Shown here: positions 1-64,000 of the stretch, piece after piece
Layout: every line of letters starts with the position of its first letter
How positions within the stretch are numbered: position 1 is the first letter of the stretch
From: Selaginella tamariscina
Lineage: Eukaryota > Streptophyta > Lycopodiopsida > Selaginellales > Selaginellaceae
Assembly: GCA_003024785.1 (NCBI GenBank)
Contig: PUQB01000011.1
Location: 1,164,708 to 1,228,707, forward strand
Length of the DNA stretch: 64,000 nt
Direction of reading: 5' to 3'
Notes under the pieces: model-generated
The model's input: only the letters and a program-made list of their open reading frames with translations
The model's database searches: none
Told to the model about the DNA's origin: nothing
Position numbers and translations under genes: made by a program

Positions 1-2166
1 GATCGTGTCTAAATAAATCACGTTAGATATAAACAAAATTTCAAGGATACAACACTGTAAAACAAACTACCTTTTGCGAATTTGGAATTGGTGTATTGCC
101 TCTTAATCTCTTCTTAGACAAAGTGTTTTGTTTGTCAATGCTGCCCCACTTAAGCTCCTCCTCATCCGAGTCAGAGTCACTTTCATCAGCATCTCCTAGC
201 CTCTGAAATAAGAGGCCAAATAAACACATCACATATGTATAATATTAAAACTTACCTTCTGTGAATTGGGTATCATCCTAGGATCAGTGTCTATTTTTGG
301 CCTACCTCGGGTTGAGTCCTATTTGTGAATAAAACTTAGTATTTACTTATAGCTTGATGAAGGAAAAAAAATAATTCAATATGATTTAACCAACCTCTGA
401 ATCTGAATCAGAGTCACTTCTGTCTGTGTCTTCTGGCCTCTGAACAAATACAACAATATTAAGTTTCTAAGTTGTTGAAAAAATGTTTTGACCTTCTGTG
501 AGTTAGGTATTGAGAGAGTAGTGGCCTTTGTCCTTGGCTTGCGTCGTTTTCTATTGGCTACATCAACTGTGTCTTGTCCAGCCTGTTGTAATCCACAATA
601 GTTATTTCAACATACTGGGAAAATTGTTTTACCTTCTCTAAATTTGCTTTGTTCTCTGTAACGGCCTTAGATTTGAGAAGGTCTCCACATAGAGCGGCTT
701 CTTCCTCTGAATCACTATCATGATTGTTTTGCGACATGCTTCTGTGGAATGGGAACCAAACTCTTCCCTTGGTTGCCCTCATTGTTTATAGCTTTGTTTA
801 TGTTGTTGTTGCTGCCACTTGCTTCTTGAGCCTGCAAACCAACATGTATTAGTAACATGCATGTTGCCAAATACTATACAATGTCATTACTATATTTAAT
901 TCCTCATACTCAATAAAAAAAAAATATTAACTTACCACTTCACCTAACGAGCTGCTTCTAATTCTCTTTGCTGGCGGTGCTATCAATTCAAAAGGCCGGG
1001 ATTTGTCACTATCCTCACCACCGTCAGAGCTACCACCATCTTCCTCTTCGTCTATGAACCTCGTACAACATTCAGGCCACAACACCAATTTCTGTGCTAT
1101 CCAAAAGTTAGACAAAATGCAATCACTACCTTGTAACTAACTACGTACCTCCTCAACAAGCTGAGAGACCCACTTAGGTTGGCATTCATCAAAAGCTGGA
1201 AAGCGTTGTTGAAATGGGATAGGCAAATCCTTTTGTATGTCCCATTTGTTGATTATTTTAACTCGTAGCATGGTGTATGGGAGGCCTTCCTTCACGACCT
1301 TCTCAACCACAATGGCTTTTGCAACCTGAAATAGCCCTGGCCATTAGTAAACACATACAACTTTGAAATAAAATTGGAACTATACTCACCTTCTTCTCTA
1401 AGTATGGATGCGGTTTCTGCATCCGAGCTAAGTGCAGCTCAATAAAGAACTCAACATCTGTTTCTTTTAGTTTTCGCCCATATGCTTGCAATTCCACAAG
1501 TGTACAGTTCCATAAATAATCACGTTCCAATCGACCTTCCTCCCTAAAAGCTTGCTTCTTTCTGGTGATGTTTCTACGAAAGCTTACAAGCTTACGCCCA
1601 ATTTCCTTCTCTGCATGCTCTCGAGTTTGCATTGAGCAGTTCACTCCATATAGTCGATCTATGATTTCTGTCCTTCGTGGAAGATATCTGCCAGCAAGCT
1701 TTCCCTTGAACCTTGCAGCCCAATAATTGGGGAATGCAGCTTTCACCTGCCAACGGAGTTCCTTTGCAGTGATAACTCGGCCAGCCTTCAAATCAGTCGA
1801 AGAAGATGAGACACTGTGGCGCCCACCCATGTGTTCAGTTTCACGTCCAGAACCATGGATGTGAACTTTGGTGCGGCTACCATGAATGTGCACTTTAGCA
1901 TTTGCAGATGTTGATGGGATTCGCGAAGGAGCTTGGGTCTTCAATGATGATTGCACATACCTAACAATAGCGGCAGCTGTTCCTCGTGGTACACCCACAT
2001 CAGACCAATCTCTTGTGCTCATCCCAGCAAGGCCCTCTCCATTGATCTTCTCCTTTGCAACTAGGGTATTGAAATCGACCCCAGCTGAACCAAACTTCGT
2101 GGATAGCAAGGCACCTACCTCTTCCAGCTTCAGGGATTCAAGATTCGTGTGTACAAATGTCGCCAT
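1..2166 (-). CDS. SAM-domain protein gene of a CACTA-like transposon (multi-exon, 3' end outside window)
   Basis: The first exon (2166-1390) encodes about 259 residues. Residues ~8-70 read like a sterile alpha motif domain, with the pattern leading to GLAGMSTRDWSDVGVPRG. A basic stretch follows (KEIGRKLVSFRRNITRKKQ), resembling DNA- or protein-binding regions of accessory proteins in plant CACTA elements. Splice sites keep the frame open: exon 2 is 1325-1149 and exon 3 is 1091-936, each a whole number of codons and bounded by GT-AG. Exon 3 ends in an acidic stretch (DEEEDGGSSDGGEDSD) and a basic patch (PPAKRIR). Farther left, more short acidic stretches (SDSEEEAA near 700; DSDSDSDEEE near 170) look like later exons, but I could not place their borders. 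The gene is divergent from the transposase-like gene at 2444 and shares about 280 bp of upstream DNA with it. SAM call moderate; role as accessory transposition protein inferred. Confidence 0.55.
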
Positions 2167-2443
2167 CTATCGATTTGAGTGAAGTGAGGGCACAAATGGA
2201 ATAAACTAAACCCACATTCACTAAAGAACAAAATGCTAAACCTAAAGGTACTTCTTAGCTTGAAATCCGTAAGTAAGCCCGCCGCCCACAACGCGGGAAT
2301 CATTGTATAGAGATTAATGTGCCCGCCTGCCTTTAATGAAACAATGAAGAACTTCACATTTTGCTTAAAACAAACTTCGTTAAGTTTGTTTAGAACATGT
2401 TCATCAACGCAAAACATGACCAGGCGTAGAGAGTACATAATCA
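2167..2443. promoter_or_regulatory. Shared upstream region of the two divergent transposon genes
   Basis: This gap lies between the start of the minus-strand SAM-domain gene and the plus-strand transposase-like gene. It presumably carries both promoters. I see no clear TATA box pair or operator repeat, so the assignment rests on position only. Confidence 0.3.
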
Positions 2444-5400
2444 ATGGGAAGCAGGTCACAAGGGGTGCCTGGCGATGGCACACGAGAACAGTCAAACCGT
2501 GCAAAAAATCATGAAGATCCTTGTGGAGCCTTTGTCTGTCAATGTTCACAATGCTCTGAGCAGTTTGGGAGTGGAGGTAAACATTACAGCAAGTCAGGCT
2601 TCTATAATCACTTGCACACAAGATACAAGTCTAGGTTTAACACAAACATTATTGAAGGCAGTGAGCCTGATGAGAGCCATGAAGAAGTCTCTCATACTCA
2701 GCAAAATGTTTGTAACTTTGGGCTGATAATGGGGGCTTTGGAAAATGGAGATGACAGTTTTCATAAAGATCAACACCATGAAGATGAAGATGAGCTCGAT
2801 GCTGTTTTGTGTTGACTCGGCTAATGAAGATGATCAAGAGCATATTTTGGCATTTGATGAACTTCCCGTCCCAAACCAACCTATTGCAGCACAGATGTTG
2901 AGGTTTTTATTTAATTATGTCATTTGTTTGATTATGGGCATGTCTCAGAGGCAGTGAGGACAAACATTTTGCAAGCAATGTTCGGCACAGGAGAAGCAAC
3001 AATAGCCCATATCTTGTGCCCATCTTGGACTGGGAGGTGGGGCGACTTGAAGGTTCCACGATCTTCACGTGCCCTAGATCGCCTTCTGTGCAACTTAGGT
3101 ATGCCAAATCCAAGACGTCATGATTTCTGCTTGCATAAAAACACTCCATCTTTTGCATTCAGCAGTCGTGATGAGCAGTGTGGGTGCGGGTAAGTCTCTA
3201 ACATAGTGGTCTGTTAAATGCCCTGAATTGACACAATGATTTGTGTTTTATGTAGGGTTCCCCTTCATCATTGTGCCACATGCAAAGAGGAATGCTCATT
3301 CTGTGGTGCAAGTATTAGTAGCTCAATATCCTTTTACTACATTCCCTTGGGTCCTCGACTCCTTTTACGATCCAAAGTAAAATCCATATGCTGGGATGAC
3401 CTTAGGCCTTGGAGAGCGCGAGATTCGTGGCAACGTAGAGCATTGCACGAACCACCTGAACAAATTAATGAGATTTGGGAAGGTAGCAAATGGCGGCAGT
3501 ATCAAGCGTTTTTTGATCCTGATCAAGAGTTTGAGCTTCCTATCAAGTGTTGCTTCTGCGAGGAATTCATACGTCAATGGCCATTTAGAAATGAGTGCAT
3601 GAATGGTGTGGATGTGGATCAACATGGTATGTACAAGGTAAAATGCCCTTCATGCCATTCTGTTTTTGAAGCTACTCGAAGGCTAGTCAAAGGGGACCCC
3701 AGGAACTTGGCACTACAACTTCATTGGGATGGATTTCAATCTGCCAGAACCAAGCAGAGGAGTTCAGGAGCATTAAACATTAGAGTACTAAATCCAGGTT
3801 TGCAAGGAGCAGCACACTCTACAGCAACATTACCAATCATGTACATTCCGAAGTCAGAAGTGGAAGCAGGGACAGATAGCCTAGATGCATTCATGAACTT
3901 GTTGATTGAGGAGCTTGTGTCATTGTTTATAGAAGGGGTGGAGGTAGATTATTCTCTAGATCCTGACCAGTATGCAGGGCTGCCAAAAAACTTTCGTCTC
4001 AGGGCTTTGCTCCTAGTTGTTGCTGCGGACCATCCGGCACAATGTGAACTTCTCAAGCTTTCGAGTGGTACGTTGATGCTGGTTTTTTTAATTTAAAAAG
4101 TCTTTAACAAGCTATTCCCCCCATAGGTGGCAAAAATAGTTGTAGGAAATGTAAGACTCCAGTTACACAGGACGGGAAGCAATGGAAACATTCTGACATT
4201 TTCCAGAATTCCATGGAGCCACCTCAACCTCGGACAGTTCGTGAGATCAATGAAGCAATTGAGGTGCTAGGAACAATCTCGAGCACATCTCATAAGCAAA
4301 ATTCCAGCGGGATTCTGGAGTACGTGGTGCAAGCATGCTGCTCAAGTTAGCTGATGTTTACGGGTAAGCAAACATGTAATAGTTTTCTAAGCCAATTCAT
4401 CACTTTTCTTTTCAGAGTTAATTTATTGGAGTTTTCAACATTTGACGTGATGCATTTGTGGTGTTTGAATGTGTTAAAAGTGTGCAACGAGCAGACATTC
4501 AACAAAATACAAGAAGGCAAGGAATCTACCATGCAAATATTGAGATCACGAATGAAGACCTTGCTACAACATCGAACCTCAATCATGAAGAGAGTTAGAC
4601 CAGATCATCCATTGACTCGGCTTGGTTTTTGGCGAGCTCAGGAGCACCAACATTTTGTACAATGGTACCAAATGTATGCAGTAGATGGCCTCCTTGACAA
4701 TGAGCACATGAAGATCTGTTTCTTATTGAGAGCTGACAAAATTTTATATGACTGGAGTCGAAGTTTCGGATGGACTGTCGAAACACTTGATGATATGCGG
4801 GAACTTTGCAGCACAGTTGAGGTTCTATGGTATTTAAAATTTGGGCCTCATCAATCTGTATTGATGCATGCGTTCGGACGAGGCCATATTTGTGAGGATA
4901 TTTTTTTGTTCGGTTCTTCTGCAAACACTTGGTGTTACAAGTATGAGTCGGAATTCAAAGTGTTGAATGCAACTGAGACAAACAATATACAAATGGAAAT
5001 GACGTACACGAAGACCCATCTAAGGTGCGTACTTATTTTCTACAGCTTATGGGATCTTCTTATTTACCAACTTGTGTAAGCAGGGGTTTTTTTACAACCA
5101 TTCAAGAGCAAATGATGTTGGAAAGGGATGGATTGCTGCCACCAGAACGTTTGAGATGTATGCTTAATCAAAGCTTTATAAAACCAATTTCTACAGGTTC
5201 ATTGGAGAAGGTGTTGGTGAAAAATGGAATAGTTGTGGTAAGTTCAGAAGACTTAGCTATGGAGGTATGGAAACAATGTATGGACATGGGTTCTAGAGAT
5301 TGGGAGAGAAGGATTTCAGAGACAGGAGTCCTTGTAACCCGGCAAAAAGGCAAGCATATTTCTACATTGCAGGTGGAAGCACTTGCACGCCTTATAGGAG

Positions 5401-6394
5401 TGGAGTTCCAGGCGACTGGAATTATGAACCAGGAATGCTTTGGACACAAAGCTATTTGTATTCGTGGAACAATCTTCAAGTCAGGTAGTACAATGGTGAC
5501 ACAAGACCCTGACAACACAGGCATGTTTTTTGAAGTTAATATCATGTTGTAAATAGTGTAATTTTTTGTCCATGCAGGTGAAGTTTGCTATGCACAACTC
5601 ATGGATATTTTTTCGGTGGAGTACAATGGACATATATGTGTTATTTTCAGCTAACTTTAGAAAGTGAGTTTCTAGACTTATGAACTTTAACCTCAAGTTA
5701 ATTGGTTTATCACATGTCTAGATACCACTGCCAAGACCGAACATCTCGACCAAGCATTCATGAAGCAAGTGGAATGTATTTTTGGCGCCTGGACGTTACC
5801 ATTTCGACTCAACTTGTATTTTACTAGTGAATGACATTCAGCGTGAAGTTTGCATTGTGCCACACACAGACCAAGCATTGGCAAAGAGAGGCTTTGATAT
5901 TGCTATAGAAGTTGTTGCATCGTCATTCCCAACACATCTGCGGAATGGAGTTGGTAAACACCCTGTTTGGGTGACAACAGGCGACATTTTGGAGATCCAA
6001 GGGAGAGCTAGTTTGAAATTTGCTATTGTGATATCCAGCAGCGTTGAGAGGCAAACCATGGATGTACAGTGGCTCGAACATCATATTAGAGTTGGAGAAG
6101 AATATTTACTACTAGGAGGTGCACAACACACTACAAAACAGAAATGGACTCAAGTGGAATGGTTTGTGCTATGTGACAAACTGAAATCAAGACGGTTTTG
6201 TTATAGTAGAAGCTGAGGATGTGATCGAGTTACAAAATAACCAACTTGCAGTTGTATTAGCAATTTTTCGTAGGCGAAAAATTTTCAGAGTTCAGCTATT
6301 GGAAGTTGGGGATGATGGGCTATACAAACTAGCTAACCAAAACTCGCATATGTTGGCTGGTCTCAAATGCACTGCAAGAGAAAAGTGCAAGTAA
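2444..6394 (+). CDS. CMC/CACTA-like transposase gene (multi-exon, damaged)
   Basis: The 5' part has a C2H2-like finger (CQCSQC followed by HLHTRY). Later exons carry cysteine pairs (CGCG, CATC, CSFC, CCFC, CPSC), the stretch LDAFMNLLIEELVSLFIEGV, and SGGKNSCRKC, which match the layout of CACTA/Plavaka-type (CMC) transposases. Next come a FDVMHLWCLNVLK block and LGFWRAQEHQHFVQWY, the equivalent of the WKASEWRNF region of CACTA proteins. GT-AG introns at 3190-3255 and 4068-4126 restore the frame exactly; further introns near 4365-4415, 5023-5090 and 5665-5720 are likely. The final exon ends in CTAREKCK and a TAA at 6392-6394. Frame changes near 2810 and 6180 suggest unrecognised introns or decay. 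Start is uncertain: 2444 opens the finger ORF. DNA cut-and-paste transposition in the nucleus is inferred from family likeness. Confidence 0.6.
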
Positions 6395-6690
6395 CTAGCT
6401 CTTCTGTAGGTGCTCTACAATATTTTTTAATAGATGATGACTAAGTCTACAAAATGCCACACTATAAACTCACATACAATATCACTATGTCTTTTATACC
6501 CGCAATGGAATCCACAATCCCAAATTTTTACTACAAAAATCCACTTCAAACAACGACGCCACTATAGGACTTCACTATACAAATACAAAAGCCACTTTGA
6601 ACTCAAACACATTTCGAAGTCACTATAAAATAACACCTTTATATGAAAAAGCCACTATGAATTGGGAATCCACCATCCGCGGCTCCTTGT
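6395..6690. repeat. CACTA-type subterminal repeats at the 3' side of the transposon
   Basis: The motif CCACTAT or close variants (CACTATAAA, TCACTATG, GCCACTATAGG, TTCACTATAC, GTCACTATAA, GCCACTATGAA) recurs about seven times in roughly 230 bp. CACTA elements usually carry short repeated motifs inside their ends, so this supports the family call. I could not fix the exact terminus, since the segment runs directly into a retrotransposon remnant near 6690. Confidence 0.5.
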
Positions 6691-9099
6691 GCATCCTGAT
6701 ATTTTCCAAGACTCGAGAAGAACACGAACGGCATGTACGATTAGTCTTGGAGAGGCTCCGGAAGCACCACTTGTTTGCCAAGTTGGAGAAGTGCTCTTTC
6801 AGTCAACAGTCTGTCGAGTTCCTGGGGTACATCATTTCAGCAAAAGGCGTTTACCTCAGCACTTGTTCTTATCCATCCTGACCCTGCGAAGCCATATTTC
6901 GTGGAAGCTGATGCCTCTGACTTCACCATTGGTGGAGTGTTGTCCCAGGAAGGTTCAGATCATCTTCTCCATCCCATTGCTTTCCATTCCCGCAAGTTCA
7001 CTGCCCTGAGATCAACTATGATGTCTACAACAAGGAGCTGCTAGCAATCGTCAATGCCTTTGAGGAGTGGCGCAGATTCCTTGAAGGTTCCCCGCATGTG
7101 GTTAAGGTGTATTGTGATCACAAGAACCTCCAGTACTGGGCAATAGCACGAGTTCTCAATCGACGTCAGGCGCGATGGGCATAGTCTTTGTCCTGGTTCC
7201 GATACGAGATTATTCATCGTCCCAGTCGTCTAAATGGCAAAGCAGATGCCTTATCTCGTCGCAGTTACCTAGCTCCAGTACCAGGTGAAATCCGATTTGA
7301 TCAACAAGAACAAGTCATCTGAGCTCCAGCCAGTTGTTGGTAAACACACTTTCCCGTTCTTCTGCTCCAGTGGACACTTCATTTTTGGATCTAATCCGAG
7401 AAAATCTCTCTCAAGACGAGTTTGCTCGTGATGTCCTTGCACATGTTCGACGAGTTCAGCCATTGTCTTCAGGGTCACAACTACGAGATTATGCTGCTTT
7501 CCATCTTCATAATGGGTTGCTGTACCACCACATCCAAATCTATGTTCCGGACGGAGAACTAAGGTTGCGAGCTGTCCAACACTGCCATGACAACACAACT
7601 GCAGGACATTTTGGCATTCGGAAGACGATCGAGCTGGTACAACGTGTGTTTCTGGTGGCCTCGGCTTCGCATGTATGTTGAGAGATTTGTGTGATTGTGA
7701 CACGTGCCAGCGTACAAAGCTTCCTCGTCATCGACCGGTTGGACTACTACAGCCTCTTCTTATTGCTCAGCGGCCATGGTCATCCATCACCATGGATTTC
7801 CTCATGGATTTACCGCCTTCTAGAGGGTTTGATGCTGTCCTAGTCATTGTTGATCGGTTTTCTAAGATGGTGCACTTTGTTCCCTGCAACAAGACATGTT
7901 CGGGTCCTGATGCTGCAGATCTGGTGTACCGGGAGGTGTTCCATCTTCATGGTCTTCCTGATGAACTTGTCACGGATCGAGGTCCCAGTTCACTTCGGCA
8001 TTCTGGCGGAGATTCCTAGATCAGTTACGTATCACCGGGAAGCTGTCTACTGCACATCATCCTGAAACAGATGGACAATTGGAACGCACGATTTAGACTC
8101 TGGAACAATATCTCCGGTGTTTCATTTCTCATCTGCAAGATGATTGGGTCGATCTCCTTCTGCTGCCGAGTTCGCATACAACAACACGGCACACTCATCC
8201 ATAGGTGTGTCGCCATTTTTTGCGTTCTCTGGTGTTCATCCTTGCTGGTCCTACAGCTTGCCCATGGTTCCTAGCCTCACCACTACTGCCGATGATCGTG
8301 TTGAGCATCTCCGACAGGTCCATGAGGAAGTGCAATATCATCTTCAACACGCTCGGGATTTGCAACAACAAGCTGCTAATCGTTCCCGTTCCTCTCCTCC
8401 AGCATTCACAATTGGTGACCAAGTGGCTCCTCCGGGTCATTGGCCAACCACACGTCCCTGTGACAAGCTAGACTATCAACGCTTGGGGCCATTTCGCATC
8501 ATCGACAAACTCTCTCCGGCGTCATTGGCCCAACCACACGTCCCTGTGACAAGCTGGACTATCAACGCTTGGGGCCATTTCGCATCATCGAGTGGTTGGC
8601 CAATGACCCTGTGACAAGTTGGACTATCAACGCTTGGGGCCATTTCGCATCATCGACAAACTCTCTGATGTGACGTTTCGTCTCGAGCCAACCATCCAGA
8701 TCCATCCCGTGTTCCATGTTTCTTTGTTGGAGCCTTTATCATGCTCCTTCTGAACCTGGCCGACTTCTTCCACCACCTCCTCCAGTTATAGCTGTTGGTG
8801 AACCTGAGTTCAAGGTTGCTACAATTCTTGACTCCAAACTTCGTGGACTGGATTAGGTGATACATTGACAAAACTCTCTGATGTGATGTTTCGTCTCGAG
8901 CCAACCATCCGGATCCATCCCGTGTTCCATGTTTCTTTGTTGGAGCCTTATCATGCTCCTTCTGAACCTGGCCGACTTCTTCCACCACTTCCTCCAGTTA
9001 TAGTTTCTGGTGAACCTGAGTTCGAGGTTGCTACAATTCTTGACCCAAACTTCGTGGACTGGATCGGTTATCCACTTGGCGAACGCACTTGGGAGCCTG

Positions 9100-9556
9100 C
9101 TGCTCATCTTGTTCATGATCCTGATCTTGTTGTCGAGTTCCATCTTGGGAGCCTGCTGCTCATCTTGTTCATGCTCCTGATCTTGTTGCCGAGTTCCATC
9201 AATGATATCCTACAAGTTCATGCTCCTGATCTTGTTGCCGAGTTCCATCAATGATATCCTACAAAACCTAGACCTGATCTTGTTGCCGAGTTCCATTAAT
9301 GCTCCTGATCTTGTTGCCGAGTTCCATCAATGATATCCTACAAGTTCATGCTCCTGATCTTGTTGCCGAGTTCCATCAATGATATCCTACAAAACCTAGA
9401 CCTGATCTTGTTGCCGAGTTCCATTAATGATATCCTACAAAACCTGGACCAGTGCTCCTGATCTTGTTGCCGAGTTCCATCAATGATATCCTACAAAACC
9501 TAGACCTGATCTTGTTGCCGAGTTCCATTAATGATATCCTACAAAACCTGGACCAG
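9100..9556. repeat. Tandem duplications at the 3' end of the gypsy remnant
   Basis: A block containing TGATCTTGTTGCCGAGTTCC and ATGATATCCTACAA is repeated about seven times in slightly different lengths just before the LTR. The corresponding place in the better copy (33340-33440) has only one or two. The pattern suggests slippage or unequal exchange after or during reverse transcription. Confidence 0.7.
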
Positions 9557-9590
9557 TGACGCACGGTGCCGTCATCGAAGAGGGAGATAG

Positions 9591-9964
9591 TGTAAGGATC
9601 ATAGGTCATTTTTTGCCTTTCACAAGACTTGAACCTGAGACCTTTTGGCTAACACACACATGTGTTAACCAACTGGTCCATATGATCCTGGATGCTGAAC
9701 TACACCATCAACAGCAAGGCGTATATTCATACGCATGTTCCAGACTAGTGTGGACCACACATTCCAGACCAGTTGTGGACCATACAATCCTCAGGACCTC
9801 AGATATATAAACAGGGTTCCAGTTCCAGGTTTCTCAGAATCATTCAACACCAGTCTTCGGCCTTGTGTTTCATTTTGTATTCATATCTTTCTTGAATACA
9901 ATCTCCTCCTTTCAAGGTTCCACCCTTGTTCTAAAGGTTTCGCCCTTTGCACAAGGTCATGACA
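9591..9964 (+). repeat. 3' LTR of the gypsy remnant
   Basis: It starts TGTAAGGATCATAGG and ends AAGGTCATGACA, matching the LTRs at 27724-28130 and 33479-33854. A purine tract (GAGGGAGATAG) lies directly upstream. Its right border abuts a reversed fragment of a different LTR family, so this copy probably inserted into that LTR before deletions removed its left half. Confidence 0.85.
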
Positions 9965-10453
9965 GGATGTACCCCTATCGTGTGGAAGTTAGGGCAACAC
10001 AACGGAGAGTTGTGCCTTGACAACACAAGCTTACCTTAACTTACATCAGTAGGAGAATAACAAGCTCTCTTTTGAACCCAAAAACTCTCACTACATATAC
10101 TTTACCTTATTTATGTGATAGAGCCCCCCCCTCCCACGTTTTCCTAATTGAGTAAGTGGGCTAGTACAGAATGCCAAAATTAGGGCAACCCTAGGGGTGT
10201 CCCTAACTTTTTTTGACAAGTTATACTCTTGAGGAAACCTAACTGGCAATGTCAAACCATGGGAGAAGGTAAGTGCTATCTTTGCTTAGAGTTTATCGTG
10301 ATATCTAGTGACAACCAGCCAAACTACCTCTAAACACCTAAGTGCACTAAGCAAGGTTGTTTCTCATTATATCTAGGGTTTGTCGCATAATCTAGTAGTT
10401 AACAATAGTCAGCCTTCAACGTAAAAGGTTGAGCCATAGTAAAAACTATGACA
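9965..10453 (-). repeat. Fragment of a second LTR family (5' third, reversed)
   Basis: Read on the minus strand, this matches the first ~500-600 bp of the solo LTRs at 54375 and 59991, beginning TGTCATAGTTTTTACTATG at 10453. It includes the C-run (8 C at 10124-10131) that corresponds to the G-run of the other copies. It is cut at 9965 exactly where the gypsy LTR ends. Confidence 0.7.
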
Positions 10454-10639
10454 CCAGGGTTGGCATCTGGCGAGTCACATTTGTGGCACCAGGTAAAACT
10501 TAAATACAATGTGTGTAGTTATTGATCACAATAAAGCAAGAATTCATTAGGAGGGACCGAACAACTCTTTCAATCTTTCCAACATTGCCACTGTGGGCCT
10601 CACCACTGTTTGATACAACGATTGCGCCAATCATTGTAT
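10454..10639. other. Unassigned intergenic stretch
   Basis: No ORF or known motif seen. A short piece (GTTGGCATCTGG then TTTGTGGCACCAGG) resembles an internal part of the second LTR family in forward orientation, so it may be rearranged LTR sequence. Confidence 0.3.
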
Positions 10640-10981
10640 TTGCATACTTCGTCATGAGTCAAATACAAGCACTTTGACTTGTTGCATTATGAAATCTTTG
10701 TAGTAGACGCTTAACTAAATTCCTTCCATAATTAGGATCTCAGCTAATTGAAGAAGAACATCATGGTTGTTATTATTGACATCCAACCCAGAATATGTTG
10801 AACCATCTTGCATACTTCGTCATGATGTCAAATACAAGCACTTTGACTTGTTGCGTTATGAGATCTTTGTAGTAGATGCTCAACTAAATTCCTTCCATAA
10901 TTAGGATCTCAGTTAATTGAAGAAGAACATCATGGTTGTTATTATTGAAATCCAACCCAGAATATGTTGAACCATCTTGCC
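10640..10981. repeat. Tandem duplication of about 170 bp
   Basis: The stretch from GCATACTTCGTCATGA to AATATGTTGAACCATCTTGC occurs at about 10640-10810 and again at about 10810-10981 with few differences. It duplicates part of the damaged DUF7869-like gene at the outer edge of the large inverted repeat. Confidence 0.75.
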
Positions 10982-11580
10982 ATCTTAATTTAGATGTTCG
11001 CCACCTCACAAGGGATCCAGGATGCAATGTGCCATTAGGTAAAACCTCTGTCACAACTACACCCACGAAGTCGGACCCTAGTTTCTCTTTTGACACTGCT
11101 TCCATTGGATTTATAGATGTGATGATGCCTCTCCCAACCTCAATCTCATGAAGAAAGAGAATCACCTCATCCATCACAGCAGGCAAACCATCATCTGGAA
11201 AACTCGTGCTACTGTTTATTTATGACTCTGCATATTCTGTGTTAGCCTTGACTTCATCTAAATTCCACAATACAGGAGAACCCTCCTTAAATTCCATTCC
11301 TGGAACCTCAACATGCTTGAAATGGTGTTCACCCATACGTACACACAAGATCCTTGGGCAATATTGTGACATGATGCATTATCATCTCGAACTTCCACAA
11401 TTCCAGTGCCAACTATCTCATTGTTCCGAAGAAGACATACTTTATTCCAGTATTATACATATTGTCCTGCACATAAATAATTGTGTTATTTATGATATCT
11501 GTTTATGCAATATTTCTAAAAATCAGAACTGCGATTGCTTAATAATATGCATGTGTAATAATATATAATTATGTATAAAG
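10884..11580 (-). pseudogene. DUF7869-like gene, copy 1, N-terminal part only
   Basis: Minus-strand reading gives a start region (MYNTG, NNEIVGTGI, HNIAQGSCVYVWV), then VMDEVILFLHEIE and VVTEVLPNGTLHPGS followed by RWRTSKLRWQDGSTYSGLDF. The same blocks occur in copy 2 (35569 onward, plus strand) and copy 3 (up to 56764, minus strand). Here the gene stops after about 230 codons' worth of sequence; the rest is replaced by the 170-bp duplication and retrotransposon debris. Function of these N-terminal blocks is unknown. Confidence 0.6.
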
Positions 11581-11606
11581 ATAATATCTCATGCTTTATT
11601 AATACA

Positions 11607-12350
11607 ACTGATGGGCGGGATTAATCCCACCCACGACTCCCTCCGACGAGAACGATGGGCGGGATTAATCCCGCCGATGAAGCTACCCCTTCGGAGAGAG
11701 TCGGCGGGATTAATCCCGTTGTTGACTCTACCCCATCGGAGAGAGTCAGCGGATTAATCCCGCCGCCGATTCCCTCCCGGAGGAAGAATCAGCGGGATTA
11801 ATCCCGCCGTCGGATCTTCCTCGTCAGAGAAGGTGGTGGGATTAATCCCGCCGCGACTCCCTCCGACGAGGAAGTACCGGGATTAATCCCCCGCCGGATC
11901 TTCTCATCGAGAGAGTCAGCGGGATTAATCCGCCGCAAATCCCTCGACGAGGAAGAGGGGCAGGATTAATCCCGCCCACAACTTTGACGATGGGGAATAG
12001 GCGGGATTAATCCCACCCACAACTCTCTCCGAAGTTATGATTTCAAAGAATCTCGGATAAATCCTGCTCACAAATATTTAAAACAGGGAAGTGGTGGCGA
12101 GATTAATCCCGCCACCCCTTCTTTGCCTCCTAAAATAATTCGAGATTAATCCGCAGATAACTCTTTTAATAAATTCAAGTAATCTTTATCAGTTGAGAGA
12201 GTTATCAGCGAGATTAATCTTGTCGCTCTTTTTAAGAGGCGGAAAAGCATTGCCAATCTGCCATAGCTATCAAAAATGGTGGTGGGATTAATCCCGCCAC
12301 CTCTTCGAAGAGGCGAAAAAAAAATGGCCGGATTAATTCCCGCCCCGGTT
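11607..12350. repeat. Palindrome array A (copy 1)
   Basis: About 15 copies of an 18-bp palindrome, consensus GGCGGGATTAATCCCGCC, are spaced roughly 38-48 bp (mostly 41-45) apart. A perfect copy is at 11658-11675. The linkers also contain partly symmetric GC-rich motifs (TCCGACGAGG, CGGAGAGAGTC). The array lies between the head of the DUF7869-like gene and an AT-rich spacer. The same array occurs inverted at 34610-35416 and directly at 56915-57830. It is not coding. Confidence 0.9.
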
Positions 12351-13745
12351 AATTGAGAATATTAAGTTAGAATAACTAAATATATTGTAATCCTAATGCA
12401 TTCCTAAACCCTTAAATTCTAAATTTAAGAGAGAATGTAAGAGAGTGAATCTTTATAACTATATTAAATTTATTTATAATACTTACTTGTAAACAGCACT
12501 GAAGGTGCCGTGCTTTCCTATAAACAATAGCGCACCCAATTTAATGTCACTCCTGAGCTGATCATAAGAAGAAAAAAGAAAATCTGAAGAGTGAAAAATA
12601 AATAAATGAAGAAACCCTTACCAGATCTGAATTTGAGTGGGAAATTAAATGCATTTTCAAATTTACATGTCAGACCAACAATACTTATGTCAAAATTCGA
12701 AATTTTTGAAAATAACAGAAAAGAAAATTTAAGATAGTTGAAACAAATAACCGACAGTCTGACATATATACTTCCAATTCCAATGAATGTTTTAAAATTG
12801 CATTTAATGTTATTTAAGTGATTCAAGCTGTTTAATATTACAAATTTTAATAATTATTTTACATTCTAATATTCAGTATATATTATATATATATATATAC
12901 TTATAAATAAATAAATTGATATATTATTATGTATTATTTAAAATATATTCATAGTCTGTTTATTATTATTATTTTTTAATTACTCGAGTAATTAATTTAT
13001 ATTTCCTACTATTAATGGGATATTCTTTATTATTTTCTTAATATTGAAAGAATATTCCAATATTAAACCTGATTATCAAATTAAATTAGTCTTATTCTTA
13101 ATTATTTAGTAATTATTCTACATTTGTATATATTAATGGGATTTTCTCAATTAATTTCTTATTATTTCAAGAATATTCCTATGTTAAACCTTATTATCAA
13201 TATTAAATTATATATATTTAAAACTATATATGACTATATATTAGATAAAATGATGTATTATTATGTATAATTTAAATATGTTCATAGTGTGTATATTAAT
13301 ATCATTTTCTTAATTACTTGAGTAATTAATCTTCTTTATATTAATGGGATATTCTTTATTATTTTCTTATTATTCCAAGAATATTCCAATATTAAACATG
13401 ATTATCATAATTAATTTAGTTAATTATTTCAGTACTTGATCTACATTTGTATATATTAATGGGATTTTCTCAATTAATTCTTATTTTTTCAAGAATATTC
13501 TAGTGTTAAACCTTATTATCAATATTAAATTAATATATATTATTAAAACTATATATGGCTATATATTAGATAAAATCATATATTATTATGTATAATTTAA
13601 AATATGTTCATAGTGTGTTTATTAATATTATTTTCTTAATTATTCGATGTTTGTGTGTATCAGTATAATTTAATTTGATTTGTCTATCTCTGGCAACACA
13701 CGCACTCTCCTACACACACATATACATATAGATATATATGTGTGT
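12351..13745. other. AT-rich spacer between arrays A and B (copy 1)
   Basis: Very AT-rich, with repeated internal modules (TATTAATGGGATATTCTTTATTATT and relatives appear in about four staggered versions; shorter form TTAATGGGATTTTCTCAATT). The part near 12500-12830 is conserved in the inverted copy at 34100-34460 and the direct copy at 58000-58350, but frames are not conserved, so I do not call a gene. It could hold a promoter for the DUF7869-like gene; no firm motif seen. Confidence 0.6.
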
Positions 13746-13746
13746 A

Positions 13747-14800
13747 GCGGCGGGATTAATCTCGCCGCTATATGGTTAGACCCACATGCGGCGGGATTAA
13801 TTTCGCCGACCTTCAGGCAGGCTATTCAGTTAGCTTCATGAGCGACGGGATTAATCCCGCTGCCCATGAGGCTAATTGAAGAGCAACGGGATTAATCCCG
13901 CCGCCCATGGCCTATGTGCTGGGCCTAGGCAGCGGGATTAATCTCGCTGCCTACACATGCCCTGTGCGAAATCCGGTGGGATTAATCTTGTTGCCTAGGC
14001 CCTTCAGACAAGCCATTAGCGGCTGGATTAATCCCGCTAGATTCTGCATAGGGCATGGGTGTGCGGCGGGATTAATCTTGCCGCCCATGGCCTGCGTGCT
14101 GGGCCTAGATGGCAGGATTAATCCCGCTACGTACGCATGCCCTGCGCGGAATCCGACGGATTTATCCGCCGCCAATGGCTTGTTTAAAGGGCCTAGGCAG
14201 TTGGATTAATCCCGCCGGATTCCACACAGGGCATGGCATGCGGCGGGATTAATCCCGCTGCCTAGGGCCCGAGTGAAGGGCCTGGCAACGGGATTAATCT
14301 CGTCGAATTTCGTGCAGGGCATGCGTAGGCGGGGGATTAATCCTGCATCATGCAGGCCATGGGCGGCGGGATTAATCCCGCTGCACGCCCATGCCCTATG
14401 CGAAATCCGATGAGATTAATCCCGCTGAGCCTTCAATGCCTGGTGGAGGGATGAATCCCGCCACCCTTCTTTTTTCTTCCATTGGTGAGTCGGACCAATC
14501 CCAAACATTTCTGTTTGAGACGTAGAAGGTTTACAACATACCAATGGAGGGGACTGAGAAGGGTGGCGAGATTCATTTCACCATCCCTTACATGGTGGGC
14601 GAGATTAATCTCACCGCCTTTCTGGAGCCCCTGAAGGGATGTGCTGAATAAATCTTGCCCAGTTCTCTCTGAAACCGATAAGGGTGGCGGGATTAATCCA
14701 CACACCCGTTCAGGGCCTCCAGAAAGGTGGCGAGATTAATCTCGCCCACTCTTTTAGGAGGCATTGAATGAGTGGCGAGATTAATCCCGCCGCACTTCCA
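13747..14800. repeat. Palindrome array B (copy 1)
   Basis: About 23 copies of the GGCGGGATTAATCCCGCC family. Successive centres between 13842 and 14409 are almost all 42-47 bp apart, about four helical turns. Linkers repeat motifs such as GGGCCTAGGC and GCCCTGCGCGGAATCC. A perfect paired variant, GGCGAGATTAATCTCGCC, is at 14729-14746. The array ends about 330 bp before the start of the ParB-like gene. Confidence 0.9.
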
Positions 14801-14916
14801 TGTGAATATATATGTGTATTAGTATATTTAAGTTGCATATCTCATTTTATTTACTTTTATTATTTTATTATAATATTTCGAGTAAAAGCCAATAAACTAT
14901 GTAAAACTGTTTAGAA

Positions 14917-14979
14917 CTCACATTTGTGGTGGTTCTAAAACGAAATGTTATCTTTCTTTTGCACTAGCACAAATGTGAG
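14917..14979. promoter_or_regulatory. 12-bp inverted repeat upstream of the ParB-like gene (copy 1)
   Basis: CTCACATTTGTG (14917-14928) faces CACAAATGTGAG (14968-14979) across 39 bp. The same arrangement occurs at 23868-23928 and, mutated, near 63395-63460, always between array B and the ParB-like gene. Conservation in three copies suggests a promoter-proximal protein site or part of the element end; function unproven. Confidence 0.45.
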
Positions 14980-15132
14980 CTTTGGATAGTTAATCTCGTC
15001 CACTTCTCTCTATGTATTATTTTTGTATATTCGGGTTTATACAAGTGTGTGTGCGTTTTTATATGATTTGTATCCATAGTGTATTATTTTACAGAAGGAC
15101 GATTTAATTAAACAAGAGATTAAGTCATTAGT

Positions 15133-18100
15133 ATGGAGTCGTCGTCAAATTCTAAGTAAGAATTAAAATAAAATCTGTTATATTCGGATATGTGCTTGAA
15201 GAATTAATCATTGTATTCAGATGTGGAATTGAGGACATTGAAGACGAGAGCAAGAGAAGAGATGGGCAGGGGATTCTGGAATCAACTTGGCCATATTTCA
15301 AACTAAACGGGAAGCGCATTGGAACAACCATGGTTGCTGTCAAACTAACCTCTGTCACATCGCATGGACAAGCAAAACAATGGAAAGTGGGTGTGCTAGT
15401 CAAGCATCCGAAAGCATGCTGTGAACCCAGATTGAACGATGCTCGACACATATGCCTTGTTCCATCCAATGTCACGTTCTCGATCCAGAGGTCGCCAGTT
15501 ACAACATTAATTTCGTGGTCTTGTCGACTTGTGGATAATGACGTTCACGTTCATTAATGATGTTGACCGTGGAGTTCTTCTTCAACTCAACGAAGCCCAT
15601 CTATGGAGGGGATCCATTAATGTTTACTTCGAAGATCTTCAGACTCATCGAGTTAGGTGTATTCTCAGAGAGATTGCTTCACAATACAGAAAATCCACAA
15701 GTGGAGCAATCGTCCCTCTTCACATTGAAGAAGAACACAGACATCATAAGGAGATTGAGAGGGTGGCTTGGTCTCAGGTTCTTTACAGATCACGTTCAAT
15801 TTGCTTAGAAAATTTCGGGAGCTGGAAGAGTGTGCCGAGAACATTAGAACAGCATCAATCGGGGATCACACATGTTGATTCGGATCGTAGAAGAAAATCA
15901 TTAGTCGTTTTGTCAGCTGCACCTGTGGCATCCCATGCTGCAATAAGCCACAAGGAAATGATGTTGGATGATAGGATTTACGAGTGTAGGGTTAAGTATT
16001 GCAGCGTCAACCCAAACTTCAATTACAGGCCACTCAACAGGAACGTGTAGCTGAGCTCATGGAGAAGATGAAGGACGACAATTCTTACACCGTTCCACAT
16101 AATGCTGTTTTGTGCCATACTACGAGAGAAACAAAGGCGCTGACAAAGTGTGGATCACAACACCGGAACAAATGAGGAAGGTTCAGACGGAGAATAGAAA
16201 ATCAATCAAGTACTACATCATTAGTGGCCAGCACACAATAACGGCAGCCCAACGACTTCTCGACGAACACAACAAAGGAACGATGGCAACAAAACTTTCC
16301 GAGCATACCCGTGAGAAGCTGACGAAAAGATCGGCGTTTTTAGCGAAGCCGAATCTCACAATCGAGCAGTACCATAAGTTATCGGCGGAATGGGACGCTG
16401 CAGACACCAACCACTACAACAGCAAAATATGGGAGAAGTTCAAACACACGCGAGCCGTGTGGGAATCTCTTCAGCGACCACAAAGAGCTACCGCAGGGAA
16501 TACACAATCTGCGGACTACCGGGTAAGCAAATTGTTTGGGCGGGATTTATCTCGCCGGTATATTAATCTGTCTTTTTTTCAGAGTTGAAGAAATTGTAGC
16601 AGTTGATTTTGCCCAGGTGGGCGGGAAGGAAACATCCTTTTTGATGATGTTGATTTCTTGTCCCGAGGATAGGATCTTTGCCAAATGGTTGGGGATTATG
16701 GAATCCTTTGCAAAAGGAACACTGAAGAAGAAGCAGACAAGTGAAGGAGCCCTCAGAGAAGTCTGCAAAGAAACCCAGTAAGACGCCGAAGGCTAAGTCT
16801 GTTCAATCTATAAAGGATGTAGACAACGATTTCAAGCTCACATGGTTGAAGCCTTTAAATGGAACAACGATGGAGGAGATGGAAGTCTTGGCTGATTTGG
16901 TGATTGATGGCAAATTACAGATTAAACAACACCACCCTGGAGAACGGTCAGGCACTTCAAGGAGTGGTTGGGAATACACTGCCACAAACTGGGTTGGACC
17001 TCGGCTTCAACATACGAAGAGGTCAGCAAATATTTGCATGTGACAAACGATGATATGCTTGTCGAATGGGTGAATCAATCGGAAGATCTGGGCAAGAATC
17101 TATTGCACGCCAACGCCAAAAAGGAGAACATTGCGATGACGCCTTCTCTTATGGCAGTCCTTCAGCGGAGAACCGAGTTGAACCTTATAAAGGAGGATGC
17201 TACGAATCACGACAAGCCCTACAGATGTTTGTTGTTGGATTCGGAGACTTTATGGGGTAATCACTGCTTGTAGGAAACCGTTTCAATTGTTCGTGATGGA
17301 TCGGCGGGTGTCAAAAAATCCTTCGACAGACAGGACACTAGAGGATTTGGTGGAGAAACTTAGCCGTGCATGTACAAAGAAGGTATTTATTATTGAATTC
17401 ATACTTGCACTCTTGACTGATATCTACGTTTTCAGGTATTTATTTCTTGATTCTTGCTCATGTCACCGATACCTTTGCCTTCGCCTTTGCCAAGAGGAAT
17501 AAACATCGTTGGACAGGATTTTATATGAATGATGCTGATCCGAAGTGCATTGATTCGGTTGTTCACTTGGTTGTTAGGAATGCGCCAAACAATTTCAAAC
17601 TTCCAAATGACTGGCCAGGCATCTGTTTGCACTCCAACGGCCCTGAACCTCCATCCGATACACCGATAGCTGAGAGTGACGTATTCGGCAATGTACGTTA
17701 TCCAAACATTACAAGTCAAGCGGCACGGAGCATCGTCAACTTGATCAGGGGTCCTCACAGTGATGCGTGGGTTTTTGACTACTGCACTAGGGGGTCCGTC
17801 TTGAAGGAGTGTTACCTTCGGGATACATGTGTGTTTGCCGTTGAAAAGGATAAGACCATGGTTGAGGACCTGAACAAGTGGATAGAGAGGTTCTCAACTG
17901 ACTACCCCAACAAACCCATAAGGAGTATTTGAGAAAGTTCCCTCCCGATAAGTGCGATAGCTCTGAAGACGAATCTGGTTCAATGTCGGAGTCTGAGGAC
18001 GAACTTCAATCAGATATTAGACCGGAAGTTATCTCGAGGAGTACAGAACATTCACAACTCCATTACCCATGGAAACATCAACAGAAGATACGAAGATCTT

Positions 18101-18180
18101 GAACCATCTCACAAGCGGCTAGACCTTCTTCGCCTCACTCAGAAGGTAATAGCGAAGAAGAATTGTTAATGAGTTCTTAG
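15133..18180 (+). pseudogene. ParB-like / possible methyltransferase-tail gene, copy 1 (frameshifted)
   Basis: Exon 1 starts ATGGAGTCGTCG at 15133 and has a GTAAG donor at 15156; exon 2 begins near 15220. The middle carries YRPLN then ELMEKMKDDNS, and YYIISGQHTITAAQRLLDE (about 16211-16265). This resembles the ParB/sulfiredoxin-like fold, where a GxH or GQHR loop follows an instruction-like helix. A lysine-rich linker (KGTLKKKQTSE) follows. The C-terminal part has FVMD near 17295 and DAWVFDYCTRGSVLKE then VFAVEKDK (17762-17850), weakly like motif I of N4/N6 DNA methyltransferases, without a clear DPPY/NPPW motif. The tail is acidic and serine-rich, ending in TAG at 18178. Decay: a 2-bp loss near 15235, a frame break near 15490, and a 2-bp loss at the acceptor of the intron at 16523-16582. 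ParB-like call moderate; methyltransferase call weak. Confidence 0.5.
16523..16582 (+). other. 60-bp intron containing one palindrome unit
   Basis: GTAAGC at 16523 and a pyrimidine tract followed by CAG at 16581-16582 define a very short intron. Inside is GGGCGGGATTTATCTCGCC, a member of the array palindrome family. In the inverted copy (about 22017-22078) the acceptor AGAGAG context keeps the frame, while here two bases are missing, so splicing would give an early stop. Confidence 0.6.
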
Positions 18181-18394
18181 AGTGACGAATAGTTGTAAAT
18201 GAGTGTAACATAAGGCATTTTTGTATATTTCGTTTATATTTGTACAGAAAATAAATTCTCAAGGATTAATGAAGCTTTTAGTTCAAACATGGGTCACACA
18301 TTAACAAGGTAAATAATATACCTTGATAATTTTAAGGTCAGCTAATATCATTTTGCAGATGTAATGAAACAATTGAGAACATGGATTTTCAGCA
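18181..18394. other. Intergenic segment between ParB-like and FCP1-like genes
   Basis: AT-rich; contains a repeat of ACCTTGATAATTTTAAGG-type sequence that also appears inverted near 20200-20300 and near 41640-41760. It probably holds the terminator of the ParB-like gene and the 5' region of the FCP1-like gene. No polyadenylation signal assigned. Confidence 0.4.
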
Positions 18395-18955
18395 TTGCAT
18401 GAGGTAAGAGAGGGGTTTGGCAAATTTCTTGTGCCACATGTCAGAATGACAGAGTTCATGCAGGAAATGGATAATAATGCAGCTCAAAACATCGTTACCA
18501 TGGGGCCACTTTTTTTTCATCATCATTTTTTGGCTTCAGTTCCGAAATCAATTTCTTCAGCGCATGCAATATCTGAATCTTGTAAGGATGATGTACAATT
18601 AAATGATGAAGGGATAGGCAACGAGATAGTGTCAACGATAAATGTGAAAGGGAGCAAACAAGTGATTTGCAAAGTATTCAAGAGGCAACGCTATCCATGT
18701 TACTCATGGCCATATTGTGTTGTTGGATGTCAATGGTGTTCTGCTTCATCGACAAAGGCCCGAGGATAGGAAAAAAGAAATCAAACAAGGAGATTTCATT
18801 CCTTGTCATGGTAAATTTCGATATGATATTATTTTTTCCAGGGTTGGATCGTCTCTTTCAAAAGCTTAAGGAGATGGGTGCTTGTGGGGATTTGGTCATG
18901 TATGCAGATTCATAACTTGACACCGCTGTTAAATTTGCTTAAGAAACATATGCAT
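18395..18955 (+). pseudogene. FCP1/NIF phosphatase-like gene, 5' half (copy 1)
   Basis: Shares with the copies at 19320-20140 and 37660-38690 the stretch SISSAHAISESCKDDVQLND and the following phosphatase start. In the frame near 18700-18760 it reads HGHIVLLDVNGVLLHRQRP, resembling motif I of plant FCP1/SCP-type HAD phosphatases, with DxN in place of DxD. RPGLDRLFQKLKEMG and SCMQIHNLTPLLN appear between 18840 and 18935 in another frame. The gene is cut at about 18955, the turning point of the large inverted repeat. Frameshifts make it non-functional. Confidence 0.5.
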
Positions 18956-19315
18956 GTTGTAACTAAAGTGGGCATGATACGTGAAAATGGGAATATAAAA
19001 TAAATTACTAATTAATATTTAAGTTTTAATTATTAATTAATCATTTAATTAATATGTAATTAAGTCTTAAATATTAATTAATTAATTAATTAATCCTTCA
19101 ATAACCTTACTTAGTAAGGAATATTCCTAAAATATCTTAGAATATTCATATTATTCTAAAAATAGTTTACAATAATTAAGAAATACTATCAAACATAATT
19201 ACAAATAAAATCATTTTCTTCAACATGTTAATTTATTTATAAATACTTTCTTCCTAACCATACAGAGAAATCTCCTCATTTTGTCTAAATCATCACTTTC
19301 CGTCATCCATAATAT
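18955..19315. other. Hinge of the large inverted repeat, AT-rich
   Basis: Contains ATGTTGTAACTAAAGTGGGCAT at its left border and runs of TTAATTAATTAA. The same sequence, inverted, follows the FCP1-like gene at 38700-39150. The left border resembles the terminal repeat of the MITE at 51778-52017, suggesting that a DNA-transposon end lies exactly at the turning point. Confidence 0.5.
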
Positions 19316-19319
19316 CAAT

Positions 19320-20140
19320 ATCAAAATATGGATCGAAAGTGATTGGATGAATACAAGCAATGTTTTGGTTGAGCATAGCTTTCTAAGGAGAGTCGTCTAC
19401 CACTAAGATATGTGCATTCTTCATTATCCTTAAGTGATTGATCTCCCATGAAGCCTAATTAATCTTTCATTCTTGAAGAAGTATGGCTTGCTTTCCTTTC
19501 TTATATTGTGAAATTCGAGAGGTTTATAACACATTCGCTGGTCAAAAATCCAATCTTTACGAATCACCTTTTCTGCAACACTACAATGTTTCTTAAGCAA
19601 ATTTAACAGCGGTGTTAAGTTGTGAATCTGCATGCATGACCAAATCCCCACAAGCGCACCCATCTCCTTAAGCTTTTAAAAGAGACGATCCAACCCTGGA
19701 CGAAAAATAATATCATATTGAAATTTACCATGACAAGGAATGAAATCTCCTTGTTTGATTTCTTTTTTCCTATCCTCGGGCCTTTGTCGATGAAGCAGAA
19801 CACCATTGACATCCAACAACACAATATGGCCATGAGTAACATGGATAACGTTGCCTCTTGAATACTTTGCAAATCACTTGTTTGCTCCCTTTCACATTTA
19901 TTTGTTGACACTATCTCGTTGCCTATCCCTTTATCATTTAATTGTACATCGTCCTTACAAGATTCAGATATTGTAGGCGCTGAAGAAATTAATTTCGAAA
20001 CTGAAACCAATAGAAATGATGATGAAAAAACTGAAGTGGCCCCATGGTAACGATGTTTTGAGCTGCATTATTATCCATTTCCTGCATAAACTCTGTCATT
20101 CTGACATGTGGCACAAGAAATTGTCACCAAACCCCTCTCT
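19320..20140 (-). pseudogene. FCP1/NIF phosphatase-like gene (copy 2)
   Basis: Minus-strand reading across frames gives TMGPLQFFHHHF, ESCKDDVQLNDKGIGNE, HGHIVLLDVNGVLLHR, FRPGLDRLF, LKEMGALVGIWSCMQIHN, LLKKHCSVAEKVIRKDWIFD, CYKPLEFHNIRKESKPYFFK and HILVVDDSP. The order matches FCP1/SCP-type phosphatases: motif I, RPGL block, IWS block, FD-C block, then VVDDSP near the end. A stop follows VVDDSP and at least two frameshifts are present. In the known family these enzymes remove phosphate from RNA polymerase II tails or related substrates in the nucleus; here the DVN motif and decay make activity doubtful. It lies downstream of the ParB-like gene in the same direction. Confidence 0.55.
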
Positions 20141-20408
20141 TACCTCATGGCAATGCTGAAAATCCATGTTCCCAACTGTTTCATTACATCTACAAAATGA
20201 TAGTTAGCTGACCTTAAAATTATCAACGTATATTATTTACCTTATTAATGTGTGACCCATGTTTGAACTAAAAGCTTCATTAATCCTTAAGAATTTATTT
20301 TCTGTACAAATATAAACGAAATATACAAAAATGCCTTATGTTACACTCATTTACAACTATTCGTCACTCTAAGAACTCATTAACAATTTCTTCTTCGCTA
20401 TTACCTTC

Positions 20409-23400
20409 TTAGTGAGGCGAAGAAGGTTTAGGCCGCTTGTGAGATGGTTCAAGATCTTCCGTATCTTCTATTGATGTTTCCATGGGTAATGGAGTGTGTG
20501 AATGTTCTATACTCCTCGAGATAACTTCCAGTCTAATATATGATTGAAGTTCGTCCTCAGACTCCTGACATTAAACCATATTCGTCTTCAGAACTATCGC
20601 ACTTATCGGGAGGGAACTTTCTCAAATACTCCTGTATGGGTTTGTTGGGGTAGTCAGTTGAGAACCTCTTTATCCACTTGTTCAGGTCCTCAACCATGGT
20701 CTTATCCTTTTCAATGGCAAACACACATGTATCCCGAAGGTAACAATCCTTCAAGACGGACCCCCTAGTGTAGTAGTCAAAAACCCACGCATCACTGTGA
20801 GGACCCTTGATCAAGTTGACGATGCTCCGTGCCGCTTGACTTGTAATGTTTGGATAACGTACATTGCTGAATACGTCACTCTCAGCTATCGGTGTACCGG
20901 ATGGAGGTTCAAGGCCGTTGGAGTGCAAACAGATGCCTGTCTAATCATTTGGAAGTTTGAAATTGTTTGGCGCATTCCTAACAACCAAGTGAACAACCGA
21001 ATCAATGCACTTCTGATCAGCATCATTCATATAAAATCCTGTCCAACGAAGTTTATTCCTCTTGGCAAAGAAGAAGACAAAAGTATCGGTGATATGAGCA
21101 AGAATCAAGAAATAAATACCTGAAAACGTAGATATCAGTCAAGAGTGCAAGTATGAATTCAATAATCAATACCTTCTTTGTACATGCTTGCACGGCTAAG
21201 TTTCTCCACCAAATCCTCTAGTGTCCTGTATGTCGAAGGATTTTTTGACACCCGTCAATCCATCACAAACAATTGAAACGGTTTTCTATAAGCATTGATG
21301 GTACCCATAAAGTCTCCGAATCCAACAACAAACATCTGTAGGGCTTGTCATGATTCGTAGCATTCTCCTTTATAAGGTTCAACTTGGTTCTCCGCTACTA
21401 AAGGACTGCCATAAGAGAAGGCGTCATCGCAATGTTCTCCTTCTTGGCGTTGGCGTGCAATAGATTCTTGCCCAGATCTTCCGATTGATTCACCCATTCG
21501 ACAAGCATATCATCATTTGTCACATGCAAATATTTCCTAACCTCTTCGTATGTTGAAGCCGAGGTCCAACCCAGTTTGTGGCAGTGTATTCCCAACCACT
21601 TCTTGAAGTGCCTGACCGTCTTCAACTTCATTGCCTTGAGATGAAAAGGAGAGGTGGGGCTGCTATTGTTAATCTGTAATTTGCCATCAATCATCAAATC
21701 AGCCAAGACTTCCATCTCCTCCATCATTGTTCCATTTAAAGGCTTCAACCATATGAGCTTGAAATCGTTGTCTACATCCTTTATAGATTGAACAGACTTA
21801 GACTTCGGCATCTTACTGGGTTTCTTTGCAGACTTCTCTGAGAGCTCCTCTTCACTTGTCTGCTTCTTCTTCAGTGTTCCTTTTGCAAAGGATTCCATAA
21901 TCCCTAATCATTTGGCAAAGATCCTATCCTCGGGACAAGAAATCAACATCATCAAAAAGGATGTTTCTTTCCCGCCCACCTGGGCAAAATCAACTGCTAT
22001 AATTTCTTCAACTCTCTGAAAAAAAAAAAGAGAGATTAATATACCGGTGAGATAAATCCCGCCCAAACAATTTACTTACCCAGTAATCCGCAGATTGTGT
22101 ATTTCCTGCAGTAGTTCTTTGTGGTCGTTGAAGAGATTCCCACACGGCTCGCGTGTGTTTGAACTTCTCCCATATTTTGCTATTGTAGTGGTTGGTGTCT
22201 GCAGTGTCCCATTCCGCCGATAACTTATGGTATTGCTCGATTGTGAGATTCGGCTTTGTTAAAAACGCCGATCTTTTTGTCAGCTTCTCACGGGTATGCT
22301 CGGAAAGTTTTGTTGCCATCGTTCCTTTGTTGTGTTCGTCGAGAAGTCGTTGAGCTGCCGTTATTGTGTGCTGGCCACTAATGATGTAGTACTTAATTGA
22401 TTTTATATTCTCCATTTGAACCTTCCTCATTTGTTCCGGTGTTGTGATCCACACTTTGTCAGCGCCTTTGTTTCTCTCGTAGTATGCGCACAAAATAGCA
22501 TTATGTGGAATGATGCAAGAATTGTCGTCCTTCATCTTCTCCATGAGCTCAGCTACATGTTCCTGGTTGAGTGGCCTGTAATTGAAGTTTGGGCTAACGC
22601 TGCAATACTTAAACCTACACTCGTAAATCCTATCATCCAACATCATTTCCTTATGGCTTATTATAGCATGGGATGCCACAGGTGTAGCTGACAAAACGAC
22701 TGATGATTTTCTTCTACGATCTAAATCAACATGTGTGATCCCCGATTGATGCTGTTCTAATGTTCTCGGCACACTCTTCCAGCTCCCGAAGTTTTCTAAG
22801 CAAATTGAATGTGATCTGTAAAGAATCTGAAACCAAGCCACCCTCTCAATCTCCCTTATGATGTCGCTGTGTTGTTCTTCAATGTGAAGAGGGACGATTG
22901 CTCCACTTGTGGATGTTCTGTATTGTGAAGCAATCTCTGCTGAGAATACACCTACTCGATGAGTCTGAAGATCTTCGAAGTAGACATCCAGTTGGATCCC
23001 CTCCATAAATGGGCTTTTGTTGAGTTGAAGAAGAACTCCACGGTCAACATCATTAGTGAACACGTGAACGTCATTATCCACAAGTCGACAAAACCACCCG
23101 AAATTAATGTTGTAACTGGCAACCTCTGGATCTGAGAACGTGACATTGGATGGAACAAAGTAGATTAATCGAATCATTTTGGTCAATATCTTGATGTTGT
23201 TGCCACCACCTTACACTCTCACGAATGCAATTGGAAGTTGCCATCCTTGTTAATACATAAGATGTAATAAGACCAGGTCTGCATAAAGGTTCATCTAAAG
23301 AATGATGTTTCTTAAGAATAATATTATAAAGCGCCCGGTTGCTATCCTTCATTTTATAAAACTCAAAATCACGAGAAGAAAAGCTTCAGAAAATGTTTGA

Positions 23401-23713
23401 TACTGTGGATATTGCTCACAAAAGTTTTCAAGATTCTTCTTTCTGAGACACGTATCCAAGTAATTCACTAGCTCCATGCGATGCGACAGAGGTTAGTTTG
23501 ACAGCAACCATGGTTGTTCCAATGCGCTTCTCATTTAGTTTGAAATATGGCCAAGTTAATTCCAGAATCCCCCTGCCCATCTCTTCTCCTGCTCTCGTCT
23601 TCAATATCACCTCAATTCCACATCTGATGATTAATTGATTAATTCTTTAAACACATATCCGAGTATAACAGATTTTATTTTAATTCTTACCCAAAATTTG
23701 ACGACGACTCCAT
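20409..23713 (-). pseudogene. ParB-like / possible methyltransferase-tail gene, copy 2 (best preserved)
   Basis: Start ATG at 23713 (MESSSNFG), donor GTAAG, then an exon with GIEVILKTRAGEEMGRGILE. The long exon (23186-22008 open frame, 392 codons) holds NFNYRPLNQEHVAELMEKMK, PHNAILCAYYE, TPEQMRKVQ and YYIISGQHTITAAQRLL (about 22342-22391). The next exon resumes as RVEEIIAVDFAQVGGKETSF after an in-frame splice near 22017. The tail has DAWVFDYYTRGSVLKDCYL and VFAIEKDK and ends after KRPKPSSPH at 20409. Defects: TGG to TGA near 21910, and replacement of about 40 codons near 23165-23474 by FCP1-like sequence. ParB-family proteins bind palindromic parS sites and CTP in bacteria; that this protein binds the neighbouring palindromes is my inference. 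Confidence 0.55.
23165..23474 (-). pseudogene. Inserted C-terminal segment of the FCP1-like gene
   Basis: Within the ParB-like copy 2, sequence reading ASELLGYVSQKEES, then MKDSNRALYNIILKKHHSLDE and CRPGLITSYVLTRMATSNCI, matches 38380-38680 downstream of VVDDSPQKAML in the plus-strand FCP1-like copy. It replaces the ParB-gene sequence present at 15365-15465 (copy 1) and 63890-63980 (copy 4). It is therefore a mosaic made by recombination or gene conversion. Confidence 0.65.
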
Positions 23714-23867
23714 ATTAATGACTTAATCTCCTTTTAATTAAATCGTACTTCTGCAAAAAGATACACTATAAATACAAATCATATAAAAACGCACACACAC
23801 TTGTATAAACCCAAATATATAAAAATAATACACAAAGAGAAGTGGACGGAATTAACTGTCCAAAGTT

Positions 23868-23928
23868 CACATTTGTGCTAGTGCAAAAGAAAGATAACAT
23901 TTCGTTTTAGAACTACCACAAATGTGAG
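23868..23928. promoter_or_regulatory. Inverted repeat upstream of ParB-like gene (copy 2)
   Basis: CACATTTGTG (23868-23877) faces CACAAATGTGAG (23917-23928). Same position and spacing class as the pair at 14917-14979. Confidence 0.45.
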
Positions 23929-24049
23929 CTCTGGACAGTTTTACATAGATTCCTAGCTTTTACTCGAAATATTATGATAAGATGATAAAAATAAATAAAA
24001 TGAGATATGTAACTTATATATACTAATACACATATATATTCATATGGAA

Positions 24050-24936
24050 GGTGCGGCGAGATTAATCTTACCACCCCTTCAATGCCTCCTGAAAGAGTGG
24101 CGGGATTAATCTCACCACCTTTCTGGAGGCCTTGAACGGGAGTGCGGGATTAATTCTGGCACCCTTCTCGGTCTCAGAGAGAACTTGACAGGATTTATTT
24201 GGCACACCCCTTCAGTGGCTCCAGAAAGGCTGCGGGATTAATCTCGCCCACCATGTAAGGGATGGTCAAATGAATCTCGCCACCCTTCCTAGTCCCCTCC
24301 ATTGGTATGTTGTAAACCTTCTACGTCTCAGACAGAAACGTTTGGGATTGGTCCGACTCACTAATGGAGAAAAAAGGAAAGGGTGGCGGGATTCATCCCT
24401 CCAATAGGCATTGAAGGCTCGGTAGGATTAATCCTGCCGCCCAGGCCCTTCACTCGAGCCCTAGACGGTGGGATTAATCCCGCTGAACGCCAATGCCCTG
24501 CACGGAATCGGGCAGGATTAATCCCGCCGCCTAGGCCCTTCAGGCATGCCTTTGGTGGCAGGATAAATTCCGCCTGATTCCGCGCAGGGCATACATACGC
24601 GGCGGGATTAATCCCGCCGCTTAGGCCCTTCACTCGGCCCTAGGCAGCGGGATTAATCCCGCTGGACGCCAATGCCCTGTGCGGAATCCGGCGGGATTAA
24701 TCCCACCGCCTAGGCCCTTCAGACAGGCCAATGGCAACGGGATAAATCCCGTCAGATTCTGCACAAGGCATGTGTAGGCGGCGGGATTAATCTCGCCGCT
24801 CATGAGGCTAACCGAATAACCTGCCTAAAATGGTGACGAAATTACTCATAAGGCTAACCAAATAGCCTGCCTAAAGGCGGCGGGATTAATCCCGTTGCCA
24901 AGGGTCTAACCATATAGCGGCGGGATTAATCCCACC
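24050..24936. repeat. Palindrome array B (inverted copy 2)
   Basis: About 18 palindromes with the same linkers as array B copy 1 (TAGGCCCTTCA, ATGCCCTGC), read in the opposite direction. A perfect GGCGGGATTAATCCCGCC is at 24601-24618. The array ends at the border of a dinucleotide microsatellite. Confidence 0.9.
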
Positions 24937-24937
24937 G

Positions 24938-24991
<54 letters not shown>

Positions 24992-25386
24992 TAATATATA
25001 TATATATATGTATATGTGTGTGTAGGAGAGTGCGTGTATGTGCCAAAGATAGACAAATCAGATAAAATTATACTGATACACACACACATATGTATATGTA
25101 TATGTATATCGTATGTGTGTGCTAAATAAATTAAATTATACAGATACTGGTACACATAATATATGTATGTATATATGTACATAGGTATATATATATTATA
25201 TGTGTATATGTATATCGTGTGTATGCGTGTGTGAAACAAATAAAATCATATAGATAAACAAACACACACACACACACACACATATATATACATGAGTGTG
25301 CATGTGTGTGCGAGAGATACAATTAACAAATCAATAAAATTATACAGATACACACACACACATATATATATGTGTGTGTGTGTATC

Positions 25387-25417
<31 letters not shown>

Positions 25418-25870
25418 TATATAATATTATTATATATATATATGTATGTATAGGGGTGTGCGTGTGTGTGAGAGAAATAGATAAATAAATAAAATTATAC
25501 AGATACCGGTACACATAATATATGTATGTATATTATATGTATATAGGTATATATATAGTGTGTGTGTTGTGTGTGTGTGTGTGTATGTATATCGTGAGTA
25601 TGCATGTGTGAGCAAAACAAATAAAATCATATAAATAAACAGGAGTGTGCGTGCGTGTGCAAGAGATAAAATTAATAAATTAATATAATTATACAGATAC
25701 ACAAACACAAACACACACAGATATATATATATATATATCTGTGTCATTATATATGTGTGTGTGTTGTGCGTGCGTGTGTGTATGTATACGAGTGTGCGTG
25801 TGTGTGCGAGAGATAGAGATCTAAATTATATTATTAAGATATACACACATATAAATATATATGTGAATAA
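24937..25870. repeat. (CA)n/(TA)n/(GT)n microsatellite tract
   Basis: Long runs of CA, TA and GT alternate with recurring modules such as AAATTATACAGATAC and GTGTGCGTGTGTGTGCGAGAGATA. Open frames across it encode only Thr/His/Tyr/Ile-rich strings and are artefacts. The left arm has only about 60 bp here, so the tract expanded (or was lost) after the arms formed. Confidence 0.85.
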
Positions 25871-27120
25871 AAATAAATAAATAAACTCAGGAGTGTGCGT
25901 GTGAGAGAGAGAGAGATCTCACCTGTGTGTGAGAGAGAAGGAGATTTCACAACCGCCGCCTCCGCCGCCTTACTTCTTGAAACCCTAGGAATATACCAAA
26001 ACCCTAAAAGAAATAGAATATATATTAACCCTAATCGAATATTCCTTCTAAAAATATACTTAAACCGTAAAAAGAATAAATTATAAATTCGCCCTAAACG
26101 AATATCTTTCATTATATTATTAGCGTGTGCGTGGTGTATCACATACACCTCAAGAATAAAAATCATGCAAGGGTTTAACATGTGTGTGTCCATGAGAGTG
26201 TTAAAGTTTCACGTGCAGCGATACATATATACACACATAGTATTATACACATAAACATACATACATATTAGTACATATTAATATTAGAGAGACAGAGTAC
26301 ATGATCATGCATGGTGTGTATGTATGAAATAAGAGTGACAATACATATTATGAATCATGCATGGTGTGTATGTTTGAGAGAAGAGAGACAGTACATATTA
26401 ATATGGATCATGCATGGTGTGTATGTATGAAAGAAGAGAAAGAGTGTTAACAAATTAAATTCATACATATTGCATATATTAGTACACACATATACATACA
26501 CGTGTATACATACGGACATACATACATATTAAATGTGTAAATTCAATGTGTTACATAGGGTTTAGGGTTTAGGGTTAGGATGGATCATGCATGGTGTTTA
26601 TCTATTAGAGAAGTGAGTGTTATGCACAGCTATACATTATACATATTACATATATTATAACGTCAGTACATATTATGGATCATGCATGGTGTGTATGTAT
26701 GAGAAAAGAGACAAGGCTACATATTATGGATCATGATCATGCATGGTGTGTATGCATAAGAGAAGGGATTATGCATGGTGACACTGTCTATGTATGAGAG
26801 AAGAGATAGAGTGTTAACAAATGAAAATTGTACACATTGCATATATTAGTACACATATATACATACACACGTGTATACACACAGACATACATATATATTA
26901 CATGTGTAAATTCAATGTGTTACATACACACAGACTGAGTACATATATATCATACATGCGTTGAACATGATGTTTTTCAATAAAGAAGCAACATATAATT
27001 TCTCAAGTTTGGTTTAGGGTAATGTGCATGTGTGTGCATATGTGTCTCTGTAAGTGCTTCTAATGTGTGTGCACATGTATATATAAATTTATGATTGTGT
27101 TATATATGTGTGCAAAACAA
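25871..27120. repeat. Minisatellite-like region with GATCATGCATGGTGTGTATG units
   Basis: GGATCATGCATGGTGTGTATG followed by TATGAGAGAAGAGA recurs about seven times between 26300 and 26810 at irregular spacing. ACCCTAAAAGAAATA and a plant telomere-like AGGGTTTAGGGTTTAGGG (about 26558) also occur. Related sequence lies at 44640-44768, 50877-51250, and inverted near 59750-59990. No gene seen. Confidence 0.65.
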
Positions 27121-27723
27121 ACATCGAATAATTAAGAAAATAATATTAATAAACACACTATGAACATATTTTAAATTATACATAATAATATATGATTTTA
27201 GCTAATATATAGCCATATATAGTTTTAATAATATATATTAATTTAATATTGATAATAAGGTTTAACATTGGAATATTTTTGAAATAATAAGAAATTAATT
27301 GAGAAAATCCCATTAATATATACAAATGTAGATCAAGTACTAAAATAATTATCTAAATTAATTATGATAATCATATTTAATATTGAAATATTCTTGGAAT
27401 AATAAGAAAATAATAAAGAATATCGCATTAATATAAAGAAGATTAATTACTCAAGTAATTAAGAAAATGATATTAATATACACACTATGAACATATTTTA
27501 AATTATACATAATAAAACATCATTTTATCTAATATATAGTCATATATAGTTTTAATAATATATATTAATTTAATATTGATAATAAGGTTTAACATAGGAT
27601 ATTCTTGAAATAATAAGAAATTAATTGAGAAAATCCCATTAATATATACAAATGTAGAATAATTACTAAGATAATTAAGAATAAAACTAATTTAATTATA
27701 ATAATTAGGTTTAATATTGGAAT
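27121..27723. other. AT-rich spacer, right arm, left of the gypsy insertion
   Basis: Inverted copy of 13090-13640, with the same AAGAAAATAATAAAGAATAT and CCCATTAATATA modules. It continues at 33855 beyond the Ty3/gypsy insertion. Confidence 0.65.
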
Positions 27724-28130
27724 TGTAAGGATCATGGGTTATTTTTTTAGTTTTTTTTACCTTTCACGGACTTGAACCCGAGACCTTTTGGCTAACACAC
27801 ATGTGTTAACCAACTGGTCCGTATGATCCTGGATGCTGAACTACACCATCAACAGCAAGGCGTATATTCATACGCATGTTCCAGACCATTGTGGACCACA
27901 CATTCCAGACCAGTTGTGGATCACACATTCCAGACCAGTTGTGGACCATACAATCCTCAGGACCTCAGATATATAAACAGGGTTCCAGTTCCAGGTTTCT
28001 CAGAATCATTCAACACCAGTCTTCGGCCTTGTGTTTCATTTTGTATTCATTTCTTTCTTGAATACAATCTCCTCCTTTCAAGGTTCCACCCTTGTTCTAA
28101 AGGTTTCGCCCTTTGCACAAGGTCGTGACA
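27724..28130 (+). repeat. 5' LTR of the Ty3/gypsy element
   Basis: TG...CA borders, 407 bp. It shares with the 3' LTR the ATATATAAACAGGGTTCCAG stretch, which could be the promoter and start region, and a CTTGAATACAATCTCCTCC block near the end. I could not recognise a standard tRNA primer site directly downstream. Confidence 0.9.
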
Positions 28131-28286
28131 GTTTGAATGATTCTGGTAGTGACAAGCTTCTGTTTCCGCTTGTCATCGATCCCATTTTCTTTCTTTCTCT
28201 TTCAATTTTCTTTTCGATTTTTTCTTTTCTTTTTCTTTTCTGATTTTCTTCTCTTTTTCTTTTTGATTTTTCTTCTTCGACTCATC

Positions 28287-29190
28287 ATGTCCGAGCATGC
28301 TCTTCATGAGCAAGTTGCTGCCCTCCAGCAGCAGCTCGAACAACTACACCTGGAGAATGATCAGCTCCGACAGCGTGCGAATTCTCCAGAGCCAAAGATC
28401 AGCATGCCCGAAAAGTTCGATGGTACCCGATCGAAGTTCCGAGGTTTTCTCAATCAAGTTCGTCTGCGGATCGTGATGCAGCCGAGGCGCTACAGCACAG
28501 AACCCATTAAGGTTGGATTGATCGGGTCGCTGCTTTCTGGTTCTGCTCTTTCATGGTTCTCAGCCTTGCTGGAGAACAATGATCCGATCCTTGGGAATTT
28601 TGACGAGTTTGTGGAACGGTTCACGGCGATGTTCAGTGACGTGGATCGTGAGAGTGCTGCCATCACCAAACTCCGTCAGCTTCACCAAGGGGGTATGTCG
28701 GTAGCAGAGTACGCATCGAAGTTTCAACTTCTTGCTTGTGATGTCACATGGGGAGATCGTGCTCTCAAGGAGGTTTTCGGTCGGGGTTGCAGGACGAGGT
28801 CAAAGACATGTTGCTGAATTTTGCGGTTCCGGAAACCCTCACCAGCATGATCGAGTTGGCAATTCGTTGTGACAACCGGTTGATCGAGCGGAAACAAGAA
28901 CGTCGGCATCCTTCTTTCTTCTTGGTGCCGTCTTCTTCCATTTCTGCAGTCCCTGTTCCCTCATCTGCTGATTCATCATCTTCCTCAGTAGAACCATCCC
29001 GATGGAATTAGGGCGATCACGCCGAGGCAAGCTTTTGCCAACCGAACGTCAGAAGCGGATTCAGTACAAGCTTTGTTTGTACTGTGGGGACCCGTACCAC
29101 AAGTTGGAGAATTGTCATCGACGTCCAAAACAAGCTCGTGAAGTGGCCCTTGCTGTGCTGCCGGGAAACGAGAAGATCCAGCCCGAATAG
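28287..29190 (+). CDS. gag: gag polyprotein region (frameshifted)
   Basis: Starts MSEHALHEQVAALQQQLEQL, a predicted coiled coil, then ISMPEKFDGTRSKFRGFLNQ and SALSWFSALLE, typical of Ty3/gypsy capsid (retrotrans_gag). A frameshift near 28770 moves the frame to EVKDMLLNFAVPETLTSM. After a stop near 29010 and a second frame change a zinc knuckle CLYCGDPYHKLENC (CX2CX4HX4C, about 29068-29110) follows. Gag forms the cytoplasmic particle that packages element RNA; the knuckle binds RNA. A TAG at 29188-29190 ends the knuckle frame. Confidence 0.85.
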
Positions 29191-29291
29191 GAGCCGTCCG
29201 GCTGGATTGCCGTGGAACAACTCATGTTCCTCAAGGCTCTTCACTCATAACATCTTCCCTTCCTCATCTTGGATCCATTCCATCCACGAAG

Positions 29292-32258
29292 GTGTGCAAG
29301 CCGTTCCATGTTCCGGTGCAGCTGAAGACACCAGAGGTGGAGTTCTCTGGTAAAGCTTTGGTGGATAGCGGAGCGAACGCAAATTTCATCGACAAGAATT
29401 TTGCTGTCAAGCACGGGATCCGTCTACATCCTTTGAAGACTCCTGGTTCTGTACGGGTCGTTGATGGAAGATATCAAATCTGGAGCGGTAATAAATGACA
29501 CGGAGTTCGTTGAGGTCGTTGCTTGCGGTGCTGTGTGCAACATCTCCTTCAGTGTTGTTTCTATTCCAGACTCTACGATTATCCTTGGTTTGCCGTGGAT
29601 CGAGTTGGTGGATCCTGGTTGGAGAGAACGTTTCATGAACAGTTTCCCAGCTGTTTCAACTCCAGCCACACTCTTTGATTCCGATCCTGTTCCAGTTCCT
29701 CCTCCACTTCGAGTCTCGCATATCACCTTGAAGCAGTTCAAGAAAGATAGCCGACATGACCCAGCATCCGTGTTCGCGATCAAAGTCTATCCCTGCTCTG
29801 CTAAGGATGTTTCTGTTCCTCCTGCCTTACCAAAGCAGTATGCCGATTTCGCAGACGTCTTCGACAAAAAGAAAGCTTCTGCCTTGCCACCGCACCGTGA
29901 GTACGACTGTCCTATCGATCTCGTTGAGGGTAAGCAGCCGTCCTCCGGTCCCATTTACGGTCTCTCACCAACAGAGTTGGAGACATTGAGGAAATACATT
30001 GAGGAGAATCTTGTCACCGGATTTATCCGTCATTCGCGATCACCGGCTGGTGCTCCAGTATTCTTTGTTTCCAAGAAGGATGGAAGTCTCCGGCTCGTGG
30101 TGGACTACCGAGATCTGAATAAGGTCACCATTCCAAACAAGTATCCTCTCCCGCTCGTCTCCGACATGCTCGAACGTCTTTCTGGTGCCCGGTACTTCAC
30201 AAAGATCGATTTAAGAGGAGCGTACAATCTCATCCGAATTCGAGAAGGGGACGAGTGGAAAACAGCTTTCCGTACACGCTACGGACATTTCGAGTACGTA
30301 GTAATGCCGTTCGGCCTGACAAATGCACCTGCTGTGTTCCAGCACATGGCTAACGATATTTTCGGGACTTCTTGGATTTGTTTGTCATCATGTACCTAGA
30401 CGACATCCTGATATTTTCCAAGACTCGAGAAGAACACGAACGGCATGTACGGTTAGTCTTGGAGAGGCTCCGGAAGCACCACTTGTTTGCCAAGTTGGAG
30501 AAGTGCTCTTTCAGTCAGCAGTCTGTCGAGTTCCTGGGGTACATCATTTCAGCTGAAGGTGTTCACATGGATCCTGCAAAAGTCCGGACTGTATTGGAGT
30601 GGGAGAGACCATCAAATGTTCGTGATGTTCGATGTTTCCTCGGGTTTGCGAACTTCTATCGACGTTTCGTTCGGGATTTCTCCAAGATTGCATTGCCATT
30701 GACGAAGTTGACTGGCAAGGATGTTCCATTTGTCTGGTCCTCTGAGGCTGAGGAGGCGTTCGAGTTCCTAAAGAAGGCGTTCACCTCGGCACCTGTTCTT
30801 ATCCATCCTGACCCTGCGAAGCCATATTTCGTGGAAGCTGATGCCTCTGACTTCGCCATTGGTGGAGTGTTGTCCCAGGAAGGTCCAGATCATCTTCTCC
30901 ATCCCATTGCTTTCCATTCCCGCAAGTTCACTGCACCTGAGATCAACTACGATGTCTACAACAAGGAGCTGCTGGCGATCGTCGATGCCTTTGAGGAGTG
31001 GTGCAGATTCCTTGAAGGTTCCCCGCATGTGGTTAAGGTGTATTGTGATCACAAGAACCTCCAGTACTGGGCAACAGCACGAGTTCTCAATCGACGTCAG
31101 GCGCGATGGGCACAGTCTTTGTCCCGGTTCCGATACGTGATTATTCATCGTCCCGGTCGTCTAAATGGCAAAGCAGATGCCTTATCTCGTCGCAGTTACC
31201 TAGCTCCAGTACCAGGTGAAATCCGATTTGATCAACAAGAACAAGTCATCCTGAGCTCCGACCAGTTGTTGGTAAACGCGCTTTCCCGTTCTTCTGCTCC
31301 AGTTGACACTTCGTTTTTGGATCTAATCCGAGAAAATCTCCCTCAAGACGAGTTTGCTCGTGATGTCCTTGCACATGTTCGACGAGTTCAGCCATTGTCT
31401 TCAGGGTCACAACTACGAGATTATGCTGCTTTCCATCTTCATAATGGGTTGCTGTACCACCACATCCAAATCTATGTTCCGGACGGAGAACTGAGGTTGC
31501 GAGCTGTCCAACACTGCCATGACAACACAGCTGCAGGACATTTTGGCATTCGGAAGACGATCGAGCTGGTACAACGGGTGTTCTGGTGGCCTCGGCTTCG
31601 CGTGTATGTTGAGAGATTTGTGCGATCTTGTGACACGTGCCAGCGTACAAAGCTTCCTCGTCATCGACCGGTTGGACTACTACAGCCTCTTCCTATTGCT
31701 CAGCGGCCATGGTCATCCATCACCATGGATTTCCTCACGGATTTACCGCCTTCTAGAGGGTTTGATGCTGTCCTAGTCATTGTTGATCGGTTCTCTAAGA
31801 TGGCGCACTTTGTTCCCTGCAACAAGACATGTTCGGGTCCTGATGCTGCAGATCTGGTGTACCGGGAGGTGTTCCGTCTTCATGGTCTTCCTGATGAACT
31901 TGTCACTGATCGAGGTCCCCAGTTCACTTCGGCATTCTGGCGGAGATTCCTAGATCGGCTACGTATCACCGGGAAGCTGTCTACTGCACATCATCCTGAA
32001 ACAGATGGACAATCGGAGCGCACGATTCAGACTCTGGAACAATATCTCCGGTGTTTCATTTCTCATCTGCAAGATGATTGGGTCGATCTCCTTCCTGCTG
32101 CCGAGTTCGCGTACAACAACACGGCACACTCATCCATAGGTGTGTCGCCATTTTTGCGTTCTCTGGTGTTCATCCTCGCTGGTCCTACAGCTTGCCCGTG
32201 GTTCCTGGCCTCACCACTGCTGCCGATGATCGTGTTGAGCATCTCGACAGGTCCATGA
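29292..32258 (+). CDS. pol: pol polyprotein region: protease, reverse transcriptase, RNase H, integrase (frameshifted)
   Basis: Aspartic protease motif [13 protein letters not shown] lies near 29355. Reverse transcriptase runs from about 29970 ([34 protein letters not shown]) to the catalytic YLDD at about 30390; a one-base frame change at about 30365 separates the two parts. RNase H starts at [13 protein letters not shown] (about 30830). The integrase zinc finger has H-H-C-C (HCHDN, HFGIRK, CDTC) near 31515-31640. The integrase core shows D (TMDFLTDLP), D (VTDRGPQF) and E ([14 protein letters not shown]). A frame change near 32150 breaks the link to the chromodomain. Order PR-RT-RH-INT identifies Ty3/gypsy. 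Confidence 0.9.
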
Positions 32259-32499
32259 AGAAGTGCAGCATCATCTTCAACGCGCTCGGGATTTGCAACA
32301 ACAAGCTGCTGATCGTTCCCGTTCCTCTCCTCCAGCATTCACAATTGGTGACGTCAAGTGTGGCCACCTCCCTGTGCAATTGGCTATCAACGTTGGCCCC
32401 TGTGACAAGCTGGACTATCAACGCTTGGGGCCATTTCGCATCATCAAAAACTCTCTGATGTGACGTTTCGTCTCGAGCTTCCGCCAACCATCCGGATCC

Positions 32500-33440
32500 A
32501 TCCCTGTGTTCCATGTTTCTTTGTTGGAGCCTTATCATGCTCCTTCTGAACCTGGCCAACTTCTTCCACCACCTCCTCCAGTTACAGTTGCTGGTGAACC
32601 TGAGTTCGAGGTTGCTGCAATTCTTGACTCCAAACTTGTTCGTGGTCAGCTTCACTATTTCGTGGACTGGATCGGTTATCCACCTGGCAAATGAACCTGG
32701 CAACTTCTTCCACCACCTCCTCCAGTTACAGTTGCTGGTGAACCTGAGTTCGAGGTTGCTGCAATTCTTGACTCCAACTTGTTCGTGGTCAGCTTCACTA
32801 TTTCGTGGACTGGATCGGTTATCCACCTGGCAATGAACCTGGCCAACTTCTTCCACCACCTCCTCCAGTTACAGTTGCTGGTGAACCTGAGTTCGAGGTT
32901 GCTGCAATTCTTGACTCCAAACTTATTCGTGGTCAGCTTCACTATTTCGTGGACTGGATCGGTTATCCACCTGGCAAATGCACTTGGGAGCCTGTTGCTC
33001 ATCTTGTTCATGCTCTTGATCTTGTTGCCGAGTTCCATCGAAACGAGCTTCCGCCAACCATCCGGATCCATCCCATGGTTTCTTTGTTGGAGCCTTATCA
33101 TGCTCCTTCTGAACCTGGCCAACTTCTTCCACCACCTCCTTCAGTTACAGTTACTGGTGAACCTGAGTTCGAGGTTGCTGCAATTCTTGACTCCAAACTT
33201 GTTCGTGGTCAGCTTCACTATTTCGTGGACTGGATCGGTTATCCACTTGGCAAATGCACTTTGTTCGTGGTTAGCTTCACTATTTCGTGGACTGGATCGG
33301 TTATCCACTTGACAAATGCACTTGGGAGCCTGCTGCTCATCTTGTTCATGCTCTTGATCTTGTTGCCGAGTTCCATCAACGATGATATCCTGCAAAACCT
33401 GGACCGAGTTCCATCAACGATATATCCTGCAAACCTGGAC
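32500..33440 (+). repeat. Tandemly duplicated chromodomain segment at the pol C terminus
   Basis: The block encoding EPEFEVAAILDSKLV, GQLHYFVDWIGYPPG and the preceding proline-rich lead occurs four times (starting near 32560, 32700, 32840 and 33115), about 133-140 bp each, with one extra partial repeat near 33260. Only the third and fourth are followed by CTWEP-type endings. Chromodomains of chromoviruses guide integration to chromatin marks. A normal element has one; the extra units are out of register and probably not all translated. Confidence 0.8.
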
Positions 33441-33464
33441 CAGTGACACGCAGTGCTCGTCATC

Positions 33465-33478
33465 AAAGGGGGAGATAG
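33465..33478 (+). promoter_or_regulatory. Polypurine tract of the Ty3/gypsy element
   Basis: AAAGGGGGAGATAG lies immediately before the 3' LTR, the expected place for plus-strand priming. Confidence 0.75.
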
Positions 33479-33854
33479 TGTAAGGATCACGGGTTATTTT
33501 TTTGTCTTTCACGAGACTTGAACCCGAGACCTTCTGACTAACACACACATGTGTTAACCAACTGGTCCGTATGATCCTAGATGCTAAACTACACATCAAT
33601 AGCAAAGGCGTATATTCATACGCATGTTCCAGACCAATTGTGGATCACACATTCCAAATCAGTTGTGGACCATACAATCCTCAGGACCTCAGATATATAA
33701 ATAGGGTTCCAGTTCCAGGTTTCTCAGAATCATTCAACACCAGTCTTCGGCCTTGTGTTTCATTTTGTATTCATTTCTTTCTTGAATACAATCTCCTCCT
33801 TTCAAGGTTCCACCCTTGTTCTAAAGGTTTCGCCCTTTGCACAAGGTCGTGATA
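33479..33854 (+). repeat. 3' LTR of the Ty3/gypsy element
   Basis: 376 bp. It differs from the 5' LTR by scattered changes and lacks one GTGGACCACACATTCCAGACC unit of the short internal repeat that the 5' LTR carries. The divergence indicates an insertion that is not brand new. Confidence 0.9.
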
Positions 33855-34609
33855 GAATATTCTTTGAATTTTAAGAAAATAATAAAGAGTATCCCATTAA
33901 TATTAGAAAATGTAAATTAATTACTCGAGTAATTAAGAAAATAATAATAATAAACAGACTATGAATATATTTTAAACGATACATAATAATATATCAATTT
34001 ATTTATGTATTAGTGTATATATAATAATATAAACTTAATAATATATACTTGAATATTAAGAATGTAAAATAATTACAAAAATTTCATAATATTAAACAGC
34101 TTGAAGTACTTGAATGACATTAAATACAATTTTAAAATACTCATTGGAATTGGAGAGTATATATGTCAGATTGTCAGTTATTTATTTCAACTCATCTTAA
34201 ATTTTCTTTTCTGTTATTTCAAAATTTTGAATTTCTGACATAAATATTGTTGGTCTGACATGTAAATTTAAAAATGTATTTAATTTTCCACTCAAATTCA
34301 GATCTGGTTCTTTCTCCGGCAAGGTTTCTTTATTTCTTTATTTTTCACTTTTCAGATTTTCTTTTTCTTCTTAATGATCAGCTCAGGAGCGATATTAAAT
34401 TGGGTGCGCTATTGTTTATAAGAAAGCACGGCGCCTTCAGTGCTGTTTACAAGTATTATAAACAAATTTAAATATATTTATAAAGATTCACTCTCTTACA
34501 TTCTCTCTTAAATTTTAGAATTTAGGGATTTAGGAATGCATTAGGATTACAATATATGCTGTTAGGATTTATCCCATTTAAATATACTTTTAACTTAATA
34601 TTCTCGGTT
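33855..34609. other. AT-rich spacer, right arm, continued
   Basis: Inverted copy of 12350-13020. The 34274-34471 open frame overlaps the best conserved part, but the frame is not kept in the other copies. It ends at the first palindrome of array A. Confidence 0.6.
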
Positions 34610-35416
34610 AGCCGAGGCGGCGGAATTACTCTGGCCATTTTTTTTTGCCTCTTCGAAGAGGTGGCGGGATTAATCCCGCCACTATCTCTTTAATAGCTAT
34701 GGTAGAATTAGTTCGGGCAATGCTTCTCCGCCTCTTAAAAAGAACGGCGGGATTAATCCCGCTGATAACTCTCTCAACTGATAAAGAGTTACTTGAATTT
34801 ATTAGAAAGAGTTATCTACGGGATTAATCTTGCCAACCATTTTAGAAGGTAAAGAAGGGGTGGCGGGATTAATCTCGCCACCACTTTCCTGTTTTAAATA
34901 TTTGTGGGCAGGATTCATCCAAATCTCTTTGAAATCATATTTTCGGAGAGAGTTGTGGGCGGGATTAATCCCGCTATTTATTCCCCATTGTCAGAGTTGT
35001 GGTGGGATTAATCCCGCTGCCTATTCTCCGTCGTCAGTGTTGTGGCTGAATTAATCCCGCCGCCTATTCTCGGTCGTCAGTGTTGTGGGCGAGATTAATC
35101 CCGCCCCCTCTTCCTCGTCGGGGATTTGCGGCAGGATTAATCTCGCCGACTCTCACCAACGAGGAAGATTCGGCGGCGGATTAATCCCGCCGGTACTTCT
35201 TCATCGGAGGGAGCCGCGGCGGATTAATCCCGCCGCCTCTCTCCGACAAGGAAGTACCGGCGGCGAGATTAATCCCGTCGACTCTCTCCGATGGGTAGAG
35301 TCGACAGCGGGATTAATCCCGCCGACACACTCCGAAGGGGTAGAGTCAACGGGGGGATTAATCCCGCTAATTTCACTTCGAAGGGGTAGAGTCTGCAGCG
35401 GGATTAATCCCGCCCA
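34610..35416. repeat. Palindrome array A (inverted copy 2)
   Basis: About 15 palindromes, with spacing near 42-46 bp in the right part. A perfect copy at 34663-34680 follows a second palindrome, CCTCTTCGAAGAGG (34648-34661), so neighbouring hairpins are possible. Linkers are GC-rich and match array A copy 1 in reverse. Confidence 0.9.
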
Positions 35417-35568
35417 TCAGTTGTATTAATAAAGCATGAGATATTATTTTTATATATAATTATGTATTATTGCACATGCATATTATTAAGCAACCGCAGT
35501 TATGATTTCTTAGAAATATTGCATAAACAGATATCATAAATAACACAATTATTTATGTGCAGGACAAT

Positions 35569-37660
35569 ATGTATAATACTGGAGATAAAGTATGTCTTCT
35601 TCGGAACAACGAGATAATTGGCACTGGAACTATGGAAGTCGAGATGATAATGCATCATGTCACAATATTGCCCAAGAATCTTGTGTGTACGTATGGGTGA
35701 ACACCATTTTCAAGCATGTTGAGTTCCAGGAATGGAATTTGAGGAGGGTTCTTTTGTATTGTGGAATTTGGATGAAGTCAAGGTGGACACAGAATATGCA
35801 GAGTCACAAATAAACAGTAGCACGAGTTTTCTAGATGATGGCTTGCCTACTGTGATGGATGAGGTGATTCTCTTTCTTCGTGAGATTGAGTGGGTGAGGC
35901 ATCATCACAGCTATAAATCCAATGGAAGCAGTGTCAGAAGAGAAAATAGGGTTCCGACTTCATGGGTGTAGTTGTGACAGAGGTTTTACCTAATGGCACA
36001 TTGCATCCTGGATCCCTCATGAGGTGGCGAACATCTGAATTAAGATGGCAAGATGGTTCAACATATTCTGGGTTGGATTTTAATAATAACAACTGGAAGA
36101 ACAACTCATATTTGAAGAGGTTCCTTGCATTAGTCCTATTGTAAGAAAAAGGTGATTTATGGGTTGCAGATCTTTCCCTGCAAGTTTCAACAAGAGGATG
36201 AAGATGGATCCTACATCTTCCAAAAGTATTACGAGCATTTCCACGATTGACTGCTACAAAAAGAAGTGTTGTCAGATGGCAGACCGGAATGAAATTACCC
36301 AATGTAGACATGTCTTTCGTACGCTCATCCAAAAGCAAAGGCATGAGTTTGTATATGCTGCACTAATTGGGTGTATTGATGGAATGACCTCGGACACAGG
36401 TTATTAGAGTATATTCATGGTATTTAATAAGGTGGCCATCTGCTTTCAAAGCTTGGTATAGTATATACGGATCCCAATGACCACGTTCTACCGTCGGAGG
36501 GATGAGTGGCTAGATGGAGCGTGGACCTCAGTACATGGGAACACTCGCTTGGTCAAAAACCCGCTCTCACATTATGGCAGCCATAGAGATACTCAAGGCT
36601 TTTGTGGAAGCAAAATGCAGACAGGATGCCTCACAAATGCTGAACCACAAATGCAGGGGTCAGGGAAAATCTCAAGGTTTTGCCTTTGATCTACACTCAA
36701 TTGAAGCTATGTGCATGTGAACAAGTGCCTCAGCTTGATGGGCTGTAAGTAATCTGCATTGGTACCTTCAACAACATATGGAATACTCATTTTTAAGGAT
36801 GTGGAGATTGTAAAACACTCTAGCTTTCCAAGTGTGACACTTGTACATCATTGAAGGCTGCAGAGGCTTGTGCAAAAACGTTGGTGGAGATCACTGCCAT
36901 TCAAAAGAAGATGGAGGCCCACATGATTGCACAACAAACTTGCCGGTCTCAGTACTATGCACATCGCATGCTTTCTGTGTCACGCCCATCAGAGTACATG
37001 TGCTTGATCCATGACAAGATGAATCATTCAAAGACCAGCATTCCAAAGCTCGTTGCAACACCAAAGGCCTTGGAAATGTCATGAAACTTTCAATTTCATT
37101 GACAGTGTGTTAACACATGGACACGGTTGTGAGTCATATGGACACTTTTCACTTCCACATTGGTCTAGCGACTCCAATTTCACTATTGGGTCGTTGGCCA
37201 TGTGTTTTAGAAACTTGAGCCCACTCACAACATGTCTTATCAATGATCTCAAAGTGAAGAAACAATACCTTCAACCTTTACATAATGCTCTCATGAACAC
37301 ATCTGCACTTGAGGCTACTTAGGAATATGAGAGGCATTGTCAACAGCCTGTACAAAAACAGATGGCTTGTTGAGAGTTCAGATTCAGTGGAGGGATCTAG
37401 CTCAAATAGTGTACATGTGTCCTCAACATCAAATAAGCTCCCTCGTCATTTGCTTTTACATATAGATAATTGTGCAGGCGAGAACAAAAATAGGTAAATC
37501 ATTTTACTTAAGGGTTTCTCAAGCTCATACTTACTTTTATTTCTAGATATGTGCTAGCATACTTGTCAATGCTTATTGCCAAAGGTGTGTTTAAGACAAT
37601 CACACTCAGTTTTCTTATGGTTGGTCACACTCATGAAGATATTGATGCGTCTTTAGCAAG
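35569..37660 (+). pseudogene. DUF7869-like gene, copy 2
   Basis: Starts MYNTGDKVCLL; the first exon loses one base near 35642 (GAAGTCGAG against GAAGTTCGAG in copy 3). Later blocks are VMDEVILFLREIE, VVTEVLPNGTLHPGS, KKKCCQMADRNEITQCRHVF, KQRHEFVYAALIGCIDG, TTFYRRRDEWLDGA, AHRMLSVSRPSEYMCLIHDK and LPRHLLLHIDNCAGENKNR. An intron at 37494-37546 joins in frame to YVLAYLSMLIAKGVFKTITL and LMVGHTHEDIDA. The IDNCAGENKN and VGHTHEDID pair is the hallmark of the DUF7869 family, common in plant and protist repeat-associated genes and possibly a DDE-type nuclease. Several stops and frame changes occur. At about 37658 it fuses to FCP1-like sequence. Confidence 0.6.
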
Positions 37661-38690
37661 GTCATGGCATTGGGGACCACTGCAGTTTTTCTCACCATTT
37701 CTATTGGCTTCAGTTCCTAAACCACTTTCTTTAGCGCTTGCAATATCTGAATCTTGTAAGGATGATGTACAATTAAATGATAAAGGGATAGGCAACGATA
37801 ATATAGTGTCAATAGATAAATGTGAAAGGGAGCAAACAAGTGAGTTGCAAAGCATTCAAGACAACACTACCCCTGTTACCCATGGCCATATTATGTTGTT
37901 GGATGTTAATGGTGTTCTGCTTCATCGATAAAGGCTCGAGGATAGAAAAAAGAAATCAAACAAGAAGATTTTATTCTTTGTCATGGTAAATTTTGATATG
38001 ATATCATTTTTCGTCCAGGGTTGGACCGTCTCTTTTAAAAAGCTTAAGGAGATGGGTGCACTTGTGGGGATTTGGTCATGCATGCAGATTCACAACATGA
38101 ATTTGCTTAAGAAACATTGTGTGTTGCAGAAGAGGTGATTTGTAAAAAATTGGATTTTTAACTAGCGAATATGTTATAAACCTCTCGAATTTCACAATAT
38201 AAGAAGAAAAGCAAGTCATATTTCTTTAAGAATGAAAGATTTATTGGGCTTCATAGGGAGATCAATCAGTTCAAGATAATGAAGAACGCACATATCTTAG
38301 TGGTAGACGACTCTCCTCAGAAGGCTATGCTCAACCAAAACATTGCTTGTATCCATCCAATACCAATACCATGGATGAACTAGTGAATTACTTGAATACG
38401 TGCCTCAGAAAGAAGAATCTCGAAAACTTTTGTGAGCAATATCCACCATATCAAACATTTCCTGACGCTTTTTTTCTTGTGATTTTGAGTTTTATAAAAT
38501 AAAGGATATCAATCGGGCGCTTTACAATATTATTCTTAAGGAACGTCATTTTTTAGATGAACCTTTATGCAGACCTGGTCTTATCACATCTTATGTATTA
38601 ACAAGGATGGCAACTCCTAACTGCATTTGTAAAAGTGTTAAGTGGTGGCAAAAACATTAAGATATTGACTAAAATGATTCATTAATCCGG
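37660..38690 (+). pseudogene. FCP1/NIF phosphatase-like gene (copy 3)
   Basis: After the fusion point the frame reads HWGPLQFFSPFLLASVPKPL, AISESCKDDVQLNDKGIGND, then HGHIMLLDVNGVLLHR and a stop (CGATAA where other copies have CGACAA). Downstream frames show GLDRLF-like sequence, LKEMGALVGIWSCMQIHN, PLEFHNIR and HILVVDDSPQKAMLNQNIAC (about 38288-38345), then a C-terminal extension (YLNTCLRKKNLENFCEQYP). Domain order fits FCP1/SCP-type HAD phosphatases. The N-terminal exon present in the other copies is missing because of the fusion with the DUF7869-like gene. Confidence 0.55.
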
Positions 38691-39160
38691 AGAGTGATAA
38701 TTTAGACAAAATGAGGAATTTTCTATATGGTTAGGGAGAAAGTATTTATAAATAAATTAACATGTTAATAAGAAAATGATTTCATTTGTTATTATGTTTG
38801 ATAGTATAAAGCATATGTTGAAACTATTGTCTAATTATGCTAATTAGCCTAGGAGGGATTCGTACGTATTTTGACCAAGCAGGTGAAGAAGACGAAGATG
38901 ATTCTTTCTTTTTAATTATTATAAACTATTTTAGAACGAAGAATAAATGAATATTCTAAGATATTTTAGGAATATTCCTTACTAAGTAAGGTTATTAAAG
39001 GATTAATTAATTAATTAATTAATATTTAAGGCTTAATTACATATTAATTAAATAATTAATTAATAATTAAAACTTAAGTATTAATTAATAATTTATTTTA
39101 TTTCCCATTTTCACGTATTATGCCCATTTTAGTTATAACATGCATTTATGTATATTTAAA
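38691..39160. other. AT-rich end segment with (TTAA)n
   Basis: Contains TTAATTAATTAATTAA and ends with CCCATTTTAGTTATAACATGCAT, matching inverted the left border of the hinge at 18955. It marks the outer end of the right-hand unit. Confidence 0.5.
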
Positions 39161-40563
39161 ATATGTTAATAGTGTGTATGTTAATATTATTTTCAGTTTA
39201 ATTCAATGTTTCTTTGGCACACATATATAAACACAATTAAAAATTTACATATACATGCACACGCATTACAAGCACACATACAAACACATATGCACACACA
39301 TATACACGTCGATGAGTGGATTACTATATAAATAAATGTTCATGGGTCTAGCATCTAGCTTTATATTTACAATTTAGGGTTTAAATCCCAAATCAAACAT
39401 TTATCGTTACACACGCTCTACACTGGGGCTTACATATACATACACGAAATATTTATAAACTTCTACATGCACACAACACACTCGTTAAAAGCATTCCACA
39501 ATATGCATTAAAAGCACCTATAAAGACATATACACACACAATGAGTAAATTACGATACAAATAATTAAATATTTAGTGAGGGGTCTAGCATCTAGCTTTA
39601 TGTTTAGGGTTTAGGGTTTAAACCCCAAACCAAGCATTTATTGTTACACACACTCTACACTAGGACTTACATATACACACACAAAAATTACAAAGTATTT
39701 TTAGACTCAACACATATACACGCATATACAAATGTAGTACAGATGAGTGTGCGTGAGAGAGAGAGAGATTTCACTTGTGTGAATGTGCCTTCAAACCTAC
39801 TACACTAGAGTGAATCTATAGATCTATCGCACCGCCGCTCTTATATTCCACCACTGCTGCATCTTTTTCTTATGCCGCCTTGAAAACCCTAAGAATATAC
39901 CCTAAACCCTAAAAGGAATAAAATACTAAACAAATATTCTTTTATTATATTAACATAATCTTTAATTTGTCTATGTGTGTGGGTGTATCACATACACCCC
40001 AAAAATATAAAGCTCTGTGTATATAGGAGTGTTAAGTTTTCATGTGTAGCAATACATACATACACACATATAATATTACATACATAGTACAAAATATATG
40101 TGAATGTGTCATGTTAATGCACTGTGTGTGTGAGAGAGAGAGTGTTTGAAAAATTAATTTTGTACACATTGCATACATTAGTACACACATGTATACACAC
40201 AGACATACATACCTTGTAAGCCCTAGTGTGAAAGATAAATGCTTGATTTGGGTTTTAAACAATAAACCCTAAACACAAAGCTAGATGCTAGACCCCTAAA
40301 CATTATTTATATCATGATCCACTCATATGTATGTGCATATTTGTCTTTATGAGTTTAGGGTTTAAACCCTAAACACTAAGCCCTACATGTACATTTATAT
40401 GTGTGTGTATCTATATGATAAAATTTATTTATCTATCTCTTGCACACACATGCACACTCATGTATATACATATACATATATATGTGTGTGTATGTATAAT
40501 TTTATTTATTTAGCACACACACGCACATACATGATATACAAATACATATATACATATACATAT

Positions 40564-40599
<36 letters not shown>

Positions 40600-40660
40600 G
40601 TGTGTGTTGTGTGCGTGCGCGCACGCGTGCGTGCATCTGTATAATTTTATTTATTTATTT
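39161..40660. repeat. Microsatellite and interstitial telomere-like DNA
   Basis: CA/TA-rich DNA with modules ACACACTCTACACTGGGGCTTA and ATCTAGCTTTATGTTTAGGG in two successive versions. Plant-type telomere repeats occur as inverted pairs: GTTTAGGGTTTAAACCCTAAAC is a palindrome at 40353-40374. An (AT)n run lies near 40566-40596. Open frames here are repeat artefacts. Confidence 0.65.
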
Positions 40661-40662
40661 AG

Positions 40663-40720
40663 ATAGGATTAACCCCGTCACCCCTTTCATGCGGGGTGGA
40701 TGGGATTAATCCCACCACCA
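40663..40720. repeat. Two isolated members of the palindrome family
   Basis: AGGATTAACCCCGTCACCCC and GGATGGGATTAATCCCACCACC stand alone at the edge of a microsatellite. They look like the worn end of a former array. Confidence 0.6.
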
Positions 40721-41800
40721 CTCTAAGACAAAAAAGGGGATGGCGATGCAAGTTGTAATTAAAATGGGCATGTTTATAGTCCCATTTTTTAATAACTAAA
40801 TATATGTTTAAAGACAGAATATTCTTTACAACATTTCATTTTTGTAATTGACCCTTTAATAAATTATAACATTAGTGAACAAAAAATTAATAACATTATA
40901 AAAGTAGAAGGTATTAAGTTATATAATATATTATATTTAAGATTGTATGGTTTAATATAAATGTTATAAAGAGCAAAAGGTACATTATATAAATATTTAT
41001 GTTGTTATTAAATATTAATATTTAAATATAATATTAATTAATAACTTGTACTAGTAATAATATACATATACAAATCCTATATATATATATATATTATATA
41101 AATGTATATAGTTAAGGAAACAATTTGGTACTATAATAATTATTAAAGAGTTCATTATAATGTAATTGCTTTAAACATTATAAAACATATTTTCTTACAG
41201 ATTTGTTGATTGTGACTTTATCAACGCTTCTTGACATCCACCCATATCGAATAAATTTAACATTTATAAACATGTTAGGTTTTTATGATTAAAAACCATG
41301 TTTTCTCTAAGCATTCATTATACATTTCACTCTTTTTCTCATGTTGTCTTTTATGCGGTTTGAACCATGCAACCTTTACCATACTATTTTTTGTTATGAT
41401 TTTAGATATGTCGATAATTCGACCCATCCAAATAGGCTGGTTATATGACACATCTGAAGTAATGAGGATAATCATTAATTTTTAAAGATCCTTACAACAA
41501 TCAAACTATGATTTAGATTTTTGGTTTTTTTGGCCAACAAAGTGTGAGGTTTGCACTTTCACATCACTACTGACTTCTATGTCAATCACATGCTTATATA
41601 GATCTAAGTAACCAGTCGCCTTATTATATTTGTAAAATGATTGTTAGCTAGCGTTATAATTACCAAGGTATATTATTTACCTTGTTAATGTGTGACCCAT
41701 GTTTAAACTAAAAATTTCATTAGTCCTTAAGAATTTATTTTATATGCAAATATACACAAAATATACAAAAATGTCTTATGTTACATTCATTTAAAACTAT
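40721..41800. other. AT-rich region with a weakly conserved reading frame
   Basis: Parallel to 51470-52680 in the same orientation. Minus-strand frames at 41475-41275 and 52524-52342 share KNSMVKVAWFKP and a basic tail, which might be the last exon of the DUF7869-like gene. The right end (41640-41760) matches the segment downstream of the other ParB-like copies. No complete gene. Confidence 0.45.
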
Positions 41801-41808
41801 TTGTTACT

Positions 41809-43765
41809 TTAACAATTCATTAACAATTCATCTTCAATGTTACTTTCTGGGCCAGGCAAAGAAAGTTTTAGCCATTTGGAAGATCGTTCAACATCTTCCA
41901 CTTCTTTTATTGATGTTTCCATGCTCAATGGAGCAATTGAATGTTCTGTGCTCCTTGAGATAACTTCTGATGTGATATCTAGTTCTGGACCATCTTCAGA
42001 CTCTGATATTGAACCGGATTCTTCTTTAGAGCTATCGCACTTCTCGGGAGGGAACTTTCCAAAATACTCATGTATGGGTCTCTCTATCCACTTGTTCAAG
42101 TTCTTATCCTTTTCAACGGCAAACACACATGTATCATAAAGTTAACACTCCTTCAAGATGGAACTCTTAGTGCAATAGTCAAAAACCCATGCATCACTGT
42201 GAGGACCCTTGATTAAGTTGACGATGTTACGTGTAGCCTGACTTGTAATGTTTGGATAATGTACATTGCTGAATACATCCCTCTCAACTATCAATGTATC
42301 GAATGAAAGTTCAGGCCTGTTGAAGCAAAAATTAGAAGTTTAAAATTGTTTGGCTCATTCCTAACAACCAAGTGAACAACCGTATCAATACACTTGGGAT
42401 CAACATTGTTCATGTAAATCCAATCCAATCCAATCCAATAATGTCTGTTCTTCTTAGTAAAGATGAAGGCAAAGGTATTGGTGACATGAACAAAAATCAA
42501 AAAATAAATACATGAAGACAAAGGTATCAGGTAAGTGCAAGAATTAAATAATAAATACCTTTTTTTTACATACTTGCACATCTAAGCTTCTCCACCAAGC
42601 CTTTTCTAAAAAAGAATTTTTAAACACTTGCCAATCTATCATAAACATTTGAAACGATTTTGTGCAAGTAGTGATGTTACTCCATAAAGTCTCATAAAAC
42701 AAACATTTGTAAGGCTTGTCATGATTCATAGTGTCCTTCTTTATCAAGTTCAACTCGGTTCTCCATTATTAAAGGACTGTCATAAAAGAAGGTGTTATGG
42801 CGATATTCTTCTTTCTTGCATTGGCATGCACTAGATTCTTGCCAAAATCTTCCAATTGGTTTACCCATTAGACAAACATATCATTGTTTGTCACCTGCAA
42901 ATATTTGTTGACCTTCTCGTATGTTGGAGCCAAGGTCCAACCCAGTTTATGGCAGTGTATTTTCAACCATTCCTTAAAGTGTCTGATCGTCTTTAACTCC
43001 ATTGCCTTAAGATGAAAATGAGAGATGGGGCTATTGTTGTTAAACTGTAGTTTGCCATTAGCCACCAAATTATAATAACACATCCATCTCCTCCACTATG
43101 GTTTTGTTCAAAGGCTTCAACTATGTGAACTTGAAGTCGTTGTCTACATTCTTTGTAGGTTGGATAGACTTAGCCTTGGGCGTTTTACTAGGTTTTTTTG
43201 TAGACTTCTCCGATGACTTCTCTTCACTTGTTTGCTTTTTCTTTAGTGTTCCTTTTGCGAACGATTCTATGATTCCCACCCATTTGTTGAAGACCTTGTC
43301 CTCGGGCAAGAAATAAGCATCATATGAAGAATGTTTCTTCATGCCCACTTGGGGAAAATCAACTGTTGCAATTTCTTCGGCTCTTTACATATGGAATAAT
43401 TAAAAGATTAATATACTGGCAAGATAAATCCCACCAATAATTTTTCTTACCAAGTATTCTGCAATAGCTCTTTGTAGCCACCCAAAAGTTATCCACATGG
43501 ATTGCTTATGTTTGAACTTCTCTCATATTTTGTTGTTGTAGTGGCTGGTGTTTGCAGCATCTCACTTTATAAAAACTTATGGTACTACTCGGTTATGAGA
43601 TTCAGCTTAGTTTAAAAAGCCAATCTTTTTTTAACTTCTCATGGGTATGCTCAAAAAGTTTCATTACCATCATTCCCTTATTGTGTTCATCGAGGAATCG
43701 TTGGGCTACCATTATCATGTGTTAGTCGCTAATGATGTAGTACTTTATTGGTTTTTACACTCTTA
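41809..43765 (-). pseudogene. ParB-like / possible methyltransferase-tail gene, copy 3 (5'-truncated)
   Basis: Minus-strand pieces match copy 2 from just at the SGQH-equivalent loop (near 43720) to the acidic tail: KGTLKKKQTSEEKSSEKSTK, FKEWLKIHCHKLGWTLAPTY, VVRNEPNNFKLL, MFAVEKDKNLNKWIE, then an acidic end finishing at 41809 (EDELLMNC). The ParB loop itself is mutated (ISD in place of ISG). Sequence upstream is lost and replaced by a four-palindrome array. Many stops and frameshifts; older than copies 1 and 2 by appearance. Confidence 0.6.
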
Positions 43766-43784
43766 TAGATCTTCTAGGAGGCAA

Positions 43785-43950
43785 GGAAGGGGTGGCGAGA
43801 TTAATCTGACCACCCTTTTAAGAGGCAATGAAGGGGGTGGCGGGATTAATACAGCCACCCTTCTTTGTCTTAGAGAATGGTGGGTGGGATTAATCCCGCC
43901 CACCACGCAAGGAAGGGGTGGCATGATTAATCCCGCCACCACTTCCTTAC
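43785..43950. repeat. Short palindrome array (B type)
   Basis: Four palindromes at about 43, 36 and 46 bp spacing, for example GGTGGGATTAATCCCGCCC near 43875. It lies directly upstream of the truncated ParB-like copy 3, as array B does for the others. Confidence 0.8.
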
Positions 43951-43979
43951 CTCAAGCAGTGACAAAAAGAGAAATATAA

Positions 43980-44338
43980 AGAACTTATAAAATACAAATA
44001 AACTATATATATACATACAGTGTGTGTATGTGAGAAAGAAAAAGATAAAGAAATTACATATATACAAATACACACATACATATACATTCAAGAGTGTGTG
44101 TTTAAGAGAGAAATAAAGTAATTATATATATACAAATACACAAGTACATACACATATAGTTTGTGTGTGTGTAAGAAATAAATAATATATTATATTATAC
44201 TATTACACATATATATGTATATGTATATACATGTGTGTGTGTGTGTGTGTGTGTCTGTGAGAGAGATACATAAATAAATTAAATTATATAAATAGTATAC
44301 AGATTCACACACATATATATGTATATGTATATACAGAA

Positions 44339-44370
<32 letters not shown>

Positions 44371-44669
44371 TAAATAAATTATAATATAAAGATATTGTAT
44401 ATGTTGTGCAAGAGATAGATAAATAAATTAAGTAATACAGATACACACACACATATATATGTATATGCATATACAGGAGTGTGCATGTGAGAGAGAGATT
44501 TAACCTTGTTGCATTGCTGTCTTTAAACCTTATTTGCATCGCCGCACCTTCTTAAACTACCACGCCTTTTGGCCTTTTTATGAGAGTGGATCTATGAATC
44601 TGTGGTGTTGCCACTCTCAAATCTTTCGCCGCCCTGAAACCCTAAGAATATACCCTAAACCCTAGAATG

Positions 44670-44729
<60 letters not shown>

Positions 44730-44768
44730 AAGCGAATATTCTTTCATTATATTATTAATAAGTTTATT
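43980..44768. repeat. Microsatellite region
   Basis: (GT)n near 44230-44252, (GA)n near 44352-44370, (AT)n near 44669-44724, with ACACACATATATATGTATATG modules. It ends at the LINE target site AATAAGTTTATT (44757-44768). Confidence 0.8.
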
Positions 44769-44894
44769 GTGCTGGAATTTTAGAAGTTTATTCATGGGGC
44801 AAAATACGATAAACAATTCCAAGTTTTCGCTCTTCTACATTCTATGCCGCTAAGTACCTCTCTAACTACCTCAAGAATTCTAAGTACACCTTAA

Positions 44895-45085
44895 CACCTA
44901 AGCATCCACACATCAACCGCCATGTCATCATCCTCGTCATCACCCACATAAGCATCCACATCATCTGCCACATCAGCATCCACGTCATTTGCCATGTCAT
45001 CCCCCACATCATTTGCCATGTCATCTACCACATCATCTGACACGTCAACCACCACGTCATCCGCCACGTCCTCTACCACATCATG
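44895..45085. repeat. CCACATCATC/CCACGTCATC minisatellite
   Basis: About a dozen imperfect 10-20 bp units of CCACRTCATC and CCATGTCATC. On the minus strand they give an acidic string (DVADDV repeats). It lies in the 3' part of the LINE; coding value unknown. Confidence 0.7.
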
Positions 45086-45108
45086 TCTACGACTGGACTG
45101 TTCCCCAC

Positions 45109-45313
45109 TATTAGGCACCACTGTACAAACTAGAGACCCTCACAAAACCACCCGACCTCCCCCGAGCTGTCTCTAGTCTCCACACGCTGCTCTCCAAAAG
45201 GCTTCCCATCTTAGGGTGCCCTTAATTCTTATATCTAGGTATAGCTCTTTAGGAATATTCTAGCTTATACCTTTCTGGGGAATATTCTTTGATTTGTTAT
45301 ACGGGTCGTAACA
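45109..45313 (-). repeat. 3' LTR of the nested Ty3 element
   Basis: Minus-strand reading runs from TGTTACGACCCG to GTGCCTAATA. The purine tract GGGGGGAGGAT lies immediately upstream at 45324-45314. Confidence 0.88.
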
Positions 45314-45598
45314 ATCCTCCCCCCATTAGCAAGTCCTTGTCCTCAAGGGCAATATAACTTACTCAACTGGTCCTATATCATTAGCCTTGTACATCCACAA
45401 AGAATCTACCCGGGACTCATTCCTTGTGAGTACTCTCTTTAATGGCTAATATGAAACACTGGGTGCACCCTCACTCCTTCTGGCAGCCGTAGTCGATATG
45501 TCACCTTATCGATACGCTCCAGAATCTCATAAGGACCTGAGTACCTAGGAGACAACTTATCATTGTGTCCCTTCGTAAGGCCACAATAGTGTTCCGCC

Positions 45599-47440
45599 TT
45601 ACATGTGTGGCAAATACCACTCAGAGATATACATAATCTCCCACCTGGAACTCTTGGAAGCTTCTGTGCTCATTAACAAACTTGATAGCTCGGTCTGAGC
45701 TACTTGTAAGTTCTTCTTGCACAAACTCTGAATGTTTCTAAGCTCAACACTCAGATCTTTAGCTTCCTCATCCATGTTGCCTTGAGCTTTCTTACTTGCT
45801 AAACCCAGCTCAAAAGCTGTCTTGGAATGCCGTCCAAACATAGCATAATATGGACTCATTCCAATGCCACTGTGTCCTTGGCAAATGGGTGACAAAGTCC
45901 ATAGAGATACTGCCCCATCGCCTGTCTGAATAGGCAATGGTACTAATAGCCCACTTGGTTTTTCCCTGGGCACCTTTACTTGCTGACACTTGTCACAAGT
46001 CCTGCAGTACTCTATGATATTAGCTTTCATATTCCTCCAATAGAACCTTCTCTTGATCAACTCATACGTTTTTCCCCCCAAAATGACCAGCCTCCGGGTG
46101 ATCATGATGGAAATATAGTACCTGGTTGATCAAATGGTCCACACGAGGAAGATACACACGGCCATTGTAGTACAAAACTCCATCCTAAAATGAGAATGGT
46201 GGCTCTAGCTGTCCTCTGAGCTCCTGCACCTCAGCGTCTTGTGCTTGAGCATGTTGAACTACCTGGCTAAACTCACTGACCGTCCTTGTTAATGCATTAC
46301 ATAAGCGTGTTTGGAATTCTCTAACCACTGTGGCTCTCCTAACGCGTGACAAAGCATATACCACCACGTTAGCCTTTCCCACGCAATGCTCAATAGGAAA
46401 TTTGCCAAACTCCATGAGCTTAACCATCCAGCGAGCTTGCTGAGAGTTTAACTCTTTCTGTTTGAACAGATACACCAAAGTCTTGTGATCTGTAAACACT
46501 TTGAAACTTGCACCATAAAGATAGTGCCTCCAAACTCATAATGCATTAACAATAGCCAGTAGTTCTTGCTCATACGTTGAGTATTGTTGCTCAGGATTCA
46601 AGTACGACTCTTATAAGCAATAGGCCTTCCCTCTTGCATAAGTACAACTCCAATGGCCACTCCACTTGCATCACACGATACCTCATAAGGCTTAGAGGGA
46701 TCTGCAATACATAAAACTAGTGCACGTACCAAAGCTTGTTTCAAAGCTTGGAAACTGCTCTTCTCTGAAGCACTTCATGCAAAGGGAACGTCCTTCCTCA
46801 GCAACCTAGTTAACGGAGAAGCTTTCTTGGCATAATCCTTGACATACCGCCGGTAATAACCAGCCATGCCCAAGAAACTCCGTAACTCTTCTGCATTGCT
46901 AGGAACTGGCCATTGCTCCACCACTGCCACCTTCTGTGGATCAGTCTTCACTCCACTTGGCGTCACAATGTGACCCAAATACTCCACTTTGCACTGAGCA
47001 AATGCACATTTGCTCTTCTTTGCATAGAGCTTGTTCTCCCTCAACAACTGAAGAACTCTTGCAAATGCTGCACATGCTCCTTCATATTCTTACTGTAAAT
47101 AAGAATATCGTTGAGGAAGATCTCCACAAAGTCGTGCAAGTAGTCACCAAACACCTCAGTCGTCAACCGAGTGAATGTGACTGGGGCATTTGTTAAGCCG
47201 AATGGCATAACAGTGAACTCGAAATGCCCAACTATCTTGGTGAACACTCTGGCTCCACCGAGATGATCCATGATAGTATCCACACATGGCATGGGCATCC
47301 TGTCCTTCACTGTTTGCTTGTTGAGAGCTCTGTAGTCTATGCACATCCTCATGGTGCCATTTCTTCCTGACAAGCAATACTGGTGCACCAAATGGAGACT
47401 TGCTCAGTTGTATGAAGCCATATTCCAATAGCTCCATCAC
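45599..47440 (-). pseudogene. pol: pol of the nested Ty3 element (reverse transcriptase to integrase)
   Basis: Reverse transcriptase begins near 47440 (LLEYGFIQLSKSPFGAPVLL) and includes [28 protein letters not shown] and a FLNDILIYS in place of the usual Y/F-x-DD box, so the catalytic pair is lost. KCAFAQCKVEYLGHIV and SFLGMAGYYRRYVKDYAK continue to 46775. RNase H is partial (MFTDHKTLVYLFKQKELNSQ, 46499-46185). The integrase zinc finger is at 46085-45960 (RFYWRNMKANI, CRTCDKCQ). The integrase core is mostly deleted: the piece after the zinc finger jumps to GHSGIGMSPYYAMFGR. Clearly inactive. Confidence 0.85.
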
Positions 47441-48038
47441 TTGTCTCTTAACCTCTTGCTCCTTAGCATGGCTCAGTCGGAATGGCTTACGGTAAATGGC
47501 TTTCGTACCCTATTCCAGCTCCACACCTCTTGCATGTGGTAGCCATGAGGTAGCTCGGAGGGAAGACGTCAGCAAACTCCTCGCACAACAGCTTTGCTCA
47601 AGGTGACAGTAAAAGAACTTGTTTGGAGACTCAAGCTTTGTTCCAAACCAAGTGTCTTTCACTTCACTATACTCAAGCTTCATGTGCTTGGTGCTCCACT
47701 AGATCTTAGGATCCACACGCACTAGCTTCGCAAGAAAGAAAGTCTCCACCAGTTGGGTTTTGCCAACCTCTAGCTGTAACTCCTCCACACAAGCAATTTA
47801 GCTTGTGTACAACTAAGTCCCAATCTCATATTGAGGCATAGTCTTCGTTCAGCTCCACCAGCTGGGTTTTGCCAACCTCAGTTGTAACTCCTCCACACAA
47901 GCACTGTAGCTCTGTGTGATAGTTGAGCCTTCAAATTCGTATAGACTTGCTTCTCCTTTGGACAATTGCCTTTTAGTGTCCAACGTCTCCACACAGGTGG
48001 TATTATCCCTTCCTACCAGGCACTCATCTCGAACCTTG

Positions 48039-48052
48039 CCTCCGATACCAAT
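48039..48052 (-). promoter_or_regulatory. Primer binding site of the nested Ty3 element
   Basis: TGGTATCGGA (48050-48041, minus strand) starts two bases inside the 5' LTR and resembles the initiator-methionine tRNA site TGGTATCAGA used by many plant LTR elements. Confidence 0.75.
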
Positions 48053-48261
48053 TGTTAGGCACCACTACGTACAAACTAGAGACCCTCACAAAACCAACCG
48101 ACCTCTCCCGAGCTGTCTCTAGTCTCCACACGCTGCTCTCCAAAAGGCTTCCCATCTTAGGGTGCCCTTAATTATCTTAGATCTAGGTATAGCTCTTTAG
48201 GAATATTCTAGCTCATACCTTTCTAGGGAATATTCTTTGATTTGTTATATGGGTCGTAACA
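48053..48261 (-). repeat. 5' LTR of the nested Ty3 element
   Basis: Matches 45109-45313 closely (TGTTACGACCCATATAAC to GTGGTGCCTAACA). The differences are few, so the nested insertion is relatively young compared with its host LINE. Confidence 0.9.
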
Positions 48262-48265
48262 CCCA

Positions 48266-50862
48266 CAGACCACGTCAAGGGGAGTTTACTAACCAACGGG
48301 GCGGACTCCATCGCCATTTCACCTGGTTTTGCATCTTAACCCCCAACATCGGGATCCACACCCTCTCCATAAGATCTCTCTCGTTCAAGTCCCCCCCTCC
48401 CATGCAACTTCGTGATGTGAGGCAACTGTTGATACCAAGGTCGTCCAGAAGAAGACCACTGTCCGTTGAATGGACCATCTTTGCCCCTTAACACTCCCTC
48501 ATTCCGCGTGTGCCGAATTGCCCACATCACGCATCCCCGAATAAAATACCACTGAGAAGGAGACAACCCTTTGCGGCTCTTCCACCACATCCAAAGCTAG
48601 CCCCGGGCTGAAACCTGGAGGTTCGTCCCCATCCACCTTTACAACCCATACCCCGGCTGATTTGGTGAGATAACTTGCATGCTCTCCCAAACAAACTAGC
48701 TCCCATCTCAGCCATGCGTCCTGCCGACTCACCTATTTTATCACTCTCAGGATACACACCCAGACTTCTTGTGTGCAAATGCATTTCCAAAAGCAGTGCC
48801 GTTCTGATTTCCTGAATCCCACACGCGTCGCACCCCTGAAACGGGAGTCCCCAAATATTCCCACGTACTGCCAAACTATTCTGCAAAAGCATCCAAAACA
48901 TTGCCTTGATTGCTATGGCCATGGACCCGACCATAGTTCGCGGCCAAACTCCCTGCACAAGCCCCGTGGAAGCCCGGCTGCGTGTAAATGATCGGCCAAC
49001 TTGGATGCTGGCCGCCGACCCAGTAACAGCTTTCTGCCCATACATGGCTGATAGTTGAAAAAACATCTCCCTGTCTCTCCCGCTATCCACCTCCACGCCT
49101 TGAGGTCAAAATCCAGCTCCTCCACGATCCCCTTGCGAAAGAGGTAGAGCACTCTCCACTCCCCATGCTTGACAGACAGATCTATACTTGGATATTTCCT
49201 TTCCATGTCCACCACTCTTGCTAATCGTGCCGTTGCCAAGTCGGGTAGGAGGGTAATCTCTATCCTATGTGGCTGTAGTAACCCGTCTCTCTTGATACCG
49301 GAATCGCGCCCCTTCCTTGCCCGCTGCATCGTATACAAACCAGACCATTTGAACACCCTGCTCCTCTAAGATCAGCCAATCCCCTATCCGGACCTCCTGT
49401 GATTGCCAGTCGCCCATCTCACACAGACAATCCCACACATACAAGAGTCCTGGTTGCGCGACACATTGTGTCCGACACCGCCTGTACATGGTGATCTTCC
49501 CACCATTGGATCCACTGAGTCACCGAGTCTGGCTTGTCCAATGATTATCGTAGATCCTCTAGTTGTTGAACTCTTTGCAGCCCCACCTTGTGCCATCTTC
49601 TGAAACAATCACGCAACGATTGTGGCATCCACTCATTCCCCAATACCCAACCTTCCTCGAACTGCATCAACTCATGTAGAAAAATTGGATGTCGTAGGTA
49701 CTCCGCCCGACATCTAGGGGCCAACGGGTACAACGTCGCCTTGAGTTTCTCCCATGTGCCAAGAAGCTTACCTGTAAAAGAGTCCAGAGCATCGGAAGTC
49801 GAAGTGTTGACGTTGCCAAGAACCAAACACTGTCTTGCGCCCACTATACCACACCCAGAACCACGAGCCAGCCGCACTCGCTCCACAACATCCCTCAGCA
49901 AGATCTTCCACGATTGTTGACCTGGTGATAACTCCCTGACTACCAGCTTGACTAGGAGTGCCGAGACACTTCCACTGGTGGGATCAAGCCCAACCCCCCT
50001 TCCGCCTTCGGCATGGTGCATGATTCCCATCTCACTCGAGCTTGGTATCATTCGACGACCCGCTCCTTTCCAGATATAGGCTCGCAACATGGATTCGATT
50101 TTCCGCATTGTCTCTATGGTGATGCTCCATGCCCCAGCAAAGAACCAAAGGCTCCCGAGCAATACACTATTGGCCACTGTGGCCCGAGCAAGGAAAGACA
50201 GCTTCCTTTTCCCCCACTGGGTAATATGACTAGCCACACGTTCTAGCACAAACGTACTCTGACATGCCGGGTCATATCGTGTGCCAAGCTAGAAACTAAG
50301 ATATCTTGTGGTGGCGCCCCTTGCTATCCATTGAAAGCCCCAATCATGTCCCCAGTTCGGATGGTCACCATCTCCAAGCCAGATCCCCTTTGACTTGCCC
50401 CAGTTGGTCTTCGCTCCAACAGCCAAGTTAAAGCGCTCCAACAATCGCTTCACTGTGTCCAGGTTCTCCACATCCCCTGCCAGTACGAGTCCCGCGTCAT
50501 CCACAAACAGGCTGTCTAGAACCTCTTGGTCAATGCGTGCATCCTCATCCATCATGTCACCCGCCAGAACGGGCAGGGGAATGCTCGTGGTCTCCGGGTC
50601 TACGTGCTAAGAGGTGGGCGTGCAGTGCCTCTGCTTGCATGAGGAACAAGTATGGGGCCAAGGGGCATCCCTAATGAACGGATCTCCTCAACTCCACCAT
50701 TCGGCTCATCCGCCCATTGAGGAGAAGGCAACTCTTCGATCGGCAATACAAGCGGGACACCCATCTCACAAACACCCACGGGATCCCCTTCTTCTCCATC
50801 ACCGCCTCCATGAATGTCCAGTCCACCCTGTCGTACGCTTTCTCAGCGTCCAGCAATAGCAA
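48266..50862 (-). pseudogene. LINE reverse transcriptase fragment with zf-RVT region
   Basis: Minus-strand order: LLLDAEKAYDRVDWTFMEAV (50862), FVDDAGLVLAGDVENL with the catalytic F-x-DD (near 50500), NWGKSKGIWLGD, then KRKLSFLARATVANSVLLGS (near 50200), the thumb-like region of plant L1-type LINEs. IKAMFWMLLQNSLAVRGN and C-x2-C (near 48850) recall the zf-RVT domain. Frames break at about 50560, 49540, 49300 and 48600. The N-terminal half, including the endonuclease, is absent, consistent with 5' truncation on insertion. Confidence 0.8.
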
Positions 50863-50876
50863 GCAATAAGTTTATT

Positions 50877-51270
50877 ATGTTTGTGTGTGTAGGTGTATGG
50901 GTGTATCACATACACACAAATAATATAGATCATGCAAGGGTTTAACATATGTGTATCTTTGAGTTTGTTAAGTTTTCACGTACACACAATACATACATAC
51001 ACACATATATACACACATAGTACATATGTGAATGTGTCCCGTTAGTACATATGGATTGTGCATGGTGTGTGTGTGTGGAGAGAGAGAGTGTTGAAAAATT
51101 AATTTTACACACATTACATACATTAGTACACATATATACATATATACATACACACAAACATACATACATATTACATGTGTGAATGTGTTATATATAGTAC
51201 ACACAGTACATATGGATTATACATGCGTTTAACATAATGTTTTTGATAAAGAAGCAATAGATTGGGCATG
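50877..51270. repeat. Microsatellite/minisatellite DNA right of the LINE
   Basis: Continues the host sequence interrupted at 44768: GTGTATCACATACAC, CATGCAAGGGTTTAACATATG, GTGCATGGTGTGTGTG with (GA)n. Same modules as 26110-26960. Confidence 0.7.
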
Positions 51271-51777
51271 GTGACCCAACGATGATTATTCCAAATTATT
51301 CATTTATCTCGGTATGCCACATAGGCAGTAAGATAATATGTAAGCTAATATTAAAATTATGTAAACACTATTAATACTAAACACATATCAACTGTCACAT
51401 ATCATTACTTTTAATTTCTGTATAAAAAATTTATTATTCTTATAAAAAACACAAGAAAAATGCATAAAAATGCAAGTTGTAACTAAAATAAAAATGTCTA
51501 TAGTCCCATTTCTTAATAATTAATAATTTTAGTTATTTAATTAGCATTTTCTAATATTAAGGAATATTCTTTAAAATAATATATGTTTAAAAAAAGAATA
51601 TTCTTTAGAATATATGTTTGAAGACAGAATATTTTTTAAAACATTATATTACCCTTTAATAAATTATACCATTCATCAACCAAAAATGAATAACATTATA
51701 AAAGTAAAAGGTATTAAGTTATATAATATATTATTTTTAAGATTGTATGGGCTTAATAAAATTATTAAAGAGCATGA
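51271..51777. other. AT-rich segment
   Basis: Parallels 40740-40980 (CAAGTTGTAACTAAAAT, TATAGTCCCATTT, ACATTATAAAAGTAAAAGG). No gene seen. Confidence 0.5.
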
Positions 51778-52017
51778 ATGAACGTTGTAATTAAAATGGG
51801 AATGTCTATAGTCCCATTTTCTTAATATTGTAATTTTAATAATTTAATTAACATTTTAATATAAAGAAGATTTTTTTAGAATAATATATGTTTTAAAAAA
51901 GAATATTCTTTAAAATGTATGTTTAAAATATTAATAATTAATACATAAGTATTAATTAAAGACATTTTTTATATTCCCATTTTCATTTATCATTCCCATT
52001 TTAGTTACAATGTTCAT
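51778..52017. mobile_element. 240-bp MITE with terminal inverted repeats
   Basis: Left end ATGAACGTTGTAATTAAAAT and right end ATTTTAGTTACAATGTTCAT are inverted repeats. A 4-bp ATGA occurs on both sides (51774-51777, 52018-52021), and the empty site is visible at about 40975-40995 (AAAGAGCAAAAGGTACATTA). Inside are AT-rich runs and two TATAGTCCCATTT-like pieces. No coding capacity. The ends resemble the sequences at 18955 and 39146. Confidence 0.7.
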
Positions 52018-52920
52018 ATGAGAGGTACATTATATAAATATTTATATTAATATTAAAATATTAATATTTAAATATAACATTAATTAAAAATTTGTACTAG
52101 TAAATATATATATATATATATATATGCAAAATCCTATATAGTCAATCTTCCATATCTTTTTATAAATTTATATAAATTAAGTAGACAATTTAGTACTATT
52201 ATTAAAGAGTCTATTATAATTATGAATTTTAAATATACTATATTTTATAATTTTGTAATTATTTTAAGCTTCATAAAACATACATTCTCTTGCAATTTTG
52301 TTAATCGTGACTTTATTAACGCTTTTTGACATCCACCCATATTAAATGGATTTAAAATTTATAAAACATGCTATGTCTTTTTGATTGGGAGACCATGTTT
52401 TCTTTAGGCAATCATTATATCTTTTGCTCTCCTTCTCATGCCGCCTTTTTTGTGGTTTAAACCATGCAACCTTTACCATACTATTTTTTATGATAATTTC
52501 ATGTGTGTCGATAATTTGACCCATTCAAATAGGTTGATTATATGACACATTTGGAGTGATAAGGACGATCATCAATTTTTGAAAATCCTTGCAGCAATCA
52601 AAGTATGGTTAGGTTTTTAGTTCCTTTGTTTAACAAAGTGTGGGGTTTGCATTTCCACATCACTATTGACTTCTATGTCGTCTGTGCTCATTGATGTTAT
52701 TTCAATCTCTTATTGCCACCTTGTTTTAGGCCAAAAAAGGGTGATGCAATTCTGTACTTGTGACAATAGGCCCTTTTAACTCTCGAATAACAGTCTTCCA
52801 ATAGTTACCATATGCTTATATAGTTCTAAATAACCAGTTGCCTTATCAAAATTCTTTTAAACCATGCCACATATTTTTTAATGCAATCAATAATAAGCTC
52901 TTGTTCCTTGAGCTGGGCAC
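52018..52920. other. AT-rich region, probable 3' end of the DUF7869-like copy 3
   Basis: Minus-strand frame 52524-52342 has KNSMVKVAWFKPQKRRHEKE, shared with 41475-41275. Between 52560 and 52900 the minus strand reads in pieces (KKYVAWFKRILI, FGLKQGG) that might be C-terminal exons. Too decayed to define. Confidence 0.4.
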
Positions 52921-52965
52921 TCAATGGAATAGGCTTTTCATTCTCTCCACTTTTGAAGAGTATTG

Positions 52966-53032
52966 AGCATCTCCAACAGGTCCATGAAGAAGTGCAACAT
53001 CATCTTCAATGCGCTCGGGATTTGCAACATAG
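52966..53032 (+). mobile_element. 67-bp fragment of the Ty3/gypsy pol inside the DUF7869-like gene
   Basis: TTGAGCATCTCCAACAGGTC through CGCTCGGGATTTGCAACA matches 8300-8367 and 32236-32303 of the gypsy copies, with no LTR or other domain around it. It looks like filler DNA captured at a double-strand break repair. Confidence 0.75.
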
Positions 53033-54374
53033 TGGCACAAGGTGCCCCTCTTTGATATACTATTTGAGAAATTTTTAAAGTATGGCACCTCAGTCACAAG
53101 CAAAGCACAACTTTTTTTGGAGATGTAATTTTCAAAAAGATCCATCATATGTGGTAAGGTAAGTGCACTTGTCCTTTTTGTAGAGTTGGAGACCTTGCTG
53201 AAGAATGCATCAATATTTTCATGAGTGTGACCAACCATAAGGAAACTGAGCATGATTGTCTCAAACACCCTTTGGCAACAAGCATTGACAAGTATGCTAG
53301 TACATATCTAGAAAATAAAAGTAAGTATGATCTTGAGAAACTCTTAACTAAAATGATTTACCTATTTTTGTTCTCACCTGCACAATTATTCATTTATAAA
53401 AGCAGCTTATTTGATATTAAGGACACATGTACACTATGTGAGTTAGATCCCTCCACTAAACCAAACTCTCAACAAGGTCATCTATTTTTTGTGCAGGCTG
53501 TTGACAATGCCTCTCGTATTCCCAAGTAGCCTCAAGTGCAGATGTGTTCATGAGAACATTATATAGAGGTTGAAGGTGTTATTTCTTCACTTTGAGATCA
53601 CCCATAGGACTTGTTTGTGAGTGGGCTTCAAGGTTTCTGAAACACATGACCAACGACCCAATTGTGAAATTAGAGTCATTAGACCAATGTGGAAGTGAAA
53701 AGTGTCTATATGATTCATAATCGTGTCCATATGTTAGCACACCTGTCAATGAAATTGGAAGTTTCATGATATTTCCAAGGCACTTTGGTGTTGCAATGAG
53801 CTTTGGAATGCTAGTCTTTGAATGATCCATCTTGTTGTGGATCAAGAACAAGTATTCTGATGGGCGTGACACAGAAAGCATGCGGTATGCATAGTGCTAA
53901 GATTGACAAGTTTGTTGTGCAATCATGTGGGCCTCCATCTTCTTTTGAATGGTAGTGATCTCCACCAAGGTTTTTGCATACAGCCTTCAATGATGTACAA
54001 GTGTCACACTTAGAAAAGCTAAAGTGTTTTGCAATCTCCACATCCTTAAAATGAGTATTCCATATGTTGTTGAAGGTACCACCAGTGTAGATTGTTTGGA
54101 GCCTCATCAAACTGAGGCACTTGTTCACATGTTCACATAGCTTCAATTGAGTGTAGATTGAAAGTAAAACCTTGAGATTTTCCCTAACCCCTGCATTTGT
54201 GGTACGGCATTTGTCAGGCATCTTATTTGCATTTGCTTTCACAAAAGCCTTTAGTATCTCTATGGCTGCCATAATGTGAGAGCAGATTTTGACCAGGCGA
54301 GTGTTCCCATGTATTGAGGTGCGCGCTCCATTTAGCCACTCATCCCTCCGACGGTAGAACGTGGTCTTTGGGAT

Positions 54375-55886
54375 TGTCATGGTTTCTACTATGACTCTCC
54401 TTTTACTTTGGATGTTGACTGTTGTTACCTACTGTACTATGTTCATAAGCCCTAGGTGTAGAAGAAACAAATCCACTTAGTGCACTTGAATAAGAGTTTT
54501 CTAGATGGAAGTACTAGCTTCGCCCAAAGTTTCTTGCAAATACTTAATAACACTCGGCTGGACCATCACTAGATATGTCTTGGTTTGGTTTTGGGTGGCT
54601 TCGGTGAGTTTGGCATGTCGAATATGGGTAGAAACACCCTTAGGGTTGACCTAACCCTAGGGTTTTCCCCTTAGGTTAGGGTTTAAAGGTTAATGGGTCA
54701 TTAATTAACTCACCAAGTATATTCTCTCTGGGAATGAGATTCCGTGCCAGCCCACTTTATGTAAATAGGAAAACGGGGGGGGGGGGCTCTGTCACATAAA
54801 TAAGGTAGAGTATGTAGAAGTGAGGGTTCCTAAATTCGTAATTGAGCTCGTTACTCTTCTCCCGGTGCAAGCTCTAGCTTGTGTCGTCAAAGCACAACCC
54901 TCTATTGTGCTGCCCTAACTTTCAGATGACATGGGTACATCCCACCTTCGGGGTAGCTCACCCTTAACATTGGCGAATCCATGCCTAGAAGGTCTTGTTG
55001 GAATGCACGTTCCAAGAGGCAAGGTTGAGGCTTGTCTCTAACCTCCTCCTCCACGTCAAGTTAGGTGTAGCACTCGTTGCCAAGCAAGGCACATTCATGT
55101 CCTTGTCGGATTATGGGTGTGGGATCTTGTTTGACATGTTCACATTACCCAATTCATGAAGGTTCACTAAGGGGTTCTAGAGTTAGCATTTAGGAGCCAC
55201 GTTTGTGGCACTTAGTGCAATTTTGAATCTAAGGGCTATGGCGTGATAACCACATCGTGGAAGGCAATGTCACATGGAGATGAGACACTGGGCTAGACAT
55301 CACATGATACAACGCCTGAGGCATGCCTTTGGGGTTGTATCATGGGTTTATCGCCAAGGGGTTGGATACTCTAGCAAACAGGCATGTTTATGCTCGCACT
55401 AGGGTGCTAAGCCTTGGGTAATTGCTTAGGGGAGGTTAGGTCTCATAACTAGGTGTGCTTAGGCACACTTGGCTAGGGGAATGTTCTCCTTGGAATCCAG
55501 GGGTTGAACAACCTAAGCTTGTTCATGGTTCAGGGTACCCCTTGTCGCCCTAAAGGGTTGTACTCCCAGATGAGGGTGATTCCTCAAAGGGTAAGTGACG
55601 ATGCCTTAGCTCTATCATGGGGGTATGTGTGAGACACATCTCCTTTGTGGGGTTAGGGCATGAGCCTATCTAGGAGGATCCTAAAGTCTACTCGGGTTAT
55701 CCTTTAGAGTTAAGGGGATGGTCATTCTAGGAGACTTAGGTAGGACTCTAAGTCTTTTGCCTAATTGGGCTCTTAAGTCAGACTCTTAGGGTTATCTTGG
55801 AAGATTTAGCGTTGCTCACATAAGATGATGACGCCGAATGGCCACTTAGCAGCCAGGTGTTGGCCCTTTGGGTTAAAACTTTGATA
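54375..55886 (+). mobile_element. Solo LTR of the second LTR family (copy in DUF7869-like gene)
   Basis: Begins TGTCATGGTTTCTACTATG and ends AAAACTTTGATA. GGAT borders both sides (54371-54374 and 55887-55890), and removing the segment restores the order found at about 36460-36490 in copy 2 of the host gene. A 12-G run lies at 54775-54786. It is shorter than the 59991 copy because of internal deletions. No coding region recognised. Confidence 0.85.
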
Positions 55887-56764
55887 GGATCCTATATATA
55901 GTGTATCAAGCTTTGAAGCAGATGGCCACCTTATTAAATACTATGGATGTACTCTGATAACCTGTGTCCAAGGTCATTCCATTAATACACCCAGTTAGTG
56001 CAGCATATGCAAACTCATGTCTTTGCTTTTGGGTGAGCATACAAAAGGCATGTCTACATTGGGTAATTTCATTCCGATCTGCCATCTGACAACACTTCTT
56101 CTTGCAACAGTTAATCGTGAAAATGTTAGCAACGCTTGCCAAAGATGTAGGATTCATCTTGACCCTCTTGTTAGAACTTGCAGGGGCAGATCTGCAACTC
56201 ATGAATCACCTTTTCCTTACTATAGGACCAATGCAAGAAACCTCTTCAAATATGGGTTGTCCTTCTGGGTTATTATTATTGAAATCCAACTTTGGATATG
56301 TTGAACCATCTCGCCGTCTTAATTCAGATGTTCACCACTTCACGGGGGATCCAAGATGCAATGTGCCATTAGGTGAAACCTTTATCATAACTACACCAAT
56401 GAAGTAGGCCCTTAGTTTTTCTTTTGATACGGTTGCCATTGGATTTACAAATGTGATGATGCCCCTCCAACCTCAATCTCATGAAGAAAGAAAATCACCT
56501 CATCCATCACAACAGGCAAGCCATCATCTAGTGAACTCATTCTGCATTCTCTGTATAAGCCTTGACTTCATCCACATTTCACAATACAGGAAACCCTCTT
56601 CAAATTCCATTCCAAGAACCTCAACATGCTTGCACCCATACGTACACACAAGATCCTTGGGCAATATTATGACATGATGCATTATCATCTCGAACTTCCA
56701 TAGTTCCAGTGCTAACTATCTTATTGTTCTGAAAAAGAAATACTTTATTTCCAATATTAAACAT

Positions 56765-56914
56765 ATTGTTCTGCACATAAATAATTATGTCATTTATGAT
56801 ATTTGTTAATGCATTATGCAAAAAAAATGTGAATTGAGGGTGCTTAATATATATGCGTGTCCAATAAATATAATTATATATAAGTATAGATTATCATGCT
56901 TGATTAATACAAGT
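56765..56914. promoter_or_regulatory. 5' region of DUF7869-like copy 3
   Basis: Between the start codon and array A. It contains a conserved stretch also present at 11465-11605 and, inverted, at 35417-35568 (ATAAATAACACAATTATTTATGTGCAG type), with a likely 3' splice site ahead of the start, so a 5' leader intron is possible. Confidence 0.35.
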
Positions 56915-57830
56915 GGTGGCAGGATTAATCCCGCCACCCCTTCCTGCCCTAATAGAATGGTGGGAGGATTAATCCCAATGACTCTTTTCGACGGGGAAAA
57001 GTCAGCAAGATTAATCTAGCCCACAACTCTCTCCGACGCGGAAGAGTCAGCTAGATTAATCTTGCCCACGATTCTCTTCGACACAGAAGAGTCTGCGGGA
57101 TTAATCTTGCCCACGATTCTCTCTGACACAGAAGAGTCTGCGGGATTAATCCCGCCAATGCTTCCTTTAACGAGGAAGAGGTGGCGGGATTAATCCCGCC
57201 CACAACCCTTTTCGACGGGGAAGAGGTGGCGAGATTAATTCCATCAATGCTTCCTCGCCTCCTAGAATTGGGGTGGGATTAATCCCACCCACCATTTAAG
57301 AGACAAAAGCATTGGCAGGGTTAATTCACCTTAAAAAATGGTGGGCATGATTACATATTGGCTTATTATGATGTGCCATTTGGTAAAACTACTTTAAGGG
57401 TTTAGGATCCATTAGGATTGCACTATAATTCGTTATGAATTTATCCCATTCACATTTCCTCTTTAATTAGAATTCCTAGCTAGCCAAGATTTCATATAAA
57501 TCTTGAAGAGGTGGCAGGATTAATCCACCAATGCTTCTTTGCCTCCTAAACTAGTCGGCGGGATAAATCTCGCCCACAATTCTTTAAAACAGGGAAGGGG
57601 TGGCAGGATTAATCCCACCATTCCTTCATTGCCTCTTAAAATAGTGGGTGAGATTAATCCCGCCCACAACTTTTTAAAACTAAGTCTGCCAACTCTTCAT
57701 TGTTTCAATGAATTGTCGGTGGGATTAATTCCGTTGGCTTTTCTAAGAGGCAGAGAAGCATTAGCGGGATTAATCCGGCCACCTCTTTTAGAAGGCAGAA
57801 AATGAATAGCCAGATTAATCCAGCCATCCC
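56915..57830. repeat. Palindrome array A (copy 3)
   Basis: About 17 palindromes. Centres from 56918 to 57315 lie 42-45 bp apart almost without exception. A perfect GGCGGGATTAATCCCGCC is at 57183-57200, and a fully paired variant GGGTGGGATTAATCCCACCC is at 57271-57290. A 170-bp gap without clear units (about 57340-57510) splits the array. Confidence 0.9.
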
Positions 57831-58869
57831 ATCGAGAACTCTTTAAGATCTCGACTAACCGAGAATCTTAAGTAAAAAAGATGTGTAAACGGGATATATC
57901 CTTAACGGATTATAACACAGTCCTAATGAATTCTAAACCCTAAATTCTAATTTTAAGAAAGAATGTAAGAGAGTGAATTTTTATAAGTATTTTTAAATTT
58001 GTTTATAATACTTACTTGTAAATAGCACTGAGGGTGCCATACTTTGCTATAAACAATAGTACACAATTTAATGTTGCTCCTGATCAAGGAAAGAGAAAAT
58101 TTGAAGAGAGAAAATTACAAAATTAAATAAACCCTTGTGAGGGAGAGAACTAAATTTGAATTTGAGTGAGAAATTAAAAGCATTTTCAAATTTACATGTC
58201 AAACTGATAATACTTATGTCAGAATTTTAAATTTTTGAAAAAAATTTTAAAATTTTAGATGAGTTGACATAAATAACCGACTCTCTGATATATATACTCT
58301 CTAATTCCAATTATTTTTATAAATTGCATTTAATGTATTTAACATTAACAAGTGATTCAAGCTATTTAATTTTACAAAATTTTAGTAATTATTCTACATT
58401 CTTAATATTCCAATATATATTATTAAGTATATATTATAAATATACATACTTATGCAATAGATAAAATGATATTATATTATGTATCATTTAAAATATATTC
58501 ATAGTGTGTATTTTAATATTATTTTCTTAATTATTCGAGTAATTAATCTACATTTCTTTATATTAATGGGATATTCTTTATTATTTTCTTTATATTCCAA
58601 GAATATTCCAATATTAAACCTATATTAATATATATTCTTAATTATTTGAGTAATTATTCAACAGTTACTTATATTAATGGGATTTTCTCAATTATTTTCT
58701 TATTATTTCAAGAATATTCCAATGTTAAACCTTATTATCAATATTAAATTAATATATATTATTAAAATATATATGACTATATATTAAATAAAATGATATA
58801 TTATTATGTATAATTTAAAATATGTTCATAATGTGTATATTAATATTATTTTCACTTTAATTCAATATT
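57831..58869. other. AT-rich spacer (copy 3)
   Basis: Direct counterpart of 12351-13640: TAAATTCTAATTTTAAGAAAGAATG, CTTGTAAATAGCACTGAGGGTGCC and the TATTAATGGGATATTCTTTATTATT modules. No conserved reading frame. Confidence 0.65.
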
Positions 58870-59990
58870 TCTTTTGCACACATATATAAACACAATCAAA
58901 ATTTTACATATACACGTGCACACGCATTATAAGCACTTACAAAGACACATATGCACACAAATACAGAAGTCGATGAGTGGATCACGATATAAATAAATGT
59001 TTAAGGGTTAGCATCTAGCTTTGTATTTACGGTTTATGGTTTAAATCCCAAACCAAAGAGTTATAATTACACACACTCTACACTGGGGCTTACATATACA
59101 TATATGAAATATTTATAAATTTTTACATGCACACAACTAAAAACATCCCACAATATGCATTAAAAGCACCTATAGAGACACATATGCACACACGTACACA
59201 CACTAATGAGTTAATTGTAATACAAATAATTAAATGTTTAGGGGTTTAGCATCAAGCTTTGTGTTTAGGGTTTAGGGTTTAAACCCTAAACCAAGCATTT
59301 ATCGTTACACACACTCTACATTAGGACTTACATATACACACACAAAACATCCATATATCTATGTTTAGTGTCTAGAGTAAATTTATATTAAATTTAGAAA
59401 AATGTGCATGGATTTAGTTTATATTAGTATAAAGATTTTAATTAATATATATATTATGTGCTATGATTGCTTTCAAATGTGTTTTAATATTATTATGTCA
59501 TTTTTACAAATATACACATACAATTTTAAAGTACGAGCAAATTAATTTGCATTTAAATAAAATTTTTAAAGTAATTGACAAATCAATATAATGATTTGTG
59601 ATTTTATGTTTATTTACTTGATTATCAACAATTCTTTATACGTGTTTTCTTGTGTATTTATATACGAATAATAGACTTTTTATATAGATATTAAAATTTA
59701 ATAATAAAATACTTGCATTGGGTTTAAACCCTAAATCAAACTGGGAGATATATTGCTTCTTTATCAAAAACATCATGTTAAACGCATGTATGTTCCATAT
59801 GTACTCAGTTTGTGTGTATATAACATATTAAATTCACATGTATGTATGTCTATGTGTATACATGTGTGACACTGTGTGTAATGTGTGCGAAATTAATTTT
59901 TTAACACTCTCTCTCTCTCTCATACATACACACCATAGATGATCCATAATATGGCACTAACGTGATATGTATTATGTATGCATGTCTATA
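58870..59990. repeat. Microsatellite and interstitial telomere-like DNA (copy)
   Basis: Same module order as 39190-39680 (TATAAACACAAT, ACACACTCTACACTGGGGCTTA, GTTTAGGGTTTAGGGTTTAA). GTTTAGGGTTTAAACCCTAAAC forms a palindrome at about 59270-59291. No gene. Confidence 0.65.
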
Positions 59991-61819
59991 TGTCATAGTT
60001 TTTACTATGACTCGACCCTTTACTTTGGACGCTGACTGTTGTTACCTACTGTACTATGTTGATGGACCCTAGATGTAGTAGGAAACAGGCCCGCTTAGTG
60101 CACTTGGGTATCTGGTGATGGTCCGGCCGGGTGTCATTAGGTATTTGTAGGGAAACTCTAAGCGAAGCTAGAACTTACCTTCTAGAAACCCACCCCAATT
60201 TTGACATCCCGAATAGGCTGATTGGTCTTTGCAAATGAGTTCGGCGTGTTAAGTAGGGTTAGGAACACCCCTAGGGTTGACCTAACCCTAGGGTTGCCCT
60301 AACCCACGCCCTAAAACCCCCACCCCCTTGGGTAGGGTTTAGGGGTAGGAGTAAGGGTGAGTTATAGGCTCATATTGCTAATTTATCTAAGGGGCTAGAA
60401 TTCAGTGCCAGCCCACTAATACAAACAGGAAAAGAGGGGGGGGGGCTCCGTCACATAAATAAGGTAGAGTATACGTAGGAGAGCTCCTGGGTTCATGAAT
60501 GAGTTCGTTGCTCTTCTGCCGGTGCAAGCTTCAGCTTGTGTCGTTAAGGTACAACCCTCTGTTGTGCCGCCCTAACTTCCAGATGCCAGGGGTACGTCCC
60601 ACCTTCGGGGTAGCTTACCCTTAACGTTGGCGAATCCATGCCTGGGAGGTCTTGTCGGAATGCACGTTCCAAGCAGAGGTTGAGGCTTGTCTCCAGCCTC
60701 CTCCTCCACGTCAAGCTAGGTGTAGCACTCACGGCCAAGCAAGGCACATCCGTGTCCTTGTCCAACTGTGGGCGTGGGATCTTGTTTGACAGGTTCACGT
60801 TACCTGGTTCCTGAGGGTTCATTGAGGGGTTCTAGAGTTGGCATTTAGGAACCACGTTTGTGGTACTTGGTGCAACTCTTGAATCTAAGGGCTATGGCAT
60901 GATAGCCCACATCATGGAAGGCAGTGTCACATGGAGATGTGACACTGGGCTAAACGTCACATGGTACAACGCCCGAGGCACGCCCTTTGGGGTTATGTCA
61001 TGGGCTTGTCGCTAAGGGGTTGGATACTCTAGCAAACAGGCATGCTTGTGCTTGCACTAGGGTGCTAAGCCTTGGGCATCCGCTCAAGGGAGGTTAGGTC
61101 TCGTAACTAGGTGTGCTTTGGCACACTTGGCTAGGGGAGTGTTCTCCTTGGAATCAGGGTTGAACAACCTAAATTAGCAGAAGCCCTTTCGTAAGGCACT
61201 CGCAAGGTCATGTGCTTAGGGTTATCCCAAACCTAGCCTTAGGGAGTTTGCTTAGCAGAACACTCGTGTCCGCCTACGGCGCACACTCGTGTCCTCACTA
61301 AGTACTAGCCCTAGGTCTAGGGTATAACTTGGCCACTCAAACCCTTAGGGGTTAGTCGTGGTTCAGGGTACCCCTTGTCCCCTAAAGGGGTTGTACTCCC
61401 GGATGAGGGTGATTCCTCAAGGGGTAAGTGACGATGCCTTAGCTCTGTCAGGGGTATGTGTGGAACACACGTCTCCTTGATGGGGGTTAGGGCATGAGCC
61501 TGTCTAGGTCTTCTAGGGCAAGACCCTAAGTCAACTAGGGTTATCCCTCAAGGGTTTTGGGGGTAGACACTCTAGGGAGACTTAGGCTAAACCCTAAGTC
61601 AACTAGGGTTATCCCTCAAGGGTTCTGGGGGCAGACATTCTAGGGAGACTTAGGCTAAACCCTAAGTCTCTTGTCCACTTGGGCATTAGAGTCTAACCCT
61701 AGGGGTCGTTGGGGTTGTTCTGGGAAACTTAGCGTTGCTCACACAGGGTGATGACGCCGAATGGCCACCTGGCAGCCACGTGTTGCCACGTGTTGGCCCT
61801 TTGGGTTAAAACTCTGACA
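59991..61819 (+). mobile_element. Solo LTR of the second LTR family (longest copy)
   Basis: Starts TGTCATAGTTTTTACTATG, ends AAAACTCTGACA, 1829 bp, with a perfect 5-bp duplication CTATA on both sides (59986-59990 and 61820-61824). The 10-G run (60436-60445) is followed by CTCCGTCACATAAATAAGGT. A minus-strand frame at 60822-60544 (92 codons) is not kept in the 54375 copy and is not called a gene. Several copies of AACCCTAAGTCAACTAGGG-type repeats lie in its 3' part. Confidence 0.85.
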
Positions 61820-62588
61820 CTATATGTATATTATATGTGTGTATGTATGTATTGCTTCACGTGAAAATTTAACACGTTCATAGACACACATATGTTAAAC
61901 CCCTGCATGTTTTATATTTTTGGGGTGTATGTGATACACCCACACACCCAGACACGCACACAAATTTAAAATTATGATAATATAATGAAAGAATATTCAT
62001 TTGGGTTAATATATATATTTTATTTCTTTTAGGCTTTAGGTATATTCTTAGAAAGAATATTCAATTAGGGTTAATATTTCTTTTAAGGTTTAGGTATATT
62101 CTTAGAATTTCAAGGCAGCCGAGAAGCAAGGTGGAATGTGCAATAGATCAATAGATCTCTCTCTCACACAAGGCGTGGCGGTGCAAAAAAGCATGGCAAT
62201 GTAGTAGGGTTTGAAGGCGCATTCACACATGTGAAATCTCTCTCTCTCACACACACACTCCTGTCTATACACGTACATATATTTCTGTGTGATAGATAAT
62301 TTATTTATTTATATGTGTTTACATATACATTTATATGTGTGTGTATTATATAATAAAATTTATTTATTTATCTCTCACACACACACACGCACACTCCTGT
62401 ATATACATATACATATGTGTGTGTGTGTTGTGTGTATTTGTATAATTTAGCTCTCACACACACACATGATATACATATACATATATATATACATATGAGT
62501 GTGTCTCTGTATAATTTAATTTTTTAATCTATCTCTTGCACACTCCTGTATATACATATACATATGTGTGTGCATTTGCCTAGTGCGC
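61820..62588. repeat. Microsatellite region before array B (copy 3)
   Basis: (CA)n, (TA)n and (TC)n runs with GTGTATGTGATACACCC and TTTAGGTATATTCTTAGAA modules, inverted relative to 25870-26150. No gene. Confidence 0.7.
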
Positions 62589-63292
62589 GGGATAAACCAA
62601 AGGGCGGTGGGATTAATCCCGCCGCCCATGCCCTACCTAAAGGGTGGTGGGATTAATCATGCCACCTATGTCCTGCCTAGCAGGCGGGATCATTCTTGTC
62701 TCACATTTTTTGAGACATAAAGGGTAGCAGGATTAATCCCACCGACCCTTTCATGCATGGTGGGAAGGGTTGGCAGGATTAATCTCGCCACCTTTATGTC
62801 TTAAAGAATGTGGGCAGGATTAATCCCGCCCATCACCTCTCCATATGAGAGAGTTGTGAGCGGAATTAATCCTGTTAAGAAGGGTGGAGGGATTAAGCCT
62901 GCCCCACACATCCTTTGGTGGGATTAATCTTGCTGCCCATGCCCTACCTGGTGGGTGGGATTAATCTCGCCCCACATTTTTTGAGACATAAAGGGTGTAG
63001 GATTAATCCCGCTGACATTTTCATGCTTGGTGAAAAGGGTGACGGGATTAATCCTACCACTCTTTACGTCTCAAAAAATGTGGGAGGATTAATCCCACCC
63101 ATAACTCTCTTATATAGATAAGGGTGGTGGACGGAATTAAGCATGTACACTTCTCTTTGAGACGGAGAAAGGTGGCGAGATTAATTTCACCACCCCTTCC
63201 CATTAGGCATGAAAGGGTTGGTGGGATTAATCCTGCCACCCTTCTCCATCTCAAAGAGAAGTGGGCGGGATTAATCTCGTCCCATACTTTAT
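62589..63292. repeat. Palindrome array B (copy 3)
   Basis: About 17 palindromes, mostly 40-46 bp apart, with linkers CATGCCCTACCT and TTTTTTGAGACATAAAGGGT. More diverged than array B copies 1 and 2. It precedes the start of a fourth ParB-like copy, as expected. Confidence 0.88.
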
Positions 63293-63394
63293 GTGAATGT
63301 ACATGTGTATTAGTATATATAAGTTCTTTATCTTCTTTTATTTATTTCTATAATCTTATCATAAAAGCTAGTAAACCATATAAATTGTCCAAAG

Positions 63395-63460
63395 CTTACA
63401 TTTGTGGTCGTTCTAAAACTAAATGATACAAATTTTTTGCACTATCACAAACGTGAGCTT
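63395..63460. promoter_or_regulatory. Inverted repeat upstream of ParB-like gene (copy 4, mutated)
   Basis: CTTACATTTGTGG faces CACAAACGTGAG, each arm with one change relative to copy 1. Same place between array B and the gene. Confidence 0.4.
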
Positions 63461-63746
63461 TAGACACTTAATTCTGTCCATTTCTCTATGAGGACAAAGA
63501 AGGGTGTATGGAATTTATCAGTGTATTAATATATATAAGCATGTTTGTTTGCATATTATAATTTCTCGCCATTTAAATAGCCTAAACACTTCAGAGAAAA
63601 ATATGTATAGACTCTGTAAAGTTTTAATAGTGTTTGTATATTCGGATTTATATGAGTGTGTGTGCATGATTTTATATGAATTGTATTTATCGTGTTTTAT
63701 TGTGCAGAAAGACGGATTGATTTAACAAGGAGATTCAATCATTAGT

Positions 63747-64000
63747 ATAGAGTCGTTATCAAATTTTGGGTAAGAATTAATATAAAACATGTTATACTCG
63801 GATATGTATTTGAAGAAGTAATCATTTTTGTATTCAGATATGGAATTTAATGGTTATTGTCAAACTAACCTCTGTCACATCGTGTGGACAAATAAAACAA
63901 TAAAAAACTAGATTCATTAGTTAAGCACCCGAGAGCATGCTGGAGATTAGACGATGCTCGAAATATATACCTTGTTCCATCCAATGTCACGTTTTTGGAT
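63747..64000 (+). pseudogene. Start of ParB-like gene, copy 4 (continues beyond the window)
   Basis: AGTATAGAGTCGTTATCAAA corresponds to the start of copies 1 and 2, with ATG changed to ATA. The GTAAGAATT donor and the following exon (GTCAAACTAACCTCTGTCAC) are recognisable, with deletions near 63845. It keeps the sequence that copy 2 lost to the FCP1-like insertion. Its downstream state cannot be judged. Confidence 0.55.

What the first reader, a model, noticed from the sequence alone, without database searches (positions are those of the whole stretch)
11607..24936. Arrays of an 18-bp palindrome next to a ParB-like gene: a possible parS-like system in a plant element
Arrays of GGCGGGATTAATCCCGCC occur in every unit, and array B always sits a few hundred bases upstream of a gene with a ParB-like GQH loop (copies at 15133, 23713, 43765, 63747). 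Bacterial ParB proteins bind palindromic parS sites of about 16 bp. A eukaryotic element carrying both a ParB-like protein and dense palindromic sites would be new to me. The array could serve segregation, silencing escape, or transposase binding.
Basis: partly seen in the sequence, partly recalled or inferred. Interest (0 to 1): 0.88.

Follow-up and report, generated by a model that had tools for sequence, protein, structure and literature searches.

The report
Transposon with promoter arrays of palindromes
A large, very abundant jumping gene in what looks like a plant genome carries dozens of copies of one short palindrome in front of its two main genes and one inside an intron; these look like docking sites for a regulator of the element itself, not the bacterial chromosome-segregation system first suggested.

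Summary
The arrays are real: 78 sites with up to 3 mismatches in the window against 0 in shuffles, and 27,128 exact copies in the 300.7 Mb home genome, control 0. It carries a DUF7869 gene, divergent from an orphan ~950-aa gene (the 'ParB-like' one), and downstream an NIF-type phosphatase gene. One array lies upstream of each divergent gene. A further site sits in an intron of the orphan gene in 8 of 8 main-family copies examined and in a diverged relative, whose array keeps the ~45-bp period but has palindrome centre TT/AA, never TA (0 of 10). Palindromes are conserved while spacers are nearly random.

ParB homology found no support in Pfam, PHROGs, NCBIfam or comparison with 80 bacterial ParBs; the structure model was unusable. 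Best reading: docking sites of a sequence-specific regulator, probably the element's own, working like the VANC anti-silencing system of Arabidopsis VANDAL transposons, without shown homology. No binding or methylation data exist here.

The parts
11614..12298 (.). array A of unit 1 (palindromes upstream of the DUF7869 remnant)
13749..14791 (.). array B of unit 1 (upstream of the orphan 'ParB-like' gene)
12877..13654 (.). AT-rich spacer between arrays A and B, unit 1
15156..18102 (+). orphan 'ParB-like' gene of unit 1, frameshifted copy
16539..16556 (+). intronic palindrome GGCGGGATTTATCTCGCC (centre TT) in the orphan gene, unit 1
18666..18949 (+). 5' part of the NIF-type phosphatase gene of unit 1, cut off at the next element's end
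18951..18976 (+). terminal inverted repeat (right type) of the minus-strand element of units 2/3
   Evidence: 1 mismatch
18956..19873 (-). NIF-type phosphatase gene region of unit 2; a 3' piece is displaced to 23163-23474
20409..23646 (-). orphan 'ParB-like' gene of unit 2, broken copy; longest frame 22008-23186
22046..22063 (-). intronic palindrome, unit 2 (one change)
24099..24936 (.). array B of unit 2
27724..33855 (+). gypsy-type LTR retrotransposon (type judged by eye from its frames) inserted in the spacer between arrays A and B of units 2/3; LTRs 27724-28131 and 33479-33855
34663..35414 (.). array A of units 2/3
35723..37663 (+). DUF7869 gene of units 2/3, degenerate copy
37692..39144 (+). 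NIF-gene end of another copy, ending at a right-type terminal inverted repeat (39119-39144)
40747..40772 (+). terminal inverted repeat (left type) of another copy
   Evidence: 1 mismatch
41623..43756 (-). orphan 'ParB-like' gene of unit 4, degenerate; intronic palindrome at 43418-43435 (two changes)
43839..43937 (.). remnant of array B of unit 4
51471..51804 (+). left-type terminal inverted repeats at 51471-51496 and 51779-51804 (4 mismatches each)
52921..56268 (-). DUF7869 gene of unit 5, interrupted by another repeat at about 54.6-55.9 kb
56918..57780 (.). array A of unit 5
62606..63281 (.). array B of unit 5
63633..63847 (+). region at or just before the start of the orphan gene of unit 5; the gene runs off the window

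Best explanation
The palindromes are binding sites, arrayed at both divergent promoters and repeated in one intron of a ~14 kb DNA transposon, for a sequence-specific, probably dimeric regulator. Most likely this is the element's own orphan ~950-aa protein (the 'ParB-like' gene product). Binding in multiple at the two arrays (about 12-28 sites each, one per 44-45 bp) would open both promoters and hold off host silencing, so that DUF7869 (the presumed transposase) and the regulator itself are expressed; the intronic site suits self-control. This works like the VANC anti-silencing system of Arabidopsis VANDAL transposons. Shown here: the element, its ends, its gene order, the arrays, the intronic site, conservation of sites and period over spacers, and a diverged relative with a different palindrome centre. 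Inferred: that a protein binds the sites, that it is the orphan protein, that the result is anti-silencing or activation, and that DUF7869 is the transposase.
For: Arrays sit at both divergent genes: all three genes and both arrays in 6 of 10 loci; L019 has all three genes, one array and a masked stretch; all 10 hold at least one gene. Array B ends 420-445 bp before the orphan gene in 6 measured loci. Arrays are internal: in L017 about 3.8 kb from one end and 5.0 kb from the other. Adjacent units: palindromes 0.87 identical, spacers 0.60 (193 pairs); across loci 0.85 against 0.53; shuffled spacers 0.49; 160 of 272 units have a period of 44 or 45 bp. The intronic copy GGCGGGATTTATCTCGCC is identical in 8 of 8 main-family copies examined and differs by 1 base in the diverged L134. 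In a scan that leaves the centre free (up to 4 arm mismatches) the L134 array has 10 sites, TT 6, AA 4, TA 0; the ten main loci have 328, TA 265, TT 27, AA 10, others 26. L134's gene is 39% identical over 430 residues. The orphan gene shows constraint against a diverged copy in L015: dN/dS 0.20-0.34 in 8 of the 12 lowest pairs printed. It is intact in many copies: 87 of the 105 scored matches have no stop, 32 share one score. VANC precedent: motif arrays in introns and upstream regions of VANDAL21, changing together with the protein (PMC5735166, passages).
Against: No DNA-binding domain was recognised in the orphan protein by three profile libraries, and no structure model was usable. No binding, expression or methylation data. 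The changed centre rests on one locus, itself a broken copy. Palindromes were picked by similarity (up to 5 mismatches), which inflates their measured conservation. The dN/dS of the diverged pairs has dS of 1.7-2.7 (near saturation) and one partner is a pseudogene; the median over all 74 pairs is only 0.54. The 105 scored matches are the best of 6,288 candidates, not a sample. Binding by a host factor or by the DUF7869 protein would leave the same sequence pattern.
Confidence: 0.45

Rival explanations
1. The arrays bind a host transcription factor or chromatin protein and were gathered by the element to hijack its activity; the orphan protein has another role.
For: Position at both promoters. 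GGATT/AATCC half-sites resemble known plant and animal factor sites (recalled, no call). No DNA-binding domain found in the orphan protein.
Against: The centre differs in a diverged element of the same genome (one locus), which is easier if the binder is the element's own and evolves with it. Host sites outside the element were not sought.
Confidence: 0.25
2. The arrays are docking sites for the transposase (presumed DUF7869 protein) and help transposition or end bridging.
For: DUF7869 is the gene of the element with many relatives elsewhere (80) and is next to array A.
Against: Arrays are internal, thousands of bases from both ends; the terminal repeats do not contain the palindrome; one site is in an intron of another gene.
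Confidence: 0.12
3. The arrays are a tandem repeat kept uniform by slippage or gene conversion, with no function.
For: Tandem arrays commonly homogenise (general knowledge); changes in window sites are mostly C to T or G to A, 185 of 250, as expected of methylated DNA. Symmetric double changes are not in general above expectation.
Against: Homogenisation should keep spacers as alike as palindromes; they are near random. The lone intronic site is identical in 8 of 8 copies.
Confidence: 0.1
4. A parS-like partition system bound by a true ParB protein.
For: GQH motif after a strand-like YIIS, and dense palindromes near the gene.
Against: No ParB profile match, hhalign P 0.59; integrated element with terminal repeats and target duplications; no ParA-type domain among the frames scanned.
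Confidence: 0.03

Closest known systems
VANC anti-silencing system of VANDAL transposons, Arabidopsis
   Same: Arrays of a short motif in noncoding parts of the element, in upstream regions and also in introns; motif arrays diverge between families along with the protein; multi-gene DNA transposon (PMC5735166, passages; PMC10398659, abstract and outline).
   Different: Here the motif is an 18-bp palindrome with a 44-45 bp period rather than a 9-bp motif in one orientation; gene set differs (DUF7869 and NIF phosphatase); duplications are 4 bp, shorter than I recall for Mutator-like elements; homology to VANC was not tested with a VANC profile; no anti-silencing was measured.
Sola2 DNA transposons
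   Same: 4-bp target duplications, short imperfect terminal repeats, large elements with extra genes (PMC3627910, passages).
   Different: Sola2 examples there have AT-rich duplications; no transposase comparison was made, so superfamily membership is open.
DUF7869 proteins of bryophytes, cnidarians and bivalves
   Same: The element's DUF7869 gene has 80 relatives at E<=1e-5, among them Physcomitrium, Riccia and Calypogeia.
   Different: Their genome neighbourhoods were not examined; whether they carry palindrome arrays is unknown.
Bacterial ParB/parS
   Same: Palindromic sites near a gene with a GQH motif.
   Different: No detectable homology; sites in promoter arrays of a transposon.

Membership tests
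ParB/parS partition system | ParB N-terminal domain recognised by profile | tested here: not met
   No ParB family in Pfam, PHROGs, NCBIfam; hhalign against 80 Bacillota ParBs prob 0.1%, P 0.59
ParB/parS partition system | GERR-type nucleotide-binding motif (recalled) | tested here: not met
   Intact copy L032 has GQH, no GERR
ParB/parS partition system | ParB/Srx fold | tested here: inconclusive
   AlphaFold2 pLDDT 30.5; tool then switched off
ParB/parS partition system | partner ParA ATPase gene | tested here: inconclusive
   No ParA-type family reported for the frames scanned; not every frame of the element was scanned and no ParA profile was run on its own
TIR DNA transposon | terminal inverted repeats | tested here: met
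TIR DNA transposon | fixed-length target site duplication | tested here: met
   4 bp in 8 of 14 end pairs (L011 and L013 share flanks), shuffled mean 0.76, max 4
TIR DNA transposon | DDE/RNase H-like transposase | tested here: inconclusive
   DUF7869 has invariant Q, D, N, K, GHT, D, D; solved structures gave only chance hits, E 0.44 and 1.6
VANC-like anti-silencing system | dense motif arrays in noncoding regions of the element | tested here: met
VANC-like anti-silencing system | motif diverges together with the protein between families | tested here: inconclusive
   one diverged locus, L134
VANC-like anti-silencing system | protein binds motif and removes DNA methylation | not testable with these tools
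   needs bench or methylome data
VANC-like anti-silencing system | homology to VANC proteins | not tested
   no VANC profile or sequence was compared
N6/N4 DNA methyltransferase (considered for the orphan's C-terminal part) | DPPY and FxGxG motifs, profile match | tested here: not met
   No such motif; hhalign prob 0.2%, reversed control 2.1%, positive control 99.9%
NIF/FCP1-type phosphatase (third gene) | PF03031 profile above cut-off | tested here: met
   46.2 bits, cut-off 21.8, on the 356-aa frame of L019

The most novel reading that the evidence does not exclude
An orphan, element-encoded protein without any known domain is a sequence-specific anti-silencing factor that evolved independently of VANC in a DUF7869 transposon, reads a long palindrome at 44-45 bp spacing over two promoter arrays and one intron site, and let this one family grow to roughly 2,000 element equivalents in a 300 Mb genome.
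Probability: 0.3. Interest if true: 0.78.

Novelty: new variant of a known kind. Interest (0 to 1): 0.6.

Why it matters
If true, self-protection by arrays of docking sites would have arisen in a second type of transposon, which makes it a general strategy rather than an Arabidopsis curiosity, and would give a test to an orphan protein and to DUF7869. The 27,128 exact copies also mean that any factor that binds this palindrome is drawn to thousands of places in the host genome.

Tried and rejected
ParB homology: profile libraries, PDB sequence search, hhalign, one structure model; no support.

Methyltransferase reading of the orphan's C-terminal part (my own guess from a D-Y-C-T-R-G-S stretch): rejected; the score lay below that of the reversed control.

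Relatives of the orphan protein in 5.8 billion proteins: none at E<=1e-3 for the window exon and none at E<=1 for a joined query. Both queries came from broken copies and the search needs shared 5-residue words, so absence is weak evidence. Viral contigs: no relative of the exon; the 18-mer occurs in one viral contig.

Mutation-rate comparison of array parts between copies (core 2.3%, arms 8.1%, array spacers 11-12%) can be misled by register slips between repeat units, so I rely instead. Symmetric double changes within palindromes were not in general above expectation: only pair 5/14 stood out, 9 observed, 5.2 expected.

A first count of palindrome centres used a different consensus for each family and so leaned towards the expected centre, and it left out two L134 sites; I replaced it by the centre-free scan.

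A 2-bp TA duplication was my first guess; rejected for 4 bp.

Papers: DUF7869, 0 papers; the 12-mer core, 1 unrelated paper by its title; ParB with transposon and bryophyte or N6-adenine terms, 2 unrelated and 0; other transposon searches showed no description of this element in the titles and abstracts listed, which for searches are part of the papers found. This covers only the held open-licence library.


Full report
WHAT WAS CHECKED. The window is G000:C113:1164708-1228707 of an unnamed 300.7 Mb assembly in 1,391 contigs. The 18-mer GGCGGGATTAATCCCGCC occurs 78 times with up to 3 mismatches in the window, 4 of them exact, against 0 in 100 shuffles. Allowing 5 mismatches gives 109 sites, 103 of them in seven arrays and 6 outside. 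Genome-wide there are 27,128 exact copies; the same pattern read backwards gives 0.

THE ELEMENT. Self-comparison of the window shows repeated units in both orientations, with a gypsy-type retrotransposon (type judged by eye) inserted in one. To see the unit outside this crowded window I fetched ten 20-kb stretches of contig C1 that cover the ten clusters behind the first 100 exact hits listed. All ten hold at least one gene of the unit: seven hold all three genes (L009, L011, L013, L015, L017, L019, L025), L023 the orphan and phosphatase genes, L021 only DUF7869, L027 only a decayed orphan gene. Six of the seven carry both arrays; L019 shows one and has a masked stretch. In these six the order is DUF7869 gene, array A, AT-rich spacer (28% GC in L009), array B, orphan gene, phosphatase gene, with the two main genes pointing away from each other. 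The other 27,000 or so sites were not examined one by one.

ENDS. Similarity between copies stops sharply at inverted ends that read TATGCAAGTTGTAACTAAAATGGGCATG on the DUF7869 side and a near-identical repeat on the other side. The pattern TGCANGTTGTAACTAAARTGGGCATG occurs 1,361 times forward and 1,314 times reverse in the genome, reversed control 0; among the 100 places listed many face each other 12-15 kb apart. Comparing the flanks of 14 element copies (ten facing pairs picked and fetched, plus L011, L013, L019, L025), 8 of 14 show an identical 4-bp duplication, against a mean of 0.76 and a maximum of 4 in 2,000 shuffled pairings; L011 and L013 share flanks, so 7 distinct sites. The other six show none. 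Other lengths from 2 to 9 matched in at most 1 of 14. The element is therefore a normal integrated DNA transposon in its ends. It measures 13.6, 13.6 and 13.8 kb in L011, L013 and L025, 11.9 kb in L019 and about 14.4 kb in L017. Dividing 27,128 exact sites by the mean of 12.9 per 20-kb locus in seven loci gives about 2,100 element equivalents; this is a rough figure.

GENES. (1) DUF7869 (PF25273): 6.8e-17 in the window and 1e-26 on a frame of L009, with 80 relatives at E<=1e-5 in the protein collection, including the bryophytes Physcomitrium, Riccia and Calypogeia, cnidarians and bivalves. In 48 aligned relatives Q, D, N, K, GHT, D and D are invariant, which suits a metal-binding nuclease core, but a profile search of solved structures gave only chance hits (E 0.44 and 1.6). 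That it is the transposase is an inference. (2) The orphan 'ParB-like' gene: in the intact copy L032 three frames of 478, 304 and 253 codons, trimmed at splice sites judged by eye, give a protein of about 950 residues. (3) An NIF-type phosphatase gene: PF03031, 46.2 bits on a 356-aa frame.

RECENT ACTIVITY AND CONSTRAINT. A search of the genome with the window exon gave 6,288 first-look candidates; of the 105 best that were scored, 87 have no stop inside, many with a frame of 478 codons, and 32 share one score. Against the diverged copy in L015 the orphan gene has dN/dS 0.20-0.34 in 8 of the 12 lowest pairs printed, with dS 1.7-2.7 and one partner a pseudogene; the median of all 74 pairs, mostly decaying copies, is 0.54. 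The six lowest DUF7869 pairs have 0.08-0.21, median 0.53 over 45 pairs, and the phosphatase median is 0.69 over 43 pairs.

THE SITES. In 272 repeat units the period is 44 or 45 bp in 160. Adjacent units keep 0.87 identity in the palindrome and 0.60 in the spacer; units of different loci 0.85 and 0.53; shuffled spacers 0.49. Since palindromes were chosen by similarity their figure is inflated, but near-random spacers together with a steady period are not explained by simple tandem copying. Most changes in the window sites are C to T or G to A, 185 of 250, and each base of the ATTAAT core is kept in at least 95%. One site lies alone in an intron of the orphan gene. It reads GGCGGGATTTATCTCGCC, with TT in the centre, in 8 of 8 copies examined (L009, L011, L013, L015, L017, L023, L025, L032) and in window unit 1; units 2 and 4 have one and two changes.

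A DIVERGED RELATIVE. A query from the diverged L015 copy found, among 150 scored of 2,349 candidates, its own place, one copy at 67% identity on contig C488, and otherwise matches at 56% or less. The C488 copy was fetched as L134. Its orphan gene is 39% identical over 430 residues and broken by stops, also around the GQH motif, whose conservation can therefore not be judged. Upstream lies an array with the same ~45-bp period. In a scan with the centre left free and up to 4 arm mismatches it has 10 sites: TT 6, AA 4 (TT on the other strand), TA 0. The ten main loci give 328 sites with TA 265, TT 27, AA 10 and 26 others; the window gives 113 with TA 98. The L134 intron carries the site with one change. 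So arms, period and intron site seem older than the split, while the array centre has changed. This is one locus only.

PARB OR NOT. No ParB family was reported for the pieces scanned in Pfam, PHROGs or NCBIfam. Comparison with 80 bacterial ParBs gave 0.1% probability; those references are all Bacillota, so a very distant relation is not excluded. The structure model had a mean pLDDT of 30.5. A methyltransferase idea of my own failed too.

INTERPRETATION. Sites at both divergent promoters, at near-constant distance from the orphan gene (420-445 bp in 6 measured loci), plus one in its intron, point to regulation by a protein that reads the palindrome. The nearest known case is VANC of Arabidopsis VANDAL transposons, where tandem motif arrays in introns and upstream regions guide a protein that removes silent marks, and arrays and protein change together (PMC5735166, passages read; PMC10398659, abstract and outline). 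The likeness is in layout; sequence homology was not tested. Whether the binder is the orphan protein, a host factor or the DUF7869 protein cannot be told from sequence; I favour the orphan protein because the site centre differs between element families within one genome. The host species is unknown; 'plant' rests on the bryophyte relatives of DUF7869 and is not proven, since cnidarians and bivalves have relatives too.

Noticed in passing
23163-23474: A 313-bp piece of the phosphatase gene's 3' part (element positions 13714-14026 of L017) lies inside the 5' region of the orphan gene of unit 2, while the rest of the phosphatase gene is at 18956-19873: a rearrangement.
   Followed up: partly
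51471-52016: Facing terminal repeats at 51779-51804 (+) and 51991-52016 (-) enclose 238 bp, as in a short non-autonomous derivative, though the stretch also matches the element's own left end.
   Followed up: partly
3236-4096: Reading frame with a match to Transposase_21 (tnp2, E 4.6e-7), apart from the element described.
   Followed up: no
54605-55884 and 60236-61817: Another repeat family, 72-82% alike, inserted in the DUF7869 gene and in the spacer of unit 5.
   Followed up: no
48527-50249: LINE-like frames on the minus strand (judged by eye; the one frame scanned, 49545-50249, had no Pfam hit).
   Followed up: no
10640-10980: A 169-bp tandem repeat whose minus-strand frame resembles the N-terminal part of the orphan protein (VLLQL..EGI), beside the DUF7869 remnant of unit 1.
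   Followed up: no
L011 and L013: Two copies of the element about 19 kb apart on contig C1 share the same flanking sequence on both sides, so the flank itself is duplicated.
   Followed up: no
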